A stretch of DNA of 46,855 nucleotides. It comes from a virus. The DNA is taken from IMG/VR virus record IMGVR_UViG_3300045928_000117, positions 1 to 46,855 of that record. The stretch is one strand, 5' to 3'. Shown here piece after piece: positions 1 to 46,855 of the stretch. Made by a program: the position numbers and the translations under genes. Position 1 is the first letter of the stretch, and each line of letters starts with the position of its first letter. The notes beneath the pieces were generated by a model. The model had not been told where the DNA came from, made no database searches, and saw only the letters and a program-made list of their open reading frames with translations.

Positions 1-2
1 AA

Positions 3-80
3 CTGGAGCGCGTCGGGTTGAAGCGCGAGGTACGGCGGCGAGAGGCCATCGACATCGGGCCGTGCGAGTGTGGCGCATGA
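3..80 (+). CDS. 3' end of an unidentified gene (partial)
   Basis: Only the last 25 codons lie in the window, ending with a TGA at 78-80. The tail ends in a Cys-Glu-Cys motif and is rich in Arg and Glu, which is too little to name a function. The reading frame is supported by the next gene starting at 77 with an ATGA overlap, the junction style used throughout this genome. The gene continues to the left of the window. Confidence 0.4.
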   Translation: MERVGLKREVRRREAIDIGPCECGA

Positions 81-355
81 CCAGCCTGTCAGAGCGTGAC
101 ACCAAACCGACATCAGCGAGGGCGGCGAACGGCACTCGGAACGCCTGCTCGTTCCTCTATTCCAGGGCCAAGAGAGCCGCCCAGGCGCTCGGATTCGAGC
201 GTGTCATCACAAAGACGCTGCCAGAGGAATCCGGCGCAAGCCTGCGAGCCGTCGGTGCGACGCAGGTTGGTATCTCTCGGGCGCAGCAGTGGGACCGCGT
301 CAATCGACGCCGGAAGACGGCGCCGCTCAGTCCGAAGTTACGGTGGGACCTGTGA
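77..355 (+). CDS. XF1762-like protein, short N-terminally reduced form
   Basis: The 92-residue product carries the core I associate with phage XF1762-type proteins (acetyltransferase-like): a GTRNACSFLY segment, a helix of the ARALGF kind, then RVITKTLPEESGASLRAVGA and a basic C-terminus ending KLRWDL. The family is usually longer, with an N-terminal half holding a His-rich motif; here the region before GTRNACS does not match, so the gene seems N-terminally reduced. ATG 77 is chosen because it overlaps the previous stop. The biochemical role of the family is not established; it often sits in phage early regions, as here. The call rests on motif memory. Confidence 0.5.
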   Translation: MTSLSERDTKPTSARAANGTRNACSFLYSRAKRAAQALGFERVITKTLPEESGASLRAVGATQVGISRAQQWDRVNRRRKTAPLSPKLRWDL

Positions 356-408
356 GCGCAGATAACGTGACGCCGGAAGACCTCGACTTCTCTTCGGTGT
401 GGGTATGA
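352..408 (+). CDS. 18-codon translationally coupled micro-ORF
   Basis: GTG at 352 overlaps the stop of the upstream gene (GTGA) and its own TGA at 406-408 overlaps the ATG at 405 of the methyltransferase (ATGA). The 18-residue product is acidic (Glu, Asp and Asp) with no known domain. Its exact tiling between two genes suggests translation passes through it, so it may be a real microprotein or a coupling device that delivers ribosomes to the methyltransferase start, which lacks a clear Shine-Dalgarno. Chance cannot be excluded for so short a frame. Confidence 0.4.
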   Translation: MSADNVTPEDLDFSSVWV

Positions 409-1025
409 GCCAGGCTCCGCTCTTCGACGTCGACCCGCAAGCCCGCCGTGCCTTTGATTGGTACGCAACGCCGCGGCATCAGACGCGTGCGCTTCTCGCA
501 CGCGAAGCCGTCTTTGGCCCGGTCCTGGAGCCCTGCGTCGGCGACGGCGCGATCGTGAGCGTGCTGCAGAAGAACGTCAGTCCACAACTCCAGGTCATCA
601 CGAACGACATCGATCCCGGGTGGATGGCCGACTCTCACCTCGACATCACCAGGCCGGAGACGTGGGACCAATTCGGGCCGTGGCGCGAGTGCGTGACGAA
701 CTTCCCGTTCAATGTCGCCGACCAGGTGGTGCCGTTGGCGCACGAACGACTACAGCCAGGCGGGCTGCTGGCGGTCATCCTGAGGCTCTCCTGGTTGGAG
801 CCGACCGGTGAAGAAGGTGACGATTTCATCCGCGGGAACTGGCTCGACAAACATCCACCGCACCGGCTGATCGTGCTCCCGCGCCATGACTACCGCGGCA
901 ACGGGAAGACCGACTCCGTCACGTCAGCCTGGTTTTGCTGGTACGGGTCGTCAGGCGCGCGCGGCATCTCCGTCGTGAGCAAGGCCGAGCGGGATCGCTA
1001 CATCGCAGAGGAGCGGCTGCGGTGA
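405..1025 (+). CDS. SAM-dependent DNA methyltransferase-like protein
   Basis: The 206-residue protein has a class I methyltransferase layout: an aromatic N-terminus with FDWYATP, motif I as LEPCVGDGAI (residues about 40-50), an acidic strand end TNDID, and an NFPF tetrapeptide in the place where amino-methyltransferases carry NPPF or DPPY. Phage genes of this type are usually called DNA N6-adenine or N4-cytosine methyltransferases. The Pro-to-Phe change in the catalytic tetrapeptide is unusual and leaves activity open. ATG 405 is preferred over GTG 399 because of the ATGA overlap upstream. The stop overlaps the next gene start. Confidence 0.65.
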   Translation: MSQAPLFDVDPQARRAFDWYATPRHQTRALLAREAVFGPVLEPCVGDGAIVSVLQKNVSPQLQVITNDIDPGWMADSHLDITRPETWDQFGPWRECVTNFPFNVADQVVPLAHERLQPGGLLAVILRLSWLEPTGEEGDDFIRGNWLDKHPPHRLIVLPRHDYRGNGKTDSVTSAWFCWYGSSGARGISVVSKAERDRYIAEERLR

Positions 1026-2272
1026 CTCTCTTCGCCCCATTCCCCTGGTTCGGCGGAAAGCGCCGCATCGCCCCGATGGTGTGGGAGCGGCTCGGCGACG
1101 TCGCCAGCTACAACGAGCCGTTCGCCGGCAGCCTGGCCGTGCTGCTCGGCCGCCCGACGGAACCGCGCATCGAGACCGTCAACGACCTCGACTGTTACCT
1201 GTCGAACTTCTGGCGGGCGCTGCGTGAGGCCCCAGAACGTGTCGCTGAGTGGGCCGACTATCCCGTGAACGAGGTGGACCTTCATGCGCGACACCGCTGG
1301 CTCGTCGAGCAGAAGGACTTCCGGGAGCGGATGCGACGCGACCCGGACTACTTCGACGCCAAGGTCGCCGGCTGGTGGGTGTGGGGCCAGTGCTTGTGGA
1401 TCGGATCTGGCTGGTGCGAGGCGACCGAGCCGCCGGCTGAACACGAGCGGCCAGAGTCGATGTCGAATGTCGCGAAGGGTGTCAACAAGGCCGAGTGGAC
1501 AGGGCGCGCGAATGCCGGCCGGTATGCGCGCGGCATCAACGCGGAGCGCGTCCAGTTCAATCGAAACGGACAGGGGACAGTCCACCAGCAGCGTCGGCCG
1601 CAGTTATCGAACGACCAAGGCATCGTTACGTGGCAGAAGCGCCCGAAGCTTCGAGGGCGCTGGGACGATGGCATCGCGACCAGGCGGTGGCAGGGCGGCG
1701 GCGCCGGCGGCGGATCAGGTGTACATGCGCCGCGGTTGACGTGGCATCACCAGCAGGCGCCTGACCTCTCCGGTTCGCGTGGCGCCTCTGGGCGAGGCGT
1801 GCATCGACTCGGGCTCTCAGAGGGCCTGCACGGCTACCTCGCGGCGCTCTCGCAGCGACTGCGCCGGGTCCGCGTCTGCTGCGGTGATTGGGAACGCGTG
1901 CTCACGCCATCGGTCACGACCTATATCGGCGTGACCGGCATCTTGTTCGACCCTCCCTACAAGCACGAGCTGCGGTCGCGGTGCTACGCCGTCGACCAGG
2001 ACGTGAGTGCTGATGTGCGCGCGTGGTGCCTCGCGCACGGCGAAGATCCCAAATTACGGATCGCGCTCTGCGGCTACGAGGGCGAGCACGAGATGCCAGA
2101 CACCTGGGAGTGCGTGCCCTGGCGCGCACACGGTGGGTACAGCCGATCCGCCCGTGGGAGGGCGAATCGCGACGCCGAGCGCGTGTGGTTCTCCCCGCAC
2201 TGTCTTCGCCCATCCGATCGGCTTCCACTCGGAGGCGAGCACGAGGAGTCGATGGAGTTCTGTGCATGTTGA
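1022..2272 (+). CDS. dam: D12-class DNA N6-adenine methyltransferase
   Basis: The 416-residue product begins with the Dam/D12 signature WFGGKRRIA (residues about 9-17), followed by NEPFAGSLAVLL (SAM-binding motif I) and a DPPY catalytic motif at about residues 310-313. It should methylate adenine in duplex DNA, either to protect phage DNA from host nucleases or to mark it. GTG 1022 is chosen because it overlaps the previous stop and directly precedes the FGGK motif. Between the two motifs lies a long insert rich in Gly, Arg and Gln (about residues 155-270), larger than in Dam itself, where the target-recognition domain is expected. The pairing with the upstream methyltransferase suggests a protection module. 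Confidence 0.8.
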   Translation: MTLFAPFPWFGGKRRIAPMVWERLGDVASYNEPFAGSLAVLLGRPTEPRIETVNDLDCYLSNFWRALREAPERVAEWADYPVNEVDLHARHRWLVEQKDFRERMRRDPDYFDAKVAGWWVWGQCLWIGSGWCEATEPPAEHERPESMSNVAKGVNKAEWTGRANAGRYARGINAERVQFNRNGQGTVHQQRRPQLSNDQGIVTWQKRPKLRGRWDDGIATRRWQGGGAGGGSGVHAPRLTWHHQQAPDLSGSRGASGRGVHRLGLSEGLHGYLAALSQRLRRVRVCCGDWERVLTPSVTTYIGVTGILFDPPYKHELRSRCYAVDQDVSADVRAWCLAHGEDPKLRIALCGYEGEHEMPDTWECVPWRAHGGYSRSARGRANRDAERVWFSPHCLRPSDRLPLGGEHEESMEFCAC

Positions 2273-4011
2273 AGCTCGCCGAAGACCTGAAACTACCGCT
2301 CGATGCGGTCACGCAAACCATCGCGATCCTCGCGAAACGCCGAGCCGGCAAGAGCTACACGATGCGTCGCCTGGTCGAGCAGCTCGTCAAGGCCGGCCAG
2401 CAGGTCGTCCTCGTGGACCCAAAGGGCGACCAGCACGGCATCCGCTCATCAGCCGATGGGAAGGGCCCTGGTCTGCCGGTCATCATCCTCGGCGGCGAGC
2501 ACGCGGATGTGCCGCTCGAATCAGGCGGGGGCGAGGTGGTGGCGAAGCTCGTGGTTGAGGAGCGGGTCAACATCGTCATCGACCTCTCGCTCTTCAGGAA
2601 GCACGAGGTCGCGACGTTCATGACGGGCTTCCTTGAGAACCTGTATCGCCTGAAGGCGCGCGAAGCCTACCGCACGCCGGTGATGCTGGTGATTGACGAG
2701 GCCGACGCAGTCGCGCCACAGAAGCCGCAGAAGGGCGAGGAGCGCATGCTCGGCGCCGCCGAGGACATCGTGCGCCGCGGCGGTCAGCGCGGCATCGGCT
2801 GCACGCTTGTGAGTCAGCGTAGTGCCGTCCTGAACAAAAACGTCCTGACCCAGGCGCAGATCCTCGTGGCACTCCGGACGATCGCGCCGCAGGACCTCGA
2901 CGCGATGAAGGCCTGGATAGACGTCCACGGCAGCGAGGACGAGCGGAGGATGCTGATGTCGTCACTGCCGTCGCTGCCGGTCGGTGACGCCTGGTTCTGG
3001 TCGCCGGGATGGCCAACCGTCGACGGGATCTTCCGGCGCGTCCATGTGCTGCCGATCGAAACATTCGACTCTGGCGCGACGCCTGAGCCAGGGAAGAAGC
3101 GGTCCGAGCCGAAGGCGGTCGCGGAGGTCGACATCGACGCGCTCCGGAAGCACATGGCGGCGACGATTGAGAAGGCGAAGGCGGATGACCCGCGTGAGCT
3201 CAGGAAGCGGATCGCCGAGTTGGAGCGGCAGGTTCGGAATACTGGTACTCCGCAATCCGGAAAATCCCCATTCCGCGAGCCGAAGGTCGTCGAGAAGCCG
3301 GTCGTCACCGACGCGCAGCTCGCCCGGCTGGAAAAGCAGACCGCGGCCGTGACTGCGGCACTCGATCGCGCGGCCTCCATCTTCGCCAAACCGCTCGGGC
3401 CGCTCGCCGAGTCCTGCCAGAGGCTGGCGTCGGCGGTGAATCTGGTGCGCCGGCCGGCGCCATCACATGCCCACGTCAACAACAGCACTGGGGCGAGGAG
3501 TCCGGTTCAACCGCGTGGTGGATCGGCTCCTCGCCCGCGGGGTGACGCGTCAGACTCGAAGCTCCCGCCGGGAGAGAAGGCCACGCTCATCGCGGCCGCG
3601 CAGTATCCAGATGGCCTGACGCGCGAGCAGGCGAGCATCCTCACCGGCTACAAGCGGTCGTCGCGCGATGCGTACATCCAGCGGCTCGTCGGCCGCGGCT
3701 ACGTCGAGGTCGCCAGCAACCTGGTCGTTGCGACCGAGGCAGGCGTCGCCGCGCTGGGTGAGGCCTTCGAACCGCTGCCGACAGGCGAGGCGCTCCGGTC
3801 GTACTGGCTGAACCGGTTGCCGCCAGGCGAGAAGGCGGTCCTCGAGATCGCGATCGAACACTACCCGCACGACGTCCTGCGCGAACGCATCGACCAGAGC
3901 ACCGGCTACAAGCGCTCGAGCAGGGACGCCTACATCCAACGACTGATTTCGCGCCGGCTGCTTTCGGCCGGACGCGGCACGGTCCGAGCCACCGAGGTGC
4001 TCTTCGAATGA
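2266..4011 (+). CDS. HerA/FtsK-type ATPase with two C-terminal winged-helix repeats
   Basis: Residues 1-270 form a RecA-fold ATPase of the HerA/VirB4 class: Walker A AKRRAGKS (Lys about 29), Walker B VMLVIDEAD (Asp about 144), then an SQR segment (sensor-like) after RRGGQRGIG. A Glu/Arg-rich coiled coil covers about 370-400. The C-terminus has two copies of one winged-helix domain, each starting LPPGEKA (about residues 433 and 518) and each holding TGYKRSSRDAYIQRL. It probably moves on or pumps DNA; its job in this phage is unknown, with replication, resolution or anti-defence all possible. ATG 2266 overlaps the methyltransferase end by 7 bases, suggesting one operon. Confidence 0.75.
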   Translation: MLKLAEDLKLPLDAVTQTIAILAKRRAGKSYTMRRLVEQLVKAGQQVVLVDPKGDQHGIRSSADGKGPGLPVIILGGEHADVPLESGGGEVVAKLVVEERVNIVIDLSLFRKHEVATFMTGFLENLYRLKAREAYRTPVMLVIDEADAVAPQKPQKGEERMLGAAEDIVRRGGQRGIGCTLVSQRSAVLNKNVLTQAQILVALRTIAPQDLDAMKAWIDVHGSEDERRMLMSSLPSLPVGDAWFWSPGWPTVDGIFRRVHVLPIETFDSGATPEPGKKRSEPKAVAEVDIDALRKHMAATIEKAKADDPRELRKRIAELERQVRNTGTPQSGKSPFREPKVVEKPVVTDAQLARLEKQTAAVTAALDRAASIFAKPLGPLAESCQRLASAVNLVRRPAPSHAHVNNSTGARSPVQPRGGSAPRPRGDASDSKLPPGEKATLIAAAQYPDGLTREQASILTGYKRSSRDAYIQRLVGRGYVEVASNLVVATEAGVAALGEAFEPLPTGEALRSYWLNRLPPGEKAVLEIAIEHYPHDVLRERIDQSTGYKRSSRDAYIQRLISRRLLSAGRGTVRATEVLFE

Positions 4012-4538
4012 TTACCCTGGCTGAGAAGCGGGAGCGCCAGCGGCTGGCGACGGCGAGATATCGAGCGAGGCACCATGAGCGCCTCCGACTGTCACGCCTC
4101 CGTCCGCATCGACCGCTTCCACCGGCGATCGATCGTTTCTGGAGTCGCGTCGAGAAGCGCGAGGACGGATGCTGGGCGTGGACTGGCGGGCTCGGATCGC
4201 AGGGCTACGGCAACATCATCGACGACGCCAAGAAGCGAATCTACGCCCACCGCTTCTCGTATTCGATGTTTCGTGGAGACATCCCGCCAGGCCTTGAACT
4301 CGACCACCTGTGCCGCGTTCGTCGGTGCGTGAATCCGGACCACCTTGAAGTTGTCACGCGGAAGGTGAATAGCGACCGTGGCTTCGGACCATCCGGCATC
4401 AACAGCCGGAAGACGCACTGTATTCGAGGACATCCATTCGACGCCGCCAACACCGCGATCTACATCAGGAACGGTCGCCAAATTAGGCAATGCAAACAAT
4501 GCGGTCGCATTCGGCTGCGTCATTGGAGGAAACGGTAG
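4008..4538 (+). CDS. HNH endonuclease (free-standing, homing type)
   Basis: The 176-residue protein has a basic N-terminal helix, a CWAWTGGLGSQGYG strand pair, AHRFSYSMF, and the HNH core LELDHLCRVRRCVNPDHLEVV with the catalytic His in DHLC and the metal-site His in PDHLE. A Cys pair near the C-terminus (CIRGH and CKQCGR) suggests a zinc finger. Enzymes of this group nick or cut DNA and spread their own gene by homing. It sits between the ATPase and the next early gene with ATGA overlap at its start and TAGTG at its end, so it is carried within the operon. It is one of four HNH genes here. Confidence 0.85.
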   Translation: MITLAEKRERQRLATARYRARHHERLRLSRLRPHRPLPPAIDRFWSRVEKREDGCWAWTGGLGSQGYGNIIDDAKKRIYAHRFSYSMFRGDIPPGLELDHLCRVRRCVNPDHLEVVTRKVNSDRGFGPSGINSRKTHCIRGHPFDAANTAIYIRNGRQIRQCKQCGRIRLRHWRKR

Positions 4539-5425
4539 TGAAAGAGAGCAACGGCGTCAGGATGCGGTGCGATCAATGTAGCTGGACGTGCGTGATGCGG
4601 GCCGAGAACGAACTGCCTTCCGGTTGCAACCACATGGAAGAGGGCGTGCCGTTCTGCCCGAATTGCAATCTACGAATGGTGCCGGCAGGGTCGGTGCCCG
4701 CGCGCGATCCGGCGCCAGTGATCGAGTTCCCCGGCGCGAAGTATCCCGGGGCCTCGGCGTCGCCAGGGCTCGGGGAAGGCCTCCCGTTAGCCGATCGCCT
4801 CGCGAAGATTCGGGAGGCCGAGCGCGAAGTCACCGAGGCAGAGGAGGACTGGGAGGACGCGAAGAAGGACGCGGCCGACGCAAAGAAGGTCTTCGACGGC
4901 AAGGTCACCACGCTGCGCACCCTGATCGAACGGCTCACGTCGGTCACAGCGCCTGCGCCGCTTCCGCTGTTCGATGCACCACCGGCCGAGTCACAGGCCA
5001 AGACGACGTGCGGCGCGATCGGTCCGGATGGCCATACCTGCACGCTCGGACCCGACCACGACAACCGGCACAAGCACGTCGTCGCCGATGCCGTGACTGG
5101 CGATGGGATCGAGGAGCTGGCGATCACCTGGGCGAACGAGGCCGAGGCGATGGCGGCGATCGTGGACGAGACGCACGCCTGCTTCCATCTCGGGCCTGAC
5201 AACGTCTCGCACTGCACCCGCTCGAAGGGGCACGGCGGCCCACACGTCATGCATCACGTGATCGGCGAGGTCTTTGGCCAGGAGCTCGCGCGCTGGCCCC
5301 AGGAGACGCCCCAGGCCGCGAGTGAGCCAGCGGCCGAGGATCAGCCCGCCAAGCCAGAGGACGAGGCGCTGCCGCTGCCGAAGAAACGCGGCCGGCGGCA
5401 CGAGGCGGAAGCGGCGCACGCGTAG
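4538..5425 (+). CDS. Multi-zinc-finger phage protein with central coiled coil
   Basis: GTG 4538 is chosen because a strong GGAGGA lies at 4525-4530, seven bases upstream. The 295-residue product starts with a zinc-ribbon-like region (CDQC, later CPNC, about residues 10-45), then a charged helix rich in Glu, Asp and Lys (about 90-135) that looks like a coiled coil, then two copies of a Cys/His knuckle of the form C-x(7-8)-H-x-C-x(5)-H-x(4)-H around CTLGPDHDNRHKH and CTRSKGHGGPH. The end is Lys/Arg-rich. No enzyme domain is visible. A nucleic-acid-binding role is an inference from the zinc motifs and its place among replication genes. Confidence 0.65.
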   Translation: MKESNGVRMRCDQCSWTCVMRAENELPSGCNHMEEGVPFCPNCNLRMVPAGSVPARDPAPVIEFPGAKYPGASASPGLGEGLPLADRLAKIREAEREVTEAEEDWEDAKKDAADAKKVFDGKVTTLRTLIERLTSVTAPAPLPLFDAPPAESQAKTTCGAIGPDGHTCTLGPDHDNRHKHVVADAVTGDGIEELAITWANEAEAMAAIVDETHACFHLGPDNVSHCTRSKGHGGPHVMHHVIGEVFGQELARWPQETPQAASEPAAEDQPAKPEDEALPLPKKRGRRHEAEAAHA

Positions 5426-5444
5426 CGACAAGCCGAGGGATCCC

Positions 5445-6314
5445 ATGGGCTTCGTCACCCTGGACGACAACTTCTCGAACCACCCGAAGGTGGTGTCGGC
5501 CCGCACGCAGGAACGGACCGCTGTTGACCTGTACGTGTGCGGACTGTGCTACTGCCGGCGATACAACACGGAGGGGTTCATTCAGTCAGGCGCCGTCAAC
5601 GGTCTTGGCGTGGCGTCGCCTCGAAAAGCCGTAGACGCATTGGTCTCGGCTCGCCTCTGGGACAGAGTCGACGGCGGGTTCGCCATCCACGACTACGCCT
5701 CCTGGTACCCGACAGACGACGCTCAGAAGGTCATCCGAGACGAGCTCAGGGAGAAGAAGCGGGCGGCTGGTCGAAAGGGTGGTCTGAGGTCATGGGAGGT
5801 CCGTTCTGCTTCAAGCACATCCGAAGCAGAAGTCGAAGCAGATTCGAAGCAGCCTGCTTCAAGTAGTGCTTCAACCTCTGCTCCAGCCCACAGTGGAGAG
5901 GGAGTCGGGATCGGATCTGCTTCAGTTCTTGGGGAAGGGGGTCTGGGGGGAACCGCTCCGCCGCTCGATCGCTGGTTCTTGGAGCTTTGCGATCGATACC
6001 CGGCGAACCGAGTGACGAGGGGTCGTCTGACGGAAGGCTTTTGGATTGAGCAGTTTCAGAAGGATCACCGTCCACCTTCCGACGTCTGGGCCGACATCCA
6101 GGACGGTCTTGCGAACCAGCTCGCCGGCCATGAATGGCGCGTCAAAGGCATGGTCCCGAAGCTCGAGAAGTGGCTGCGCGACGGATTGTGGCGGCAACGA
6201 CACGACCCAGAGCCGCCGGCGGCGGAGCGGATGACGCGCTCGACCGCCACGACGTTCGGTGCTGCGGCCGAGATTCTCAACGCGCCCGACGTGCCAGGGA
6301 CGGATCGGCGATGA
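5445..6314 (+). CDS. Phage replication-initiation-like protein (winged-helix N-terminus)
   Basis: ATG 5445 follows a GAGGGA Shine-Dalgarno. The N-terminal 120 residues match a domain common in phage replication proteins: TLDDNFSNHPKVV, LYVCGLCYCRR, then AVDALVSARLW and FAIHDYASWYPT, and a basic AGRKGG linker. A Ser/Glu-rich low-complexity stretch follows (about 120-175), then a second helical domain (FLELCDRYPANRVTRGR). This layout resembles replisome organisers that bind the origin and recruit a helicase loader; the following gene fits that partner. It ends with an ATGA overlap. Family recognition is from motif memory. Confidence 0.6.
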   Translation: MGFVTLDDNFSNHPKVVSARTQERTAVDLYVCGLCYCRRYNTEGFIQSGAVNGLGVASPRKAVDALVSARLWDRVDGGFAIHDYASWYPTDDAQKVIRDELREKKRAAGRKGGLRSWEVRSASSTSEAEVEADSKQPASSSASTSAPAHSGEGVGIGSASVLGEGGLGGTAPPLDRWFLELCDRYPANRVTRGRLTEGFWIEQFQKDHRPPSDVWADIQDGLANQLAGHEWRVKGMVPKLEKWLRDGLWRQRHDPEPPAAERMTRSTATTFGAAAEILNAPDVPGTDRR

Positions 6315-6724
6315 ACCTCCACGAGTGCACGATTGCGCTTGCCACGCTCGCGAAGGCGCTCGGCGCGACCCTCGATGGGCCAACGTTCAGGGCGTACCAC
6401 CAGGCGCTTTCGGATGTTCCGGCTGGTGTGTTCGAGGCGGCGTGCATGGTTGCCGCGCGTGCGCCTCGGCAGCCGTTCGAGCCAAAGTTTCCGACGGCGC
6501 CGACGCTGCGGCAACTCGCCGAAGGCGCCCGCCGCGACGTAGTTGACCGGATGAAATGGGCACCCTGCGAAGCGTGTATCGACCAACACGGCTGGGTCAC
6601 CCGAGACGACGGTCGTGTCGAGCGGTGTGCGTGCTGGAAGGCGCACCAGCAGCGGATCGCGACGACCGGTCTGGCCACGCCGTTGGCTCTACCGGCGCCG
6701 GAGCCAGCTGAGGAGGTCGCGTGA
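6311..6724 (+). CDS. Small zinc protein, possible helicase-loader-like partner
   Basis: The 137-residue protein has an N-terminal helical domain (LHECTIALATLAKALGATLDG through RAYHQALSDVPAG), then a loop of the APRQPFEPKFPTAPTLRQLA type seen in phage replication accessory proteins related to helicase loaders or loader inhibitors. A C-terminal zinc ribbon is built from CEAC and CAC (about residues 83-108). It overlaps the initiator-like gene by ATGA and its stop overlaps the remnant of the resolvase start, so it belongs to the replication operon. A role in loading a host helicase is an inference. Confidence 0.55.
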   Translation: MNLHECTIALATLAKALGATLDGPTFRAYHQALSDVPAGVFEAACMVAARAPRQPFEPKFPTAPTLRQLAEGARRDVVDRMKWAPCEACIDQHGWVTRDDGRVERCACWKAHQQRIATTGLATPLALPAPEPAEEVA

Positions 6725-6759
6725 TCACATTCCGCCTCTCGTGCGTGCCGCCGAAGGCT
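6721..6759 (+). pseudogene. Orphaned 5' end of the RusA-type resolvase gene
   Basis: GTG 6721 overlaps the upstream TGA as GTGA, just like a real gene start here. Its first 13 codons read VITFRLSCVPPKA, nearly the same peptide as GIVFRLACIPPKT at 7307-7348 in the intact resolvase gene. At 6760 the sequence passes straight into the stop codon of an antisense HNH gene. The plain reading is that this is the original start of the resolvase gene, cut off by the insertion, with a replacement start on the far side. Confidence 0.65.
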
Positions 6760-7260
6760 TCAATCTTCGACGTGCGCCCACGTCTTGCGTTGAACAACAT
6801 TACGGACGGTGTTTTCACCGCAACGGAAGGCCCTCGCGAGCGAGGCGATGGATGTACCACGCTGGTGCTGATCACGCATGATGCGGACCGCATCAACAGA
6901 AAGCAACGAAAGACCTTGTTTCTCACCCTTCGAGGTGCGGCCCTTCTTGTCTCGATCGTCGTTGTTGTCAGCGGCCGTGCCGAGGAACAAGTGCGCCGGG
7001 TTGACGCACGCGCGAACGTCACAGGTGTGGCAAACAAAGACGTCGGCTGGAACATCGGCCTTATTGAACAACTTGTAAGCCATGCGGTGAGCCGGAGTGA
7101 GGCGCCGCTGGTTGTGTCCGACGCGCACCGTGGTCCTTCCATAACCTGTTTTGGGGTCCGTGAAGCCGGTCCACAACCAGCACCAGTCTGTGACCTCGAC
7201 GTGTCGCATAAAGCGGGAGAGCCTATCCATCTCACTGTGAACGTAAACACCGGTGGGCAT
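6760..7260 (-). CDS. HNH endonuclease inserted antisense at the resolvase start
   Basis: The 166-residue protein has CWLWTGFTDPKTGYGR, AHRMAYKLF, and the HNH core VFVCHTCDVRACVNPAHLFLG, followed by a C-terminal helix-turn-helix (SIASLARAFRCGENTVRNVV) typical of homing endonucleases that bind long targets. It reads against its neighbours. ATG 7260 has AGGAG eight bases upstream on its own strand. Base use is less GC-rich than the neighbours, for example near the junctions, which fits recent arrival. Its stop codon abuts the remnant resolvase start exactly. Confidence 0.88.
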   Translation of the reverse strand: MPTGVYVHSEMDRLSRFMRHVEVTDWCWLWTGFTDPKTGYGRTTVRVGHNQRRLTPAHRMAYKLFNKADVPADVFVCHTCDVRACVNPAHLFLGTAADNNDDRDKKGRTSKGEKQGLSLLSVDAVRIMRDQHQRGTSIASLARAFRCGENTVRNVVQRKTWAHVED

Positions 7261-7285
7261 CCAGATGTCTCCTGAGTTTGCGCCG

Positions 7286-7792
7286 ATGGTAGCACCAGTT
7301 AAAGCCGGAATTGTGTTCCGTCTCGCCTGTATTCCGCCAAAAACAAGCCATCACGCCAAGCACATCGTCCGGCTGAAGACGAAGGAGGGCCGCCAGTTCA
7401 GCACGCTCGCCGACAACGCACCCTTGGTCGCCGCCAAGGCACTGCTTGAGGAGCTCCTGCTGCCACATCAGCCGGCGTCGCCGATAGCTGGCGCCGTCGC
7501 GCTCTCGCTCGAGTTCACCTGGCCGTGGTCGTCGGACCATCGGAAGCGAGACCGCGCGCTCGGGCGGATGGTACACACCGGTCACGTCGACCTGACGAAC
7601 GTCACGAAGACCATTGAGGACCGGCTCAAGGTGCTCCGGTTTATCGAGGACGACTGCTTCGTCGTCGAGCTCCACGTCCGGAAGTGGTGGGGCGCCGAGC
7701 CGGGTATCGTCGTCGCCATCGCGCCGGCGGGGTCGCCGCAGTCATGGGCCGCTCCGTCGGTGTCCGCGCCGTCACTCTTCGAAGCGCGGTGA
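7286..7792 (+). CDS. rusA: RusA-like Holliday junction resolvase
   Basis: The C-terminal half matches RusA-type endonucleases: HVDLTNVTKTIEDRL (the place of the conserved Asp-x-Asn motif), IEDDCFVVELHVRKWWG (the DD and Lys of the active site) and PGIVVAI at the end. RusA dimers cut four-way junctions; phages use them in recombination and before packaging. The family normally starts shortly before a strand like FRLACIPPK, so ATG 7286 is preferred over GTG 7253 or ATG 7265. No Shine-Dalgarno is visible, and the first codons are AT-richer than the rest, as expected if they came with the adjacent HNH element. The stop overlaps the next start (TGATG). Confidence 0.7.
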   Translation: MVAPVKAGIVFRLACIPPKTSHHAKHIVRLKTKEGRQFSTLADNAPLVAAKALLEELLLPHQPASPIAGAVALSLEFTWPWSSDHRKRDRALGRMVHTGHVDLTNVTKTIEDRLKVLRFIEDDCFVVELHVRKWWGAEPGIVVAIAPAGSPQSWAAPSVSAPSLFEAR

Positions 7793-8076
7793 TGCCCGCC
7801 GCTGATGCGCTCGACTCACCGACGACGATGACCGACCAGGTGGAAGACCGTCCCCTCACTGTGCGGGAGTGCACGCAGCGGCTTGGTATCTACGGCGTGA
7901 AGTCGATGACGTTCGTCCGGGACGAAATCAAGGCCGGGCGTCTCGAGGCCATCGTCTACCAGCGCGACGGATGCACGCGGTACCACGTGAAGGCATCCGA
8001 CCTCGAGGCCTACATCGCGAAGCACTGGCGGTACACGGGGCCTACGACTAGCACGCGGTCAACGCGGCGCACGTAG
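7792..8076 (+). CDS. Excisionase-like/MerR-type helix-turn-helix protein
   Basis: ATG 7792 shares TGATG with the resolvase stop. The 94-residue product has a winged-helix of the excisionase type: LTVRECTQRLGI, then SMTFVRDEIKAGRLEAIVYQ and RYHVKASDLEAYIAKHW. Such proteins bind short DNA repeats in excision, packaging or transcription control. No integrase is seen, so excision is not the obvious role. The C-terminus runs into a nine-base repeat, giving a Thr/Arg/Ser tail that ends at a TAG inside the repeat. Confidence 0.6.
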   Translation: MPAADALDSPTTMTDQVEDRPLTVRECTQRLGIYGVKSMTFVRDEIKAGRLEAIVYQRDGCTRYHVKASDLEAYIAKHWRYTGPTTSTRSTRRT

Positions 8077-8119
8077 TCAACGCGGTCAACGCAGTCAACG
8101 CAGCGCACGTGGTCAACGC
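8058..8119 (+). repeat. Iteron-like GTCAACGC repeat, five copies
   Basis: GTCAACGC occurs at 8058, 8076, 8085, 8094 and 8112, so spacings are 18, 9, 9 and 18, all multiples of nine and symmetric. The 18-base units carry an extra GCGCACGT. The repeat begins in the coding tail of the helix-turn-helix gene and runs on past its stop into the only gene-poor patch of this area (8077-8172). It could be an iteron cluster for that protein or a replication origin, or simply an expanded coding triplet repeat cut by a stop. Confidence 0.6.
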
Positions 8120-8172
8120 GTGCACACGCACCCACTTTATTTCGAGATCCCACTTCAGTAGCGTGACCGGCC

Positions 8173-8607
8173 ATGCTCAGCCTGGCCGGGATGCACACGC
8201 CCAACAGCGCCAACCAGCGCTGGTCCAAGTGGGTCATCGTCGTCTCGCCTGGCGGCCTCAAGCGGCCGTCGTTCCAGGAAATCAAGCTCAATGCGGCCCG
8301 CTTCGCCCGGACGCGATTCGGGCAGGCGGCGGCCATGAAGGTCGCCGAGCATTACGATGACGCCGGGCAGCGCATCATCGAGATCACGGTCCGAAGCGAA
8401 GGGCACCCGGTCCACGAACAGGCGTATGTCGCGTACATGCGCGACCAGTGGCAGGACTGGGCGTGGAAGGGGTTCGGCAACGCGGCGACCGTTTCGATCA
8501 TCGAGGCGAAGCTCGAGGCCGGATCGCGCCAGGACGGCACGCCGCCGGAACAACTCATCATGTGCGCGCCGCTCCGGATTCACGATTGGCCGGTGCGCCG
8601 TGACTGA
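8173..8607 (+). CDS. Unknown phage protein
   Basis: I do not recognise this 144-residue protein. It is soluble-looking with no membrane segment, a Trp/Lys opening (NQRWSKWVIVVSPGG), a helical middle (RFARTRFGQAAAMKVAEHYDD) and a Trp-rich stretch (RDQWQDWAWKGFG). ATG 8173 and ATG 8191 are both possible; there is no strong Shine-Dalgarno. It precedes the zinc protein at 8600 by an 8-base overlap, and lies just before the tail-fibre block. Confidence 0.55.
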   Translation: MLSLAGMHTPNSANQRWSKWVIVVSPGGLKRPSFQEIKLNAARFARTRFGQAAAMKVAEHYDDAGQRIIEITVRSEGHPVHEQAYVAYMRDQWQDWAWKGFGNAATVSIIEAKLEAGSRQDGTPPEQLIMCAPLRIHDWPVRRD

Positions 8608-8821
8608 TCGCTGCTGCGGCTGCGGCGCCGAGGCGCCCAACAGCCAATGGGTGGCAGTTATCAAAGAGCTCGGCTCAGATTGCTTCGTGCATCGCGCGAT
8701 CTGCCAGATGTGCTACGTGCAGCCGGCGCGCCGGCCAGGTCTGAAGGCTCACTTTTTCCCCCGGCCCTATGGCGCGGTCGCGGCACAGGCCGCTGGCGCC
8801 ACGCAGGGCATCACCGCATAG
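8600..8821 (+). CDS. Small zinc-ribbon protein
   Basis: GTG 8600 overlaps the previous stop. The 73-residue product begins CCGCGAEAP and later has CQMC, a likely four-Cys zinc site. The rest has no recognisable domain. Its position just before the virion protein at 8832 suggests co-transcription with the host-recognition block. Function unknown. Confidence 0.5.
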   Translation: MTDRCCGCGAEAPNSQWVAVIKELGSDCFVHRAICQMCYVQPARRPGLKAHFFPRPYGAVAAQAAGATQGITA

Positions 8822-8831
8822 GAGTCGACCG

Positions 8832-9287
8832 ATGGCCAACGCCCTGTACAACACCTTCAAGCAAGACCTCCTCAACGCCGGATCGGTCCCCTTCGATCTG
8901 AACTCGGATGTCATCAAGGCGAGCCTGATCGACGGCGCCGATTACACCTTCAGCGCGGCGCATGACGAGTACTCGGGCGGCGCCACCGACGTTGCGGCAG
9001 GCGCGAAGGTCGCGGAGTCGAGCGGCCTCGGGTCGCCGACGATCGTCAACGGGACCTTCGACACCGCGGACTTCACGTGGAGTACGGTGACTGGCGACCA
9101 GTCGGAGATCGTGCTCCTGTGGGACGACACGCTCACGAACGATCGGCTGATCGCCTACTACGACACCGGGATGACCGGGATGCCGGTGACGCCATCTGGC
9201 GGAAATATTAATTTCACCGTGCATGCATCTGGATGGTTCGCGCTGATGCTCGCGTATCTATTTGTTATTCCGTCGCTTATCGGATAG
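8832..9287 (+). CDS. Phage structural protein of the tail-fibre neighbourhood
   Basis: The 151-residue product resembles a virion protein common beside tail fibres in environmental phages: it opens ALYNTFKQDLLNAG, has VIKASLIDGADYTFS and a central beta-rich part with LLWDDTLTNDRLIAYYDTGMTGMPVTPSGG and ends near ASGWFAL. ATG 8832 follows a TAGGAG. The last 13 residues after WFAL are hydrophobic (LAYLFVIP), AT-rich in codons and unlike the rest, and lie at the border with the HNH gene downstream, so the original C-terminus may have been changed. Confidence 0.6.
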   Translation: MANALYNTFKQDLLNAGSVPFDLNSDVIKASLIDGADYTFSAAHDEYSGGATDVAAGAKVAESSGLGSPTIVNGTFDTADFTWSTVTGDQSEIVLLWDDTLTNDRLIAYYDTGMTGMPVTPSGGNINFTVHASGWFALMLAYLFVIPSLIG

Positions 9288-9301
9288 CAAAAAGATATAC
9301 T
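9272..9301 (+). promoter_or_regulatory. Possible promoter of the HNH gene (strong -10, weak -35)
   Basis: TATACT at 9296-9301 matches a -10 box in an unusually AT-rich patch. A start about seven bases on would fall at or beside the ATG at 9309, so the message would have almost no leader; no Shine-Dalgarno precedes that ATG. No good -35 is seen at the right spacing. Confidence 0.35.
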
Positions 9302-9308
9302 GGCGGTC

Positions 9309-9983
9309 ATGATACCGCCAAAAGAAAAGACGTGCCTGCGCTGTGGAGGGTCGTTCGTTGGAACCGGTAACCGTCAGGTCTACTGCAGCCCTGCGTGTCG
9401 GAATCCAGAAGCGACCTGCGTCGTCTGCGGCTCGGTCTTCAATCCGAGTCGCCACGCGAGCAAGGAAACCTGCTCGCACTCTTGCGCCGCGAAGCGGATG
9501 TGGCAGCTTCGCGGCGGTAAGCAAATCGGCCAGTGCAAGCGGTGCGGTGGGCCGTTCGACGCCACCCAACGGAAGGCCTACTGCTCGAAGGCCTGCGCGG
9601 TCGCGGCGAGCATCAAGCGGAGCTCATGTCGTCAGTGCGGCGAACCGTGCAAAGAGTCGCGCGCGAAGTTCTGCTCACATCACTGCAAGGCGGTCTGGCA
9701 GAACGGCAAACGGGGCATCGGTCGCCATCCAGAAGGCGCGATCGTTCCAGCTGGCGGCGACGGCTACCTCCGGATTCGCGTCAACGGCGAGTGGGTGCTC
9801 CACCACCGCTACGTCATGGAGCAAAAGATCGGGCGCCCTCTTGAGCCGTACGAGAACGTGCATCACATCAACGGCCGGAGAGACGACAACCGTCCCGATA
9901 ACCTCGAGCTCTGGAAGCGACGCCAGCCGCACGGCGTTCGCTCCGCCGATTACCACTGCCCAGGCTGTCGCTGCTTTATGTAG
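9309..9983 (+). CDS. HNH endonuclease with tandem Cys zinc fingers
   Basis: The 224-residue product has at least four N-terminal Cys-rich fingers, each of the form C-x2-C ... YCSxxC or CSHxC (residues about 8-125), then a C-terminal HNH domain: YLRIRVNGEWVLHHRYVMEQ and NVHHINGRRDDNRPDNLELW with the catalytic His pair and the Asn-Leu-Glu motif. It resembles phage homing endonucleases that use zinc fingers for target binding. A CPGC motif near the end may be a further finger. It appears to be transcribed from its own leaderless promoter and to have landed just after a virion gene. Confidence 0.88.
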   Translation: MIPPKEKTCLRCGGSFVGTGNRQVYCSPACRNPEATCVVCGSVFNPSRHASKETCSHSCAAKRMWQLRGGKQIGQCKRCGGPFDATQRKAYCSKACAVAASIKRSSCRQCGEPCKESRAKFCSHHCKAVWQNGKRGIGRHPEGAIVPAGGDGYLRIRVNGEWVLHHRYVMEQKIGRPLEPYENVHHINGRRDDNRPDNLELWKRRQPHGVRSADYHCPGCRCFM

Positions 9984-10023
9984 CGCGTGCCTGGCTCGGG
10001 AGGCCACAGGAGGGCCGACCCAT

Positions 10024-10413
10024 ATGCGTCTATTCGCTTCGATCGCGTGCGTGTGTCTGCTGTCTGTCGGCGTGTTTTCGGCGCCGAAGGTGCCCACCGG
10101 CACACTTGACCTGAATCCAGGTTCCACGCTCGTCTATCACGCTCAATTCTGGTTCGACTACACGATTTCAGGCAGTAATTCGTGGAACCCGTATATCGAG
10201 GTGCTTTGCTACCAGGCCGGCGTGCTCATCGCAGGCGACCAGAAGCCGGCCTCGTTCCAGGCCGTCAACCACTTCATCATCGGATGGGGTGAAGGTGACC
10301 CGCTGCAGTCGGCACAGTGTCTCGCACGGCTGACTCAGTTCGTCCGCTCTGGCTGGAAAGACCCAGGCCAGCTGCACGTGCTCGATACGGTGACGTTCGA
10401 CATCACCCCCTGA
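10024..10413 (+). CDS. Exported protein with signal peptide
   Basis: ATG 10024 has AGGAGG upstream. The first 19-20 residues form a signal peptide (MRLFASIACVCLLSVGVFSA with a likely cut after FSA). The mature part of about 110 residues is beta-rich with aromatic and Cys residues (two or more, perhaps a disulfide) and no known domain. Export of a phage protein encoded beside tail-fibre genes is unusual: it might act on the host envelope or in superinfection control. Its TGA shares TGATG with the next gene. Confidence 0.6.
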   Translation: MRLFASIACVCLLSVGVFSAPKVPTGTLDLNPGSTLVYHAQFWFDYTISGSNSWNPYIEVLCYQAGVLIAGDQKPASFQAVNHFIIGWGEGDPLQSAQCLARLTQFVRSGWKDPGQLHVLDTVTFDITP

Positions 10414-13400
10414 TGGCAACAACGGTCTACTGCTGCGGCGGGGAGTGTGGAATTTTTGACGGGACCCATATCGCCACGGTCTCGGGTTCTCCAGCCTTCA
10501 GCACGACGACAGTTCGATCGGGCAGTCGGTCGATCCGTACGCAACACGCGGCCGGAGCGAGCACGACGTTCGGGACGGCCGGACACTCACCCGGCAACGA
10601 AGTCGGCCGAGCCTATGTCTACTTTGCCACGCTACCAGATAACGACGTCGACATCGTTACGATCAATGGGTTCGGGCTCAGATGTAAGACCGACAACAAA
10701 ATCTATTCCTGGAAAACAGGTGCCGAGAGCGCCTCCGGTATCTCGGTCTCATCTGGGCAGTGGATCCGTCTAGACTGGAAACTTGACGACGCGTCTAATA
10801 CGTTCGACGCGTCGGTCAACGGCTCAGCCCTTGGTCAACTCACGAGTGTCACGCTGAGCGCGTCTAGTGCGCAATTCGGCATCCTCACGCCGAGCGGGAC
10901 ATCGACAGCCGATCTGTTTTGGGATGACATCGCGCTGAGCGTGACCCTGGCTGACTATCCGCTCGGGGCAGGGATCGTCAATCATTTCGTTCCAACATCA
11001 GACGGCACGCACAACGTCGCCGGGACCGACGACTTCGAGCGAGGTAATACCGGAACCGACATCAACAACGCGACCACAACGGCGTATCAACTCGTCGATG
11101 ACGCGCCGCTGCCGAGCGGTGCGGTCAGCGAGGCCGACTGTATCCGCATGGTGGCGCCTCCAAATTCAACCGATTACGTCGAGGTGGTGTTCGGTCCCGC
11201 ATCTGGGATTAGCACGCCCACTGTAGCCCCGCGCGGCGTGGAAGTCATCGTCGTCCACCACCAGATTGCGACGACGAGCGGAAACATCAGGCTCGCCCTG
11301 AACGACAACGGCACCACGGACGACGTCCTGAATCTCACGGCGAACGGCGTCACCACGTATCGGTACGCGCGCAAGCACTACGCGGACCCTCCGTCGGCGG
11401 CATCGGCGTGGACGCTGAGTGGGAACGGAAACTTCAACAACGTACGCATACGTGGGTTCTCGTCTGACGCGAACCCGGATCAGTGCTGGGATGCGGCGCT
11501 CATCGAGGCCGAGTTCGCAGCCGTCGATGAACCTGTGGGCGCGTTCATTAGCTCGACCGCCGCTCTCATGGCTGGCGCGGTGGTGCTTGTGCTCTCTGGC
11601 GCGACCATCACGAGCGGGTCGCAGTTGTTCGCAGGGTCGTCAAATATTCTCGGTGAGTCGATCGCGAGCGCGGCGCAAATCTTCTCCGGAACGACGAGCC
11701 ACACGCTGACCGGGGCCACCATCGCGAGCGGCTCAGCGCTCAATGCCGGATCAGGCGCGCTCGAAGTCAACGGTTCGACGGTAGCGGCAGGCTCTCAGGT
11801 CTTCGTCGGCGAGTCGTCGCTCGTGGTTGACGCCGCCACGATCGCGAGCACACTCCAGGTCTTTGCCGGCGTTGTCATCGGCGATCAGACGCTCGACGGC
11901 GCATTCATCAGCAGCGGACACGCCCTGACGTCCGGCGCGGTCGCGCTCGGTGTCGACGTGGCGGCGATAGGGGCTGGCACTCAACTCTTCGCCGGATCGA
12001 CGTCGCAGGATGTCTCCGGCGCCACGATCTCGGCTGGCTCGCAATCGTTCGCCGGGACGGTGGCGCTCGGCATCGATGGGGCGTCGATCTCGGCCACGAC
12101 CACGCTCAATGCAGGCAACGTCTCTGTCGATGTGTCCGGCGCCACGCTGGCGTCAGACGCGCAGCTCTTCGCAGGTTCCGTTGTGCTCGGCGTGGACGGG
12201 TCCACGATCACCGCAGGGCATCAGCTCTTTGCCGGCGTCGTCGCCGCTGAGCGGTCTGTTGATGGCGCCTTCATCCCCAGCGGTTCGAGCCTATCGGCTG
12301 GCTCAGTCGCGCTCGAGGTCGCCGGCCCGACGGTCGCCTCCGGGCACCAGCTCTTCTCGGGGACGGTCAGCCTCGATGTCATCGGCGCGACGATTGCGAG
12401 CGGGCACCAACTCTTCGCTGGGACGCTGATGGAAGAGGGCGCCATTGCCGGCGCCTCGATCCCGTCTGGCTCGCTTTTCCCGGGATCGGTCGGCCTTGAC
12501 ACGAGCGGCGGGACGATTCCTGGCGGTTCGACCACCGAGCCTGGCTCTGTCGCGCTTGGCGTCGCCGGCGCGACCATTCCCGGCGGCACGGTGCTCTTCA
12601 GCGGCGAGGCCGAGAATCTGAGCGGCCTTCTCGGGGCCTTCATCCCGAGCGGATCGGTGCTGTTCCCGGGGGCCGTGCGCCTCGGCCCGCTGCACATGCC
12701 CGTGCGCGTCTGCGTCGAAGACGCCACGCACGTCGGCCCATCGATCTCAGACATCGCGCACGTCGGTCCGACCATCGTGGCGGCGCATGTGGGGCCGACG
12801 ATTGAGGCGTTCCACATCGCGTGCGGCGAGGATCGTCCCATCGTGAAGCCAGGCCGACGCCAATTCATCTGGGGCGCCTTCATCGAGTCTGACGCCGAGT
12901 TCTTCCCCGGCAGCGTTTTCGTGCCGTATGTCGTGTTCGGGGCAACGATTAACCCGACTGCCGAGCTCTTCCCTGGTACGGCGCTCCTCGAGCAAGCGGT
13001 CGAGGGCGGCACGATCGCCGGCGCTGCCGATGCCTTCCCTGGCGAGACCGCGCCAGCCATCGACGGCGCCACGATTCCGGCCGGGACGGCGCTCTTCGCG
13101 CCGACGGTGCTCAATGCCGGCGATCTGGCTGGTGCCTCCATAGAGGCCGGCTCTCAGGTCTTCCCGGGCAGCCTCACGCCAGACATCCTCGGCGATGCGA
13201 TCCCGTCTGGCTCGACGCTTTTCGCTGGCGCCGTCCTGCTACTGGTCTCCGGCGGCACCGTCGAGTCAACTGGCGAGGTCTTCCCCGGCGAGGTCGCGCC
13301 AGAGATCCCGGGCGCCTTCATCGCCGCTGGCGCGCAGCTGTTCCCTGGCAGCGCCGTGACAACGCAGGCAGTCGATGGTGACTTCATCGCGTCCGTATCG

Positions 13401-14183
13401 ACGCTGGCGCCAGGTGCGGCCGCGCTTGAGATCTCCGCCGAGGCGATTCCGTCAGGCGCGCAGCTGTTCCCTGGGGCGGCTGGCGTCACGCAGGAGATCT
13501 CCGGCGCCTCGATCGTGAGCTCGGCCGAACTCTTCGCGCCGACGGTGATCCCTGATGGCGACATCGGCGGCGCGACGATCGCCAGCGCCGCGCAACTCTT
13601 CAGCGGCGCCGCGGCCCTGGCGGCGTCGGGCGGCACGATCGCCAGCGGCGCCGCCGTGACGCCTGGATCGGTCGCCTTTGGGATCGCTGGCGGGACGCGC
13701 GCGGCCTCGAGCCAGGTCTTCGCTGGCCTGGCCGGGCTCGACATTAGCGGCCCGCACCGGAGCGCCTCGGCGCAGCTCTTCGCCGGCACGGTCGCGGCGA
13801 TCCGGGACGTGTCCGGCGCCTTCATCGCCTCGGGCTCGAGCGTCGCGGCCGGATCGGTGGCCATGGCGACAAGCGGCGCCACGATCGCCTCAGGGAACCA
13901 GCGATTCGCCGGGACCTTGGCCTACACGGTGGCAGGCGGGACGAAGACGAGCGGGAGCCAGGTCTTCGCCGGCTCGATCGCCGGAGGATTCTCCATCTCG
14001 GGCGCGCATCTCGCCTCCGGCGCGGCGCTCTTCGCGGGCACGCTGCGGCTCAATGTCAGCGGCGCCACGATAGCGGCCGCGTCCACCTCCTACGCTGGCG
14101 TCATCGACACGGAAGGCACAGTGCTCCTCGAGGATGGGGACGACGTGCTGCTCGAGACCGGCGACCGTATGTTGAAGGGGTAA
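10413..14183 (+). CDS. Giant repeat-built tail-fibre-like protein
   Basis: The 1,256-residue product starts with a concanavalin/LamG-like beta domain (about residues 1-185; SGQWIRLDWKLDD, LFWDDIALS) and a second beta domain up to about 370. From residue 376 it is made of about 39 copies of a 19-22 residue unit, consensus GATIASGSQLFAGxVxLxVx, broken once near residues 770-820 by HVGP repeats. The alternating pattern predicts a beta-solenoid. It ends with LLEDGDDVLLETGDRMLKG. Neighbours (a spike-like gene next) point to host recognition. A fibre or adhesin role is inferred; no enzyme motif is seen. ATG 10413 shares TGATG with the previous stop. Confidence 0.65.
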   Translation: MATTVYCCGGECGIFDGTHIATVSGSPAFSTTTVRSGSRSIRTQHAAGASTTFGTAGHSPGNEVGRAYVYFATLPDNDVDIVTINGFGLRCKTDNKIYSWKTGAESASGISVSSGQWIRLDWKLDDASNTFDASVNGSALGQLTSVTLSASSAQFGILTPSGTSTADLFWDDIALSVTLADYPLGAGIVNHFVPTSDGTHNVAGTDDFERGNTGTDINNATTTAYQLVDDAPLPSGAVSEADCIRMVAPPNSTDYVEVVFGPASGISTPTVAPRGVEVIVVHHQIATTSGNIRLALNDNGTTDDVLNLTANGVTTYRYARKHYADPPSAASAWTLSGNGNFNNVRIRGFSSDANPDQCWDAALIEAEFAAVDEPVGAFISSTAALMAGAVVLVLSGATITSGSQLFAGSSNILGESIASAAQIFSGTTSHTLTGATIASGSALNAGSGALEVNGSTVAAGSQVFVGESSLVVDAATIASTLQVFAGVVIGDQTLDGAFISSGHALTSGAVALGVDVAAIGAGTQLFAGSTSQDVSGATISAGSQSFAGTVALGIDGASISATTTLNAGNVSVDVSGATLASDAQLFAGSVVLGVDGSTITAGHQLFAGVVAAERSVDGAFIPSGSSLSAGSVALEVAGPTVASGHQLFSGTVSLDVIGATIASGHQLFAGTLMEEGAIAGASIPSGSLFPGSVGLDTSGGTIPGGSTTEPGSVALGVAGATIPGGTVLFSGEAENLSGLLGAFIPSGSVLFPGAVRLGPLHMPVRVCVEDATHVGPSISDIAHVGPTIVAAHVGPTIEAFHIACGEDRPIVKPGRRQFIWGAFIESDAEFFPGSVFVPYVVFGATINPTAELFPGTALLEQAVEGGTIAGAADAFPGETAPAIDGATIPAGTALFAPTVLNAGDLAGASIEAGSQVFPGSLTPDILGDAIPSGSTLFAGAVLLLVSGGTVESTGEVFPGEVAPEIPGAFIAAGAQLFPGSAVTTQAVDGDFIASVSTLAPGAAALEISAEAIPSGAQLFPGAAGVTQEISGASIVSSAELFAPTVIPDGDIGGATIASAAQLFSGAAALAASGGTIASGAAVTPGSVAFGIAGGTRAASSQVFAGLAGLDISGPHRSASAQLFAGTVAAIRDVSGAFIASGSSVAAGSVAMATSGATIASGNQRFAGTLAYTVAGGTKTSGSQVFAGSIAGGFSISGAHLASGAALFAGTLRLNVSGATIAAASTSYAGVIDTEGTVLLEDGDDVLLETGDRMLKG
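11538..14118 (+). repeat. About 39 coding repeats of 57-66 bp (GATIASGSQLFAG type)
   Basis: Units begin G-A/S-T/F-I and contain LFAG or LFPG at about position 10-13. Most are 20 residues, some 22. Units that start GAFI come at units 1, 7, 13 and 19, each after a longer 22-residue unit, giving a six-unit super-repeat of about 120 residues; the second half is less regular. A 170-bp non-repeat segment with three HVGP motifs (about 12,690-12,870) separates the halves. The same unit occurs five times at 36747-37055. Confidence 0.85.
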
Positions 14184-14188
14184 CGCAC

Positions 14189-15661
14189 ATGGCCGATACC
14201 AAAGTCTCAGCCTTAGCCGCGACGACGGATCCGCTGCACAGCGATCTGATGTACGTCGTCGGCAATCCTGGCGGCACGCCGGTGCCGCGTCGGGCGACGC
14301 TCCGAAACGTGCTCAAGGGCTACGGGCAGAACATCCTGCACTATGGCGCCCTCGGCAACTCGAATTACAGCATCGGCGGCGGCCAGGACGACAGCGACTT
14401 CATTGAGGCCTGGCTCGCGGATCTCAAAGCCACCGGCGGCGCCTCGATCGGCTACGTGCCAGGGAACCGAACGTTTCGATTCACGCGCAAGATAACGATC
14501 CCGAACGGCGTCACGATCCAGGGTCTCGGCGGCTATGACAACGCGCAAGAGACACCTCCAACCTTCGTCTGGGATGGCGCTGACGGCGGGATTGGATTCG
14601 AGTTTACGACGGCGAATCAGAATGTCTTCGCGACCTCCGTCCGCAACATTTGCGTCACCAGCAAGGCGAGCGGGAATCGGCTCGGGACCGCCTTCAAGTT
14701 TGTGACGACTGGCGGCGCGGCCGGCAAGCTCGATTCCGGGACGTTCTTCGAGGACGTCTGGGTCCTGCTCACGAGCTCGCATGCCGTCGAGTTCGTCAAC
14801 AACGGCGCAACCAATTTCGTCTGGCGCGGCGGGCGATTCGATTCGATCGGCGGCTACGCCCTAAAGATGAACCTCGGGGGATCGGGGAAGCAGTTCATCA
14901 TGCGCGGCGAGAACATGACCTATCAGGGCGGCACGGCCGGACAGGGCATGGGGTTCATTTTTCTCGATGGCGAAACCGCGACGGCGAACGGGGATGGCCT
15001 GTCCTTCGTGACGATCGACGGGCTCCACACGGAGTGCAACCAGGACCCGGATACCACTTACAGCGCCGGCGTCAGGCCCTACGACAAGGCCGGGATGATT
15101 CGGCTCGGCGTCAAGCCGTCGCTGTCGACCAAGCAGCACGATCTCCAGATACGCGGCTGGCATCACAGTTTCCCAGGCGGGATCAAGTCGCACAGCTCCG
15201 TGCACATCACGGCGAGCTCTGGATCCTCGGTCGACGCGGCCGACAAGGTCTCGCTGAACATCCGCATGGCGCACACGTTGAGTTCCACGGATACCGGTGA
15301 CGCAGGCACGACGAACGAGGTCCGCGTCCTGGCCGGGCTCGTGCCGTCTGAGCGCATGTGGCCATGGGTCGGGTGCGGGAACGTCGCCGAGTACGATCCG
15401 AGCGTCGGGCCCGACAACACGTCAAACGGCGTGCGGTCCTTCGTCTATCGGCGCGATGGCGCCGAGGCCCATCGCAGTATCGGCGGGATCGCCAGGACGG
15501 TTAGTCAGCTCGATGCGTTTCCCATCGGCCCATGCGGTCCGGTGCTTTGCACGGACTGCACGACGACGACGCTCGGGATCACCCCGGTCGGCGGAGGCTC
15601 GCACAAGATGCTGGTCTTCTACAACGGCGCGAATTGGCGAACCATCGCCGTCGCGAATTGA
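14189..15661 (+). CDS. Tail-spike-like protein (beta-helix)
   Basis: The 490-residue product opens KVSALAATTDPLHSDLMYVV, the short head or adaptor segment common at the N-terminus of phage tail fibres and spikes. After residue 45 it has a pectate-lyase-like pattern: NILHYGALGN, a DDSDFIEAWLADL helix, VTIQGLGGYDN and repeated short beta-strands, typical of right-handed beta-helix spikes that bind or cut surface polysaccharide. The C-terminal 130 residues look like a separate cap. Cys pairs near the end (CGPVLCTDC) are notable. Catalytic residues cannot be named by eye. It lies six bases after the repeat protein, so both may build one adsorption device. Confidence 0.7.
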   Translation: MADTKVSALAATTDPLHSDLMYVVGNPGGTPVPRRATLRNVLKGYGQNILHYGALGNSNYSIGGGQDDSDFIEAWLADLKATGGASIGYVPGNRTFRFTRKITIPNGVTIQGLGGYDNAQETPPTFVWDGADGGIGFEFTTANQNVFATSVRNICVTSKASGNRLGTAFKFVTTGGAAGKLDSGTFFEDVWVLLTSSHAVEFVNNGATNFVWRGGRFDSIGGYALKMNLGGSGKQFIMRGENMTYQGGTAGQGMGFIFLDGETATANGDGLSFVTIDGLHTECNQDPDTTYSAGVRPYDKAGMIRLGVKPSLSTKQHDLQIRGWHHSFPGGIKSHSSVHITASSGSSVDAADKVSLNIRMAHTLSSTDTGDAGTTNEVRVLAGLVPSERMWPWVGCGNVAEYDPSVGPDNTSNGVRSFVYRRDGAEAHRSIGGIARTVSQLDAFPIGPCGPVLCTDCTTTTLGITPVGGGSHKMLVFYNGANWRTIAVAN

Positions 15662-15669
15662 GGGCTCCA

Positions 15670-16110
15670 ATGCAGGTCTTTCAAACCGCGATCAATGTCC
15701 GCGAAGGACAGTCGGGCGTGCTCGTCATGACGCTCCGCGACGAGAACGGCGATCTGGTCGAAACGGCCGCGCTCGATTCCGTCACGCTGGATCTCTATCG
15801 CTGGCACAATGGCGCCTCCGACACCATCAATGGCCGTGAGCAACTCGACGTGCTCAATGCCAACGGCGGCGCCTACTTCGACACGATCCAATCGATGCTG
15901 GACGAAGACGGGAACGATCAGCCGTACAACTTCCGCTTCGATTACGTGCCAGCCGACGTGCCGTTCTTCGGCGAGGATACCGGCAAGCATCAGACTGAAG
16001 TGCATATCGCGCACTTCCGCTTCACTTGGAATGGCGGCGCCGGATCGATGGCGCACGAGTTCAAGATGACCGTGACGAACTTCCGGCGGTTCCCTGTCGA
16101 GACGACGTAG
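15670..16110 (+). CDS. Beta-rich phage accessory protein near the tail spike
   Basis: The 146-residue product begins QVFQTAINVREGQSGVLVM and continues with beta-strand patterning (VTLDLYRWHNGAS, YNFRFDYVP, AHFRFTWNGGAGSM) and ends FRRFPVETT. It resembles small Ig-like or jelly-roll proteins found beside tail fibres, such as baseplate wedge or fibre-attachment parts. No specific family is certain. It starts eight bases after the spike stop, suggesting one transcript. Confidence 0.5.
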   Translation: MQVFQTAINVREGQSGVLVMTLRDENGDLVETAALDSVTLDLYRWHNGASDTINGREQLDVLNANGGAYFDTIQSMLDEDGNDQPYNFRFDYVPADVPFFGEDTGKHQTEVHIAHFRFTWNGGAGSMAHEFKMTVTNFRRFPVETT

Positions 16111-16115
16111 CGCGC

Positions 16116-17273
16116 ATGGATCCACGGGTCACGATCGTTATTCCCACCTATCAGCACGCCGCGTTCGTGCGCGAGGCCATTGCCTCGGCGCTGGCGCAGA
16201 CCGAGCCCTGCCACGTCCTGGTCGTGGACGATGGATCGACCGATGAGACGGAAGCGGTGCTTGATTCGGTATGCAGCCAGGCGATTCGCAGCGGGCAGTC
16301 GATCGAGGTCGTCCGGATTCCGCACGGCGGTCCGAGCGTGGCGCGGAATGTCGGCATCGATCGCGTGCGCGGGGAGTTCGTGATGTTCCTCGATGCTGAC
16401 GACGTCATCCTGCCGCACAAGGTGAAGACCCAACTCGACGCGTTCTCTGATGACGTCGGCTGGGTGCTGTGCGACGTGCAGATCGAAGACGACGTCCGCG
16501 GCAAGGTGACCACCGCCAGCGACCAGTACCGCTACGCACACCGCCAACTGGGCGGGTGGATTGCCCCGCAGCTCGAGGCGGCGAACTTCATCCCCTGTAT
16601 GGCGCCGCTCGTCAGGACGACGGTCCTCCGCGAGCATCTGGTGCGGTTCCTCGACCGTCCGCGCGAAGACTGGGAGTTCTGGTACCACGTCGCGCGCGTC
16701 GCGCGGATGCGCTACGCCCCTGAAGTCCTGGCGATCTACCGGAAGCGCCGGGGCGGGCGGAACAGCGTGCCGGAGACGGCGCTGCTGCAGGCGGTGCCGC
16801 CGCTGCGCCTCAACCTCGGCTGCGGCACGCCAGGCGCGCTCTCGTGGCACCCCATGCCAGGCCTGGTAAACCTCGACCGATCCCTTGGGTGGTGCTTCGA
16901 GGACGGCCTGAGGCAGTTCGCCGACGGTACGGTCGATGGCATCACCGTGTCGCACGCGTTGATGTACGTGCACGAGGACGACTGGCCGAAGGTGTGCGCG
17001 GAATTCGCCCGGGTACTCCGCCCCGGTGGGGTCGTCCGCATTACTGAGGACGACACGGAGCACCCGCATTCGGCGCGTCGCGGCGGGTGGCGTGGCTCAG
17101 AGCCGGCCGTTACATTGACATCGCCAGGCTTCGTCCGCATGCATCTTGAATACGCCGGACTCACAGCGGTCAACGTTGACGCCTATACATCCAACTACAT
17201 CGATGGGTCACTCTGCCAAGCACAGCACGGTCGCCCGCCCGATGTGTTCTTCCTCGAGGGCATCAAGCCATGA
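16116..17273 (+). CDS. Family 2 glycosyltransferase fused to a SAM methyltransferase
   Basis: Residues 1-215 are a GT-A fold family 2 glycosyltransferase: VTIVIPTYQHAAFV, VVDDGSTDET (nucleotide-sugar binding), GPSVARNVGIDRVRG and the DxD-like FLDADDVI near residue 92. From about residue 230 a class I methyltransferase follows: LRLNLGCGTPG (motif I), VNLDRS, VSHALMYVHEDDWPKV and EFARVLRPGGVVRIT. It could add a sugar and then methylate it. The target is unknown; its place after the tail-spike genes and before a PIG-L deacetylase suggests surface glycan work. ATGA overlap joins it to the next gene. Confidence 0.85.
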   Translation: MDPRVTIVIPTYQHAAFVREAIASALAQTEPCHVLVVDDGSTDETEAVLDSVCSQAIRSGQSIEVVRIPHGGPSVARNVGIDRVRGEFVMFLDADDVILPHKVKTQLDAFSDDVGWVLCDVQIEDDVRGKVTTASDQYRYAHRQLGGWIAPQLEAANFIPCMAPLVRTTVLREHLVRFLDRPREDWEFWYHVARVARMRYAPEVLAIYRKRRGGRNSVPETALLQAVPPLRLNLGCGTPGALSWHPMPGLVNLDRSLGWCFEDGLRQFADGTVDGITVSHALMYVHEDDWPKVCAEFARVLRPGGVVRITEDDTEHPHSARRGGWRGSEPAVTLTSPGFVRMHLEYAGLTAVNVDAYTSNYIDGSLCQAQHGRPPDVFFLEGIKP

Positions 17274-17818
17274 GCGCCGTCCTCTTTGCTCCGCACGCTG
17301 ACGACGAGGCGCTGTTCGCCTGCTACACCGTGTTGCGCGTCCGCCCGCGGATTGTCATTTGCTACCTGAGCGAGCGTGACTACGGGGCCACGGACGTCAG
17401 GCTCGAGGAGAGCCGGGCGGCCATGCGGCTGTGCGGCGTTACCGAGGTCGAGCAGTGGCACGGCGGCGACCTGGTGGCGTTGATGCGAGAGTACGAGGCA
17501 CAGCACAGTCCAGACGAGGCCTGGGCGCCACACGCGCAGGCGTCCCATCCCCATCACCTCGAGGCCTCGAAGGCCGCCGCGGAGGTGTTCGGCGAGCGGG
17601 TCCGCTGGTACCACACCTACGATGCCGGCGGGAAGGTCCGCTCCGGCCGCCTGGTGAGGCCGCGAAAGGGCTGGGCCGACATCAAGCGGCAGGCGCTGGC
17701 GTGCTACCAGACGCAGGCCACGCATCCCCGCGCGCGCGTCTTCTACGACGAGGCAGTCTACGAGCTCGACGAGTACGCCGCTGCTGCGCCGCTGCAGTCC
17801 TCGAAGAAGGCCGTGTGA
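17270..17818 (+). CDS. PIG-L family sugar N-deacetylase
   Basis: The 182-residue product has the PIG-L/LmbE zinc site: APHADDEALF near the N-terminus (usual form AHPDDE) and HPHHLEA near residue 94. This family removes acetyl groups from N-acetylglucosamine-type sugars. The AHPDD motif appears as PHADDE, the same zinc ligands in effect (His, Asp, Asp). Neighbours are glycosyltransferases, so it likely deacetylates a sugar built by this cassette. ATG 17270 overlaps the previous stop and its own stop overlaps GTG 17815. Confidence 0.82.
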   Translation: MSAVLFAPHADDEALFACYTVLRVRPRIVICYLSERDYGATDVRLEESRAAMRLCGVTEVEQWHGGDLVALMREYEAQHSPDEAWAPHAQASHPHHLEASKAAAEVFGERVRWYHTYDAGGKVRSGRLVRPRKGWADIKRQALACYQTQATHPRARVFYDEAVYELDEYAAAAPLQSSKKAV

Positions 17819-18114
17819 GGGTTGGATATCAGGTGAGCGTGGACGTGCTGACGCATCGGGCGAACATGGCTGAGAACCGGCCGCCGGACCCGGTCATCGT
17901 CCTGACCGAGGTGCTCGACGGCGACGCGATGGGGTGGCAGAAATCGGTGCACCAGGTGCGATTTCTCGGTCCGTCGAGAACCGAATACGGATGGGGACCG
18001 GAGCGGGCGCACGCCAGGGGGACGCGGTTCGACGCTTCGGTCTGGGTGTTCACCGATGGGCCGATCGAATACCTCGACGCCGATCACCAGTGGCAGGTGG
18101 CGCCGGCATGCTGA
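17815..18114 (+). CDS. Unknown small protein in the glycan cassette
   Basis: GTG 17815 overlaps the PIG-L stop, and its TGA overlaps ATG 18108 of the next glycosyltransferase. The 99-residue product has a middle motif WQKSVHQVRFLGPSRTEYGWGP and an acidic aromatic C-terminus. I do not recognise it. Tight coupling on both sides supports it as a real gene, perhaps an accessory of the sugar pathway. Confidence 0.5.
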   Translation: MRVGYQVSVDVLTHRANMAENRPPDPVIVLTEVLDGDAMGWQKSVHQVRFLGPSRTEYGWGPERAHARGTRFDASVWVFTDGPIEYLDADHQWQVAPAC

Positions 18115-18842
18115 CCGTGGTTGCCTGGTCGTGGGGCGGCAAGTTCGGACCGGAATATCCGAATCGCCTGCGCGCTGGCCTACAGAAGCATCTCCACATC
18201 GACCACGAGCTCGTCGTCGTCACGGACGATCCGACCGGACTCCATCCGTGCATCCGGACGTTCCCGATCACCGAGTTCACCGACACCCCGCGCTGCCGGC
18301 GACGGATGAAGCAGTACAGCGCCGAGTTCGCCAGGGATATCGGCGCGACGCGCATCCTCGGGATCGATCTCGACGTCGTCATCGTGGACGACATCACGCC
18401 AATCGTGGACCGGCCAGAGCCGGTGGTGGGCTGGCTCGTCGGCTACGCGCGCGTCTTCTCGGGCAGCTTCGTGCTGTTCGATGCCGGCGCGCTCCATGGC
18501 GCGTGGCAACGATTCGCCGCTGACCCCGAAGACTATCCGCGACTCGCGTCACCACATGGCGTCGGGTCAGATCAGGCGATGCTCAATCACTACCTCGCGC
18601 ACGAGGACGAATTCGGACCGACCGGAATCGTGCAGATCCCGCACTGGACCGAGGCCGATGGCTTCGTCACCTACTTCGGCCGTGGATACGAACGGCTCGA
18701 GCATCACGGCGTCGGTCCGAATCGGACGAGACTGCCATCCGGAGCTCGTGTCGTGGTGCTCGGGAGCGCCGACAAAGCGGTGATGGACGAGGGGCGATAC
18801 GACTGGATCCGCGAGCATTGGGCGGAGGAGGCGATGGCGTGA
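18108..18842 (+). CDS. Glycosyltransferase, GT-A fold (family 8-like)
   Basis: The 244-residue product starts LTVVAWSWGGKFGPEYPNRL and has a conserved core: LVVVTDDP, RRRMKQYSAEFARDIGATRILGIDLDVVIVDDI (DxD metal motif near residue 90) and FSGSFVLFDAGALHGAWQRF, then HGVGSDQAML and an IPHW motif. These are features of retaining-type GT-A enzymes that transfer sugars from nucleotide donors. It resembles the enzyme at 24815 in order of motifs, so the two may be paralogues. GTGA overlap joins it to the next gene. Confidence 0.75.
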   Translation: MLTVVAWSWGGKFGPEYPNRLRAGLQKHLHIDHELVVVTDDPTGLHPCIRTFPITEFTDTPRCRRRMKQYSAEFARDIGATRILGIDLDVVIVDDITPIVDRPEPVVGWLVGYARVFSGSFVLFDAGALHGAWQRFAADPEDYPRLASPHGVGSDQAMLNHYLAHEDEFGPTGIVQIPHWTEADGFVTYFGRGYERLEHHGVGPNRTRLPSGARVVVLGSADKAVMDEGRYDWIREHWAEEAMA

Positions 18843-19057
18843 AGCTCTCTGTCGACGAACACTGGTTGCGGTGGAGCCCGCAGCACTGGCTCTTTCTGGA
18901 GTTCTTCGTCAGCACGAAACGAACGCTAATCCAGCTGTGGGTGCATCCCTTCTCCTGGTGTTTCGGTTGGGACGATGGATTCGACGCAGACGACGATCGC
19001 AACGTGCGCGTAGGCCTCGGGCCGTTGCAGATTAGACGATATTGGCGGCGCCGATGA
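18839..19057 (+). CDS. Small Trp-rich protein in the glycan cassette
   Basis: GTG 18839 overlaps the previous stop; the TGA overlaps ATG 19054. The 72-residue product is rich in Trp and Phe (LRWSPQHWLFLEFF, LWVHPFSWCFGWDDG) and may be membrane-peripheral. No family is recognised. Its tiling between two glycosyltransferases is the only functional clue. Confidence 0.5.
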   Translation: MKLSVDEHWLRWSPQHWLFLEFFVSTKRTLIQLWVHPFSWCFGWDDGFDADDDRNVRVGLGPLQIRRYWRRR

Positions 19058-19641
19058 TGCTCCTGACGATGATGCCATTCGCCACCGACAGGAACCTCGG
19101 CGCTGCCTACAACAAAGCGATGGCGCTGCTGCCAGATGGCGCGTGGGCAGCGCTGCTCGATCACGACGCCATGTGGACGACAAAGCGCTGGTATCACCAG
19201 ATCCTCGACGCCATCGACTTCAAGCCCGACGCCGGTGCCTTCACCACCGTCACGAACCGCATCGCGGCGCCCTGGCAGCAGGTCGGCGACGCCGAGAACC
19301 ACGAGATGGGGTACCACTACGGGATGGGCGAGCAACGCTGCAACGTGCGGACGCTGCTCGACATCACCGGCACGAAGGGCTTCGGCGGTGTGGTCATCGT
19401 GGTGTCGAAGGCGGCATGGCAACGGGTGGGCGGCTTCAAGGACGGCCTGCTGTGCGTCGACCACGGCCTGCACTTCGCGCTGCGGGCGGCGGGGTATCGC
19501 AACTGGCTGATCGAGGGGCTCTACGTCTACCACCGGCGACGGGCGTTCGGTGGTGAGCTCCCTAACGATACGCCGAGGGCGAAGGCGTGTCCGTGTCGAG
19601 GACCTGAGCCAACGCCAACGGTAAGGGTGAATCTGCCATGA
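19054..19641 (+). CDS. Glycosyltransferase-like protein, N-terminally short
   Basis: The 195-residue product matches the core of family 2 glycosyltransferases: DRNLGAAYNKAMALLPDGAWAALLDHDAMWTT (the LDHDAM segment stands in for DxD), then GFGGVVIVVSKAAWQRVGGFKDGLLCVDHGLHFALRAAGY and GLYVYHRRR. The usual N-terminal nucleotide-binding strand is short, as in phage and islands with trimmed enzymes. It closes the four-gene sugar cassette, with ATGA overlap into the next gene. Confidence 0.72.
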   Translation: MMLLTMMPFATDRNLGAAYNKAMALLPDGAWAALLDHDAMWTTKRWYHQILDAIDFKPDAGAFTTVTNRIAAPWQQVGDAENHEMGYHYGMGEQRCNVRTLLDITGTKGFGGVVIVVSKAAWQRVGGFKDGLLCVDHGLHFALRAAGYRNWLIEGLYVYHRRRAFGGELPNDTPRAKACPCRGPEPTPTVRVNLP

Positions 19642-19889
19642 GTGAAGCGATTCATGTCGAGGATGTCGATCCACTGCTCATCGAGATCGCGGCCTTCCTC
19701 CGGACAGTGTCGACGAAGAACCTGATGCTGCGCGACCTGATGCGGATCCGAAAGGAGGCCGACGACCTCGAGGTGAAGCTCGGCGAGTACATCGCCGCAA
19801 AGGCAGGCGGGGGGGAGGGGGGCGGCTTGGGTCCTTCCGAGAGCCCTGCTATGCGGGGGGGAACGGCGCGAAACGGCCCCAGCCAGTAG
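19638..19889 (+). CDS. Small coiled-coil protein before terminase
   Basis: The 83-residue product has a helical first half with EIAAFLRTVSTKN and LMRIRKEADDLEVKLGEYIAAKA, then a Gly-rich tail coded by long G tracts (19809-19822). No family is recognised. It overlaps the glycosyltransferase stop by ATGA, and the stop lies ten bases before the terminase small subunit. A role beside terminase is possible. Confidence 0.5.
   Translation: MSEAIHVEDVDPLLIEIAAFLRTVSTKNLMLRDLMRIRKEADDLEVKLGEYIAAKAGGGEGGGLGPSESPAMRGGTARNGPSQ
19809..19861 (+). repeat. Homopolymer G tracts (G7, G6, G7)
   Basis: Seven G at 19809-19815, six at 19817-19822 and seven at 19855-19861 lie just upstream of terS. They could form a G-quadruplex on the + strand. 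They also make indel errors and slippage likely, so the C-terminus of the gene at 19638 is not secure. Confidence 0.7.
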
Positions 19890-19898
19890 GCCCGCCAA

Positions 19899-20462
19899 GT
19901 GTTACAGGAAGTGTCCACACCAGGAGACGCCGCCAAGCCGCTGATGTCGCTGAACGCGTTCGCGAAGCGCCACGGCGTGTCGCACCAGTCGATGATGCGC
20001 GCGGTCGCTCGGGGCCGGCTCTCGGCGTCGCTGAGGACAGGGAAGGACGGCAAGCCGAAGGTCGCCGACGTGGAGCTCGCCGACCGCGAGTGGCGCGACA
20101 ACGCCGACCACTCGAAGGCGCCAGCCTACGTCAAGGAAGGCCGCGATCCGTCGCAGGGTGGCCGCCCCGCGGCTGGTGCACCGCCCTCGGCGCTCTCGCT
20201 GGCATCCACCCGGGAGAAGGAGGCTCGGGCAGCCCTCGCCGAGCTCGAACTCGCGCGGAAAGCTGGTGAGCTCGTTCGGGCGGCGGACGTCGAAGCGGCG
20301 TGGACTGACCAGTGCGCGCAGCTGCAGACCGCGCTCCTCAGCATCACCGCCCAGATGAAGATGCTGCACCCTGACACGCCGCACGCCTGGCTGGCGTCGC
20401 TGCAGGAGCGGATCACGATCGCACTCGAGCTGCTGGCCACACCCGCGAAGGTCGCCTCGTGA
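19899..20462 (+). CDS. Terminase small subunit (Nu1-like)
   Basis: The 187-residue product has an N-terminal winged-helix (LNAFAKRHGVSHQSMMRAVARGRL) and a helical C-terminus (EKEARAALAELELARKAGELVRAADVEAAW) like lambda gpNu1/Nu1-type terminase small subunits. It binds the packaging start and recruits the large subunit. GTG 19899 is the first good start; ATG 19944 is an alternative that begins right at the helix-turn-helix. Its stop overlaps the large subunit GTG. A cos site is expected nearby, but no motif could be defined. Confidence 0.8.
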   Translation: MLQEVSTPGDAAKPLMSLNAFAKRHGVSHQSMMRAVARGRLSASLRTGKDGKPKVADVELADREWRDNADHSKAPAYVKEGRDPSQGGRPAAGAPPSALSLASTREKEARAALAELELARKAGELVRAADVEAAWTDQCAQLQTALLSITAQMKMLHPDTPHAWLASLQERITIALELLATPAKVAS

Positions 20463-22474
20463 TCGCCGGTCTCGCCGACATCAACGCGATCCGCGCTCGA
20501 GCGCTCCAGGCGCTGCGGCCACCGCGACGCGTGAAGGGCTCCGTATGGGCCGACGAGCACTTCTATCTGTCGCCCGAGTCCGCCGCCGAGCCAGGCCGCT
20601 GGCGAACGTTGCCGTATCAGTGCGAACCGCTCGACGCGATGACGGATCCGGCGATCGAGCGCGTGACGTTCATGAAGAGCGCGCGCATCGGGTACACCAA
20701 GATGATGGGCGCCGCGATCGGGTCCTACGTCGCCCAGGACCCGTGCCCCATCCTGATCGTCCAGCCGACCCTTGACGACGCCGAGGGCTACAGCAAAGAA
20801 GAGATCGCGCCGATGCTGCGCGACTGCCCGACCCTCGCGAAGCTCTTTCCCGAGTCGAAGACGCGCGACACCGAGACGACCATCCTGCACAAGAAGTATC
20901 GCGGCGGCGTCCTGCACCTGGTGGGCGCGAACAGCGGCCGCGGGTTCCGTCGGGTGACGCGTCGGGTTGTCTGTCTCGACGAGGTCGAGACGTTCCCGTT
21001 GAGCGCCGGCAGCGACGGCGACCCGGTCCGCCTCGCGGAGAAGCGCGCCGAGACGTTCTGGAACCGCAAGTTCATCATCGGGAGCACGCCGCTGATCGCT
21101 GGAGTCAGCCGCATCGAGCGGTTGTTCCTCGCTGGCGACCAGCGTCGGTACTACGTGCCGTGCACGCAGTGCAGCGAGATGGCCTACCTCGTGTTCGACC
21201 AGGGCAGCGTCGACGCCACTGGCGCCCCCGTCGGGCATTTCATGAAGTGGCCGAAGGGTCGGCCGGAGCTGGCGCACTTCGTCTGCCGGGCGTGCGGCGG
21301 CGTGATCGAGCATAAGGACAAGCGCGCGATTGTGACGGCGGGAGAGTGGCGGGCGCACGCACCATTTGCCGGGCACGCGAGCTTCCACCTGTGGGCGGCG
21401 TACAGCTTCAGCCCGAACGCGACTTGGGCGCAGATCGCCACCGAGTACACCACCGCTGCGGCCGAGGGTCCGGAAGCGCTGAAGACCGTCGTCAACACCG
21501 TCCTCGGCCTCACCTGGAAGGAGAAGGGCGAAGCACCGCCGTGGGAGATCCTCTATCAGAGGCGCGCCATGTACCGAATCGGCACCTGCCCGGCGGGCGT
21601 GCTCTTCCTCACCGTCGGCGTGGACGTCCAGCGCGATCGCCTCGTCTACGAGGTTGTCGGCTGGGGCCGCGGGAAGCGCTCGTGGTCGATCGACGCGGAC
21701 ATCATCCCGGGCGATCCTGCGGACGAAACTGAGCGCGGCCCGTGGCTGAAGCTCGACGCGCTGCTGGATCGGACGTTCCCGTGCCAGAGTGGCGTCGCGC
21801 TCAAGTCCCAGATGCTCGCGATCGACAGCGGCGACAGCACGCAGCACGTCTACAACTGGGGCCGGAAGCATCCGATGTCGCGCGTCATCGCCACCAAGGG
21901 CGACAGCCGCGGCAGTGTGCTCATCGGAGCGCCGTCGCCCGTCGAGGTCACAGTCCGTGGCCGGAAGCTGAAGAAGGGTTACAAGGTCTGGCCGGTCAAT
22001 CCGACCATCGCGAAGGGCGAGCTGTACGGCTGGCTCCGGCTTCACCCGGCGACGGACGAGGCGCGCGCGGCCGGCGCCACTGACCCACCGGGATTCTGCT
22101 CGTTTCCGCAGTACGGCGAGGACTACTTCAAGCAGGTGACCGCCGAGCAGCTCGTGACGACGAAGAACCGGAAGGGCTTCGTCGTGATGGAGTGGACGAT
22201 CATCCCGGGCCGACAGAATCACTTCCTCGACTGCCGCGTCTACGCGCGCGCCGCGGCCGCGGTCGTCGGGCTCGATCGGTTCCAGGAAAGCGATTGGGCG
22301 ACGCTCGAGCGGATCGTCGGCGTGGAGCCGTTGCCGCCGGTGGCACCGCCGGCCGTGGCGTCGACCACCGCGACGACGCCACCTCCGCCAGCGCCGGCGC
22401 CGCCAAGGCCGCAACCACGCCGCGCCCCGTGGCTCGGGAATCGGACAAGCGGATGGCTGCGAGGGCGACGATGA
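20459..22474 (+). CDS. Terminase large subunit (GpA family)
   Basis: The 671-residue protein matches GpA-type terminases: PGRWRTLPYQCEPLDAM, the ATPase adenine/Walker-like MKSARIGYTKMM, LIVQPTLDDAEGYS, the Walker B region RVVCLDEVETFP, a Cys pair finger (CTQC, later CRAC) and the nuclease part VGVDVQRDRLVYEVVGWG and LAIDSGDS. It cuts concatemers and drives DNA into the head. A GpA-type enzyme suggests cohesive-end packaging. The last 70 residues are Pro/Ala-rich. It overlaps terS by GTGA and the next gene by ATGA. Confidence 0.95.
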   Translation: MIAGLADINAIRARALQALRPPRRVKGSVWADEHFYLSPESAAEPGRWRTLPYQCEPLDAMTDPAIERVTFMKSARIGYTKMMGAAIGSYVAQDPCPILIVQPTLDDAEGYSKEEIAPMLRDCPTLAKLFPESKTRDTETTILHKKYRGGVLHLVGANSGRGFRRVTRRVVCLDEVETFPLSAGSDGDPVRLAEKRAETFWNRKFIIGSTPLIAGVSRIERLFLAGDQRRYYVPCTQCSEMAYLVFDQGSVDATGAPVGHFMKWPKGRPELAHFVCRACGGVIEHKDKRAIVTAGEWRAHAPFAGHASFHLWAAYSFSPNATWAQIATEYTTAAAEGPEALKTVVNTVLGLTWKEKGEAPPWEILYQRRAMYRIGTCPAGVLFLTVGVDVQRDRLVYEVVGWGRGKRSWSIDADIIPGDPADETERGPWLKLDALLDRTFPCQSGVALKSQMLAIDSGDSTQHVYNWGRKHPMSRVIATKGDSRGSVLIGAPSPVEVTVRGRKLKKGYKVWPVNPTIAKGELYGWLRLHPATDEARAAGATDPPGFCSFPQYGEDYFKQVTAEQLVTTKNRKGFVVMEWTIIPGRQNHFLDCRVYARAAAAVVGLDRFQESDWATLERIVGVEPLPPVAPPAVASTTATTPPPPAPAPPRPQPRRAPWLGNRTSGWLRGRR

Positions 22475-22695
22475 GCGAGCGGATCACGGCGTTGGCGAGG
22501 GCGCGCATTGACGCAATGCGCTTGTCGTCGGAAGAGAAGGTAGGCCTCTTCTATGGCCTGGTGTATTCGAATCAAGGAAGCAGCCCACTCTTGAGGATTA
22601 CTGGACGGGTGGTTCGTATCGCTACCGAGGCAGACCGGGCCAAAGCGCGGACGTTGCTCCAGGACTGGTCTCCGCCGAAGGGGTTCGCGCTGTGA
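22471..22695 (+). CDS. Unknown small protein after TerL
   Basis: The 74-residue product has helical features (SERITALARARIDAMRLSSEE) and a short middle LFYGLVYSNQG. It overlaps the TerL stop by ATGA and the next gene by GTGA. No family is recognised. Small genes here often encode head-assembly or accessory factors in lambda-type phages. Confidence 0.5.
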   Translation: MSERITALARARIDAMRLSSEEKVGLFYGLVYSNQGSSPLLRITGRVVRIATEADRAKARTLLQDWSPPKGFAL

Positions 22696-22895
22696 GCGAG
22701 CAAGCAAAGCCGCTCCTACCGGCCCACGTGTGGGCGAGAATTCAGAAGTTTCTCGCCGACGAGTGCTCTGGAGAGATTCGGATCACGATCGTCCATGGGG
22801 CTGTGCGAGACACCCACATTACGGAACAGGTCAGGGCGAGGCCGGCAGCTCCTCAGAATCGAGAACTGCGAGAAGGCGCCAGGCCGACACGGTAG
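22692..22895 (+). CDS. Unknown small protein
   Basis: GTG 22692 overlaps the previous stop. The 67-residue product has a helix PAHVWARIQKFLADECSG, then beta strands EIRITIVHGAVRDTHITEQV, resembling small DNA-binding or regulatory proteins, and a basic tail. The next gene begins 133 bases later; that gap shows no clear promoter or terminator. Confidence 0.45.
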   Translation: MSEQAKPLLPAHVWARIQKFLADECSGEIRITIVHGAVRDTHITEQVRARPAAPQNRELREGARPTR

Positions 22896-23028
22896 GTGTT
22901 ATTCTTCTGACGTTTCGGGCCTCTCGTGGCCACCCGGTGCGCTGGAGCCTTCGCGCTCCGTCCATCCCCGCGCATCGCGTCTCCCACGCATGCCCCTTGC
23001 CGGCCTTGGCGCCGGGATGGGGCGTGCC

Positions 23029-23226
23029 ATGCCACCCGACACCACCACGTGGACTGACGAAGAAAAGGCCGCGTTCCAGCAGTCGATCATCGACCGCAAG
23101 GGCGCCCGCTCGATCGCGTTCGCGGACCAGCAGGTCGTCTTCGAATCCTCTGAGGACTCCCTTCGCCAGCTCGCGGTGATGCGCGGGTCGCGCACCCGCT
23201 ACGCCGCCCATTCCAAGGGTGTGTGA
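23029..23226 (+). CDS. gpW-like head-tail connector
   Basis: The 65-residue product matches gpW in size and pattern: WTDEEKAAFQQSIIDRKGARSIAFADQQVVFESSEDSLRQLAVM with helix-beta-hairpin-helix. gpW is added after DNA packaging and helps tail joining. ATG 23029 is chosen over ATG 22990 to match the family length. The stop shares TGATG with the portal gene, matching the lambda order of terminase, W, portal. Confidence 0.75.
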   Translation: MPPDTTTWTDEEKAAFQQSIIDRKGARSIAFADQQVVFESSEDSLRQLAVMRGSRTRYAAHSKGV

Positions 23227-24818
23227 TGGCGACCGCTCCGACGAAGGTCGCGACGTTGCCGACGAACTGGCTCGATCGGCTCACGAGCCCGATCGCGCCG
23301 GTCTGGACGCTGAAGCGGCAGCGCGCCCGCGCCGCAGCGCACCTGCTCGCGCGGCACTACGAAGCCGCATCATCCGGCCGGCGCACGCGGGGCTGGCGCC
23401 GCTCGAGCGCGGACGTGAACGCCGTGGTCGGGCCAGCGCTGAGCCGGCTCCGCGACGTCGCGCGCGACCTGGTCCGCAACAACGCCTTCGCCGAGAGCGC
23501 GCTCTCGATCATCGTCGACCACACGGTCGGCTACGGGATCACGCCGCGGGCGCTCCCCAAGAACGCGACGGCCGAGGCCGCATGGAAAGCCTGGGGAGAG
23601 ACGACCGCGTGCGATGCCGACGGGCGTCACGACTTCTACGGTCTGCAGAAGCTCGTCATGCGGACGGCCGCCGAGTCGGGCGAGGTACTCATCCGCCGTC
23701 GCTTCCGTCGCATGGATCCGGACGGCACGGTCGAGGGGGGCCTGCCGCTCCCGCTGCAGCTACAGGTGCTCGATCCGGATTTCATCGACACCTCGAAAGA
23801 CACCTTGGCCCGCAGCTTCGCCGGTCGCGCTGGCACCCAGAACACCATCATCCAGGGAGTCGAGTTCGACGCGATCGGCCGCCGCGTCGCCTACTGGTTA
23901 TTCAAGGAACACCCGGGCTCACTCACCGGCAGCTTCGGTGACTCTGTCCGCGTGCCGGCCGAGAGCGTGCTCCACGTGTTCCGCGGGCTCCGCCCAGGCC
24001 AGGTGCGCGGGCCCTCCTGGTTCGCGCCGGTGCTGCTGCGGTTCAAGGACTTCGACGAACTCGCCGATGCGGCGCTGATCAAGCAGAAGATCGCCGCGTG
24101 CCTCGCGATCGTGACGACCGATGTCGATGGCTCGGCGCCGGCGTTGGGCACGGCTGACGACACCGATACCCCGGGGATTGATGCGCTCGAGCCTGGCGCG
24201 ATCCTGAACATTCCGCCGGGCCGGAGCGTGGACGTCGTCGAACCGCCGCAGGTCCGCGAGTACGGCGACTTCAGCAAGACGATCCTGCGCGAGCTGGCGT
24301 CAGGCCTCGGCGTCACGTACGAGGACTTGACCGGGGACTACTCGGACATGAACTTCTCCTCGTCGCGCGCCTCCCACCTGAAGCACTGGCAGCGAGTCGA
24401 CGAGTGGCGCTGGCGGATGCTGATCCCGCAGTTCTGCGATCCGGCGTTCGCCTGGTTCGTGCAGGCCGCCACGATCGCCGGGCAGATCCGCGGTGAGGTG
24501 ACGAGCGCCAGGTGGAGCCCGCCTCCGACACCGATGGTCGATCCGGTCAACGAGGGACTCGCCTATCAGCGGAACATTCGCAACGGGTTCCAAACACTGC
24601 CCGAGGTGATCCGCGAGCTCGGCTACGACCCGCAGGAGCAGTTCGACGAGATCGCGGACACCAACGCGACGCTCGACCGGCTGAAAATCGTTCTCGACAG
24701 CGACCCTCGGCGGATGACACAAGCCGGGCAGGCACAGGCAGCGCTGACGGCAGTGACTGCTCCCGCCGACGCCGAGCAGAGCCGCGGCGCCGTTCTCCAC
24801 GCCATCAGCCGGCGATGA
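23226..24818 (+). CDS. Portal protein (lambda gpB family)
   Basis: The 530-residue product has the lambda portal pattern: RHYEAASSGRRTRGW, SALSIIVDHTVGYGITP, AAESGEVLIRRRF, LQVLDPDFIDT, VPAESVLHVFRGLRPGQVRG and a late stretch GVTYEDLTGDYSDMNFSSSR. It forms the dodecameric ring for DNA passage. The family is usually about 500-550 residues, so it is full length. Start ATG 23226 gives a TGATG overlap with gpW; GTG 23223 is also in frame. Its stop overlaps the glycosyltransferase start. Confidence 0.95.
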   Translation: MATAPTKVATLPTNWLDRLTSPIAPVWTLKRQRARAAAHLLARHYEAASSGRRTRGWRRSSADVNAVVGPALSRLRDVARDLVRNNAFAESALSIIVDHTVGYGITPRALPKNATAEAAWKAWGETTACDADGRHDFYGLQKLVMRTAAESGEVLIRRRFRRMDPDGTVEGGLPLPLQLQVLDPDFIDTSKDTLARSFAGRAGTQNTIIQGVEFDAIGRRVAYWLFKEHPGSLTGSFGDSVRVPAESVLHVFRGLRPGQVRGPSWFAPVLLRFKDFDELADAALIKQKIAACLAIVTTDVDGSAPALGTADDTDTPGIDALEPGAILNIPPGRSVDVVEPPQVREYGDFSKTILRELASGLGVTYEDLTGDYSDMNFSSSRASHLKHWQRVDEWRWRMLIPQFCDPAFAWFVQAATIAGQIRGEVTSARWSPPPTPMVDPVNEGLAYQRNIRNGFQTLPEVIRELGYDPQEQFDEIADTNATLDRLKIVLDSDPRRMTQAGQAQAALTAVTAPADAEQSRGAVLHAISRR

Positions 24819-25549
24819 CAGAGCCGCGCCTCGAGGCGTGCTACTTCGAGCAGCCGGGCAGCGATGGCCGGTGGCCAAGGCTCGCCGCGGTGCTCGAGCG
24901 TACCGCCATCGAGCACTGCCCGGGGTGGCAGGTCGCCGTGCGAAGGATCCCCTGCCAGGCGGGCCAGCACGGCATGCGGCAGTGGCTCTTCGAGAGCAAC
25001 TCGCTGAAGCTCGAGCACTGGAATGCGCTGGTGCAGCAGGCGCCAGACGGCGACCGGATCCTGCTGATCGACGCCGACATGCTGGTCGTGAGGCCGCTCG
25101 ATCCGGTCTGGGACCGGCCGTTTGACGTGGCGTATACCGTTCGGCCCTCGGGGGCGAAGTTTCCGCTCAACGGTGGTGTCGTGGCGGTCCGCGTGGGCGC
25201 CGCCTCAAGGGCGTTCATGCAGGCGTGGGCCGCGGAAAACCGCCGGATGCTGAATGACCAGGCGCACCACAACCGGTGGCGCCAGCGCTTCGGCGGGATC
25301 AACCAGGCCGCGCTCGGCGCTTTGCTCGCCGCCGGCGTCAGGGGGCAGTTCGCGACGCTGCCGTGCCTCGAGTGGAATTGCGAGGACTCGTGCTGGGGAA
25401 AGTTCGATCCGGCCGTGACGCGCCTCGTGCACATCAAGAGCGAACTGCGGCTGGCCTGTCGGTCGCGGGCCGACCAGCGCGGGCGGTGGCAGCCCATCGT
25501 GGACCGGTGGCGAGCGGCTGACCGAGAGAGCCTGAGGGCGTCGGCATGA
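24815..25549 (+). CDS. Glycosyltransferase within the head operon
   Basis: The 244-residue product opens LEACYFEQPGSDGRWPRLAAVL, and carries DRILLIDADMLVVRPLDPVWD (DxD near residues 86-88), FPLNGGVVAVRVGAASRAFM, GINQAALGALLAAG and a late Trp/Cys region. It is a GT-A fold sugar transferase resembling the enzyme at 18108. Its place between portal and protease-capsid genes, with 4-base overlaps at both ends, is not standard for lambda-type heads. It may glycosylate capsid or tail proteins, but this is inference. Confidence 0.78.
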   Translation: MTEPRLEACYFEQPGSDGRWPRLAAVLERTAIEHCPGWQVAVRRIPCQAGQHGMRQWLFESNSLKLEHWNALVQQAPDGDRILLIDADMLVVRPLDPVWDRPFDVAYTVRPSGAKFPLNGGVVAVRVGAASRAFMQAWAAENRRMLNDQAHHNRWRQRFGGINQAALGALLAAGVRGQFATLPCLEWNCEDSCWGKFDPAVTRLVHIKSELRLACRSRADQRGRWQPIVDRWRAADRESLRASA

Positions 25550-25770
25550 TCGACCCGGCTTCGCTCAAGAACCGCGCGGTGATGCGGCCAGGATTCACCG
25601 ACCGGCAAGAGACCGCCGTGGCGTGGGTCGAGCGCTACTACGAGGTGGCGATGGAACTGCCGTCAACCGGGTGGCTCGCGAGGCGGATGTCTATCAGCCG
25701 CAAACGCGCGTGGGAGCACATGGCGGCCATTCGCGAGAAGCTCGAACGGAGCGCCAGGCGCCACCCTTAA
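25546..25770 (+). CDS. Small helix-turn-helix protein in the head operon
   Basis: The 74-residue product has a winged-helix-like segment: FTDRQETAVAWVERYYEVAMELPSTGWLARRMSISRKRAWEHMAAIREKL. It resembles the DNA-binding part of LexA-like proteins without the peptidase domain. It overlaps the glycosyltransferase by ATGA and ends four bases before the capsid gene. It may regulate the late operon or bind DNA in packaging; function unknown. Confidence 0.5.
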   Translation: MIDPASLKNRAVMRPGFTDRQETAVAWVERYYEVAMELPSTGWLARRMSISRKRAWEHMAAIREKLERSARRHP

Positions 25771-25774
25771 CGTT

Positions 25775-27871
25775 TTGCTACGTTCCCAAGGCGCCAGATC
25801 AGGTGGCACCTTCGGGCTCGTGCCCACGGCTGATCAGCCGACGCTACAGACCACCGTCGAACTGCCACCGCTCTCCAGGCTTGCCACGATTACCCCGGCG
25901 AGTATCGACGAAGAGACCAGAACCGTCGAGGTGACGTTCACGACCGGCGCCGCTGTCAAGCGCTTCGACTGGCGTACGGGCGAACTCTTCCTCGAAAAGC
26001 TCTCGCTCAAACCGGAGCACGTCCGCCTTGATCGCTTGAACGCTGGGGCGCCAGTGCTCGACTCTCATTCCGGCTGGCGGCTGGCGAATCAGCTTGGCGT
26101 CGTGGACGAGGCGAGCATCGACGGAAAGCGCGGCCGCGCCACGCTCCGGATGTCGCAACGCCCCGAAGTGGACGGCACGTGGCTGGACATCAAGACGAAG
26201 GTTGTCCGCAACGTCAGCGTCGGGTACGAGGTCCACGCCTATCAGGACGTCCCGCAGAAGGACGACTCCAAGCTCCGGACACGGATCGCCGTCGACTGGG
26301 AACCCTACGAAATCAGCTTCGTGCCGATGCCGGCCGACATGCACGCGCAGACGCGCGACGGCAAACGCCAGGACATTCGCACCCATACCGCCGTGATCGT
26401 CACTCGCTCCGAGGAGACTCCAATGCCCGAGACGCAGGTTCAGCAGCCATCCGCCGAGCGCCAGCCGTCGGAGTATCTCGTCGAGCAGCCCATCGGGCAG
26501 TCGCCGCAGCAGCGTGCGGCAGCGCCGGCCGCGGCGGCAGCGGAGCCGAACGATCGCGACCTTGGCGCGACGCAGGAGCGCGAGCGCGTGCAGGGCATCC
26601 TGACGGCCACACGGGCGGCTCGCCTCCCGCAGGCCTTCGCCGATCGCCTCATCGCCGATCCGGCGATGACGCTCGTGCGCGCGCAGTCGGCGGTGTTCGC
26701 CGAAATGAACGGCCGCGAGCCCGACCTCCCGATTCGCGGCGGTCAGCCGGAGATCACCCTCGTCGATGGCGGCCCACTCGTACATCAGCGTGCCGGGATC
26801 GAGAACGCGCTCCTCCACCGGGCCGCGCCAGCGATGTTCGCGCTCGACGACAAGGGCCGGGAGTACCGCGGCCTGTCGATGCTGCGCATCGCGGAGATCT
26901 ACCTGAACTCCCGCGGCGTCCGCACGACCACCATGAACCCCGACACCATCTCGCGGATGGCGCTCGGGCTCGACACGAGGGCCGGCCTCCACACGACTTC
27001 GGACTTCGCGAATCTGCTCGCCGACGTGGCGAACAAGATCCTGCGTCAGGCCTACGAGGCCGCGCCGCAGACGTTCCAGCCGATCAGTCGTCAGCGCACC
27101 GCGAGCGACTTCAAGCAGATCAACCTCGTGCAGTTGGGCGAAGCCCCGGCGCTGCTCGAGGTGCTCGAGCACGGCGAGTTCACCCGCGGCACCATCGGCG
27201 ACGCGAAGGAACCGTTTCGCCTGAAGACCTACGGCCGCGTTTTCGGCATCACGCGCCAGGCGCTCATCAACGATGACGTGGACGCCTTCTCGCGCGTGCC
27301 GATGTTGTTCGGCCGTTCGGCGCGCAACCTGGAGTCGGACGTCATCTGGGGCCTCATCACGGCGAACGCCGCGATGCAGGACACCTTTGCCATCTTCTCG
27401 ACGCAGCACGCCAATCTGCAGGCCGACGGCGACGTCATCTCGATCGACTCGCTGAGCCGAGCACGCCAGGCCATCCGACTCCAGACCGGCCTGGACGGCG
27501 TGACCATGCTGAACCTCACGCCGCGGTACCTGATCGTGCCGCCATCGCTCGAAACGGTCGCGCAGCAATACGTGACGCTGACCATCCAGGCGATCGAGGC
27601 CATCAACGGCAACCCGTTCGCCGGCACCATGCAGGTCATCGTCGAGCCGCGCCTCGAGGCCAACAGCTCGACGGCGTGGTATATGGCCGCGTCGCAGGAC
27701 CAGATCGACATGGTCATCTACGCGTACCTGGAAGGGCAGAGCGGGCCGGCCATCGAGCAGCGTCTCGGGTTCGACATCGACGGGCTGGAGATCAAGGCCC
27801 GCCACGACTTCGGAGCGGTCGTCGCCGATTTCCGCGGTCTTCACAAGGATCCGGGCGAGGGCGTCAGCTAG
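25775..27871 (+). CDS. Prohead protease-major capsid protein fusion
   Basis: The 698-residue frame holds three parts. Residues about 30-190 are a U35-type prohead protease with catalytic His in LDSHSG (about 98) and Ser in NVSVGYEVH (about 148). A Gln/Ala-rich linker (about 220-260) looks like a scaffold or delta region. Residues about 300-698 are a major capsid protein of the Mu gpT/HK97-like type (RFDQ-type patches such as FKQINLVQLGEAPALLEVLEHGEF, YGRVFGITRQALINDD, RYLIVPPSLE, QDQIDMVIYAYLEGQ). The start is not secure: TTG 25775 is the longest, with GTG 25820 an option. An internal ATG at 26423 has a good Shine-Dalgarno. Confidence 0.88.
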   Translation: MLRSQGARSGGTFGLVPTADQPTLQTTVELPPLSRLATITPASIDEETRTVEVTFTTGAAVKRFDWRTGELFLEKLSLKPEHVRLDRLNAGAPVLDSHSGWRLANQLGVVDEASIDGKRGRATLRMSQRPEVDGTWLDIKTKVVRNVSVGYEVHAYQDVPQKDDSKLRTRIAVDWEPYEISFVPMPADMHAQTRDGKRQDIRTHTAVIVTRSEETPMPETQVQQPSAERQPSEYLVEQPIGQSPQQRAAAPAAAAAEPNDRDLGATQERERVQGILTATRAARLPQAFADRLIADPAMTLVRAQSAVFAEMNGREPDLPIRGGQPEITLVDGGPLVHQRAGIENALLHRAAPAMFALDDKGREYRGLSMLRIAEIYLNSRGVRTTTMNPDTISRMALGLDTRAGLHTTSDFANLLADVANKILRQAYEAAPQTFQPISRQRTASDFKQINLVQLGEAPALLEVLEHGEFTRGTIGDAKEPFRLKTYGRVFGITRQALINDDVDAFSRVPMLFGRSARNLESDVIWGLITANAAMQDTFAIFSTQHANLQADGDVISIDSLSRARQAIRLQTGLDGVTMLNLTPRYLIVPPSLETVAQQYVTLTIQAIEAINGNPFAGTMQVIVEPRLEANSSTAWYMAASQDQIDMVIYAYLEGQSGPAIEQRLGFDIDGLEIKARHDFGAVVADFRGLHKDPGEGVS
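26411..26425 (+). promoter_or_regulatory. Internal ribosome binding site for scaffold/capsid
   Basis: GAGGAG at 26411-26416 lies six bases before ATG 26423, in frame with the capsid. This is a better start signal than the one at the head of the fusion gene and would give a 482-residue scaffold-capsid product beginning after the protease domain, as in other protease-scaffold nested genes. Confidence 0.6.
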
Positions 27872-27911
27872 TCCTGGCCGCTGAGCGCAGGACGCACACA
27901 GAGAGGACGAC

Positions 27912-28253
27912 ATGACGAACTACGTGCAGCCCGGAGAAGTGCTCACCCTCACCGCCCCGAGCGGAGACGTTGTCGCCGGCCGGCCGTATCTGATCGGTTC
28001 GCTGCTGGTCGTCGCCACGATCTCCGCTGAGGAGACGCTGCCCTTCACCGGCATCACCGTCGGGGTCGTCAGCTACACCAAGCCCGGATCGCAGGCGTGG
28101 ACCGAGGGCGCGAAGATCTATTGGGACGACTCGGCCAAGAAATTCACCACGACCGCTGGCGGCAACACGCTCGTCGGCGTTGCGGTCGAGGCTGTCGGGT
28201 CCGGCGCCGGCGAGACGACTGGCAAGGTCAGACTGGACGGCGTCGCCCGATAG
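27912..28253 (+). CDS. Capsid cement/decoration protein (DUF2190 type)
   Basis: The 113-residue product has the DUF2190 pattern: NYVQPGEVLTLTAPSGDVVAGRPYLIGSLLVVA, GVVSYTKPGSQAW and IYWDDSAKKFTTTAGGNTLVGVAVEAVG. Such proteins coat and strengthen the head. A GAGAGGA lies upstream of ATG 27912. It directly follows the capsid gene, the usual place. Confidence 0.85.
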   Translation: MTNYVQPGEVLTLTAPSGDVVAGRPYLIGSLLVVATISAEETLPFTGITVGVVSYTKPGSQAWTEGAKIYWDDSAKKFTTTAGGNTLVGVAVEAVGSGAGETTGKVRLDGVAR

Positions 28254-28271
28254 GCGCGCGCCGGCAGACCG

Positions 28272-28622
28272 ATGTCCTGGGTTGGCCTGGTTCGGGAGAT
28301 CCAATTCGCCAGCCAGGTCCTGAGCGTCGATGTGGTGGTGACGCGTCCGGCGCCAGACGACGAGCCCATCGAGACGCGCGGTATCTGGCTCACGCCACCA
28401 CAGGAGGACGTCCCGCAGGGCGCCACCTTCACCAGGCGCGAAGCGGTGCGAGGGATGGCGCTCCGCCGGGACGAGGTCCCATCGGTACCTGCGGGCACCA
28501 TCATCGTCGCACCCGAGCTTCCGGACGGCGAGCCCGAGACGTGGGTCGTCGATGGCCACGAACGACAGGAGGGCGATCACCAGCGCGTGATCGTGCGCAG
28601 GCGCTGTGACGACACCGCGTAA
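28272..28622 (+). CDS. Head-tail joining protein (gpFII-like)
   Basis: The 116-residue product is the size of lambda gpFII (about 117) and has REIQFASQVLSVDVVVTR, VPQGATFTRREAVRGMALRRDEV and a C-terminal VVDGHERQEGDHQRVIVRR pattern that I know from gpFII-type and related joining proteins. It closes the head and links the tail. It shares TAATG with the next gene. Confidence 0.7.
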   Translation: MSWVGLVREIQFASQVLSVDVVVTRPAPDDEPIETRGIWLTPPQEDVPQGATFTRREAVRGMALRRDEVPSVPAGTIIVAPELPDGEPETWVVDGHERQEGDHQRVIVRRRCDDTA

Positions 28623-29104
28623 TGGCCACGCTCACCAGACGGCAGCGCATCCTCGAGGCAATCAAGGCGAGGCTCGTCCGAATTCGCGTCGAGTACGGTT
28701 CCCAGACCGACCTGGGGTTGCAGGTCTACATGGGAGAGGTGCCGACCTTCGGCCCGGACGACCACCAGCAGATCCTCGCCATCATCCCGCGCGAAGACGT
28801 CATCGACTCGCAGCAGGTCGGCAAGGTCTTCTTGTACCTGCCGATCGATGTGGCCGTCGTCGTCACGCCGACCGTGGCGAAGCCATGGGCCATCGTCGAA
28901 GCTGGCCTGGCGGACATCAAGGTCGCCATGGAGACCGGCGACCTGTCGCTCGGTGGGCTGCTGGTGCCTGGCCGCGACAATCCGCAGGGCATGCTCCGTG
29001 GCACGACGGAGCCATTCCCGCGGCGCTCCGGATCGGACGTCGTCGGCGCCCTCGTCACCTACGTCTGTCACTACGCCGAGGCGATCGGCAACCCCTACGC
29101 GTGA
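28622..29104 (+). CDS. Tail terminator-like protein
   Basis: The 160-residue product opens TRRQRILEAIKARLVRI and contains YLPIDVAVVVTP and a C-terminal GALVTYVCHYAEAIGNPYA. The pattern fits tail terminator/completion proteins (gpU-like), which form the ring at the head end of the tail. The place between FII-like and Z-like genes agrees. ATG 28622 is in TAATG with the previous stop. Confidence 0.6.
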   Translation: MATLTRRQRILEAIKARLVRIRVEYGSQTDLGLQVYMGEVPTFGPDDHQQILAIIPREDVIDSQQVGKVFLYLPIDVAVVVTPTVAKPWAIVEAGLADIKVAMETGDLSLGGLLVPGRDNPQGMLRGTTEPFPRRSGSDVVGALVTYVCHYAEAIGNPYA

Positions 29105-29113
29105 GGCCCAGCG

Positions 29114-29674
29114 ATGGCGCGCGTTGAGGTGCGTCTGGGCGAGGCCGAGCGCGCCCTCGAGCGGCTTAGCGCGAAGACCGACGCGCTCGAGCGCCGCGTC
29201 CTGAGCCGTTCGCTGACCAGCACGCGCGCGTTCCTCGCTCGAGAGATCGCCGGCGATCTCGGCCTGCGCGTCGGCATCGTCCGCGAGGAGATCAAACCGC
29301 ACGTCGATGTCGCCGGGCATGTCGCCCGCTTGAGCGTGGCCGGCGCGCGTATTCCGCTCGTGCAGTTCTCGGCCCGTGGTCCCCAGCCTTCCCGCGGGCG
29401 TGGGTCTGGCGTGCGGTACCGCATTGGGGCGCGCGCTGGCCACATCCCACGCGGGTTCATCGCGACGATGCGATCCGGGCACCGCGGCGTCTTCGAACGT
29501 GCCGATAAGGCCGGGCGGCCTCTGACGACGCGGCTCCCGATCCAAGAAAAGTTCGGGCCGTCCCTGCCGCACGTCTTCGTCAAGTTCACGCCCGCGGCCC
29601 TCGCCTTCGGCGGCGAGCAGCTGCAGAAGAACCTCGCGCACGAGCTGCGCTTCGCGCTGGCTCAGAAAGGGTGA
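29114..29674 (+). CDS. Minor tail protein Z-like
   Basis: The 186-residue product has the gpZ features: an opening helix with RVEVRLGEAERALERLS, FLAREIAGDLGLRVGIVREEI, a basic GPQPSRGRGSGVRYRIG and a C-terminal FGPSLPHVFVK. gpZ takes part in tail completion. The order (terminator, Z, tube) differs slightly from lambda but is common. Confidence 0.7.
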   Translation: MARVEVRLGEAERALERLSAKTDALERRVLSRSLTSTRAFLAREIAGDLGLRVGIVREEIKPHVDVAGHVARLSVAGARIPLVQFSARGPQPSRGRGSGVRYRIGARAGHIPRGFIATMRSGHRGVFERADKAGRPLTTRLPIQEKFGPSLPHVFVKFTPAALAFGGEQLQKNLAHELRFALAQKG

Positions 29675-29680
29675 CCGGTC

Positions 29681-30280
29681 ATGGGACTCCCGAATGCCTA
29701 CCCGTACGAAGTGATGGGCGCGCCGCATTCGCTGTACATCGCGACGTTCGGCACGGCGCGCCCGGCCCTGAACGTCGCCGATCCGACCGGGGTTGGCTGG
29801 ACGCTCATTGGCCTCAACGGCAACAAGAGCTACGCGGAAGAGGGCGTGCGCGTGAACAGCCCGGCGGCCTACAACTTCTTCCGCGGCTACGGCAGCGCGG
29901 CCCCGCTGAAGGCCTTCCGGAGCGAAGAGGACGTGATGTGCCAGGTCGTCCTGGCCGACATGACGCTGGAATCGCTGGCGCTGGGGTTCAACAAGCTGTC
30001 GAGCGGCGTCACCGAGGTGGGCATCACCAGGACGCTCGGGCTCTCGCGAGGGCTTGGCGTGATGACGATGGCGCTGCTGGTCCGTGGGCCGTCCCCGTAC
30101 ATGGACGACGGCATTGCGCAGTTCTGGATTCCGGTCGCCGCCAACGTCAGCGCGGTCGAATTGGCGCTCCGACGGGACAACGGCACGGCCTATGGCCTCG
30201 AGTTCAGGGCCCTCTACTACGCCGACGCGACGGCCGGGGAAGAGATGGGCGTCTACGAGGCCGAGGACGAGACGACGTAG
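29681..30280 (+). CDS. Major tail tube protein
   Basis: The 199-residue product has the beta-rich pattern of tail tube proteins: GAPHSLYIATFGTARPALN, GWTLIGLNGNKSYAEEGVRV, a central VVLADMTLESLALGFNKLSSGV and a C-terminal GTAYGLEFRALYYADATAG. The place after Z-like and before the G/GT frameshift pair supports the call. ATG 29681 follows the Z stop by seven bases. Confidence 0.8.
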   Translation: MGLPNAYPYEVMGAPHSLYIATFGTARPALNVADPTGVGWTLIGLNGNKSYAEEGVRVNSPAAYNFFRGYGSAAPLKAFRSEEDVMCQVVLADMTLESLALGFNKLSSGVTEVGITRTLGLSRGLGVMTMALLVRGPSPYMDDGIAQFWIPVAANVSAVELALRRDNGTAYGLEFRALYYADATAGEEMGVYEAEDETT

Positions 30281-30514
30281 ATGCGGCGATCGGACGGCCG
30301 GATGGATGTCGCCGCACGTCGGGCCCAGCTGACCGCAGCCGTCCAGCACCACAAGTACGCGATACGGCATCACCGAGAGGCGATGCAGACCGCAGCCAGG
30401 GAGCTCGCAGCGCTGAGGTGCACGGAGCTCCCGCCAACAGCAGGCGCAGAAGGAGACCTTCATGGCCGATCCGAAGAACGGGAACCCGATCCTCGATCTC
30501 GACGCGCTGGTTAG
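30281..30514 (+). CDS. Small helical protein overlapping the tail chaperone gene
   Basis: ATG 30281 follows the tail tube stop directly. The 77-residue product has a basic helical region (RRAQLTAAVQHHKYAIRHHREAMQTAARELAAL) that may be a coiled coil. Its last 18 codons overlap the start of the tail chaperone gene in another frame. The true product may be real but the overlapping tail looks like a frame shadow, so I am only moderately sure. Confidence 0.45.
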   Translation: MRRSDGRMDVAARRAQLTAAVQHHKYAIRHHREAMQTAARELAALRCTELPPTAGAEGDLHGRSEEREPDPRSRRAG

Positions 30515-30887
30515 CGGCGCGTCCATCCGCATCGCCGGGACCGACTATCCACTAGTGACACCAACGCGGTTGCCGCCGCTCGACGGGCACCGCTTCGGCC
30601 GGTACGCCTCTCGGATTGATGACCTCTCGACCAAGACCGATCTGACCGAGGCCGAAGAGACCGAGCTCGCGGCGCTGCCGGATCGCATGTGCCGGCTCGT
30701 GCTCCGGGCGCCCAGCGAGGTGCACCAGGCGCTCGACGACGTGCAGCGGATGGCGATCGTCGAGGCTTTCATGACGGTCCCACCGACAGCCCGGACGGTG
30801 GGAGCGACGACCGCGAGCCCGGGCCACCCATCGACTGGGGCGTCGCCGTCGCCCGGCTCTGCCGTTTCTACCGACTCGACCCCATGA
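30462..30887 (+). CDS. Tail assembly chaperone G
   Basis: ATG 30462 has AAGGAG upstream. The 141-residue product is acidic and helical, with RIDDLSTKTDLTEAEETELAALPDRM and EVHQALDDVQRMAIVEAFMTVPP, the pattern of chaperones that coat the tape measure during tail assembly. The end, after the frameshift site at 30818, is low complexity (Pro/Ser/Thr) as seen when most ribosomes do not slip. It is paired with the longer product at 30462-31147. Confidence 0.75.
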   Translation: MADPKNGNPILDLDALVSGASIRIAGTDYPLVTPTRLPPLDGHRFGRYASRIDDLSTKTDLTEAEETELAALPDRMCRLVLRAPSEVHQALDDVQRMAIVEAFMTVPPTARTVGATTASPGHPSTGASPSPGSAVSTDSTP

Positions 30888-31147
30888 CCGTGATCGCCGA
30901 GACCCCGTCCTGCCTCGTTCAGGCGCTGTTGACGATGCTGCCGCGTCTGGAGGCCGAGGAATCCCAGCTGGCGGCCACACGGGCTGCTGTGGGCGCTTGG
31001 ACGGCAGGCGACAAGGCGGCTGAGATCCAACGTGGATGGATCGCGCAGGCCGCCGCGACGTCAGAGCGGCCAGCAGTCATGCCGCGTGTGGACGTGCTCA
31101 AGGCGCACGGGTTCAAGGTCCGCCGTGTTCCGAAGGTGAGGCCGTAG
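30462..31147 (+). CDS. Tail assembly chaperone GT (programmed -1 frameshift)
   Basis: A -1 slip at CCCGGGC (30818-30824) joins the G frame to a frame that runs to 31147. The joined protein then reads PPIDWGVAVARLCRFYRLDPMTVIAETPSCL, a clear T-domain with the DWG/aromatic motif, then EAEESQLAATRAAVG and a basic end. GT bridges the chaperone and tape measure. The T part has no start or Shine-Dalgarno of its own near the join, so the frameshift is needed. Confidence 0.75.
30818..30824 (+). promoter_or_regulatory. Slippery heptamer CCCGGGC
   Basis: The heptamer lies in frame as C-CCG-GGC in the G gene. Slipping back one base gives CCC-GGG, which keeps pairing at the first two codon positions in both sites. 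The next codons in the new frame start the conserved PPIDWG of the T part. It fits the X-XXY-YYZ rule, though CCCGGGC is not a usual choice. Confidence 0.7.
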
Positions 31148-31150
31148 GGC

Positions 31151-33451
31151 ATGGCCGCCGGGCAGCGCCTATCCCGCGCGTATCTCGAGCTCGCGCTCGA
31201 GCGCACGCAGTACAGCCAGGGTCTCGCGCAGGCGAAGGGTGAGCTCATCCGATTCGGCGCGGAGGCCAAGCGGGTCACCTTCCGCGACATGGTCCAGGGT
31301 ATGTCGGCGGCCGGCCAGCAGGCGTCAGCCTCGTCGAAACTGATTGCCGGGGTGGGCGCTGCCGGGCGCCAGGCCGCGGTGGCACAGTTCGAGGCGGCCA
31401 GGGCCTCTCAGACCTGGACGCAGCGGCTGCAGGCGATGGGCGCGCAGTCGGCGATTGCCACGCGCGCCGGGTCCGCGCTCACCGGTGTCTGGAAGACCTT
31501 CGGCGCCACACTGGCCGTCGGAGCCGTGATTGGCGCCGCGCGATCGATCGGCGAATTCTCAGGCCGCATGATCGATCTCTCGCAACAGACCGGCATCGCC
31601 ACGTCACGCCTGCAGGCGCTCGATGCGTTGGCCGCAGGCGTGGACCTGACGGTCGAGGATCTCGCGACCTCCGTGCAGCAGCTCCAGAAACGGTTGGCCG
31701 GCGGTGACGACTCGGCCGAGGCTGCCGTAGAGGATCTCGGCTTCGCGGTCGGCGAATTGCTCGCCATGAAGCCGGACGAGATGTTCATCGCCATCGGGGA
31801 AGCGGTGGCCAAGATCGAAGATCCAGCCGAGCGCACACTGAAGGTCTTCGAGCTCATGGGGCGGACCGGGACGCAGTCGCTGCGCCTCATGACGGACCAG
31901 CTGGGGAAGCTCGTCGACGATGCTGAGAAGAACGGGCCCATCATCCGGGACGAGGTCCTCCGGGCGGCCGACGCCTTCGACGAGTTCTTCGAGCGCGCCG
32001 AGCGCCGAGCCAATGCGACAGTCGCGAATATCTTCGGCACGCTCGCGGCTGGCGTCACGGGTTGGCGTGCGGTCTTCGACGGCGCGCTTTCGCGGCCGGC
32101 GCTGGGCCCACCATTTGACCCCAGCAAGGTCAAGACAGGCGCGACCGGCATCGTCCACGGGACCGGTATCCCCGCCCGCGACGCCGCAGCGGAGGCGGCA
32201 GCCGCGGCGCGGCGCAAGGAACGCGACCGGGCCGAGGCCGACTATCGCGAGCACCTGAACCGCATCGGGGAGCAGGAGATCCAGTCGATTGAGGACCGGC
32301 AACAGGCGGAGGAACAGGCCGCGGCGCGGCAGCGGCAATTCCTGAACGAGATCGGCGAGCAGGAGATCCGCGACCACGCAGATAGCATCCAGCAGAAAGA
32401 GGCGCTCGACGCGGAGTACCGCCAATTCCGAAACGAAATCGAGGAACAGATCATCACCGACCACGCGGCCTCGATCGCGCAGCAGGCGCAGATCGACTCG
32501 CAGTATCGCCAATTCCTGAACCAGGTCGAGGAGCAGCGGATCGAGCGCATCGCCGACGTGCAACGGCAGATCGTCGATCGGCAGCAGCGTTTCGCCGATG
32601 ACCTGACCTACAGCATCACGAACGGGCTCGCCGACATGCTGGTCGGGCTGCGGTCCTTCCGCGATGGGTTTGTCGGAATCTGGCAGGACATCCGCCGGTC
32701 TGTGGCGAACGTCCTGAGCCAGATGCTCGCGGACTTCATTGGCGGCTATCTTCGGCGGGCGGTCGCCGCGGCCACGGGCGGCGCCCTCTTCGGTGGGGTC
32801 TCAGCCTCGGCCGGTACCGCGGCCGGGTTCGTCGGAGGCGGGCCGAGCATCGGCGGGATCGGAGCCCTCCTCTCGAATCCCCTCACATGGGCCGTCGCCG
32901 GAGGGATCGGCCTCGGTATCGCGCTCAAGAAAGGGATCTTCCGTGGCGGCGAAGAGGGGACGTCGGTCAACCCTCGGCGCGATCGCTTCGTGGGGCAGTT
33001 TGGCCCGCCAGGCACGGGTCCAGGCTCTGGATTTGCGAACTTCAACGCCGCGTTGCACAGCCGCCAGCTCTCGGCCGCGGTGTTCTCGGCTGACACCGTC
33101 GCGGAGTGGGAAGCTGCGCAGGCCGCAGCCGTTGAACGCTTCCGGATCATGGGTCGTCCGGTTCAGTCGTTCGCTCATGGCGGTTACGTGCCGCCTGGCG
33201 TCGTCATGCCGGCGATTCTGCACGGCGGGCGCCGCGGCGAGGTCATCACGCCGCTCGATCGGACGGAGACGGCCCAGCCTCAGAGGCCGATCGTCATCAA
33301 CAACCACCTCCATATTGCCGGCGTGATTTCGCCGGAGACGATCCCGGAGATCCACCGCAAGTACATCGTGCCGCTGAACAACGACGCGCTCACCAGGAAC
33401 GCCGGCGGATCGGCCACCGAGGTCCGGCGCGTCGTGCGAGGGCGGGCGTAA
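31151..33451 (+). CDS. Tape measure protein with coiled-coil repeats
   Basis: The 766-residue product follows the GT pair, as in all long-tailed phages. It opens with helical segments (GQRLSRAYLELALERTQYSQG), hydrophobic Ala/Gly helices around residue 115-140, and four copies of a 29-31 residue coiled unit (about residues 364-482; YRQFLNEIGEQEI type). The end has hydrophobic/Gly-rich stretches and the C-terminal AHGGYVPPGVVMPAILHGGRRGEVITPLDR signature. It sets the tail length and may form a channel at DNA injection. ATG 31151 is four bases after the GT stop, and it shares TAATG with the next gene. Confidence 0.92.
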   Translation: MAAGQRLSRAYLELALERTQYSQGLAQAKGELIRFGAEAKRVTFRDMVQGMSAAGQQASASSKLIAGVGAAGRQAAVAQFEAARASQTWTQRLQAMGAQSAIATRAGSALTGVWKTFGATLAVGAVIGAARSIGEFSGRMIDLSQQTGIATSRLQALDALAAGVDLTVEDLATSVQQLQKRLAGGDDSAEAAVEDLGFAVGELLAMKPDEMFIAIGEAVAKIEDPAERTLKVFELMGRTGTQSLRLMTDQLGKLVDDAEKNGPIIRDEVLRAADAFDEFFERAERRANATVANIFGTLAAGVTGWRAVFDGALSRPALGPPFDPSKVKTGATGIVHGTGIPARDAAAEAAAAARRKERDRAEADYREHLNRIGEQEIQSIEDRQQAEEQAAARQRQFLNEIGEQEIRDHADSIQQKEALDAEYRQFRNEIEEQIITDHAASIAQQAQIDSQYRQFLNQVEEQRIERIADVQRQIVDRQQRFADDLTYSITNGLADMLVGLRSFRDGFVGIWQDIRRSVANVLSQMLADFIGGYLRRAVAAATGGALFGGVSASAGTAAGFVGGGPSIGGIGALLSNPLTWAVAGGIGLGIALKKGIFRGGEEGTSVNPRRDRFVGQFGPPGTGPGSGFANFNAALHSRQLSAAVFSADTVAEWEAAQAAAVERFRIMGRPVQSFAHGGYVPPGVVMPAILHGGRRGEVITPLDRTETAQPQRPIVINNHLHIAGVISPETIPEIHRKYIVPLNNDALTRNAGGSATEVRRVVRGRA
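32240..32595 (+). repeat. Four coding repeats of about 87-93 bp in the tape measure gene
   Basis: The unit reads like YRQFLNEIGEQEI followed by an Asp/Glu/Gln-rich stretch of about 16 residues. Four copies occur in a row, with drift. Adding or losing units would change tail length in whole steps. Confidence 0.65.
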
Positions 33452-34281
33452 TGGCGTACTTCTCAGCGCCGCATGAGGATCTGGCCCGAACCGCGACCGC
33501 CGTCACAGGGAGCGCGGAGGACCCCGCGTATCCAGGCGCGAACCTGATCTCAGAGGATCCAGCGAAGCCGGCGAAGCTCACGACCGCGACCGGATCGTGG
33601 GTCCTGCAGTTCGGCGCCAAGATCGCGCCCGTCGCCGCCTTCCTCTTCTATCAGTACCTGGATGCCGGGCTGAGCGTCTTGCTCCAGGCCAACGATACCG
33701 ATTCGTGGGGGTCGCCGGCATTCTCGCAGGCGTTCACGATCCCGGCCAAGCGGCTCGATGGGCCCACGTATCAGAAGTGGACCGTCAGCCCATGGATCCT
33801 GCTCAATGACCTTCCTGATCCGACAGGGTATCTGTACTGGCGGCTGCAGATCGCCGGCACGAACAGCCAGGCGATCACGGTGGGGCGCCTCTTCCTCGCG
33901 TCGGCGCTCCACCGCCCGACCCTGTTTCACGATCCGGACATCCAGGAAGACGACGAGCAGTTCGACGTCTGGCAGCCGACCGAGTTGCGATCGGAAACCG
34001 TCATTCCCATAGGCGGACCTCGGCGCTCGGTCGCGGGTCTCTTGCTCGGCTCTGATCTGAGCGCCGGCACGTCGCCCGTGCAGAGCGCGGCGGACTTCCG
34101 CGCGCTCTATGAATCCGCCGAGGGTCGCGCGCATCCGTTCCCCTTCGTGCCCTTCGAGCTCAATGATGCGTGGCCCGTCAGGTTCGAGACGCCGAACGCA
34201 CCCCGTGCGCACCACTCCGGCGGCTATCAGGCCTGGCGTTTCTCGGTCCGCGAAGTCTCGCGCGGGCTCCCGTGGCCATAA
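33451..34281 (+). CDS. Tail-tip/distal tail protein
   Basis: The 276-residue product has beta-rich patterning: GANLISEDPAKPAKLTTATGSWVLQFG, AAFLFYQYLDAGLSVLLQAN and later QPTELRSETVIPIGGPRRSVAGLLLG and PFVPFELNDAWPVRFE. It follows the tape measure and precedes other tail-tip genes, where a distal tail protein is expected. The specific family is not certain. Confidence 0.6.
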   Translation: MAYFSAPHEDLARTATAVTGSAEDPAYPGANLISEDPAKPAKLTTATGSWVLQFGAKIAPVAAFLFYQYLDAGLSVLLQANDTDSWGSPAFSQAFTIPAKRLDGPTYQKWTVSPWILLNDLPDPTGYLYWRLQIAGTNSQAITVGRLFLASALHRPTLFHDPDIQEDDEQFDVWQPTELRSETVIPIGGPRRSVAGLLLGSDLSAGTSPVQSAADFRALYESAEGRAHPFPFVPFELNDAWPVRFETPNAPRAHHSGGYQAWRFSVREVSRGLPWP

Positions 34282-34284
34282 GCC

Positions 34285-35136
34285 GTGCCGGCGATCGTCT
34301 CCCTTCTCCCAGACCGGCAATACCCGGCGCCCGCGGCCGCGGACGGCGTCGTCGTGCAGCTGCCGGGCGGCTCGTGGTCGGATTCACCATACGGCGAGCT
34401 GATCGCCGAGGCCGACGCCGATTCGATCCTGACCGGGATCGTCGTCCGCCCGCCTGGGTTGATCTTCGACTCCTGGCCGTGGGAGGTCGACATCGCCGTG
34501 GGGCCAGAAGGCGAGGAGGGCGACAGTCCTCCGATTGCCACCTTCCGCGGGCACACGCAGGAGGTCTTCGCGAACTTCGGGTCAGACGGGCTCTACCTGC
34601 CCACGATCATCGGCGTCGATGCCATCCCGAACGGCTCGCGGGTCTCGGCCTGCTGGCGATCGTCGTCGACGAGCAGCAGCTATCAGATGGCCATTTCGGC
34701 GACCTATCTGAAAAAGCCGCTCGCCGGGACGTTCCTCTCGACGCCGAATCCGCTGCTCTGCTACCCGTCGCGGGCGGCTAATCTCTCGAGCACTAACCTC
34801 GTGTCTGACGCGCCGTGGGCCGACGGCGCGCCAGTCCAGATTTTCGGCGCCTCTGGCCCGGCGAAGGCCGTCGTCGCGGTGATGACGCACGTCGACTTCG
34901 TCAACCAGGAGTGGGAGCTCGACCTCTTCATCGGCGGGTCTGAGACCCCGGCGACGACGATTCGGTCGGCCCGGGCGGGCGTCTCGTCGCACCCGAACCG
35001 CACCGCGCTCGAGCATCCGCTGTTCGTGCCGGCGTCCACGTCGCTCAGCTTCGTCGCGCGCCTCTCGGATCCGCCGTCGCTGCCCTTGACGATCACCGCA
35101 CAGGTGGCCGTCAACTACTTCGAGTTGCCGCTGTGA
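34285..35136 (+). CDS. Tail-tip beta-domain protein, copy 1 of a tandem pair
   Basis: GTG 34285 is three bases after the previous stop. The 283-residue product has beta-rich jelly-roll-like patterning: PAPAAADGVVVQLPGGSWSD, SILTGIVVRPPGL, VDIAVGPEGEEGD and a late FVARLSDPPSLPLTITAQV. It resembles the next gene in opening (PAAADG) and domain order, so they look like tandem paralogues. A structural tail-tip role is likely from position. Confidence 0.55.
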   Translation: MPAIVSLLPDRQYPAPAAADGVVVQLPGGSWSDSPYGELIAEADADSILTGIVVRPPGLIFDSWPWEVDIAVGPEGEEGDSPPIATFRGHTQEVFANFGSDGLYLPTIIGVDAIPNGSRVSACWRSSSTSSSYQMAISATYLKKPLAGTFLSTPNPLLCYPSRAANLSSTNLVSDAPWADGAPVQIFGASGPAKAVVAVMTHVDFVNQEWELDLFIGGSETPATTIRSARAGVSSHPNRTALEHPLFVPASTSLSFVARLSDPPSLPLTITAQVAVNYFELPL

Positions 35137-36050
35137 GCCGGATCACGAGCTCGGCGGTCAAGGTGGCGCCAGCGGCCGCGGACGGACTGCAAATCGTTAC
35201 CGCTGCGTCGAATTGGGGCGACGGCGATTGGGTGGTCTTCCTCGAGGAGACGACGGCCGCCGACACCGCGGTCGCTGGCCTCGTGCTGCACACCGGCGAC
35301 GACGGGTGGAGCGAACTGCAGGCGGAGGTCGGCTTCGGGATCTGCCGGGCCGGCTTCGAGTTCGATCCGACCGATGACACCCTCGAGATCGGGCACATCC
35401 GCGTGCAGGGCCCAAATTCCGGCAACGGCGGGCCCACGCGGTATTCCGTGCCGCACCCGATCTCCGGTATCCCGCCTGGCTACAGCGTGCTCCTGCGCAT
35501 GCGCCAGGCGGGCGGCGGCGGCGGCGCGAAGACCCGCCAGGCCGCGCTCCTGTACTACGAGAACCTGGACAACGGCGAAGCGATCCCGTACACGGTCGCG
35601 CGGTTGACGAGTATCCCGGCCGGAACTGACTCGCTGCTGCTCACGCCATCGGCGACGCCCTGGGATCCCTCGCCGTGGGTGGAATTCGACCCGGAGGTTG
35701 GCGACCCGACGTACATCATGGGCGTGGCGCTCGGCAACCCGTCGGCCGACACCGATGTCGAGCTCGATCTCGGGGCCGGCGCCGCAGACGCGGAGGTGCC
35801 GCTGACGACATTTCGCGTTGGCACCTACGCGGCCGATGCCGGGCGTCTCAACAACGTCAATCTCCCGGGCCTCATGCCGATCACGCCAGCCAGCCGCCTG
35901 GCGGCGTGCATGCGGAAATCGGGCGCGAGCACGACGCCGATGGCGGTCGCGTTCCTGGCCTACGTGGGCGACCTCGAAGGCGGATCGGAGGGCGGCGTGA
36001 TCGGGCCATACCTCTGGATCACGATTCCGATCCGGCCTCCCGTGGTGTAG
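35133..36050 (+). CDS. Tail-tip beta-domain protein, copy 2
   Basis: GTG 35133 overlaps the previous stop. The 305-residue product has VAPAAADGLQIVTAASNWGDGDWVVFLEE near the start, then AVAGLVLHTGDDG, ELQAEVGFGICRAG and later VELDLGAGAADAEV, the same order of strands as its neighbour. It ends LWITIPIRPPVV. It probably forms a ring or arm at the tail tip. Confidence 0.55.
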   Translation: MSRITSSAVKVAPAAADGLQIVTAASNWGDGDWVVFLEETTAADTAVAGLVLHTGDDGWSELQAEVGFGICRAGFEFDPTDDTLEIGHIRVQGPNSGNGGPTRYSVPHPISGIPPGYSVLLRMRQAGGGGGAKTRQAALLYYENLDNGEAIPYTVARLTSIPAGTDSLLLTPSATPWDPSPWVEFDPEVGDPTYIMGVALGNPSADTDVELDLGAGAADAEVPLTTFRVGTYAADAGRLNNVNLPGLMPITPASRLAACMRKSGASTTPMAVAFLAYVGDLEGGSEGGVIGPYLWITIPIRPPVV

Positions 36051-36053
36051 GCG

Positions 36054-39000
36054 GTGGGCACTTCCGTCAAGGACATCCGCTCGAAGAACCAGGGCTCAGG
36101 GAACAACTGCGTCCTCGACGCCTTCTCCGTCGATCCCGCGTCGGGGGATGCCATCTTCGCTGTGACGGCCAGCTTCTCGTCCGTCTCGCACTCGGCGCCC
36201 ACCGACTCGATGGGCTCCACCTATACGCAGATCGGGAGCACCACGGACTACTCGGGCGCGACCGGCGGATTTCTGGTCTCGTTCTGGTACGCGCAGAATG
36301 TCAGCGGCGGGAGCGGCGTCCAGGTCACGCTGAAGTGCAACAATCCCTTCGGCTTCATGGGCGGATGCGCCTGGCTCCTGACGGGCGTGCCGGCCTCGGC
36401 GTACAACGGCGACGGCTCGATCACGACCGGATCGGCGACCTCAACGCCGACATCACCAACCGCATCGACGCCGGCCGGCGCCACGTTCTTTATCGGCGCC
36501 ATCGCCGCGATCAGGAATACCTCCGATCCATCGCTCACCGACGGATCCGGCTGGAATACAACCGGCCAGTACGGGATGGATGCCTCGATCGTCGCACGGG
36601 CTGAAACCGGCGGCAATTCGATCTACGTCTCGACCGAGTACAAGGTCTCGAGCGCCGGGGAACAAGCGACGTGGGGGGCCAACGCCACGGCGCTCACCTA
36701 CGCGTCATTTATCGCCAGCTTCGGATCCGAGGACGCGCAGATCGACGGGGCCTTTATCTCGTCGGGCTCGCAGCTCTTCGCCGGGCACATTCCGCAGGAC
36801 GCTAGCGGCGCGCATCTCTCGTCCGGTGGCCAACTCTTCGCGGGATCCGTCACGGCAGATCTCACCGGCGCGACGATCGCGAGCGGGCATGTCCTCTTTG
36901 CTGGCGCCGTCACGACCGACGCCGCGATTGACGGGGCCACGATCGCCTCCGGATCGGTGCTCTTTGCTGGCGCCGTCGTCGGGTCGATTACGGGCGCGCG
37001 GATCCAGAGCGGTCTCCAACTCTTTGCCGGCTCCGTCGCGCCATGGTCCTCGATCGCCGCGCCGATCGAGGTCTCGCCCTCGCCAGTCATCGGGCCGCTC
37101 GGATCGCTGCTGTACATCTTTTCCGATATCGAGATGAACTGCCCGGCCGAGTGGTACGGCGGGCCGAAGGATGCGCGCGTCGAGCGGACGGGATACGGCG
37201 AGCGGACCGCGTCGGACTTCGTCACGGGCGAGCCAACGAGCGCCACGATGACGTTCCGCCTCGCCGACAAGGACTTTTTCTTTCGCCGGGCGATGGCCAG
37301 CCGCGATCGTCGCCATTGGATCGACCCGGTCACGGTCCATATGACGACCCGGGACAACCGCGCAGCGCTTGGGCAGGCGTATCTGGTCTTCGTCGGCCCG
37401 ATCATCGATGCGCAGCCCGCGCGGCCGCTGGCCTGGGAGTTCACCCTCGCCGATGTCGTCACACAGCGGATCCGGAACGACCGCGCGGTGCATCCGTCTC
37501 GGCTGATCGGCGACGGCTTCATCCACGACGTGAATCCAAATGCCCTCGGCACGAGGGTGCTGCTCTCGTCGGCGCTGAACTACGAAACGCCAGAGCCCAC
37601 CATCTACGGCGAGCATCGTCGCGTCCGCGATGTTGACCCGCCATCCGCGCATGGCTTCGAGGTCGATCTGACCGAGCATTACCTCGGGATCTGGAACATC
37701 GACGGCAGCGACAAGCACGTCTGGATCGCGGCTGCGCACGCCTGCGCCGGATTCCCCGATGTCAACGTCGTGGCGCCAGACGGGACGCACACCACGGTGA
37801 TTCCAGACGAGGGCCTGGGCTGGTGGATCCCGCATTATGCCGGGTGGACGAGCATCTTCGGCGCGCCCTACGTCGACATCAGGAGTACGTCGTTCGGGAA
37901 CGACCGGCGGTACGCCCTGATCCTTGGCCTGGTCGGGTTGCCGAACCAGGATGCGTGCGCCTATTCGAGCGGTGGCTATGCCATGGACCCCGCGCCGGAG
38001 GTGCCGCTACGGCTGATGGCGTTCATCGACGGGATCGAGCCGAACGGGGACGGCAGCGGCGGGGTGATCTGGCAGGGACCGCTCCAGTACAAGCATTGGC
38101 AGAAGAACTATGGCACGCGGACCGCCGCGGACAGTTATCAGGCTGGGCCATGGAAGGCATCGCCGGTGTGGTCGCTCCCGTTCGGCGATGGCGATGTGCC
38201 GCTGGTCGACGAGCCGAGTTACGACGTCGTCCAGGCGATCGGCGAGCTTCGCTATCCATCGGACGGCGGGGAGCCGCCGCGGGCCGGGATCGTCGGCGCC
38301 GCCATCATCGGCGCCAAGGCTGGCGACGTGCATCCGCTCACGTACTGGGAGGCGGTCTTCAATCGCTCCAACTTCACCGCCAGCGGCTGGACGCGCCGCG
38401 GTCAGCATCGCATCGGCACGCCGCACCCGACCGAGGCGGTGAAGGCGGCGGCGCGGCTGTACACGGACGCGCTAGAGATGCGTGAGGGGAGCTTCGAGAC
38501 GATCATCCGCGGACGCGATCAAGCGAATCGGATTCCCTGGCGGAATGACCCCGACTATGCCTCGGGGACGTTCAAGGGATCTGGCAAGGTCGACGCGGGC
38601 GATTCGATCGCGAATTACGACCGGGAGATCCTCGGCGCCGAGCGGCTCCTCAATTTCGCGCCTGGCGTGACGATGGCGACGCACATCGCCTTTCTGCACT
38701 CCTGGCTCTTCAAAGACCCGCCGCGCGACGTAGTCTTCGAGGACACGGTCGGCCCGGATCCGATCACCGGGGAATCACTCGGCTATTCCGACCTCTTCGA
38801 CTGGATCGCCTACCGGCACTATGGCGCCGTCGGCACGGCTGGTCAGATTCGGCTGGCCTGGATCGTCCGCAACCAGGTGCAGGCCGGCGCCAGAAAGGTG
38901 CTCGCGCAGGCCTGGGACCTCGACGACCTCATCGGCTTCGACATACCGATCGAGGTCGCGCCGACGGTGAACGACACCTGCGAGACGGCGATCACGATTC

Positions 39001-39383
39001 CCAACGGGCCCGACGAACCGTACGCCATCAACCTGGATACGACGGCGCACGCGACCGACAGCGAGGTCGCCGGCATCGCAGGGCTCCCGGGCCCTGCCGT
39101 CGGCTATCACCCGGCGCACTTCGCCTTCACGCCGCCATCGGACGGGACGCTCTTCCTCACGACCGTTCATAGCCTGTACGACACGCAATTGGCGGCCTGC
39201 ACGGGCGCCTGCGGCGCGCTCGAATTAATGGACGGCGGCTACAACGACAACGACGGGATCCTGAAGACCAGCGTGCTAGAGCTCGCCGTTGCTGGCGGCG
39301 TGCCGCTGCACATCATCGTCTACGGCTACGGGCCAGACGACGGCGGCGCGCTCACCTTCGGACTGCTTTTTACCGCTACGTAA
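36054..39383 (+). CDS. Tail-tip host-recognition/hub protein with shared repeat module
   Basis: GTG 36054 starts a 1,109-residue protein. Residues 1-225 form a jelly-roll-like domain (NCVLDAFSVDPASGD, FLVSFWYAQNVSGGSG). Residues 232-335 hold five GAFISSGSQLFAG-type repeats, as in the giant protein at 10413. Residues about 345-500 look like a baseplate hub or tail-tip adaptor (WIDPVTVHMTTRDNRAALG, VFVGPIIDAQPARPLAWEFTL). The rest is a large beta-rich part ending in a domain with LFLTTVHSLYDTQLAACTG. It takes the place of gpJ as likely host-specificity protein; exact roles are inferred. Confidence 0.65.
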   Translation: MGTSVKDIRSKNQGSGNNCVLDAFSVDPASGDAIFAVTASFSSVSHSAPTDSMGSTYTQIGSTTDYSGATGGFLVSFWYAQNVSGGSGVQVTLKCNNPFGFMGGCAWLLTGVPASAYNGDGSITTGSATSTPTSPTASTPAGATFFIGAIAAIRNTSDPSLTDGSGWNTTGQYGMDASIVARAETGGNSIYVSTEYKVSSAGEQATWGANATALTYASFIASFGSEDAQIDGAFISSGSQLFAGHIPQDASGAHLSSGGQLFAGSVTADLTGATIASGHVLFAGAVTTDAAIDGATIASGSVLFAGAVVGSITGARIQSGLQLFAGSVAPWSSIAAPIEVSPSPVIGPLGSLLYIFSDIEMNCPAEWYGGPKDARVERTGYGERTASDFVTGEPTSATMTFRLADKDFFFRRAMASRDRRHWIDPVTVHMTTRDNRAALGQAYLVFVGPIIDAQPARPLAWEFTLADVVTQRIRNDRAVHPSRLIGDGFIHDVNPNALGTRVLLSSALNYETPEPTIYGEHRRVRDVDPPSAHGFEVDLTEHYLGIWNIDGSDKHVWIAAAHACAGFPDVNVVAPDGTHTTVIPDEGLGWWIPHYAGWTSIFGAPYVDIRSTSFGNDRRYALILGLVGLPNQDACAYSSGGYAMDPAPEVPLRLMAFIDGIEPNGDGSGGVIWQGPLQYKHWQKNYGTRTAADSYQAGPWKASPVWSLPFGDGDVPLVDEPSYDVVQAIGELRYPSDGGEPPRAGIVGAAIIGAKAGDVHPLTYWEAVFNRSNFTASGWTRRGQHRIGTPHPTEAVKAAARLYTDALEMREGSFETIIRGRDQANRIPWRNDPDYASGTFKGSGKVDAGDSIANYDREILGAERLLNFAPGVTMATHIAFLHSWLFKDPPRDVVFEDTVGPDPITGESLGYSDLFDWIAYRHYGAVGTAGQIRLAWIVRNQVQAGARKVLAQAWDLDDLIGFDIPIEVAPTVNDTCETAITIPNGPDEPYAINLDTTAHATDSEVAGIAGLPGPAVGYHPAHFAFTPPSDGTLFLTTVHSLYDTQLAACTGACGALELMDGGYNDNDGILKTSVLELAVAGGVPLHIIVYGYGPDDGGALTFGLLFTAT
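36747..37055 (+). repeat. Five coding repeats of GAFISSGSQLFAG type
   Basis: Five consecutive 20-22 residue units start GAFI, GAHL, GATI, GATI and GARI, each with LFAG at the middle. They match the unit at 11538-14118, and unit 1 again starts GAFI as at super-repeat starts there. Confidence 0.8.
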
Positions 39384-39396
39384 AACGGAGGACCCC

Positions 39397-39843
39397 ATGG
39401 ACACCATTCATCTCGTCAACCGCGTCCGCATCATCTTCATGCTCATCGCGCTGATAGCGCTCGTCGGAGTCACCTCGAAGGCTCAAACGCTCGACAACTT
39501 CGAGCTTCGCATCTACGCGTCCGGCGCGACGACGCCGTCAGTGACCAGCACGTCGCCAGCCTCAGCCATCTTCTGTAATCAGACGATGCCCGCCACGCCT
39601 GCAGTGCCGCCAATCAACCCGCGCTTCCTCTACTGGGTCGATCCGGTGAACGCCGGGAAGGCCTGCCGCTGGGATCTCGGGGCTGGTGCGGGGTCCTTGC
39701 TCGCGAAGCTGACGACCGCGGGCATCTACTCGGGCAGGCTCGTCTCGAGCATGCTCGGGCAACCCAGCATCGAGAGCACGCCAGCGACCTTCGAGCGGGT
39801 CGTCGCGCCGCCGGCACCGTCAGGGCTGGTCTTCTCGCAGTAG
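39397..39843 (+). CDS. Exported protein with Ig/fibronectin-like domain
   Basis: ATG 39397 has CGGAGG upstream. Residues 1-30 form a signal peptide or anchor (RIIFMLIALIALVGVTSKA, likely cut after SKA). The mature part has one beta-sandwich-like domain with two Cys (FCNQTM and KACRWD) and a Pro-rich end. Phage proteins of this kind may act at the host surface. It begins the block of exported proteins after the tail genes. Confidence 0.55.
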   Translation: MDTIHLVNRVRIIFMLIALIALVGVTSKAQTLDNFELRIYASGATTPSVTSTSPASAIFCNQTMPATPAVPPINPRFLYWVDPVNAGKACRWDLGAGAGSLLAKLTTAGIYSGRLVSSMLGQPSIESTPATFERVVAPPAPSGLVFSQ

Positions 39844-39885
39844 TCAGTCGCCATCACATTCTGTGCAAACGACCAAGGAGCCCTC

Positions 39886-40365
39886 ATGGAGATGCGGCGC
39901 AAAGACGAGATCATGGAGATTGTTCGAGCCGCCATGCGAGAGCACGGGAGTCTGCACAAGAACGGCGAGACCCGGAGTCAGTACATCACGAGGACGTTCC
40001 CTGTCTACATGTCGATCGGGACGTTCGCCGGCACGATCATTCTGGCCATCTTCACGCTCGGCGGCCGCGCGGTGCAGATGGAATCGAACGCCACTGAGGC
40101 ACTCGCTAAGGCCAACGCCGCTGCGGCCGCGACGGCAACTGTGAACGCAGAGCTCACCAAGGAAATCGCGGCGCTGCGGACGATCATCGGCAAGCAGGCC
40201 GAAACGCTCGATGGACGCCGCGCGCAACTCGCCACCTTAGAAGACCGGCAGCGCATGGCCGTCACGCGTCAGGAATTCAACAACGCCGTCGAACGCCTGA
40301 CGCTGGCGTTTAGAACCATGACCGATCGGCTCGCGAACATCGAGCGTCGACTCCCAACACCATGA
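39886..40365 (+). CDS. Membrane protein with C-terminal coiled coil (holin- or spanin-like candidate)
   Basis: ATG 39886 has AAGGAG upstream. The 159-residue product has a basic N-terminus, one membrane segment (VYMSIGTFAGTIILAIFTLG, about residues 41-60) and an Ala-rich then Glu/Arg-rich coiled coil. One membrane segment plus periplasmic coiled coil fits an inner spanin or membrane-linked lysis factor. Holins of this type also exist. No endolysin is near. The ATGA at its end overlaps the longest form of the next gene. Confidence 0.45.
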   Translation: MEMRRKDEIMEIVRAAMREHGSLHKNGETRSQYITRTFPVYMSIGTFAGTIILAIFTLGGRAVQMESNATEALAKANAAAAATATVNAELTKEIAALRTIIGKQAETLDGRRAQLATLEDRQRMAVTRQEFNNAVERLTLAFRTMTDRLANIERRLPTP

Positions 40366-40385
40366 ACACAGAAAGGACCGACCAA

Positions 40386-40760
40386 ATGAAATTCCTCCTC
40401 TCCGTCATCATCACTGCGCTGATCTGGGTGCTGCTGCCGTCGCTCGTGTCCGCGCAGACACCAGTCAAGAACCCGACGCTCGTCATCGTCCCGGCCTGCC
40501 CAGACCACGACCAGGACACCGGGCACGAGATCGAGATCCTGACGCCGCAAGGCTCCTCGGTTCAGGTACTGCAGGTGGGTGATCCGCCGCGTGAGCCGAA
40601 CGGTGAGGTCAGGTTCCAGGTCAACGTCCAGCCGATCAAGTTCGGGCAGTACGTCGTAGTGGTGCGTGCCACGGCCGGGGCGGTCAAGTCGGACAACTCT
40701 CCGCCCTCGGATGCGTGGGAGCGCGTCCCTGGGGCGCCCTCGAAGCCGGCCGTCCAATGA
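40386..40760 (+). CDS. Exported protein with signal peptide
   Basis: ATG 40386 is chosen over ATG 40362 because AAAGGA lies eight bases before it and the protein then begins with a clean signal peptide (MKFLLSVIITALIWVLLPSL, cut after VSA). The 100-residue mature part is beta-rich (LVIVPACPDHDQDT, EIEILTPQGSSVQVLQVG, YVVVVRATAGAVKSD) and resembles a fibronectin-like fold. Function unknown. ATGA joins it to the lipoprotein gene. Confidence 0.55.
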   Translation: MKFLLSVIITALIWVLLPSLVSAQTPVKNPTLVIVPACPDHDQDTGHEIEILTPQGSSVQVLQVGDPPREPNGEVRFQVNVQPIKFGQYVVVVRATAGAVKSDNSPPSDAWERVPGAPSKPAVQ

Positions 40761-40990
40761 CACGGCTCCTGCTCGGACTGGCACTCCTTGGACTCCTGAC
40801 CGGCTGCGCGCCGCGGACGGCGACGCTCCAGCCGGTCCTCCCCACGCCGATCACCGACCCGCTCCCTGACGATCAGGGACGTGGGCAGATCTGCTTGCGA
40901 GTCGCGGTGGAACTGCTCGACCGGGTCTACGGCTATCCATGGCGCTGCCTGACGCTCGACCGCCTGCGCGAGCTGGTGCCGGATCCATGA
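40757..40990 (+). CDS. Small lipoprotein (candidate outer spanin)
   Basis: The 77-residue product has a signal peptide with lipobox LLTGC (Cys 17), then a short Pro/Thr-rich mature part and a C-terminal segment with two Cys. Small lipoproteins near late genes are often Rz1-type outer spanins, which fuse inner and outer membranes at lysis. It lies two genes after the coiled-coil membrane protein. The Pro content is modest for a spanin, so the call is tentative. Confidence 0.5.
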   Translation: MTRLLLGLALLGLLTGCAPRTATLQPVLPTPITDPLPDDQGRGQICLRVAVELLDRVYGYPWRCLTLDRLRELVPDP

Positions 40991-42162
40991 GGGGGATAAT
41001 CGCGGCGGGGTTCATCGCGGCGCTCGTGGCCGGCGTGGGGCTTCGGGCACAGGACCCGCACGCGTACTTCAACGGGTTGGTGAGCAGCCAGTATCACTGG
41101 AAGTCCTGGTCCCTCCGTGATCCGAAGCAGCTCGGTGGCGCGACCTATGTGACGTATGCCCCGTCCACCGACACTGACCCGCAGAAGCAGGACGCGGCGA
41201 AGGTCCGGATCCTGCCGTTCTACAACACGACGACCCTAACCGCGCCGGTCGATGCGACCGCTACGGTTCTGACGATGGCGGACGGCAGCACCGGCTTGTT
41301 CCCAAAGGGCCGGGTGTTCCGTGTCGGCGCCGAAGTCATGACCACGGTCACCACACTCGGCAACGGGCAGGTCCAGGTCACCCGCGCGACGTACGGGAGT
41401 GTCGCGGCGCCGCATCCGGCCGGCGCGCAGGTCCAGCACGCGACCAACAGCCTGCGGAGTCAGGTCCGCCTTGCGCTGTCCATGCAGGACGCGCATTCGT
41501 ATCTGCTCGTGTGGGACAGCTATTGGACACGGTCCTACCTCGGGATCGACTTCAATCACAAGGCGTTTCAGCTCTCATCGGGTGGCAGCAACGGCGACCA
41601 GATATGGCTGGAGCCTGGCAGCTCCTACGGGCCAGCGTCGGGGCCGTGGAACCCTGCGACCGACGTCTCACGGCTCCACCTTCGCACCTACAACCAGCCG
41701 AACGGGCCGCCGCTCTGGTCAGACAGCACGGGGAACCAGACAGGGCCAGGCACCATCACCAACGCGGGTGAGATTCGCTTGGTCAACGGCTTCGTCACGA
41801 AGCACGGCGTGTGGGTGAGATGGTTCTTGCGGCTCGAGCAGCGCGCGAACGATTATGACCCGGTCGATCTGTGGGTCGCCGACGAGACGCGCGACCCGGT
41901 GCGCCTTGTCCAGAATGCGCTGGTCTCAGTGCGGCCCACGGGCCGATTCCCGAACGTCGTGTATCAGTGGTGGGTCGAGTTCAACACGAGCACCGACGAC
42001 TACCAGCGTGTCGACAATAGGGAACTTATCGCCTACGTGCGGAATCTGGCCGTGCTGCGCGACGTTCCGCTCGACCGGTTGCCGGAGTACCTCGTGCGAC
42101 CTGGCGCGTCGGTGCCTCCTTCCCCATCGCTCCGGCCGCCAGGCAAGCCGATGGTGTATTGA
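40987..42162 (+). CDS. Exported beta-rich protein with an inserted phage surface domain
   Basis: ATG 40987 overlaps the lipoprotein stop. The 391-residue product has a signal peptide (IIAAGFIAALVAGVGLRAQ). Residues about 75-145 match a domain seen in many phage virion proteins (GRVFRVGAEVMTTVTTLGNG then VTRATYGSVAAPHPAGAQV). Around it is a lectin or lyase-like beta-sandwich with many Trp and Tyr (YLLVWDSYWTRSYLGIDFNHKAFQL, VWVRWFLRLEQRANDYD, QWWVEFNTSTDDY). It might bind or cut surface glycan from the periplasm. No catalytic residues can be named. Confidence 0.55.
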   Translation: MRGIIAAGFIAALVAGVGLRAQDPHAYFNGLVSSQYHWKSWSLRDPKQLGGATYVTYAPSTDTDPQKQDAAKVRILPFYNTTTLTAPVDATATVLTMADGSTGLFPKGRVFRVGAEVMTTVTTLGNGQVQVTRATYGSVAAPHPAGAQVQHATNSLRSQVRLALSMQDAHSYLLVWDSYWTRSYLGIDFNHKAFQLSSGGSNGDQIWLEPGSSYGPASGPWNPATDVSRLHLRTYNQPNGPPLWSDSTGNQTGPGTITNAGEIRLVNGFVTKHGVWVRWFLRLEQRANDYDPVDLWVADETRDPVRLVQNALVSVRPTGRFPNVVYQWWVEFNTSTDDYQRVDNRELIAYVRNLAVLRDVPLDRLPEYLVRPGASVPPSPSLRPPGKPMVY

Positions 42163-42365
42163 TGCACGACTGTCCGCACTGTGAGGCGGTCGGCTCCGTC
42201 GAGCCAGCCGGCTACATCGTGCTCGCGGACGAGATCCCGCCGCTCGGCATCATTCAAGCGCGGCGGTACTACTGCTCCTGTTGCGCGCGGTACAGCTATC
42301 GATCGGAGAGCGGGAAGCGGATCGTCGAGCAGGACGTCAACGGCGTCATCATCGACGGCCCATAG
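42162..42365 (+). CDS. Small zinc-ribbon protein
   Basis: ATG 42162 shares TGATG with the previous stop. The 67-residue product has two Cys pairs, CPHC near the start and CSCC in the middle, as in a zinc ribbon, and a short beta tail. It ends the rightward late run, 76 bases before the stop of the converging membrane gene. Function unknown. Confidence 0.55.
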   Translation: MHDCPHCEAVGSVEPAGYIVLADEIPPLGIIQARRYYCSCCARYSYRSESGKRIVEQDVNGVIIDGP

Positions 42366-42368
42366 AGA

Positions 42369-42454
42369 CGGCCGGCCCTGACTCGTGCGAGCCTGCCGAT
42401 GGGAACGCGACTACCCCTGTCGCGAGGTGGGTTGTCGGCGATCAGGGTCGGCCG
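42369..42454 (+). terminator. Structured element between converging genes
   Basis: An outer 13-bp stem pairs 42369-42381 with 42442-42454, with one G-T pair. Inside lies a perfect six-bp hairpin, CGCGAC (42406-42411) with GTCGCG (42419-42424) and a seven-base loop, and a weaker hairpin at 42382-42391. The element sits between a + stop and a - stop; the right arm includes the latter. No U tract is clear, so a Rho-independent terminator is not proved. Confidence 0.5.
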
Positions 42455-42816
42455 CTGCCGTCTTCGGGAATGTCGACGATGGCCGCTGGCGGAATCGGCG
42501 TGAGCACAGGCGGCCTGCGAGACCGATACGCCACTCCGCCGACGAGTGAACCGAACGCGGCGCCGAAGAATACGAGCGCCGCCGGATAGCCGTAGTCGTC
42601 GAAGAACTCCTGCCCGCGCAGCAGGTTCATTCTCTCCGCGGTGACCTCCTCGCCGCGGCGCAGGGGTGGAACGCGGACGCCTGTCATCTCAATCATCGCG
42701 AATCCAAGGAATCCTGTCACCAGCGCCGCCGCGAAATACGCGCCGCGGTAGGCGCGACCGCCGACGGCCCAGATGATGGGCACCACGATGACGATGACGG
42801 CGATCAGGACTTCCAT
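42442..42816 (-). CDS. Membrane protein beside the repressor
   Basis: The 124-residue product has three likely membrane segments: LIAVIVIVVPIIWAV (residues 4-18), GAYFAAALVTGFLGFAMIEM (25-44) and AALVFFGAAFGSLVGGVAY, with a Pro-rich tail. ATG 42816 has GGAG upstream on this strand. It follows the repressor gene in the same direction, 56 bases on, so it may be expressed in the repressed state. This is the place for superinfection-exclusion proteins, but a holin is also possible. Confidence 0.55.
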   Translation of the reverse strand: MEVLIAVIVIVVPIIWAVGGRAYRGAYFAAALVTGFLGFAMIEMTGVRVPPLRRGEEVTAERMNLLRGQEFFDDYGYPAALVFFGAAFGSLVGGVAYRSRRPPVLTPIPPAAIVDIPEDGSGRP

Positions 42817-42871
42817 GTGTCGGGCACTCCGTTTACAGGCATAGGTCTACCCTGACATTCGCCGCAAACGT

Positions 42872-43384
42872 TCATCGATGAGGCGCTCGATCACGGCTGC
42901 CGCGCTTGGGTCGACGTCCAGCAACTGCCGCACCTTCTGAACGAGCGGCGGAGAGGATGTCGAGGAGTTCATCGGCAATGCCTTGCAAGCGATCGAGTTG
43001 AGTTTCGAGCGCGTGGATTCGGTGGTCCCTTTCCGTGAGTAAACGAGTCGCAGCGGCATCGACGGATGGCCCTCCCAGCTCAGCCGTGGATGCTTGATCG
43101 GGGCCATGACGTAGTAGGTCACTCCCGTAGTTCTGCTCGACAAATCTGATCGCCAGCGACCGGTAGTCGAGCCCGTAAGCGTCTGCGACTGCGCGGAGCG
43201 TCCCGGCGTCGGGGTGTTTTGTGCGGCCCTCCTCCAGGTACCGGAGTGACTGCGCGGTCAGGGCCTTGTGCTTCTTCCCGCGCGCGGCGTTGACTGCCTG
43301 CTGCGCGCTCCAACCTCTCGCCTCGCGGAGTTTCGCGAATTCCAGGCCTATTTTTTCGTGAAAGACGGGCCTCCCCGTCGGCAT
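42872..43384 (-). CDS. CI-like repressor (HTH, XRE type)
   Basis: The 170-residue product has an N-terminal helix-turn-helix of the XRE type: FAKLREARGWSAQQAVNAARGKKHKALTAQSLRYLEEGR (about residues 15-55), then a middle linker and a leucine-rich helix RIHALETQLDRLQGIADELLDIL. There is no peptidase domain, so it is shorter than lambda CI. ATG 43384 is selected as first codon of the domain. It faces a Cro-like gene across a 95-base operator region. The last 25 residues look out of frame, with a better C-terminus in the +1 frame. Confidence 0.72.
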   Translation of the reverse strand: MPTGRPVFHEKIGLEFAKLREARGWSAQQAVNAARGKKHKALTAQSLRYLEEGRTKHPDAGTLRAVADAYGLDYRSLAIRFVEQNYGSDLLRHGPDQASTAELGGPSVDAAATRLLTERDHRIHALETQLDRLQGIADELLDILSAARSEGAAVAGRRPKRGSRDRAPHR

Positions 43385-43392
43385 AACCCCCA

Positions 43393-43420
43393 ATCGTAGC
43401 GGCCCGGCGTGGCATTGCAA
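43393..43420 (-). promoter_or_regulatory. Likely promoter of the repressor gene
   Basis: On the minus strand TTGCAA (43415-43420) and TACGAT (43393-43398) are 16 bases apart. The expected start lies at about the repressor ATG at 43384, eight bases after the -10, so the message is probably leaderless, as for lambda cI from PRM. The -35 lies inside operator copy 1. Confidence 0.45.
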
Positions 43421-43488
43421 CAAGCGGGAAAAATCAGGGCTTGACATTGCAACAACACGCGCCGTAGTCTCTTGTTGCGATGCAACAA
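43414..43488 (+). promoter_or_regulatory. Three operator-like sites (GCAACAA) of the switch
   Basis: ATTGCAACAA occurs at 43414-43423 and 43446-43455; a 17-base palindrome TTGTTGC-GAT-GCAACAA occurs at 43472-43488. The sites are 32-33 bases apart, about three helical turns, on one face of DNA. Site 1 overlaps the repressor promoter, site 2 the rightward promoter, and site 3 the Cro-like start codon (43480). Confidence 0.65.
43441..43470 (+). promoter_or_regulatory. Likely rightward promoter of the Cro-like gene
   Basis: TTGACA at 43441-43446 is a perfect -35, with TAGTCT at 43465-43470 as -10, 18 bases apart. The start is expected near 43477, three bases before the ATG at 43480, and no Shine-Dalgarno lies upstream, so the message should be near leaderless. 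Confidence 0.55.
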
Positions 43489-43707
43489 ACAACACGGTTC
43501 GATGTTCAGCGGATGCAAGACGACATGGCCCTGAAGGGCTGGCAGCCGACGGATCTTGCGCAGCGCGCTGATGTTGCTCGATCAACGGTCTCGCGCTTTC
43601 TGTCCGGCGAGAGCCAGACGTCGCGCGTCGCAAAGAAGCTCGCTGAGGCCCTCGGCTATTCGGTGCGTCGGTACTACCTCGTCACCCGCGAGACGGTGAC
43701 CGCATGA
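43480..43707 (+). CDS. Cro-like helix-turn-helix regulator
   Basis: The 75-residue product has an XRE helix-turn-helix: MALKGWQPTDLAQRADVARSTVSRFLSGESQTSRVAKKLAEALGYSVRRYY. It is the divergent partner of the CI-like gene, and its start codon lies in the best operator palindrome, which suggests it controls its own expression. ATGA at its end overlaps the following HNH gene, so it leads an early operon. Confidence 0.8.
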   Translation: MQQTTRFDVQRMQDDMALKGWQPTDLAQRADVARSTVSRFLSGESQTSRVAKKLAEALGYSVRRYYLVTRETVTA

Positions 43708-44150
43708 AAAAGGGCACCCCAGAAGAACGCGCGCGACACGCTGCAAACCAGCGCGCCTACCACGCCCGCAACAGGGAACGCCTGAATGCGGAACAGCGGA
43801 GGCGCTCGAAGACGCCGCGCGGTCTACAACAGCGCCGTGCCTCAGCCGCAAGGTGCCAACCATGGCGGCGGCGATCAGCCTACGCGTCAGCATTCGCACA
43901 TCAGTCGAATCGGCGAGCCGCGAGGTTTGGCTGTCAGGAGAGGCTTACCGCGACGCAGGTCAGGGTGATCGATGGGCCCTGCGCCTATTGCAATGGCGAC
44001 GCTCGTGGCTGGGATCACGTTGTTCCGTTGTCGAAGGGCGGCCGGAACCACTTGTCGAATCTCGTTTCGTGCTGCGAGGGGTGCAATAAACGCAAGCACA
44101 CGAAGCTGCTGCCAGCATCGGCGCTTGCGTCGCTTGGTGTGTCCGCATGA
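43704..44150 (+). CDS. HNH endonuclease (zinc-HNH, McrA-like)
   Basis: The 148-residue product has a basic N-terminus (ERARHAANQRAYHARNRERL) and a C-terminal HNH: VRVIDGPCAYCNGDARGWDHVVPLSKGGRNHLSNLVSCCEGCNKRKH. The two Cys pairs (CAYC, CEGC) bracket the DH and NL motifs. It may be a homing or a packaging-linked HNH nuclease; here it lies in the early operon and not near terminase, so mobile origin is more likely. ATGA overlaps the next gene. Confidence 0.8.
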   Translation: MKKGTPEERARHAANQRAYHARNRERLNAEQRRRSKTPRGLQQRRASAARCQPWRRRSAYASAFAHQSNRRAARFGCQERLTATQVRVIDGPCAYCNGDARGWDHVVPLSKGGRNHLSNLVSCCEGCNKRKHTKLLPASALASLGVSA

Positions 44151-44347
44151 CCAACCTCGCCGCCCGCTGCCAGCTCTGCTCCTGCATCGGCGCCCGCCAG
44201 TACGCCGTGCTCGAGGACGTCATCGCGCTCTGCGCCGGCTGTTACGAGAAGACGGTCGACGCTGTTTGCCGCGCATCGAAGCCGCAGCCCACGAGGCGAC
44301 GGCTGGTTGACCTCCTCTACGCGTGGCGTCACCGGAGGGCCTCGTGA
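44147..44347 (+). CDS. Small zinc-finger protein
   Basis: The 66-residue product has CQLCSC near the start, then CAGC, giving a four-Cys zinc site, followed by a basic tail. It overlaps the HNH stop by ATGA and the next start by TGATG. Small zinc proteins are frequent in phage early operons and may inhibit host enzymes. Function unknown. Confidence 0.55.
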   Translation: MTNLAARCQLCSCIGARQYAVLEDVIALCAGCYEKTVDAVCRASKPQPTRRRLVDLLYAWRHRRAS

Positions 44348-44748
44348 TGGCCACCGAACAACCGGTCCGCGTCGTCGAGCGCCCGCGTAAGGTCCTGACC
44401 AGCCTCGAAGAGCCGCTGCCAGTGCGGATTGAGATACCGCCGGCCCTTGTCGGTCGGTTTCGGCAACAACACGAGCAACGGCAGAAGGAGCTGCGTCGGC
44501 TCGCTTTCCAAGGATCGATTCATGGAGGCGACTGTAACGACGCGGTCGGGCAACGGTCCACGCGTGGTTCCGGAGAAACGTCCGGAGATGGTGAAGGCGG
44601 TTCTCCGCAAACCGGACAAGCACGTGAGTTCGGCCCAAATCGGCGCGTGCTTGGAGGCGGCGCGGCACGCGGCCGGATGGAATCTCGACCAGCTCGCCCA
44701 CGCGCTCGACAAGGATCCTCGGCAAGTGCAGCGGTGGATCGACGGTAA
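44347..44748 (+). CDS. Unknown protein with a doubtful C-terminus
   Basis: The first 60 residues look real (EQPVRVVERPRKVLTSLEEPLPVRIEIPPALVGRFRQQHE then KELRRLAFQG). After about residue 60 the frame runs 227 bases into the next gene in another frame and becomes Gly/Arg/Ser-rich like a shadow. The gene may end with a frameshift or sequencing error near 44520, or the long overlap may be real. Confidence 0.45.
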   Translation: MATEQPVRVVERPRKVLTSLEEPLPVRIEIPPALVGRFRQQHEQRQKELRRLAFQGSIHGGDCNDAVGQRSTRGSGETSGDGEGGSPQTGQAREFGPNRRVLGGGAARGRMESRPARPRARQGSSASAAVDRR

Positions 44749-44875
44749 GGAACACGCCCAGATCGTCGCGGTGTTCAACGTGCCAGAACTACAAGCGCCG
44801 TTCGTGATCGCGTTGGCCGCACTGGCGCCGGGCTGCGACATCGTGACGACCATCTCGATTCGGAAGAGGGCCTGA
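44522..44875 (+). CDS. Helix-turn-helix regulator
   Basis: ATG 44522 has AAGGA eight bases upstream. The 117-residue product has an XRE-like domain: VSSAQIGACLEAARHAAGWNLDQLAHALDKDPRQVQRWIDG, then a helical C-terminus with FVIALAALAPG. It is a probable early transcription regulator. Its stop shares TGATG with the next small gene. Confidence 0.65.
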   Translation: MEATVTTRSGNGPRVVPEKRPEMVKAVLRKPDKHVSSAQIGACLEAARHAAGWNLDQLAHALDKDPRQVQRWIDGKEHAQIVAVFNVPELQAPFVIALAALAPGCDIVTTISIRKRA

Positions 44876-45048
44876 TGCCGAAGCGGTCGATCGTTGAACT
44901 CGAAAAGAGCCTCCGCGCTCAGGTGGTCACCGAGGAGCAGGCCATCGACGCGCTGCAACAAGACGTCGATCTTCGGCGCTTGAAGCTCGACGTGCTCAAG
45001 AGCGTCTTGGCCCAGGTCGAGGGCGAAGACAGCGAGGCCGCGTCGTGA
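44875..45048 (+). CDS. Short coiled-coil protein (57 residues)
   Basis: ATG 44875 shares TGATG with the previous stop, and its TGA overlaps GTG 45045. The 57-residue product is helical and charged: SIVELEKSLRAQVVTEEQ, then ALQQDVDLRRLKLDVLKSVL, a likely coiled coil. Function unknown. Confidence 0.55.
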   Translation: MPKRSIVELEKSLRAQVVTEEQAIDALQQDVDLRRLKLDVLKSVLAQVEGEDSEAAS

Positions 45049-45305
45049 CGCCGTACTGGGCCACCTTCCGTGACCAACGGCAGTGGATGGACTCCATCGC
45101 CGTGGTCGGGCATCTGCAGCAGAAGGAAGACGAGCAGGTCGCCGCGGCGCTGCCGACGATTCGCCTCGTGTCGCGGCCACCGATGGTCGATGACGGTCAC
45201 GCCGGGCGGGTCAGGGTCGACTGGTGGGCCGTGCTCGGCGGCGCTCTGCTCGCGCTCTCGGCGCTCTTTCAGCTGTGGCTGATCAGCCTGGTGGTGGGCT
45301 CATGA
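45045..45305 (+). CDS. Small membrane-anchored protein
   Basis: GTG 45045 overlaps the previous stop. The 86-residue product has a soluble N-terminus with an aromatic start (TPYWATFRDQRQWMDSIA) and a C-terminal membrane segment (WWAVLGGALLALSALFQLWL). Function unknown. ATGA joins it to the next micro-gene. Confidence 0.55.
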   Translation: MTPYWATFRDQRQWMDSIAVVGHLQQKEDEQVAAALPTIRLVSRPPMVDDGHAGRVRVDWWAVLGGALLALSALFQLWLISLVVGS

Positions 45306-45388
45306 ATGACAAGGTCGTGGACGCCATCTTCTGGTTCTGGCTCGGGGGACTGGTGCTCGCCATCGCGCACCACGTCATGTGGCACTGA
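45302..45388 (+). CDS. 28-residue single-membrane-segment peptide
   Basis: ATG 45302 overlaps the previous stop, and its TGA overlaps ATG 45388. The 28-residue product is almost entirely a membrane segment (IFWFWLGGLVLAIAHHVMW). Exact tiling with 4-base overlaps supports that it is translated. It is too short for a family call. Confidence 0.5.
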   Translation: MNDKVVDAIFWFWLGGLVLAIAHHVMWH

Positions 45389-45609
45389 TGAGCATCGCCA
45401 CGAGCGTCGTGCATCGCCTGTCAGCCTGGGAGGCCGTCGCCAACGGTATCTCCGTCCGTCGGTGCACCAACTGTCGAGAGGTTCAGTTCGTGCGGCACGC
45501 CGGTGACACGTCGAACATCTGGCACCACGAGGGCGACCGGATTCGCGTACACGGCAACGGGTTCAGGGAACGGACCGAGGGACCGGTCACGTGCGAGGCG
45601 GCGGCATGA
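45388..45609 (+). CDS. Small protein with a Cys/His site
   Basis: ATG 45388 shares TGATG with the previous stop. The 73-residue product has RRCTNCREVQFVRHAG then IWHHEGDRIRVHG and a C-terminal Cys, which may bind zinc. It overlaps the next gene by ATGA. Function unknown. Confidence 0.5.
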   Translation: MSIATSVVHRLSAWEAVANGISVRRCTNCREVQFVRHAGDTSNIWHHEGDRIRVHGNGFRERTEGPVTCEAAA

Positions 45610-45767
45610 AGCACCCCATCTTCTCGGCAACCTGGCGCGTGGCGATGAGTTCGCTGATCTGCGCGATTGGTGCCGAGGTCGTGCGTGACGACCGGATGTT
45701 GATGTTCGCGCTGACCTACGGGCTGGCGCTGGTCTTCGGGGCGTTGAGCGTGTTCGAGAGGAGATGA
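45606..45767 (+). CDS. 53-residue small membrane protein
   Basis: ATG 45606 overlaps the previous stop. The 53-residue product has two hydrophobic parts (SATWRVAMSSLICAIGAEVV and MLMFALTYGLALVFGALSVF), probably two membrane segments. The end overlaps ATG 45764. Function unknown. Confidence 0.5.
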   Translation: MKHPIFSATWRVAMSSLICAIGAEVVRDDRMLMFALTYGLALVFGALSVFERR

Positions 45768-46135
45768 AGAACATGAAGATGACATTGGTTCGGCAGGGTG
45801 ACGTGCTGTTGCGGCCAACGAGGCGGAAGGTGTCCGCCAGCGCGAAGACGGTCACCGACAAGGGCCGCACGATCCTGGCCTATGGCGAGGTTACAGGCCA
45901 CGCGCACGAGGTTATCGCCGGCACGGACATCGAGCGGCACCAGGCGCGATACGGCGACGACGTGCCTCCGATGCAGTTGTTCGAGGAGCCAGACGGCAGT
46001 CGCCTCCTCGTCGTGCGAGGCCCGGCCACGCTCCGGCACGAGGAGCACGGCCCAATCGCGCTCGTGCCTGGGCACTACGAGGTCATCCGCCAGCGTGAGT
46101 ATGCGCCTGGCGCGCTGCGGTTCGTGGCGGACTGA
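45764..46135 (+). CDS. Conserved small phage protein (QGDVLL...GEVTGHAHEV type)
   Basis: The product has a recurrent phage pattern: LVRQGDVLLRP, ILAYGEVTGHAHEVIAG, RLLVVRGPATLRHEEHGPIALVPGHYEVIRQREYAPG and an end in FVAD. This is a small beta protein family that I recognise without a known role; the His-rich loops may bind metal. ATG 45764 gives ATGA overlap, but ATG 45773 has AGAGGAG nine bases upstream and is equally likely. Confidence 0.7.
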   Translation: MKNMKMTLVRQGDVLLRPTRRKVSASAKTVTDKGRTILAYGEVTGHAHEVIAGTDIERHQARYGDDVPPMQLFEEPDGSRLLVVRGPATLRHEEHGPIALVPGHYEVIRQREYAPGALRFVAD

Positions 46136-46136
46136 C

Positions 46137-46855
46137 GTGGCGCGAACGGTCGACTTCGATCGATACGTCGCGGCCTGCGACTACCCGGGGACGATCTCTC
46201 CGGAGGTCGTTACGGAGTCGCTCGCGGCGTACATGGCGGCGCTGGGCGTGACGCGCGAGGTGCGGCAGCTACCAGTCGATTGGGACCTAGCCACCGAGGA
46301 GCCGCTGAGGCGAACCGTCGTGGCTGTTCTGGAGGACTTCGCCAGGCGTACTGGTAGGACGTTCGACGCCGCCCGCGACGCCCGCGACGCCCGCGACGCC
46401 CGCGACGCCCGCGCCGCCCTCGACGCCCGCGACGCCCGCGACGCCCGCGACGCCCTCGACGCCCTCGACGCCCTCGACGCCCGCGCCGCCCGCGACGCCC
46501 GCGACGCCCGCGACGCCCTCGCCGCCCGCGACGCCCTCGCCGCCCGCGACGCCCTCGCCGCCCGCGACGCCCGCGACGCCCGCGCCGCCCTCGCCGCCCG
46601 CGACGCCCGCGCCGCCCGCGACGCCCGCGCCGCCCTCGCCGCCCGCGACGCCCGCGCCGCCCGCGACGCCCGCGACGCCCGCGACGCCCGCGCCGCCCGC
46701 GCCGCCCTCGACGCCCGCGACGCCCGCGACGCCCGCGACGCCCTCGACGCCCGCGACGCCCGCGACGCCCGCGCCGCCCTCGACGCCCGCGACGCCCGCG
46801 ACGCCCGCGACGCCCTCGACGCCCGCGACGCCCTCGCCGCCCGCGCCGCCCGCGA
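46137..46855 (+). CDS. Protein ending in an (Ala-Arg/Leu-Asp/Ala)n repeat (3' truncated)
   Basis: GTG 46137 starts a frame that stays open to the window end (239 codons, no stop). Residues 1-78 form a small domain (FDRYVAACDYPGTISPEV, SLAAYMAALGV, DWDLATEEPLRRTVVAVLEDFARRTGRT), helical in part. From residue 79 it is pure A-R-D, A-L-D, A-R-A or A-L-A triplets. The pattern suggests a very long alpha helix with charge pairs. Ala-rich repeat proteins exist in phages, but the exact three-residue register is unusual. Function unknown; the C-terminus is outside the window. Confidence 0.6.
   Translation, partial: MARTVDFDRYVAACDYPGTISPEVVTESLAAYMAALGVTREVRQLPVDWDLATEEPLRRTVVAVLEDFARRTGRTFDAARDARDARDARDARAALDARDARDARDALDALDALDARAARDARDARDALAARDALAARDALAARDARDARAALAARDARAARDARAALAARDARAARDARDARDARAARAALDARDARDARDALDARDARDARAALDARDARDARDALDARDALAARAAR
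46371..46855 (+). repeat. Nine-base tandem repeat array, at least 53 units, cut by the window end
   Basis: Unit GCCCGCGAC. Unit types counted by hand: GCCCGCGAC 29, GCCCTCGAC 8, GCCCGCGCC 10, GCCCTCGCC 6, then 8 bases of a 54th. Only bases 5 (G or T) and 8 (A or C) vary. Both changes alter the amino acid; no silent change is present. None of the six frames has a stop in the repeat. Larger blocks are duplicated. Confidence 0.9.

Follow-up and report, generated by a model that had tools for sequence, protein, structure and literature searches.

The window analyzed here, 46,855 bases long, is a virus record from IMG/VR. The locus under study comprises a rusA-type gene, an antisense HNH gene that separates it from a second copy of its own start, and the gene upstream. 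The features are as follows, in window coordinates.

6311-6724, + strand: upstream gene, 137 aa; its stop overlaps the GTG of the old rusA start (GTGA); a homologue of 39% identity occupies the equivalent place in contig L015
6721-6759, + strand: copy 1, VITFRLSCVPPKA, the apparent ancestral rusA start (M/V-ITFRLSCVPPKA), cut off
6721-7275, + strand: frame of the old start, 184 codons, open through the antisense HNH gene to a TGA at 7273-7275
6760-7260, - strand: HNH homing-type endonuclease gene, 166 aa, with HNH_3 and a C-terminal helix-turn-helix-like region
7261-7306: shared divergent start region, with the HNH Shine-Dalgarno AGGAG at 7273-7269 on the - strand
7265 and 7286, + strand: ATG codons, candidate new rusA starts from sequence; GTG 7253 is also possible
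7307-7345, + strand: copy 2, GIVFRLACIPPKT, replacement rusA start, 13 codons; GC3 5/13 vs 129/148 in the gene body
7346-7792, + strand: original body of rusA, from SHHAKHIV... through the stop codon, with conserved resolvase motifs
6760-7345: probable mobile unit, HNH gene plus replacement start, ~586 bp

The downstream ORF was matched by the RusA profiles PF05866 (E 3e-14) and phrog_140 (E 2e-19), and the RusA profile also matched the E. coli RusA structure 1q8r. In alignment with relatives the D...N..K and EDD blocks were kept and the N-terminal motif was present. The ORF has the sequence features of a RusA-type Holliday junction resolvase (PF05866), and this activity is predicted for it.

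The antisense ORF was matched by HNH_3 (PF13392, E 5e-7, above its cut-off) and phrog_1872 (E 2e-27); the zinc-loop model PF05551 matched it only below that model's cut-off. It carries the core of an HNH (His-Me) homing endonuclease and is a putative enzyme of this kind. Its stop codon abuts copy 1, beginning one base past position 6759, and the TGA of the old frame falls between the two candidate ATG codons. No sigma-70-like consensus site was found for the HNH promoter and no unusual RNA fold was found at the new rusA start. Two other HNH genes of the window (4008-4538 and 9309-9983) are on the + strand, as are their neighbors, and no flanking duplication was found for them.

Origin of the two rusA starts

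The original prediction held that similar start peptides flank the antisense HNH gene, and this layout was recovered. The coordinates given for copy 1 stood; copy 2 had been placed at 7307-7348, which is one codon (3 bases) too long, the true end being 7345. A motif was derived from nine relatives only and scanned against the 77,058 six-frame 12-mers of the window. Copy 2 ranked first (39.3) and copy 1 second (38.1), with the next site at 28.1, confirming that the pair is not a product of chance. A cruder flank-to-flank peptide test gave P of about 0.002-0.005 for the window pair against swapped HNH loci and P of 0.04 against random intervals of the window, which is repeat-bearing. In a first whole-window peptide scan the pair was not among the matches listed, whose places were probably filled by low-complexity matches.

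The intact relatives found with homologues from Akkermansia phages and metagenomes (L042/L061, L050/L056, L054/L062, L057-L059, L060, L063, L064 and the Akkermansia phages) each have one start, and the single start of empty-site relatives matches copy 1 in position and codon use. This start reads GTGATC in L050 and L063, and the L050 start shares bases with the upstream stop in the same way as copy 1; on this comparison, therefore, copy 1 is the ancestral rusA start. Two outcomes had been set beforehand as contrary to the prediction: among the relatives found, none lacked an equivalent of copy 1 and none held both copies without the HNH gene.

The empty-site relatives of the window site are distant ones only, and presence and absence between close relatives was seen for the L079/L078 pair described below. 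Single-protein scans with rusA, the upstream gene or the TerL/HerA-like gene did not yield a sibling of the window phage with conserved synteny. Plasmids gave no match, and none was found among genome contigs in a rusA profile scan. Because no close DNA relative was found, the window break points were placed from composition and distant homologues. The left edge of the unit was set at 6760 because homology to the single start of relatives ends there, and the right edge at 7345 because codon usage switches at 7345/7346.

The two copies had been said to differ in codons at most third positions, and they were found to agree at 3/13 third positions and 23/39 bases. GC3 was 5/13 in copy 2, compared with 0.87 in the body from 7346 (129/148) and 30/33 in the first 33 codons of that body; all eight relatives had 9-12/12 vs 5/12 in copy 2. 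The switch in codon usage falls at PPKT/S (7345/7346), matching the codon at which copy 1 is truncated. At common amino acids, copy 1 has the third base of the relatives in 36/52 comparisons, against 23/52 with copy 2 (p 0.017, the comparisons not being independent). The tract of copy 2 spans only 13-27 codons, and stretches as rich in AT account for ~1% of other windows; part of its AT-richness could come from the overlapping HNH promoter and leader. Every line of this evidence, modest on so short a tract, is concordant in pointing to arrival of the HNH gene along with a start of foreign codon usage.

Third positions that match in only 3/13 codons and a foreign GC3 bear out the claim that the arrangement is not a simple target duplication. 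They also count against a history in which rusA was first duplicated, in tandem or in part, and the HNH gene landed between the copies later, since copy 2 is no drifted version of copy 1. Such a history would account for the presence of two start copies, and paralogous gene ends occur in phages; however, no relative has two starts without the HNH gene, and L078, the empty member of the L078/L079 pair, has one start. Duplication before insertion is considered extremely unlikely.

HNH genes are often found in introns, and the possibility was also considered that the interval is a group I intron, or an intein, with the HNH gene on its opposite strand. This reading was rejected: no Rfam match was obtained in 6500-7900 even at E 1, and because the flanks repeat the same codons of the gene, splicing would duplicate the message and not join it. 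The interval is almost certainly neither an intron nor an intein.

Copy 1 might still function, either through the 184-codon frame at 6721-7275 or as part of a split resolvase, as in T4-type gene-splitting HEG insertions. This frame contains no internal stop, and genes that are split yet working after HEG insertion are known (PMC2988022). Against this, the downstream ORF already holds the full RusA domain with its N-terminal motif, and past copy 1 the frame is the mere complement of HNH codons. A functional copy 1 is judged very unlikely.

Sibling contigs with occupied and empty sites

Contig L079 was found in a search for relatives of the TerL/HerA-like gene of the window (2023-4008). Its near-identical sibling contig L078 lacks the insertion and has one start. 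The two sites, both in a HerA-type ATPase gene, are as follows.

L079, 4720-7103: occupied site
L078, 7190-8950: empty site

In L079 an antisense HNH gene (phrog_374, a family unlike that of the window HNH gene) splits MLKLAKDLVLPLEAVTQTIA (4720-4779) from a new ATG at 5346, MKSLRIAKDLTLPLDAVTQTIAI... To the left, the two contigs are 100% identical over ~380 bp up to L079 base 4772, inside copy 1. To the right of the HNH gene, identity is 65% in the adjoining sequence, 75-77% over the next 120 bp and ~90% to 6485, beyond which no mismatch was found for >10 kb. The diverged tract of 1140 bp contains 154 mismatches, 122 of them at third positions. Third-position mismatches were at 32/60 in the first 60 codons beside the HNH gene vs 90/320 in the codons that follow (p 2e-4).

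This pattern reads as the signature of homing with one-sided co-conversion, and the pair shows that an HNH gene and a replacement start can arrive jointly. The imported end appears hyper-diverged synonymously beside the insertion, which fits loss of the cleavage site in a recoded end. L079 could in principle be a chimeric assembly; both joints are in frame and coding, and this was counted against a chimeric contig. Together with the foreign codons of copy 2 and the single-start relatives, the L079/L078 parallel supports the original proposal that the window element brought its own recoded N-terminus.

The window gene used in this search gave a TerL-like match (phrog_2666). Its relatives carry HerA/DUF87 domains (PF01935, PF05872); HerA domains were seen in the L079 homologue, and 'hera helicase' is the name in MW202482. 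Because relatives have these domains, the product of 2023-4008 may not be a terminase but a HerA-type ATPase.

Recurrence in other genes

The flank-to-flank peptide test was applied in a survey of 109 loci centered on relatives of the window HNH gene (80 viral, 29 from genomes). The null from swapped pairs had a 99% value of 51 and a maximum of 59. Four counted loci scored above the null maximum (L064, 83; L079, 79; L110, 68; L191, 68), and the window pair scored 55. L110 and L191 were picked out by the survey; L064 and L079 had been fetched earlier for other reasons.

In L110 an antisense HNH gene lies in an SU10-adaptor-type gene, with the old start MAINTFATLKTAVANW, the HNH stop next to it and a new ATG at 2449. 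The HNH gene of L191 (Paenibacillus cremeus) is in the sense orientation; the host gene terminates in ...YKKGRRDIFQEYGK, and beyond the HNH stop comes the old end ...YKRGRRDVFQEYGS; this 3' end is single-copy in two related genomes. In L064 a sense HNH gene is fused in frame to the old end APEGIHSRLSCPGC and the 3' end is replaced, the layout indicating which end is old. Starts are thus replaced beside an antisense HNH gene in the window, L079 and L110, and 3' ends beside a sense HNH gene, as the mirror image, in L064 and L191. The order in all five cases is gene body, replacement end, 5'-HNH-3' and dead old end, and in all five the dead end abuts or is fused with the HNH stop, within ~0-3 nt. 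The original interpretation of rusA is supported by these apparent parallels in four other genes.

The position of the dead end bears on whether the replacement end is fixed cargo. It could instead be a repair accident, in which a donor HNH gene lying just outside a gene end was copied in and the donor end came with it by one-sided co-conversion. The imported tract of L079, reaching 1.14 kb into the gene body on one side only and so beyond an end, favors an accident, as does the ~10% divergence over most of that tract, which resembles an ordinary donor allele. However, accidents should not place the dead end so precisely at the HNH stop in 5/5 cases, divergence in L079 peaks beside the HNH gene, and the foreign codon usage of the window ends at the cut codon. 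An accident of repair is considered unlikely on balance.

L189 reached 61 in the first test, but its match ran only along a long stretch of low complexity, and it was left out of the count. Weaker flank matches were checked and not counted in L166, L171/L172, L157, L139 and L250. L180/L223 was also left out, its duplication being a terminator-like/RBS stretch and not codons. A further sample of 60 HNH_3 loci, of which 49 were located, yielded no new case; replacement ends are therefore uncommon, at about 1-2% of HNH_3 loci as detectable by the flank test.

Where starts are replaced (the window, L079 and L110), HNH codons and the old frame share a register; only a TTA, CTA or TCA codon in the HNH gene would close the old frame, and none of the three HNH genes uses one. 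The old frame ends at the new start, through an ATGA overlap in L079 and with a TAG a few bases before the ATG in L110. The chance of a stop-free frame, calculated from codon usage, was about 0.25 for the window, 0.19 for L079 and about 2e-4 for L110; of 32 HNH genes with <45% GC, one (that of L110) is open. Openness of the window frame alone is not significant, and is unremarkable at the GC content of the window. The open frames suggest, by a post hoc test, selection for ribosome passage and reinitiation, and the stopping of the old frame at the new start suggests translational coupling.

A possible start case in the sense orientation was seen at L150:2270-3875, where the HNH ORF starts with MSGLSIIGAE and the ATPase-like gene that follows starts with MSMLPIISAD. 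It scored 35 (P about 0.04); it is unproven and, if real, would break the polarity rule. At L180:2397-2440 and 2955-2998 (Halomonas elongata) an HNH gene lies between diverged copies (77%) of a GCCGCC..GGCGGC stretch plus RBS, a duplication that is regulatory rather than coding.

Proposed mechanism and known systems

The interval 6760-7345 is probably a homing element made up of the HNH gene and synonymously recoded first codons of its target, rusA. An ancestor with a single rusA start at 6721 would have been cut within or next to the PPK-T/A-S codons, and the break repaired from a donor that carried the HNH gene and the donor's rusA end. Of the old start a dead stub of 13 codons would have remained, and ATG 7265 or 7286 would have become the new start of the unchanged body from 7346. 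The recoded end would be immune to cleavage and would travel with the HNH gene as fixed cargo. Through coupling to the upstream gene, ribosomes could load at the old start, translate across the complement of the HNH gene and terminate at the new start; such read-through and reinitiation would keep rusA expression coupled to the operon.

A wider proposal is evenly balanced between being right and wrong: that a recurrent class of phage HNH genes survives in important genes by carrying a recoded end, always 5' of the HNH gene and with the dead end at the HNH stop, and that in the start cases TTA/CTA/TCA codons are kept out of the antisense HNH gene, letting ribosomes from the old start cross and reinitiate. 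Recoded rescue copies are used in synthetic homing drives, and to our knowledge are known in nature mainly from fungal mitochondria.

Mitochondrial genes that carry replacement ends of their host gene had been named as a parallel, and such fungal cases are documented: mobile ORFs with foreign gene ends occur in Allomyces atp6 and in Glomus atp6, atp9, cox2 and nad3, with replacement C-termini and mostly synonymous divergence (PMC3630166). In these an endonuclease gene within a protein gene carries a diverged end that is fused to the host gene, and the native end lies beyond the endonuclease. The window is alike, with the HNH gene between native and foreign rusA starts and the foreign copy in frame with the body. 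The fungal elements are LAGLIDADG or GIY-YIG genes and replace the C-terminus, whereas the window has a phage HNH gene, in antisense, and a replaced N-terminus; the C-terminal analogues are L064 and L191. In this comparison an open frame through the HNH complement, ending at the new start, is found in the window only.

Gene-splitting HEG insertions in T4-like phages, such as mobE in nrdA and mobA in the topoisomerase gene (PMC2988022), are likewise free-standing HNH homing genes that interrupt an important phage gene with no intron or intein. They split the host protein into two working pieces, whereas in the window the severed end is replaced and a single ORF results; the downstream rusA ORF is full length and not one of two complementary polypeptides. 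I-HmuI-like phage HNH enzymes (e.g. of Skunavirus, PMC12724721) belong to the same broad enzyme class by Pfam/PHROG match, with an HNH core, a zinc-loop region and a C-terminal DNA-binding region. Their genes are usually intronic or intergenic, and no mention of replacement gene ends was found in the passages covered. A literature search found no report of replacement ends in phages or at an N-terminus; most subscription papers lay outside the search, and such absence is not proof.

The element would represent a third way for a homing endonuclease to lie inside an important phage gene, beside introns/inteins and tolerated splitting, in that the severed end is brought along and respelled. Elements of this kind could underlie sharp mosaic boundaries where phage genes end, and could account for short orphan duplicate ORFs next to HNH genes; the L078/L079 pair makes the process directly testable.

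At the corresponding locus of L015 (IMGVR_UViG_3300009285_001845, 2028-3138) a homologous rusA is broken by an Hjc/Mrr-like nuclease gene (PF01870, E 9e-6), which lies between the rusA start (...SHHAKRIVRVGK, then a stop) and the last third of the gene. Because this nuclease sits inside rusA, one type of Holliday-junction resolvase may have displaced another in place.

Follow-up and report, generated by a model that had tools for sequence, protein, structure and literature searches.

Two genes of an environmental phage, gene A and gene B, carry tandem arrays of the same 20/22-aa protein unit, and the two arrays have diverged widely at the DNA level. We consider it probable that the unit belongs, as a Gly-type form, to a repeat widespread among phage tail proteins, that the arrays share an old ancestry followed by long divergence, and that they form beta-rich stalks or spacers. 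The previously unannotated repeat of this phage is now joined to a broad set of tail repeats, which current family models split or miss. The tail repeat itself was already known; new here are the Gly form and its presence in two genes. The window, i.e., the whole stretch of DNA analysed, is a complete IMG/VR virus record and has a length of 46,855 bp.

The repeat unit in gene A and gene B

In a tblastn search of the record, the gene B array matched gene A at ten positions, with E 1.1e-22 for the best of them, and the DNA motif of the unit had four matches in the window as compared to 0.00 expected from 100 dinucleotide shuffles. Together with the listing of the individual units, these results confirm the observation of an earlier sequence-only reading that one module is common to both genes. 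The 43 window units used (one gene A unit with a one-residue deletion was excluded) give the consensus G-A-T-I-A-S-G-S-Q-L-F-A-G-S-V, and 95% of them have Gly at the turn position.

Gene A, for which we read the ATG at 10413 as the likelier start, has 39 units between nt 11538 and ~14126, arranged in two blocks with a 58-aa insert between them (Table 1). In the first block, units 6, 12, 15, and 18 are 22 aa long. The three-unit superperiod of this block has an identity contrast of 0.061, which was reached by 1 of 5000 permutations, with three being one of six moduli tried, and is not evident in units 20-39. The 490-aa protein encoded directly 3' of gene A had neither a family match nor a PDB match. 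A glycosyltransferase-like gene (16026-17273; phrog_22739 and others) lies close to the gene A region.

Table 1. Coordinates of the two repeat genes, their parts, and neighbouring features in the window
Feature	Position	Strand	Basis or remark
Gene A, repeat protein, 1288 aa	10317..14183	+	open frame
Gene A units 1-19, weak three-unit superperiod	11538..12698	+	
Insert between gene A repeat blocks; three HVGPTI/HVGPSI-like motifs	12699..12872	+	read directly
Gene A units 20-39	12873..14126	+	
490-aa protein directly 3' of gene A	14189..15661	+	tailspike-like by eye
Tape-measure protein gene	31151..33451	+	phrog_9483, E 1.4e-11
Gene B, putative tail-tip protein, 1109 aa	36054..39383	+	open frame; C-terminal homologue in record G020
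Gene B parts: N-terminal domain aa 1-227; five repeats aa 232-335; C-terminal part aa 337-1109			
Five repeat units, 20/22 aa, in gene B	36747..37058	+	G-A-T/F-I-x-S-G-x-x-L-F-A-G-x-V...

The units of gene B start at aa 232, 252, 272, 294, and 314 (nt 36747, 36807, 36867, 36933, and 36993). Five units had been placed at 36747-37055 in the gene beginning at 36054, about 22 kb from the giant repeat protein, which is gene A. Both placements hold; the array ends at about 37058, and 22.6 kb separate the end of gene A from the first gene B unit. Gene B is named by no Pfam, PHROG, or NCBIfam model and has a weak PDB match to a hexapeptide left-handed helix (E 0.0044). We infer that it encodes a tail-tip protein. 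The tape-measure gene precedes gene B, which places it in the tail-tip region, and a homologue of its C-terminal part is similarly placed in record G020. This homologue, a 586-aa frame (L085:8613-10370; phmmer E 4.3e-10), lies downstream of a tape-measure gene and has neither the N-terminal domain nor the repeats of gene B; the repeat occurs in a separate 276-aa frame of the same record. Absence of the repeats from this homologue and their presence in gene B indicate that tail-tip proteins can either have or lack this module. A search of 398 genomes from a single bacterial phylum with a profile of the C-terminal part, run without a positive control, gave no match.

DNA-level comparison of the two arrays

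Tandem Repeats Finder reported no array of the 20/22-aa unit in gene A or gene B because the unit copies are too divergent at the DNA level, and this divergence argues against recent amplification. Over 45-nt cores, units of the two genes have a mean DNA identity of 0.563 and a maximum of 0.756, and the longest exact match between the genes is 16 nt. As controls, synonymous codons of the gene B array were redrawn at random from the codon usage of the phage (four genes pooled). The 16-nt match was reached by 47% of 500 draws and the best unit identity of 0.756 by 45%; the mean of 0.563 was reached by 8% of 300 synonymous draws. At identical residues, the same codon is used in 671 of 1491 comparisons between the genes (0.450 versus 0.455 expected) and at a frequency of 0.485 within gene A (versus 0.459 expected). 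Synonymous sites between the two arrays are saturated, and there is little trace of recent amplification within gene A. As codon identity and exact matches are at the level of the controls, the DNA gives no sign that the genes exchanged sequence recently.

These results bear directly on the proposal of the sequence-only reading that the module was exchanged by recombination within the genome, possibly as a device for rearranging receptor-binding parts. A unit common to both genes and a protein identity that is higher between the genes than within gene A would be expected from recent exchange or gene conversion. However, the nucleotide alignment of the units, which had been suggested as a check for gene conversion, gave no exchange signal in codon identity, longest match, or best unit identity, and Tandem Repeats Finder detected no array of the unit. 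Gene B has one near relative, on a contig fragment with 100% identity across the 14,631 bp compared; this fragment did not yield gene A. Recent exchange is therefore extremely improbable. Of the proposed module exchange, the shared module stands and ancestry within the lineage is likely, but no mark of recent recombination or conversion is seen in the DNA. Nucleotide divergence, together with related phages in which only one gene has the repeat, had been named as the evidence that would speak against exchange, and much of it was found: the DNA is divergent and the homologue of the gene B C-terminal part in G020 has no repeat, but a separate small protein of G020 does. More generally, the presence of a second repeat gene in a genome does not have to imply active recombination.

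A wider family of phage tail repeats

Relatives of the repeat were sought with a Pro-type pattern, which requires Pro and was chosen from a resemblance, and which yielded 20 viral and 18 genome loci. With an external-unit HMM, ORFs having two or more units were recognized in 18 of the 20 viral loci and in one of the 18 genome loci, counts that are not independent of the seed, as the HMM was built from those same external arrays. Gene B, which was outside the seed, scored 14.9 bits (E 0.0088) with this HMM, and gene A was absent among the matches listed. In phmmer comparisons with the L049 protein, the gene B array scored 100 bits and the gene A array 58 bits, as compared to at most 13.7 and 7.7 bits for shuffled proteins; scores of several other external arrays were no better than those of shuffled controls. 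Alignment of the window repeat profile with an external profile of seven rows (Brujita gp24, Catdawg gp61, and stretches of four metagenomic arrays) by hhalign gave a probability of 97.4 (E 1.2e-11), versus at most 0.3 for 30 column-shuffled controls. With the window profile, the L070 array was also retrieved from its genome of 3.2 Mb (E 7.9e-13), and this genome is one of the two that matched among 298 genomes of a phylum other than the one searched with the gene B C-terminal profile.

The proteins of L049, L034, L047, and L070 match phrog_8501, annotated as 'minor tail protein' (E 2.8e-19 to 2.9e-72), as does the L042 protein, and Brujita gp24 and Catdawg gp61 match the full model. The arrays of gene A and gene B had no phrog_8501 match in hmmscan at E <=5, and the window record had none at 0.01; the window arrays are linked to this family by profile-to-profile comparison and by transitivity. 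Judged from these sequence comparisons, the 20/22-aa repeat is not private to this genome. Like the window arrays, Brujita gp24 and Catdawg gp61 consist of repeats ~20-24 aa long that follow the pattern I-x-S-x-x-x-[V/L]-x-x-P-x-V. Unlike them, they stand alone as five-unit proteins of 132-133 aa, have Pro at the turn, and are encoded by one gene per genome. One and the same module occurs in minor tail proteins that stand alone, in proteins with long arrays, and in tail-tip proteins. Passages of a proteomic account report 304 peptides of Catdawg gp61 by mass spectrometry of an unpurified lysate and the presence of Corndog gp64 in twice CsCl-banded particles (PMC4351075); size and gene order alone suggest that Corndog gp64 is the homologue of Catdawg gp61. 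The evidence for virion association in this family comes from these two proteins. Titles and passages of the open PMC literature that we searched held no description of the repeat.

Arrays of the Gly form appear to be confined to this phage in the data searched. Three strict Gly-type patterns in viral contigs retrieved only this phage and its identical contig, apart from a chance match (L103) that we rejected as a Gly-type array, and one Gly-type pattern in genome contigs retrieved no array. Gly is at the turn in 41 of 43 window units and in 5 of 125 external units, a contrast inflated by the Pro-requiring pattern with which the external set was found. INPHARED held no tblastn match to P0001, P0002, or the L049 array (E 1e-3), nor to part of the gene A array (E 10). 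Relatives of the terminase were located at 17 loci, one of which is the identical contig; the other 16 records, many of them fragments, had neither a gene B homologue nor a match to the repeat profile. In the window itself, terminase large subunit models match two frames, 2023-4011 (phrog_2666, E 6.8e-19) and 20459-22474 (phrog_15, E 1.5e-246).

Among the records examined, only the window has a second repeat gene. All 16 external repeat-bearing records that were scanned whole had one repeat ORF, with the qualification that several are near-duplicates, all are possibly fragments, and the scan may have overlooked short divergent arrays. One ORF each matched phrog_8501 in Brujita, Catdawg, and Pam2, and one repeat ORF each was present at loci L036, L043, and L052, of which L043 is in record G026 and already among the 16. 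Identity between units of gene A and gene B is 0.523, as compared to 0.438 within gene A, 0.680 within gene B, and 0.328 and 0.386 between L049 and gene A or gene B, respectively. The external arrays compared were nine metagenomic ones, including L049, and Brujita gp24; identity of either window array to the nine others was <=0.371. Each of the two arrays resembles the other more than it does any external array recovered, and an old common ancestry within the lineage is therefore likely, as far as can be judged from units of 15 aa, whose shortness precludes a tree that could establish the arrays as sisters. A position of the gene B units near the consensus also fits these identity figures.

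Architectures in other phages illustrate how the repeat is combined with other parts. L049 (IMG/VR 3300031565_000795, 1156 aa) has the closest array found to those of the window, with 31 units; it differs in having Tyr-Ala-Pro where the window has Phe-Ala-Gly and in being the one repeat gene of a 13,976-bp record. L050 (IMG/VR 3300037193_001484, 734 aa) resembles gene B in following a tape-measure gene and in having four repeats between an N-terminal domain and a C-terminal part, but neither of these parts has detectable homology to gene B. L049 and L050 have homologous N-terminal domains and the repeat in common and differ in the rest. Homology was not detected between the gene B N-terminal domain and L049 or L050, nor between the N-terminal part of gene A and L034, whose repeats come after a Laminin_G_3 domain. 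In one phage protein (L047:6542-8524), tail-type repeats flank a DUF6298 domain on both sides. According to passages of a study on crAss-like phages, BACON repeats are likewise beta-rich tandem repeats in tail genes, and some contigs have several ORFs separated by other genes, which is a precedent of another kind; BACON is an unrelated, Ig-like domain, and the multi-ORF contigs are without tail tandem arrays (PMC6949934).

Possible origin and role of the arrays

Structure models of the arrays had low confidence. AlphaFold2 predicted the gene B array (131 aa) with pLDDT 59.9 and pTM 0.47 and gene A units 1-12 (247 aa) with pLDDT 64.5 and pTM 0.57; both low-confidence models have short repeated strands, with two per unit in the latter. 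Foldseek found no PDB match at E <=0.001 for the array models, the top-ranked entries being mostly beta-helical or pentapeptide-repeat solenoids, and one match of the gene A model to an unnamed BFVD entry (E 5.2e-4, TM 0.37). Triple beta-spiral fibre shafts are homotrimeric and have Gly/Pro turns. Alternation of Gly and Pro at one position is seen across the window and external units. Repeat length, position, and the tail annotation of the family suggest that the arrays are beta-rich stalks or spacers.

In the reading that we favour, the 20/22-aa unit would be the Gly-type form of a widespread, phrog_8501-like tail repeat with the consensus I-A-S-T-x-x-V/L-Y/F-A-P/G-T-V, present as a long array in gene A and as a five-unit array between the N-terminal domain and a tail-hub-like C-terminal part in gene B. 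A few units may have been duplicated or transferred between tail genes, or both arrays may have come from one donor; the arrays would then have diverged independently for a long time. Both proteins would be located in the virion, and each unit would form two short beta strands; the arrays would probably serve as beta-rich stalks or spacers, keeping virion-bound domains at a fixed distance from those that face outward.

Independent acquisition of each array from a common pool of tail repeats, with the Gly form reflecting the donor pool or convergence, is unlikely. It would agree with the modular nature of the repeat, as seen in the N-terminal domains shared by L049 and L050 and in the combinations with DUF6298 and Laminin_G_3, but none of the four Gly-type searches, three in viral contigs and one in genome contigs, revealed another Gly-type array. 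We regard as quite improbable the idea, also raised by the sequence-only reading, that the arrays dock in the virion as matched tip and fibre. The repeat would then be a docking code between two virion proteins, and the arrays, packing together and evolving under one constraint, would be kept alike by protein-level selection. The Gly form in both genes, the record's singular possession of two repeat genes, and an identity between the genes that exceeds that within gene A despite saturated synonymous sites are what docking would predict. However, gene B units near the consensus give equal numbers, and the repeat evidently functions without such a partner in other phages, whose genomes have just one repeat gene.

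It is very improbable that the repeat is a 6-fold beta-flower domain (Bflower_3, PF21786). The gene A protein (P0001) reaches 38.9 bits with this model, above the cut-off of 34, but only as a sum over the protein; no single stretch passes, gene B scores 14.5 bits, and sub-threshold matches occur in 6 of 14 control genomes. Moreover, the hairpin-tip motif [DNEQ]XXG, as given in passages on the domain (PMC10584680), is absent from the window consensus. With the summed score alone passing and the motif absent, we did not accept a beta-flower identity.

Two further features of the window were recorded. A fusion of prohead protease and major capsid protein is encoded at 25775-27871 (NF045541, 691 bits, cut-off 525). 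At 46370-46855, ~54 copies of the 9-bp unit CGCCCGCGA form an array that extends to the record end and, when read in one of the frames, codes for an Asp-Ala-Arg/Leu-rich repeat; this array is possibly the reason why the contig ends at 46855.
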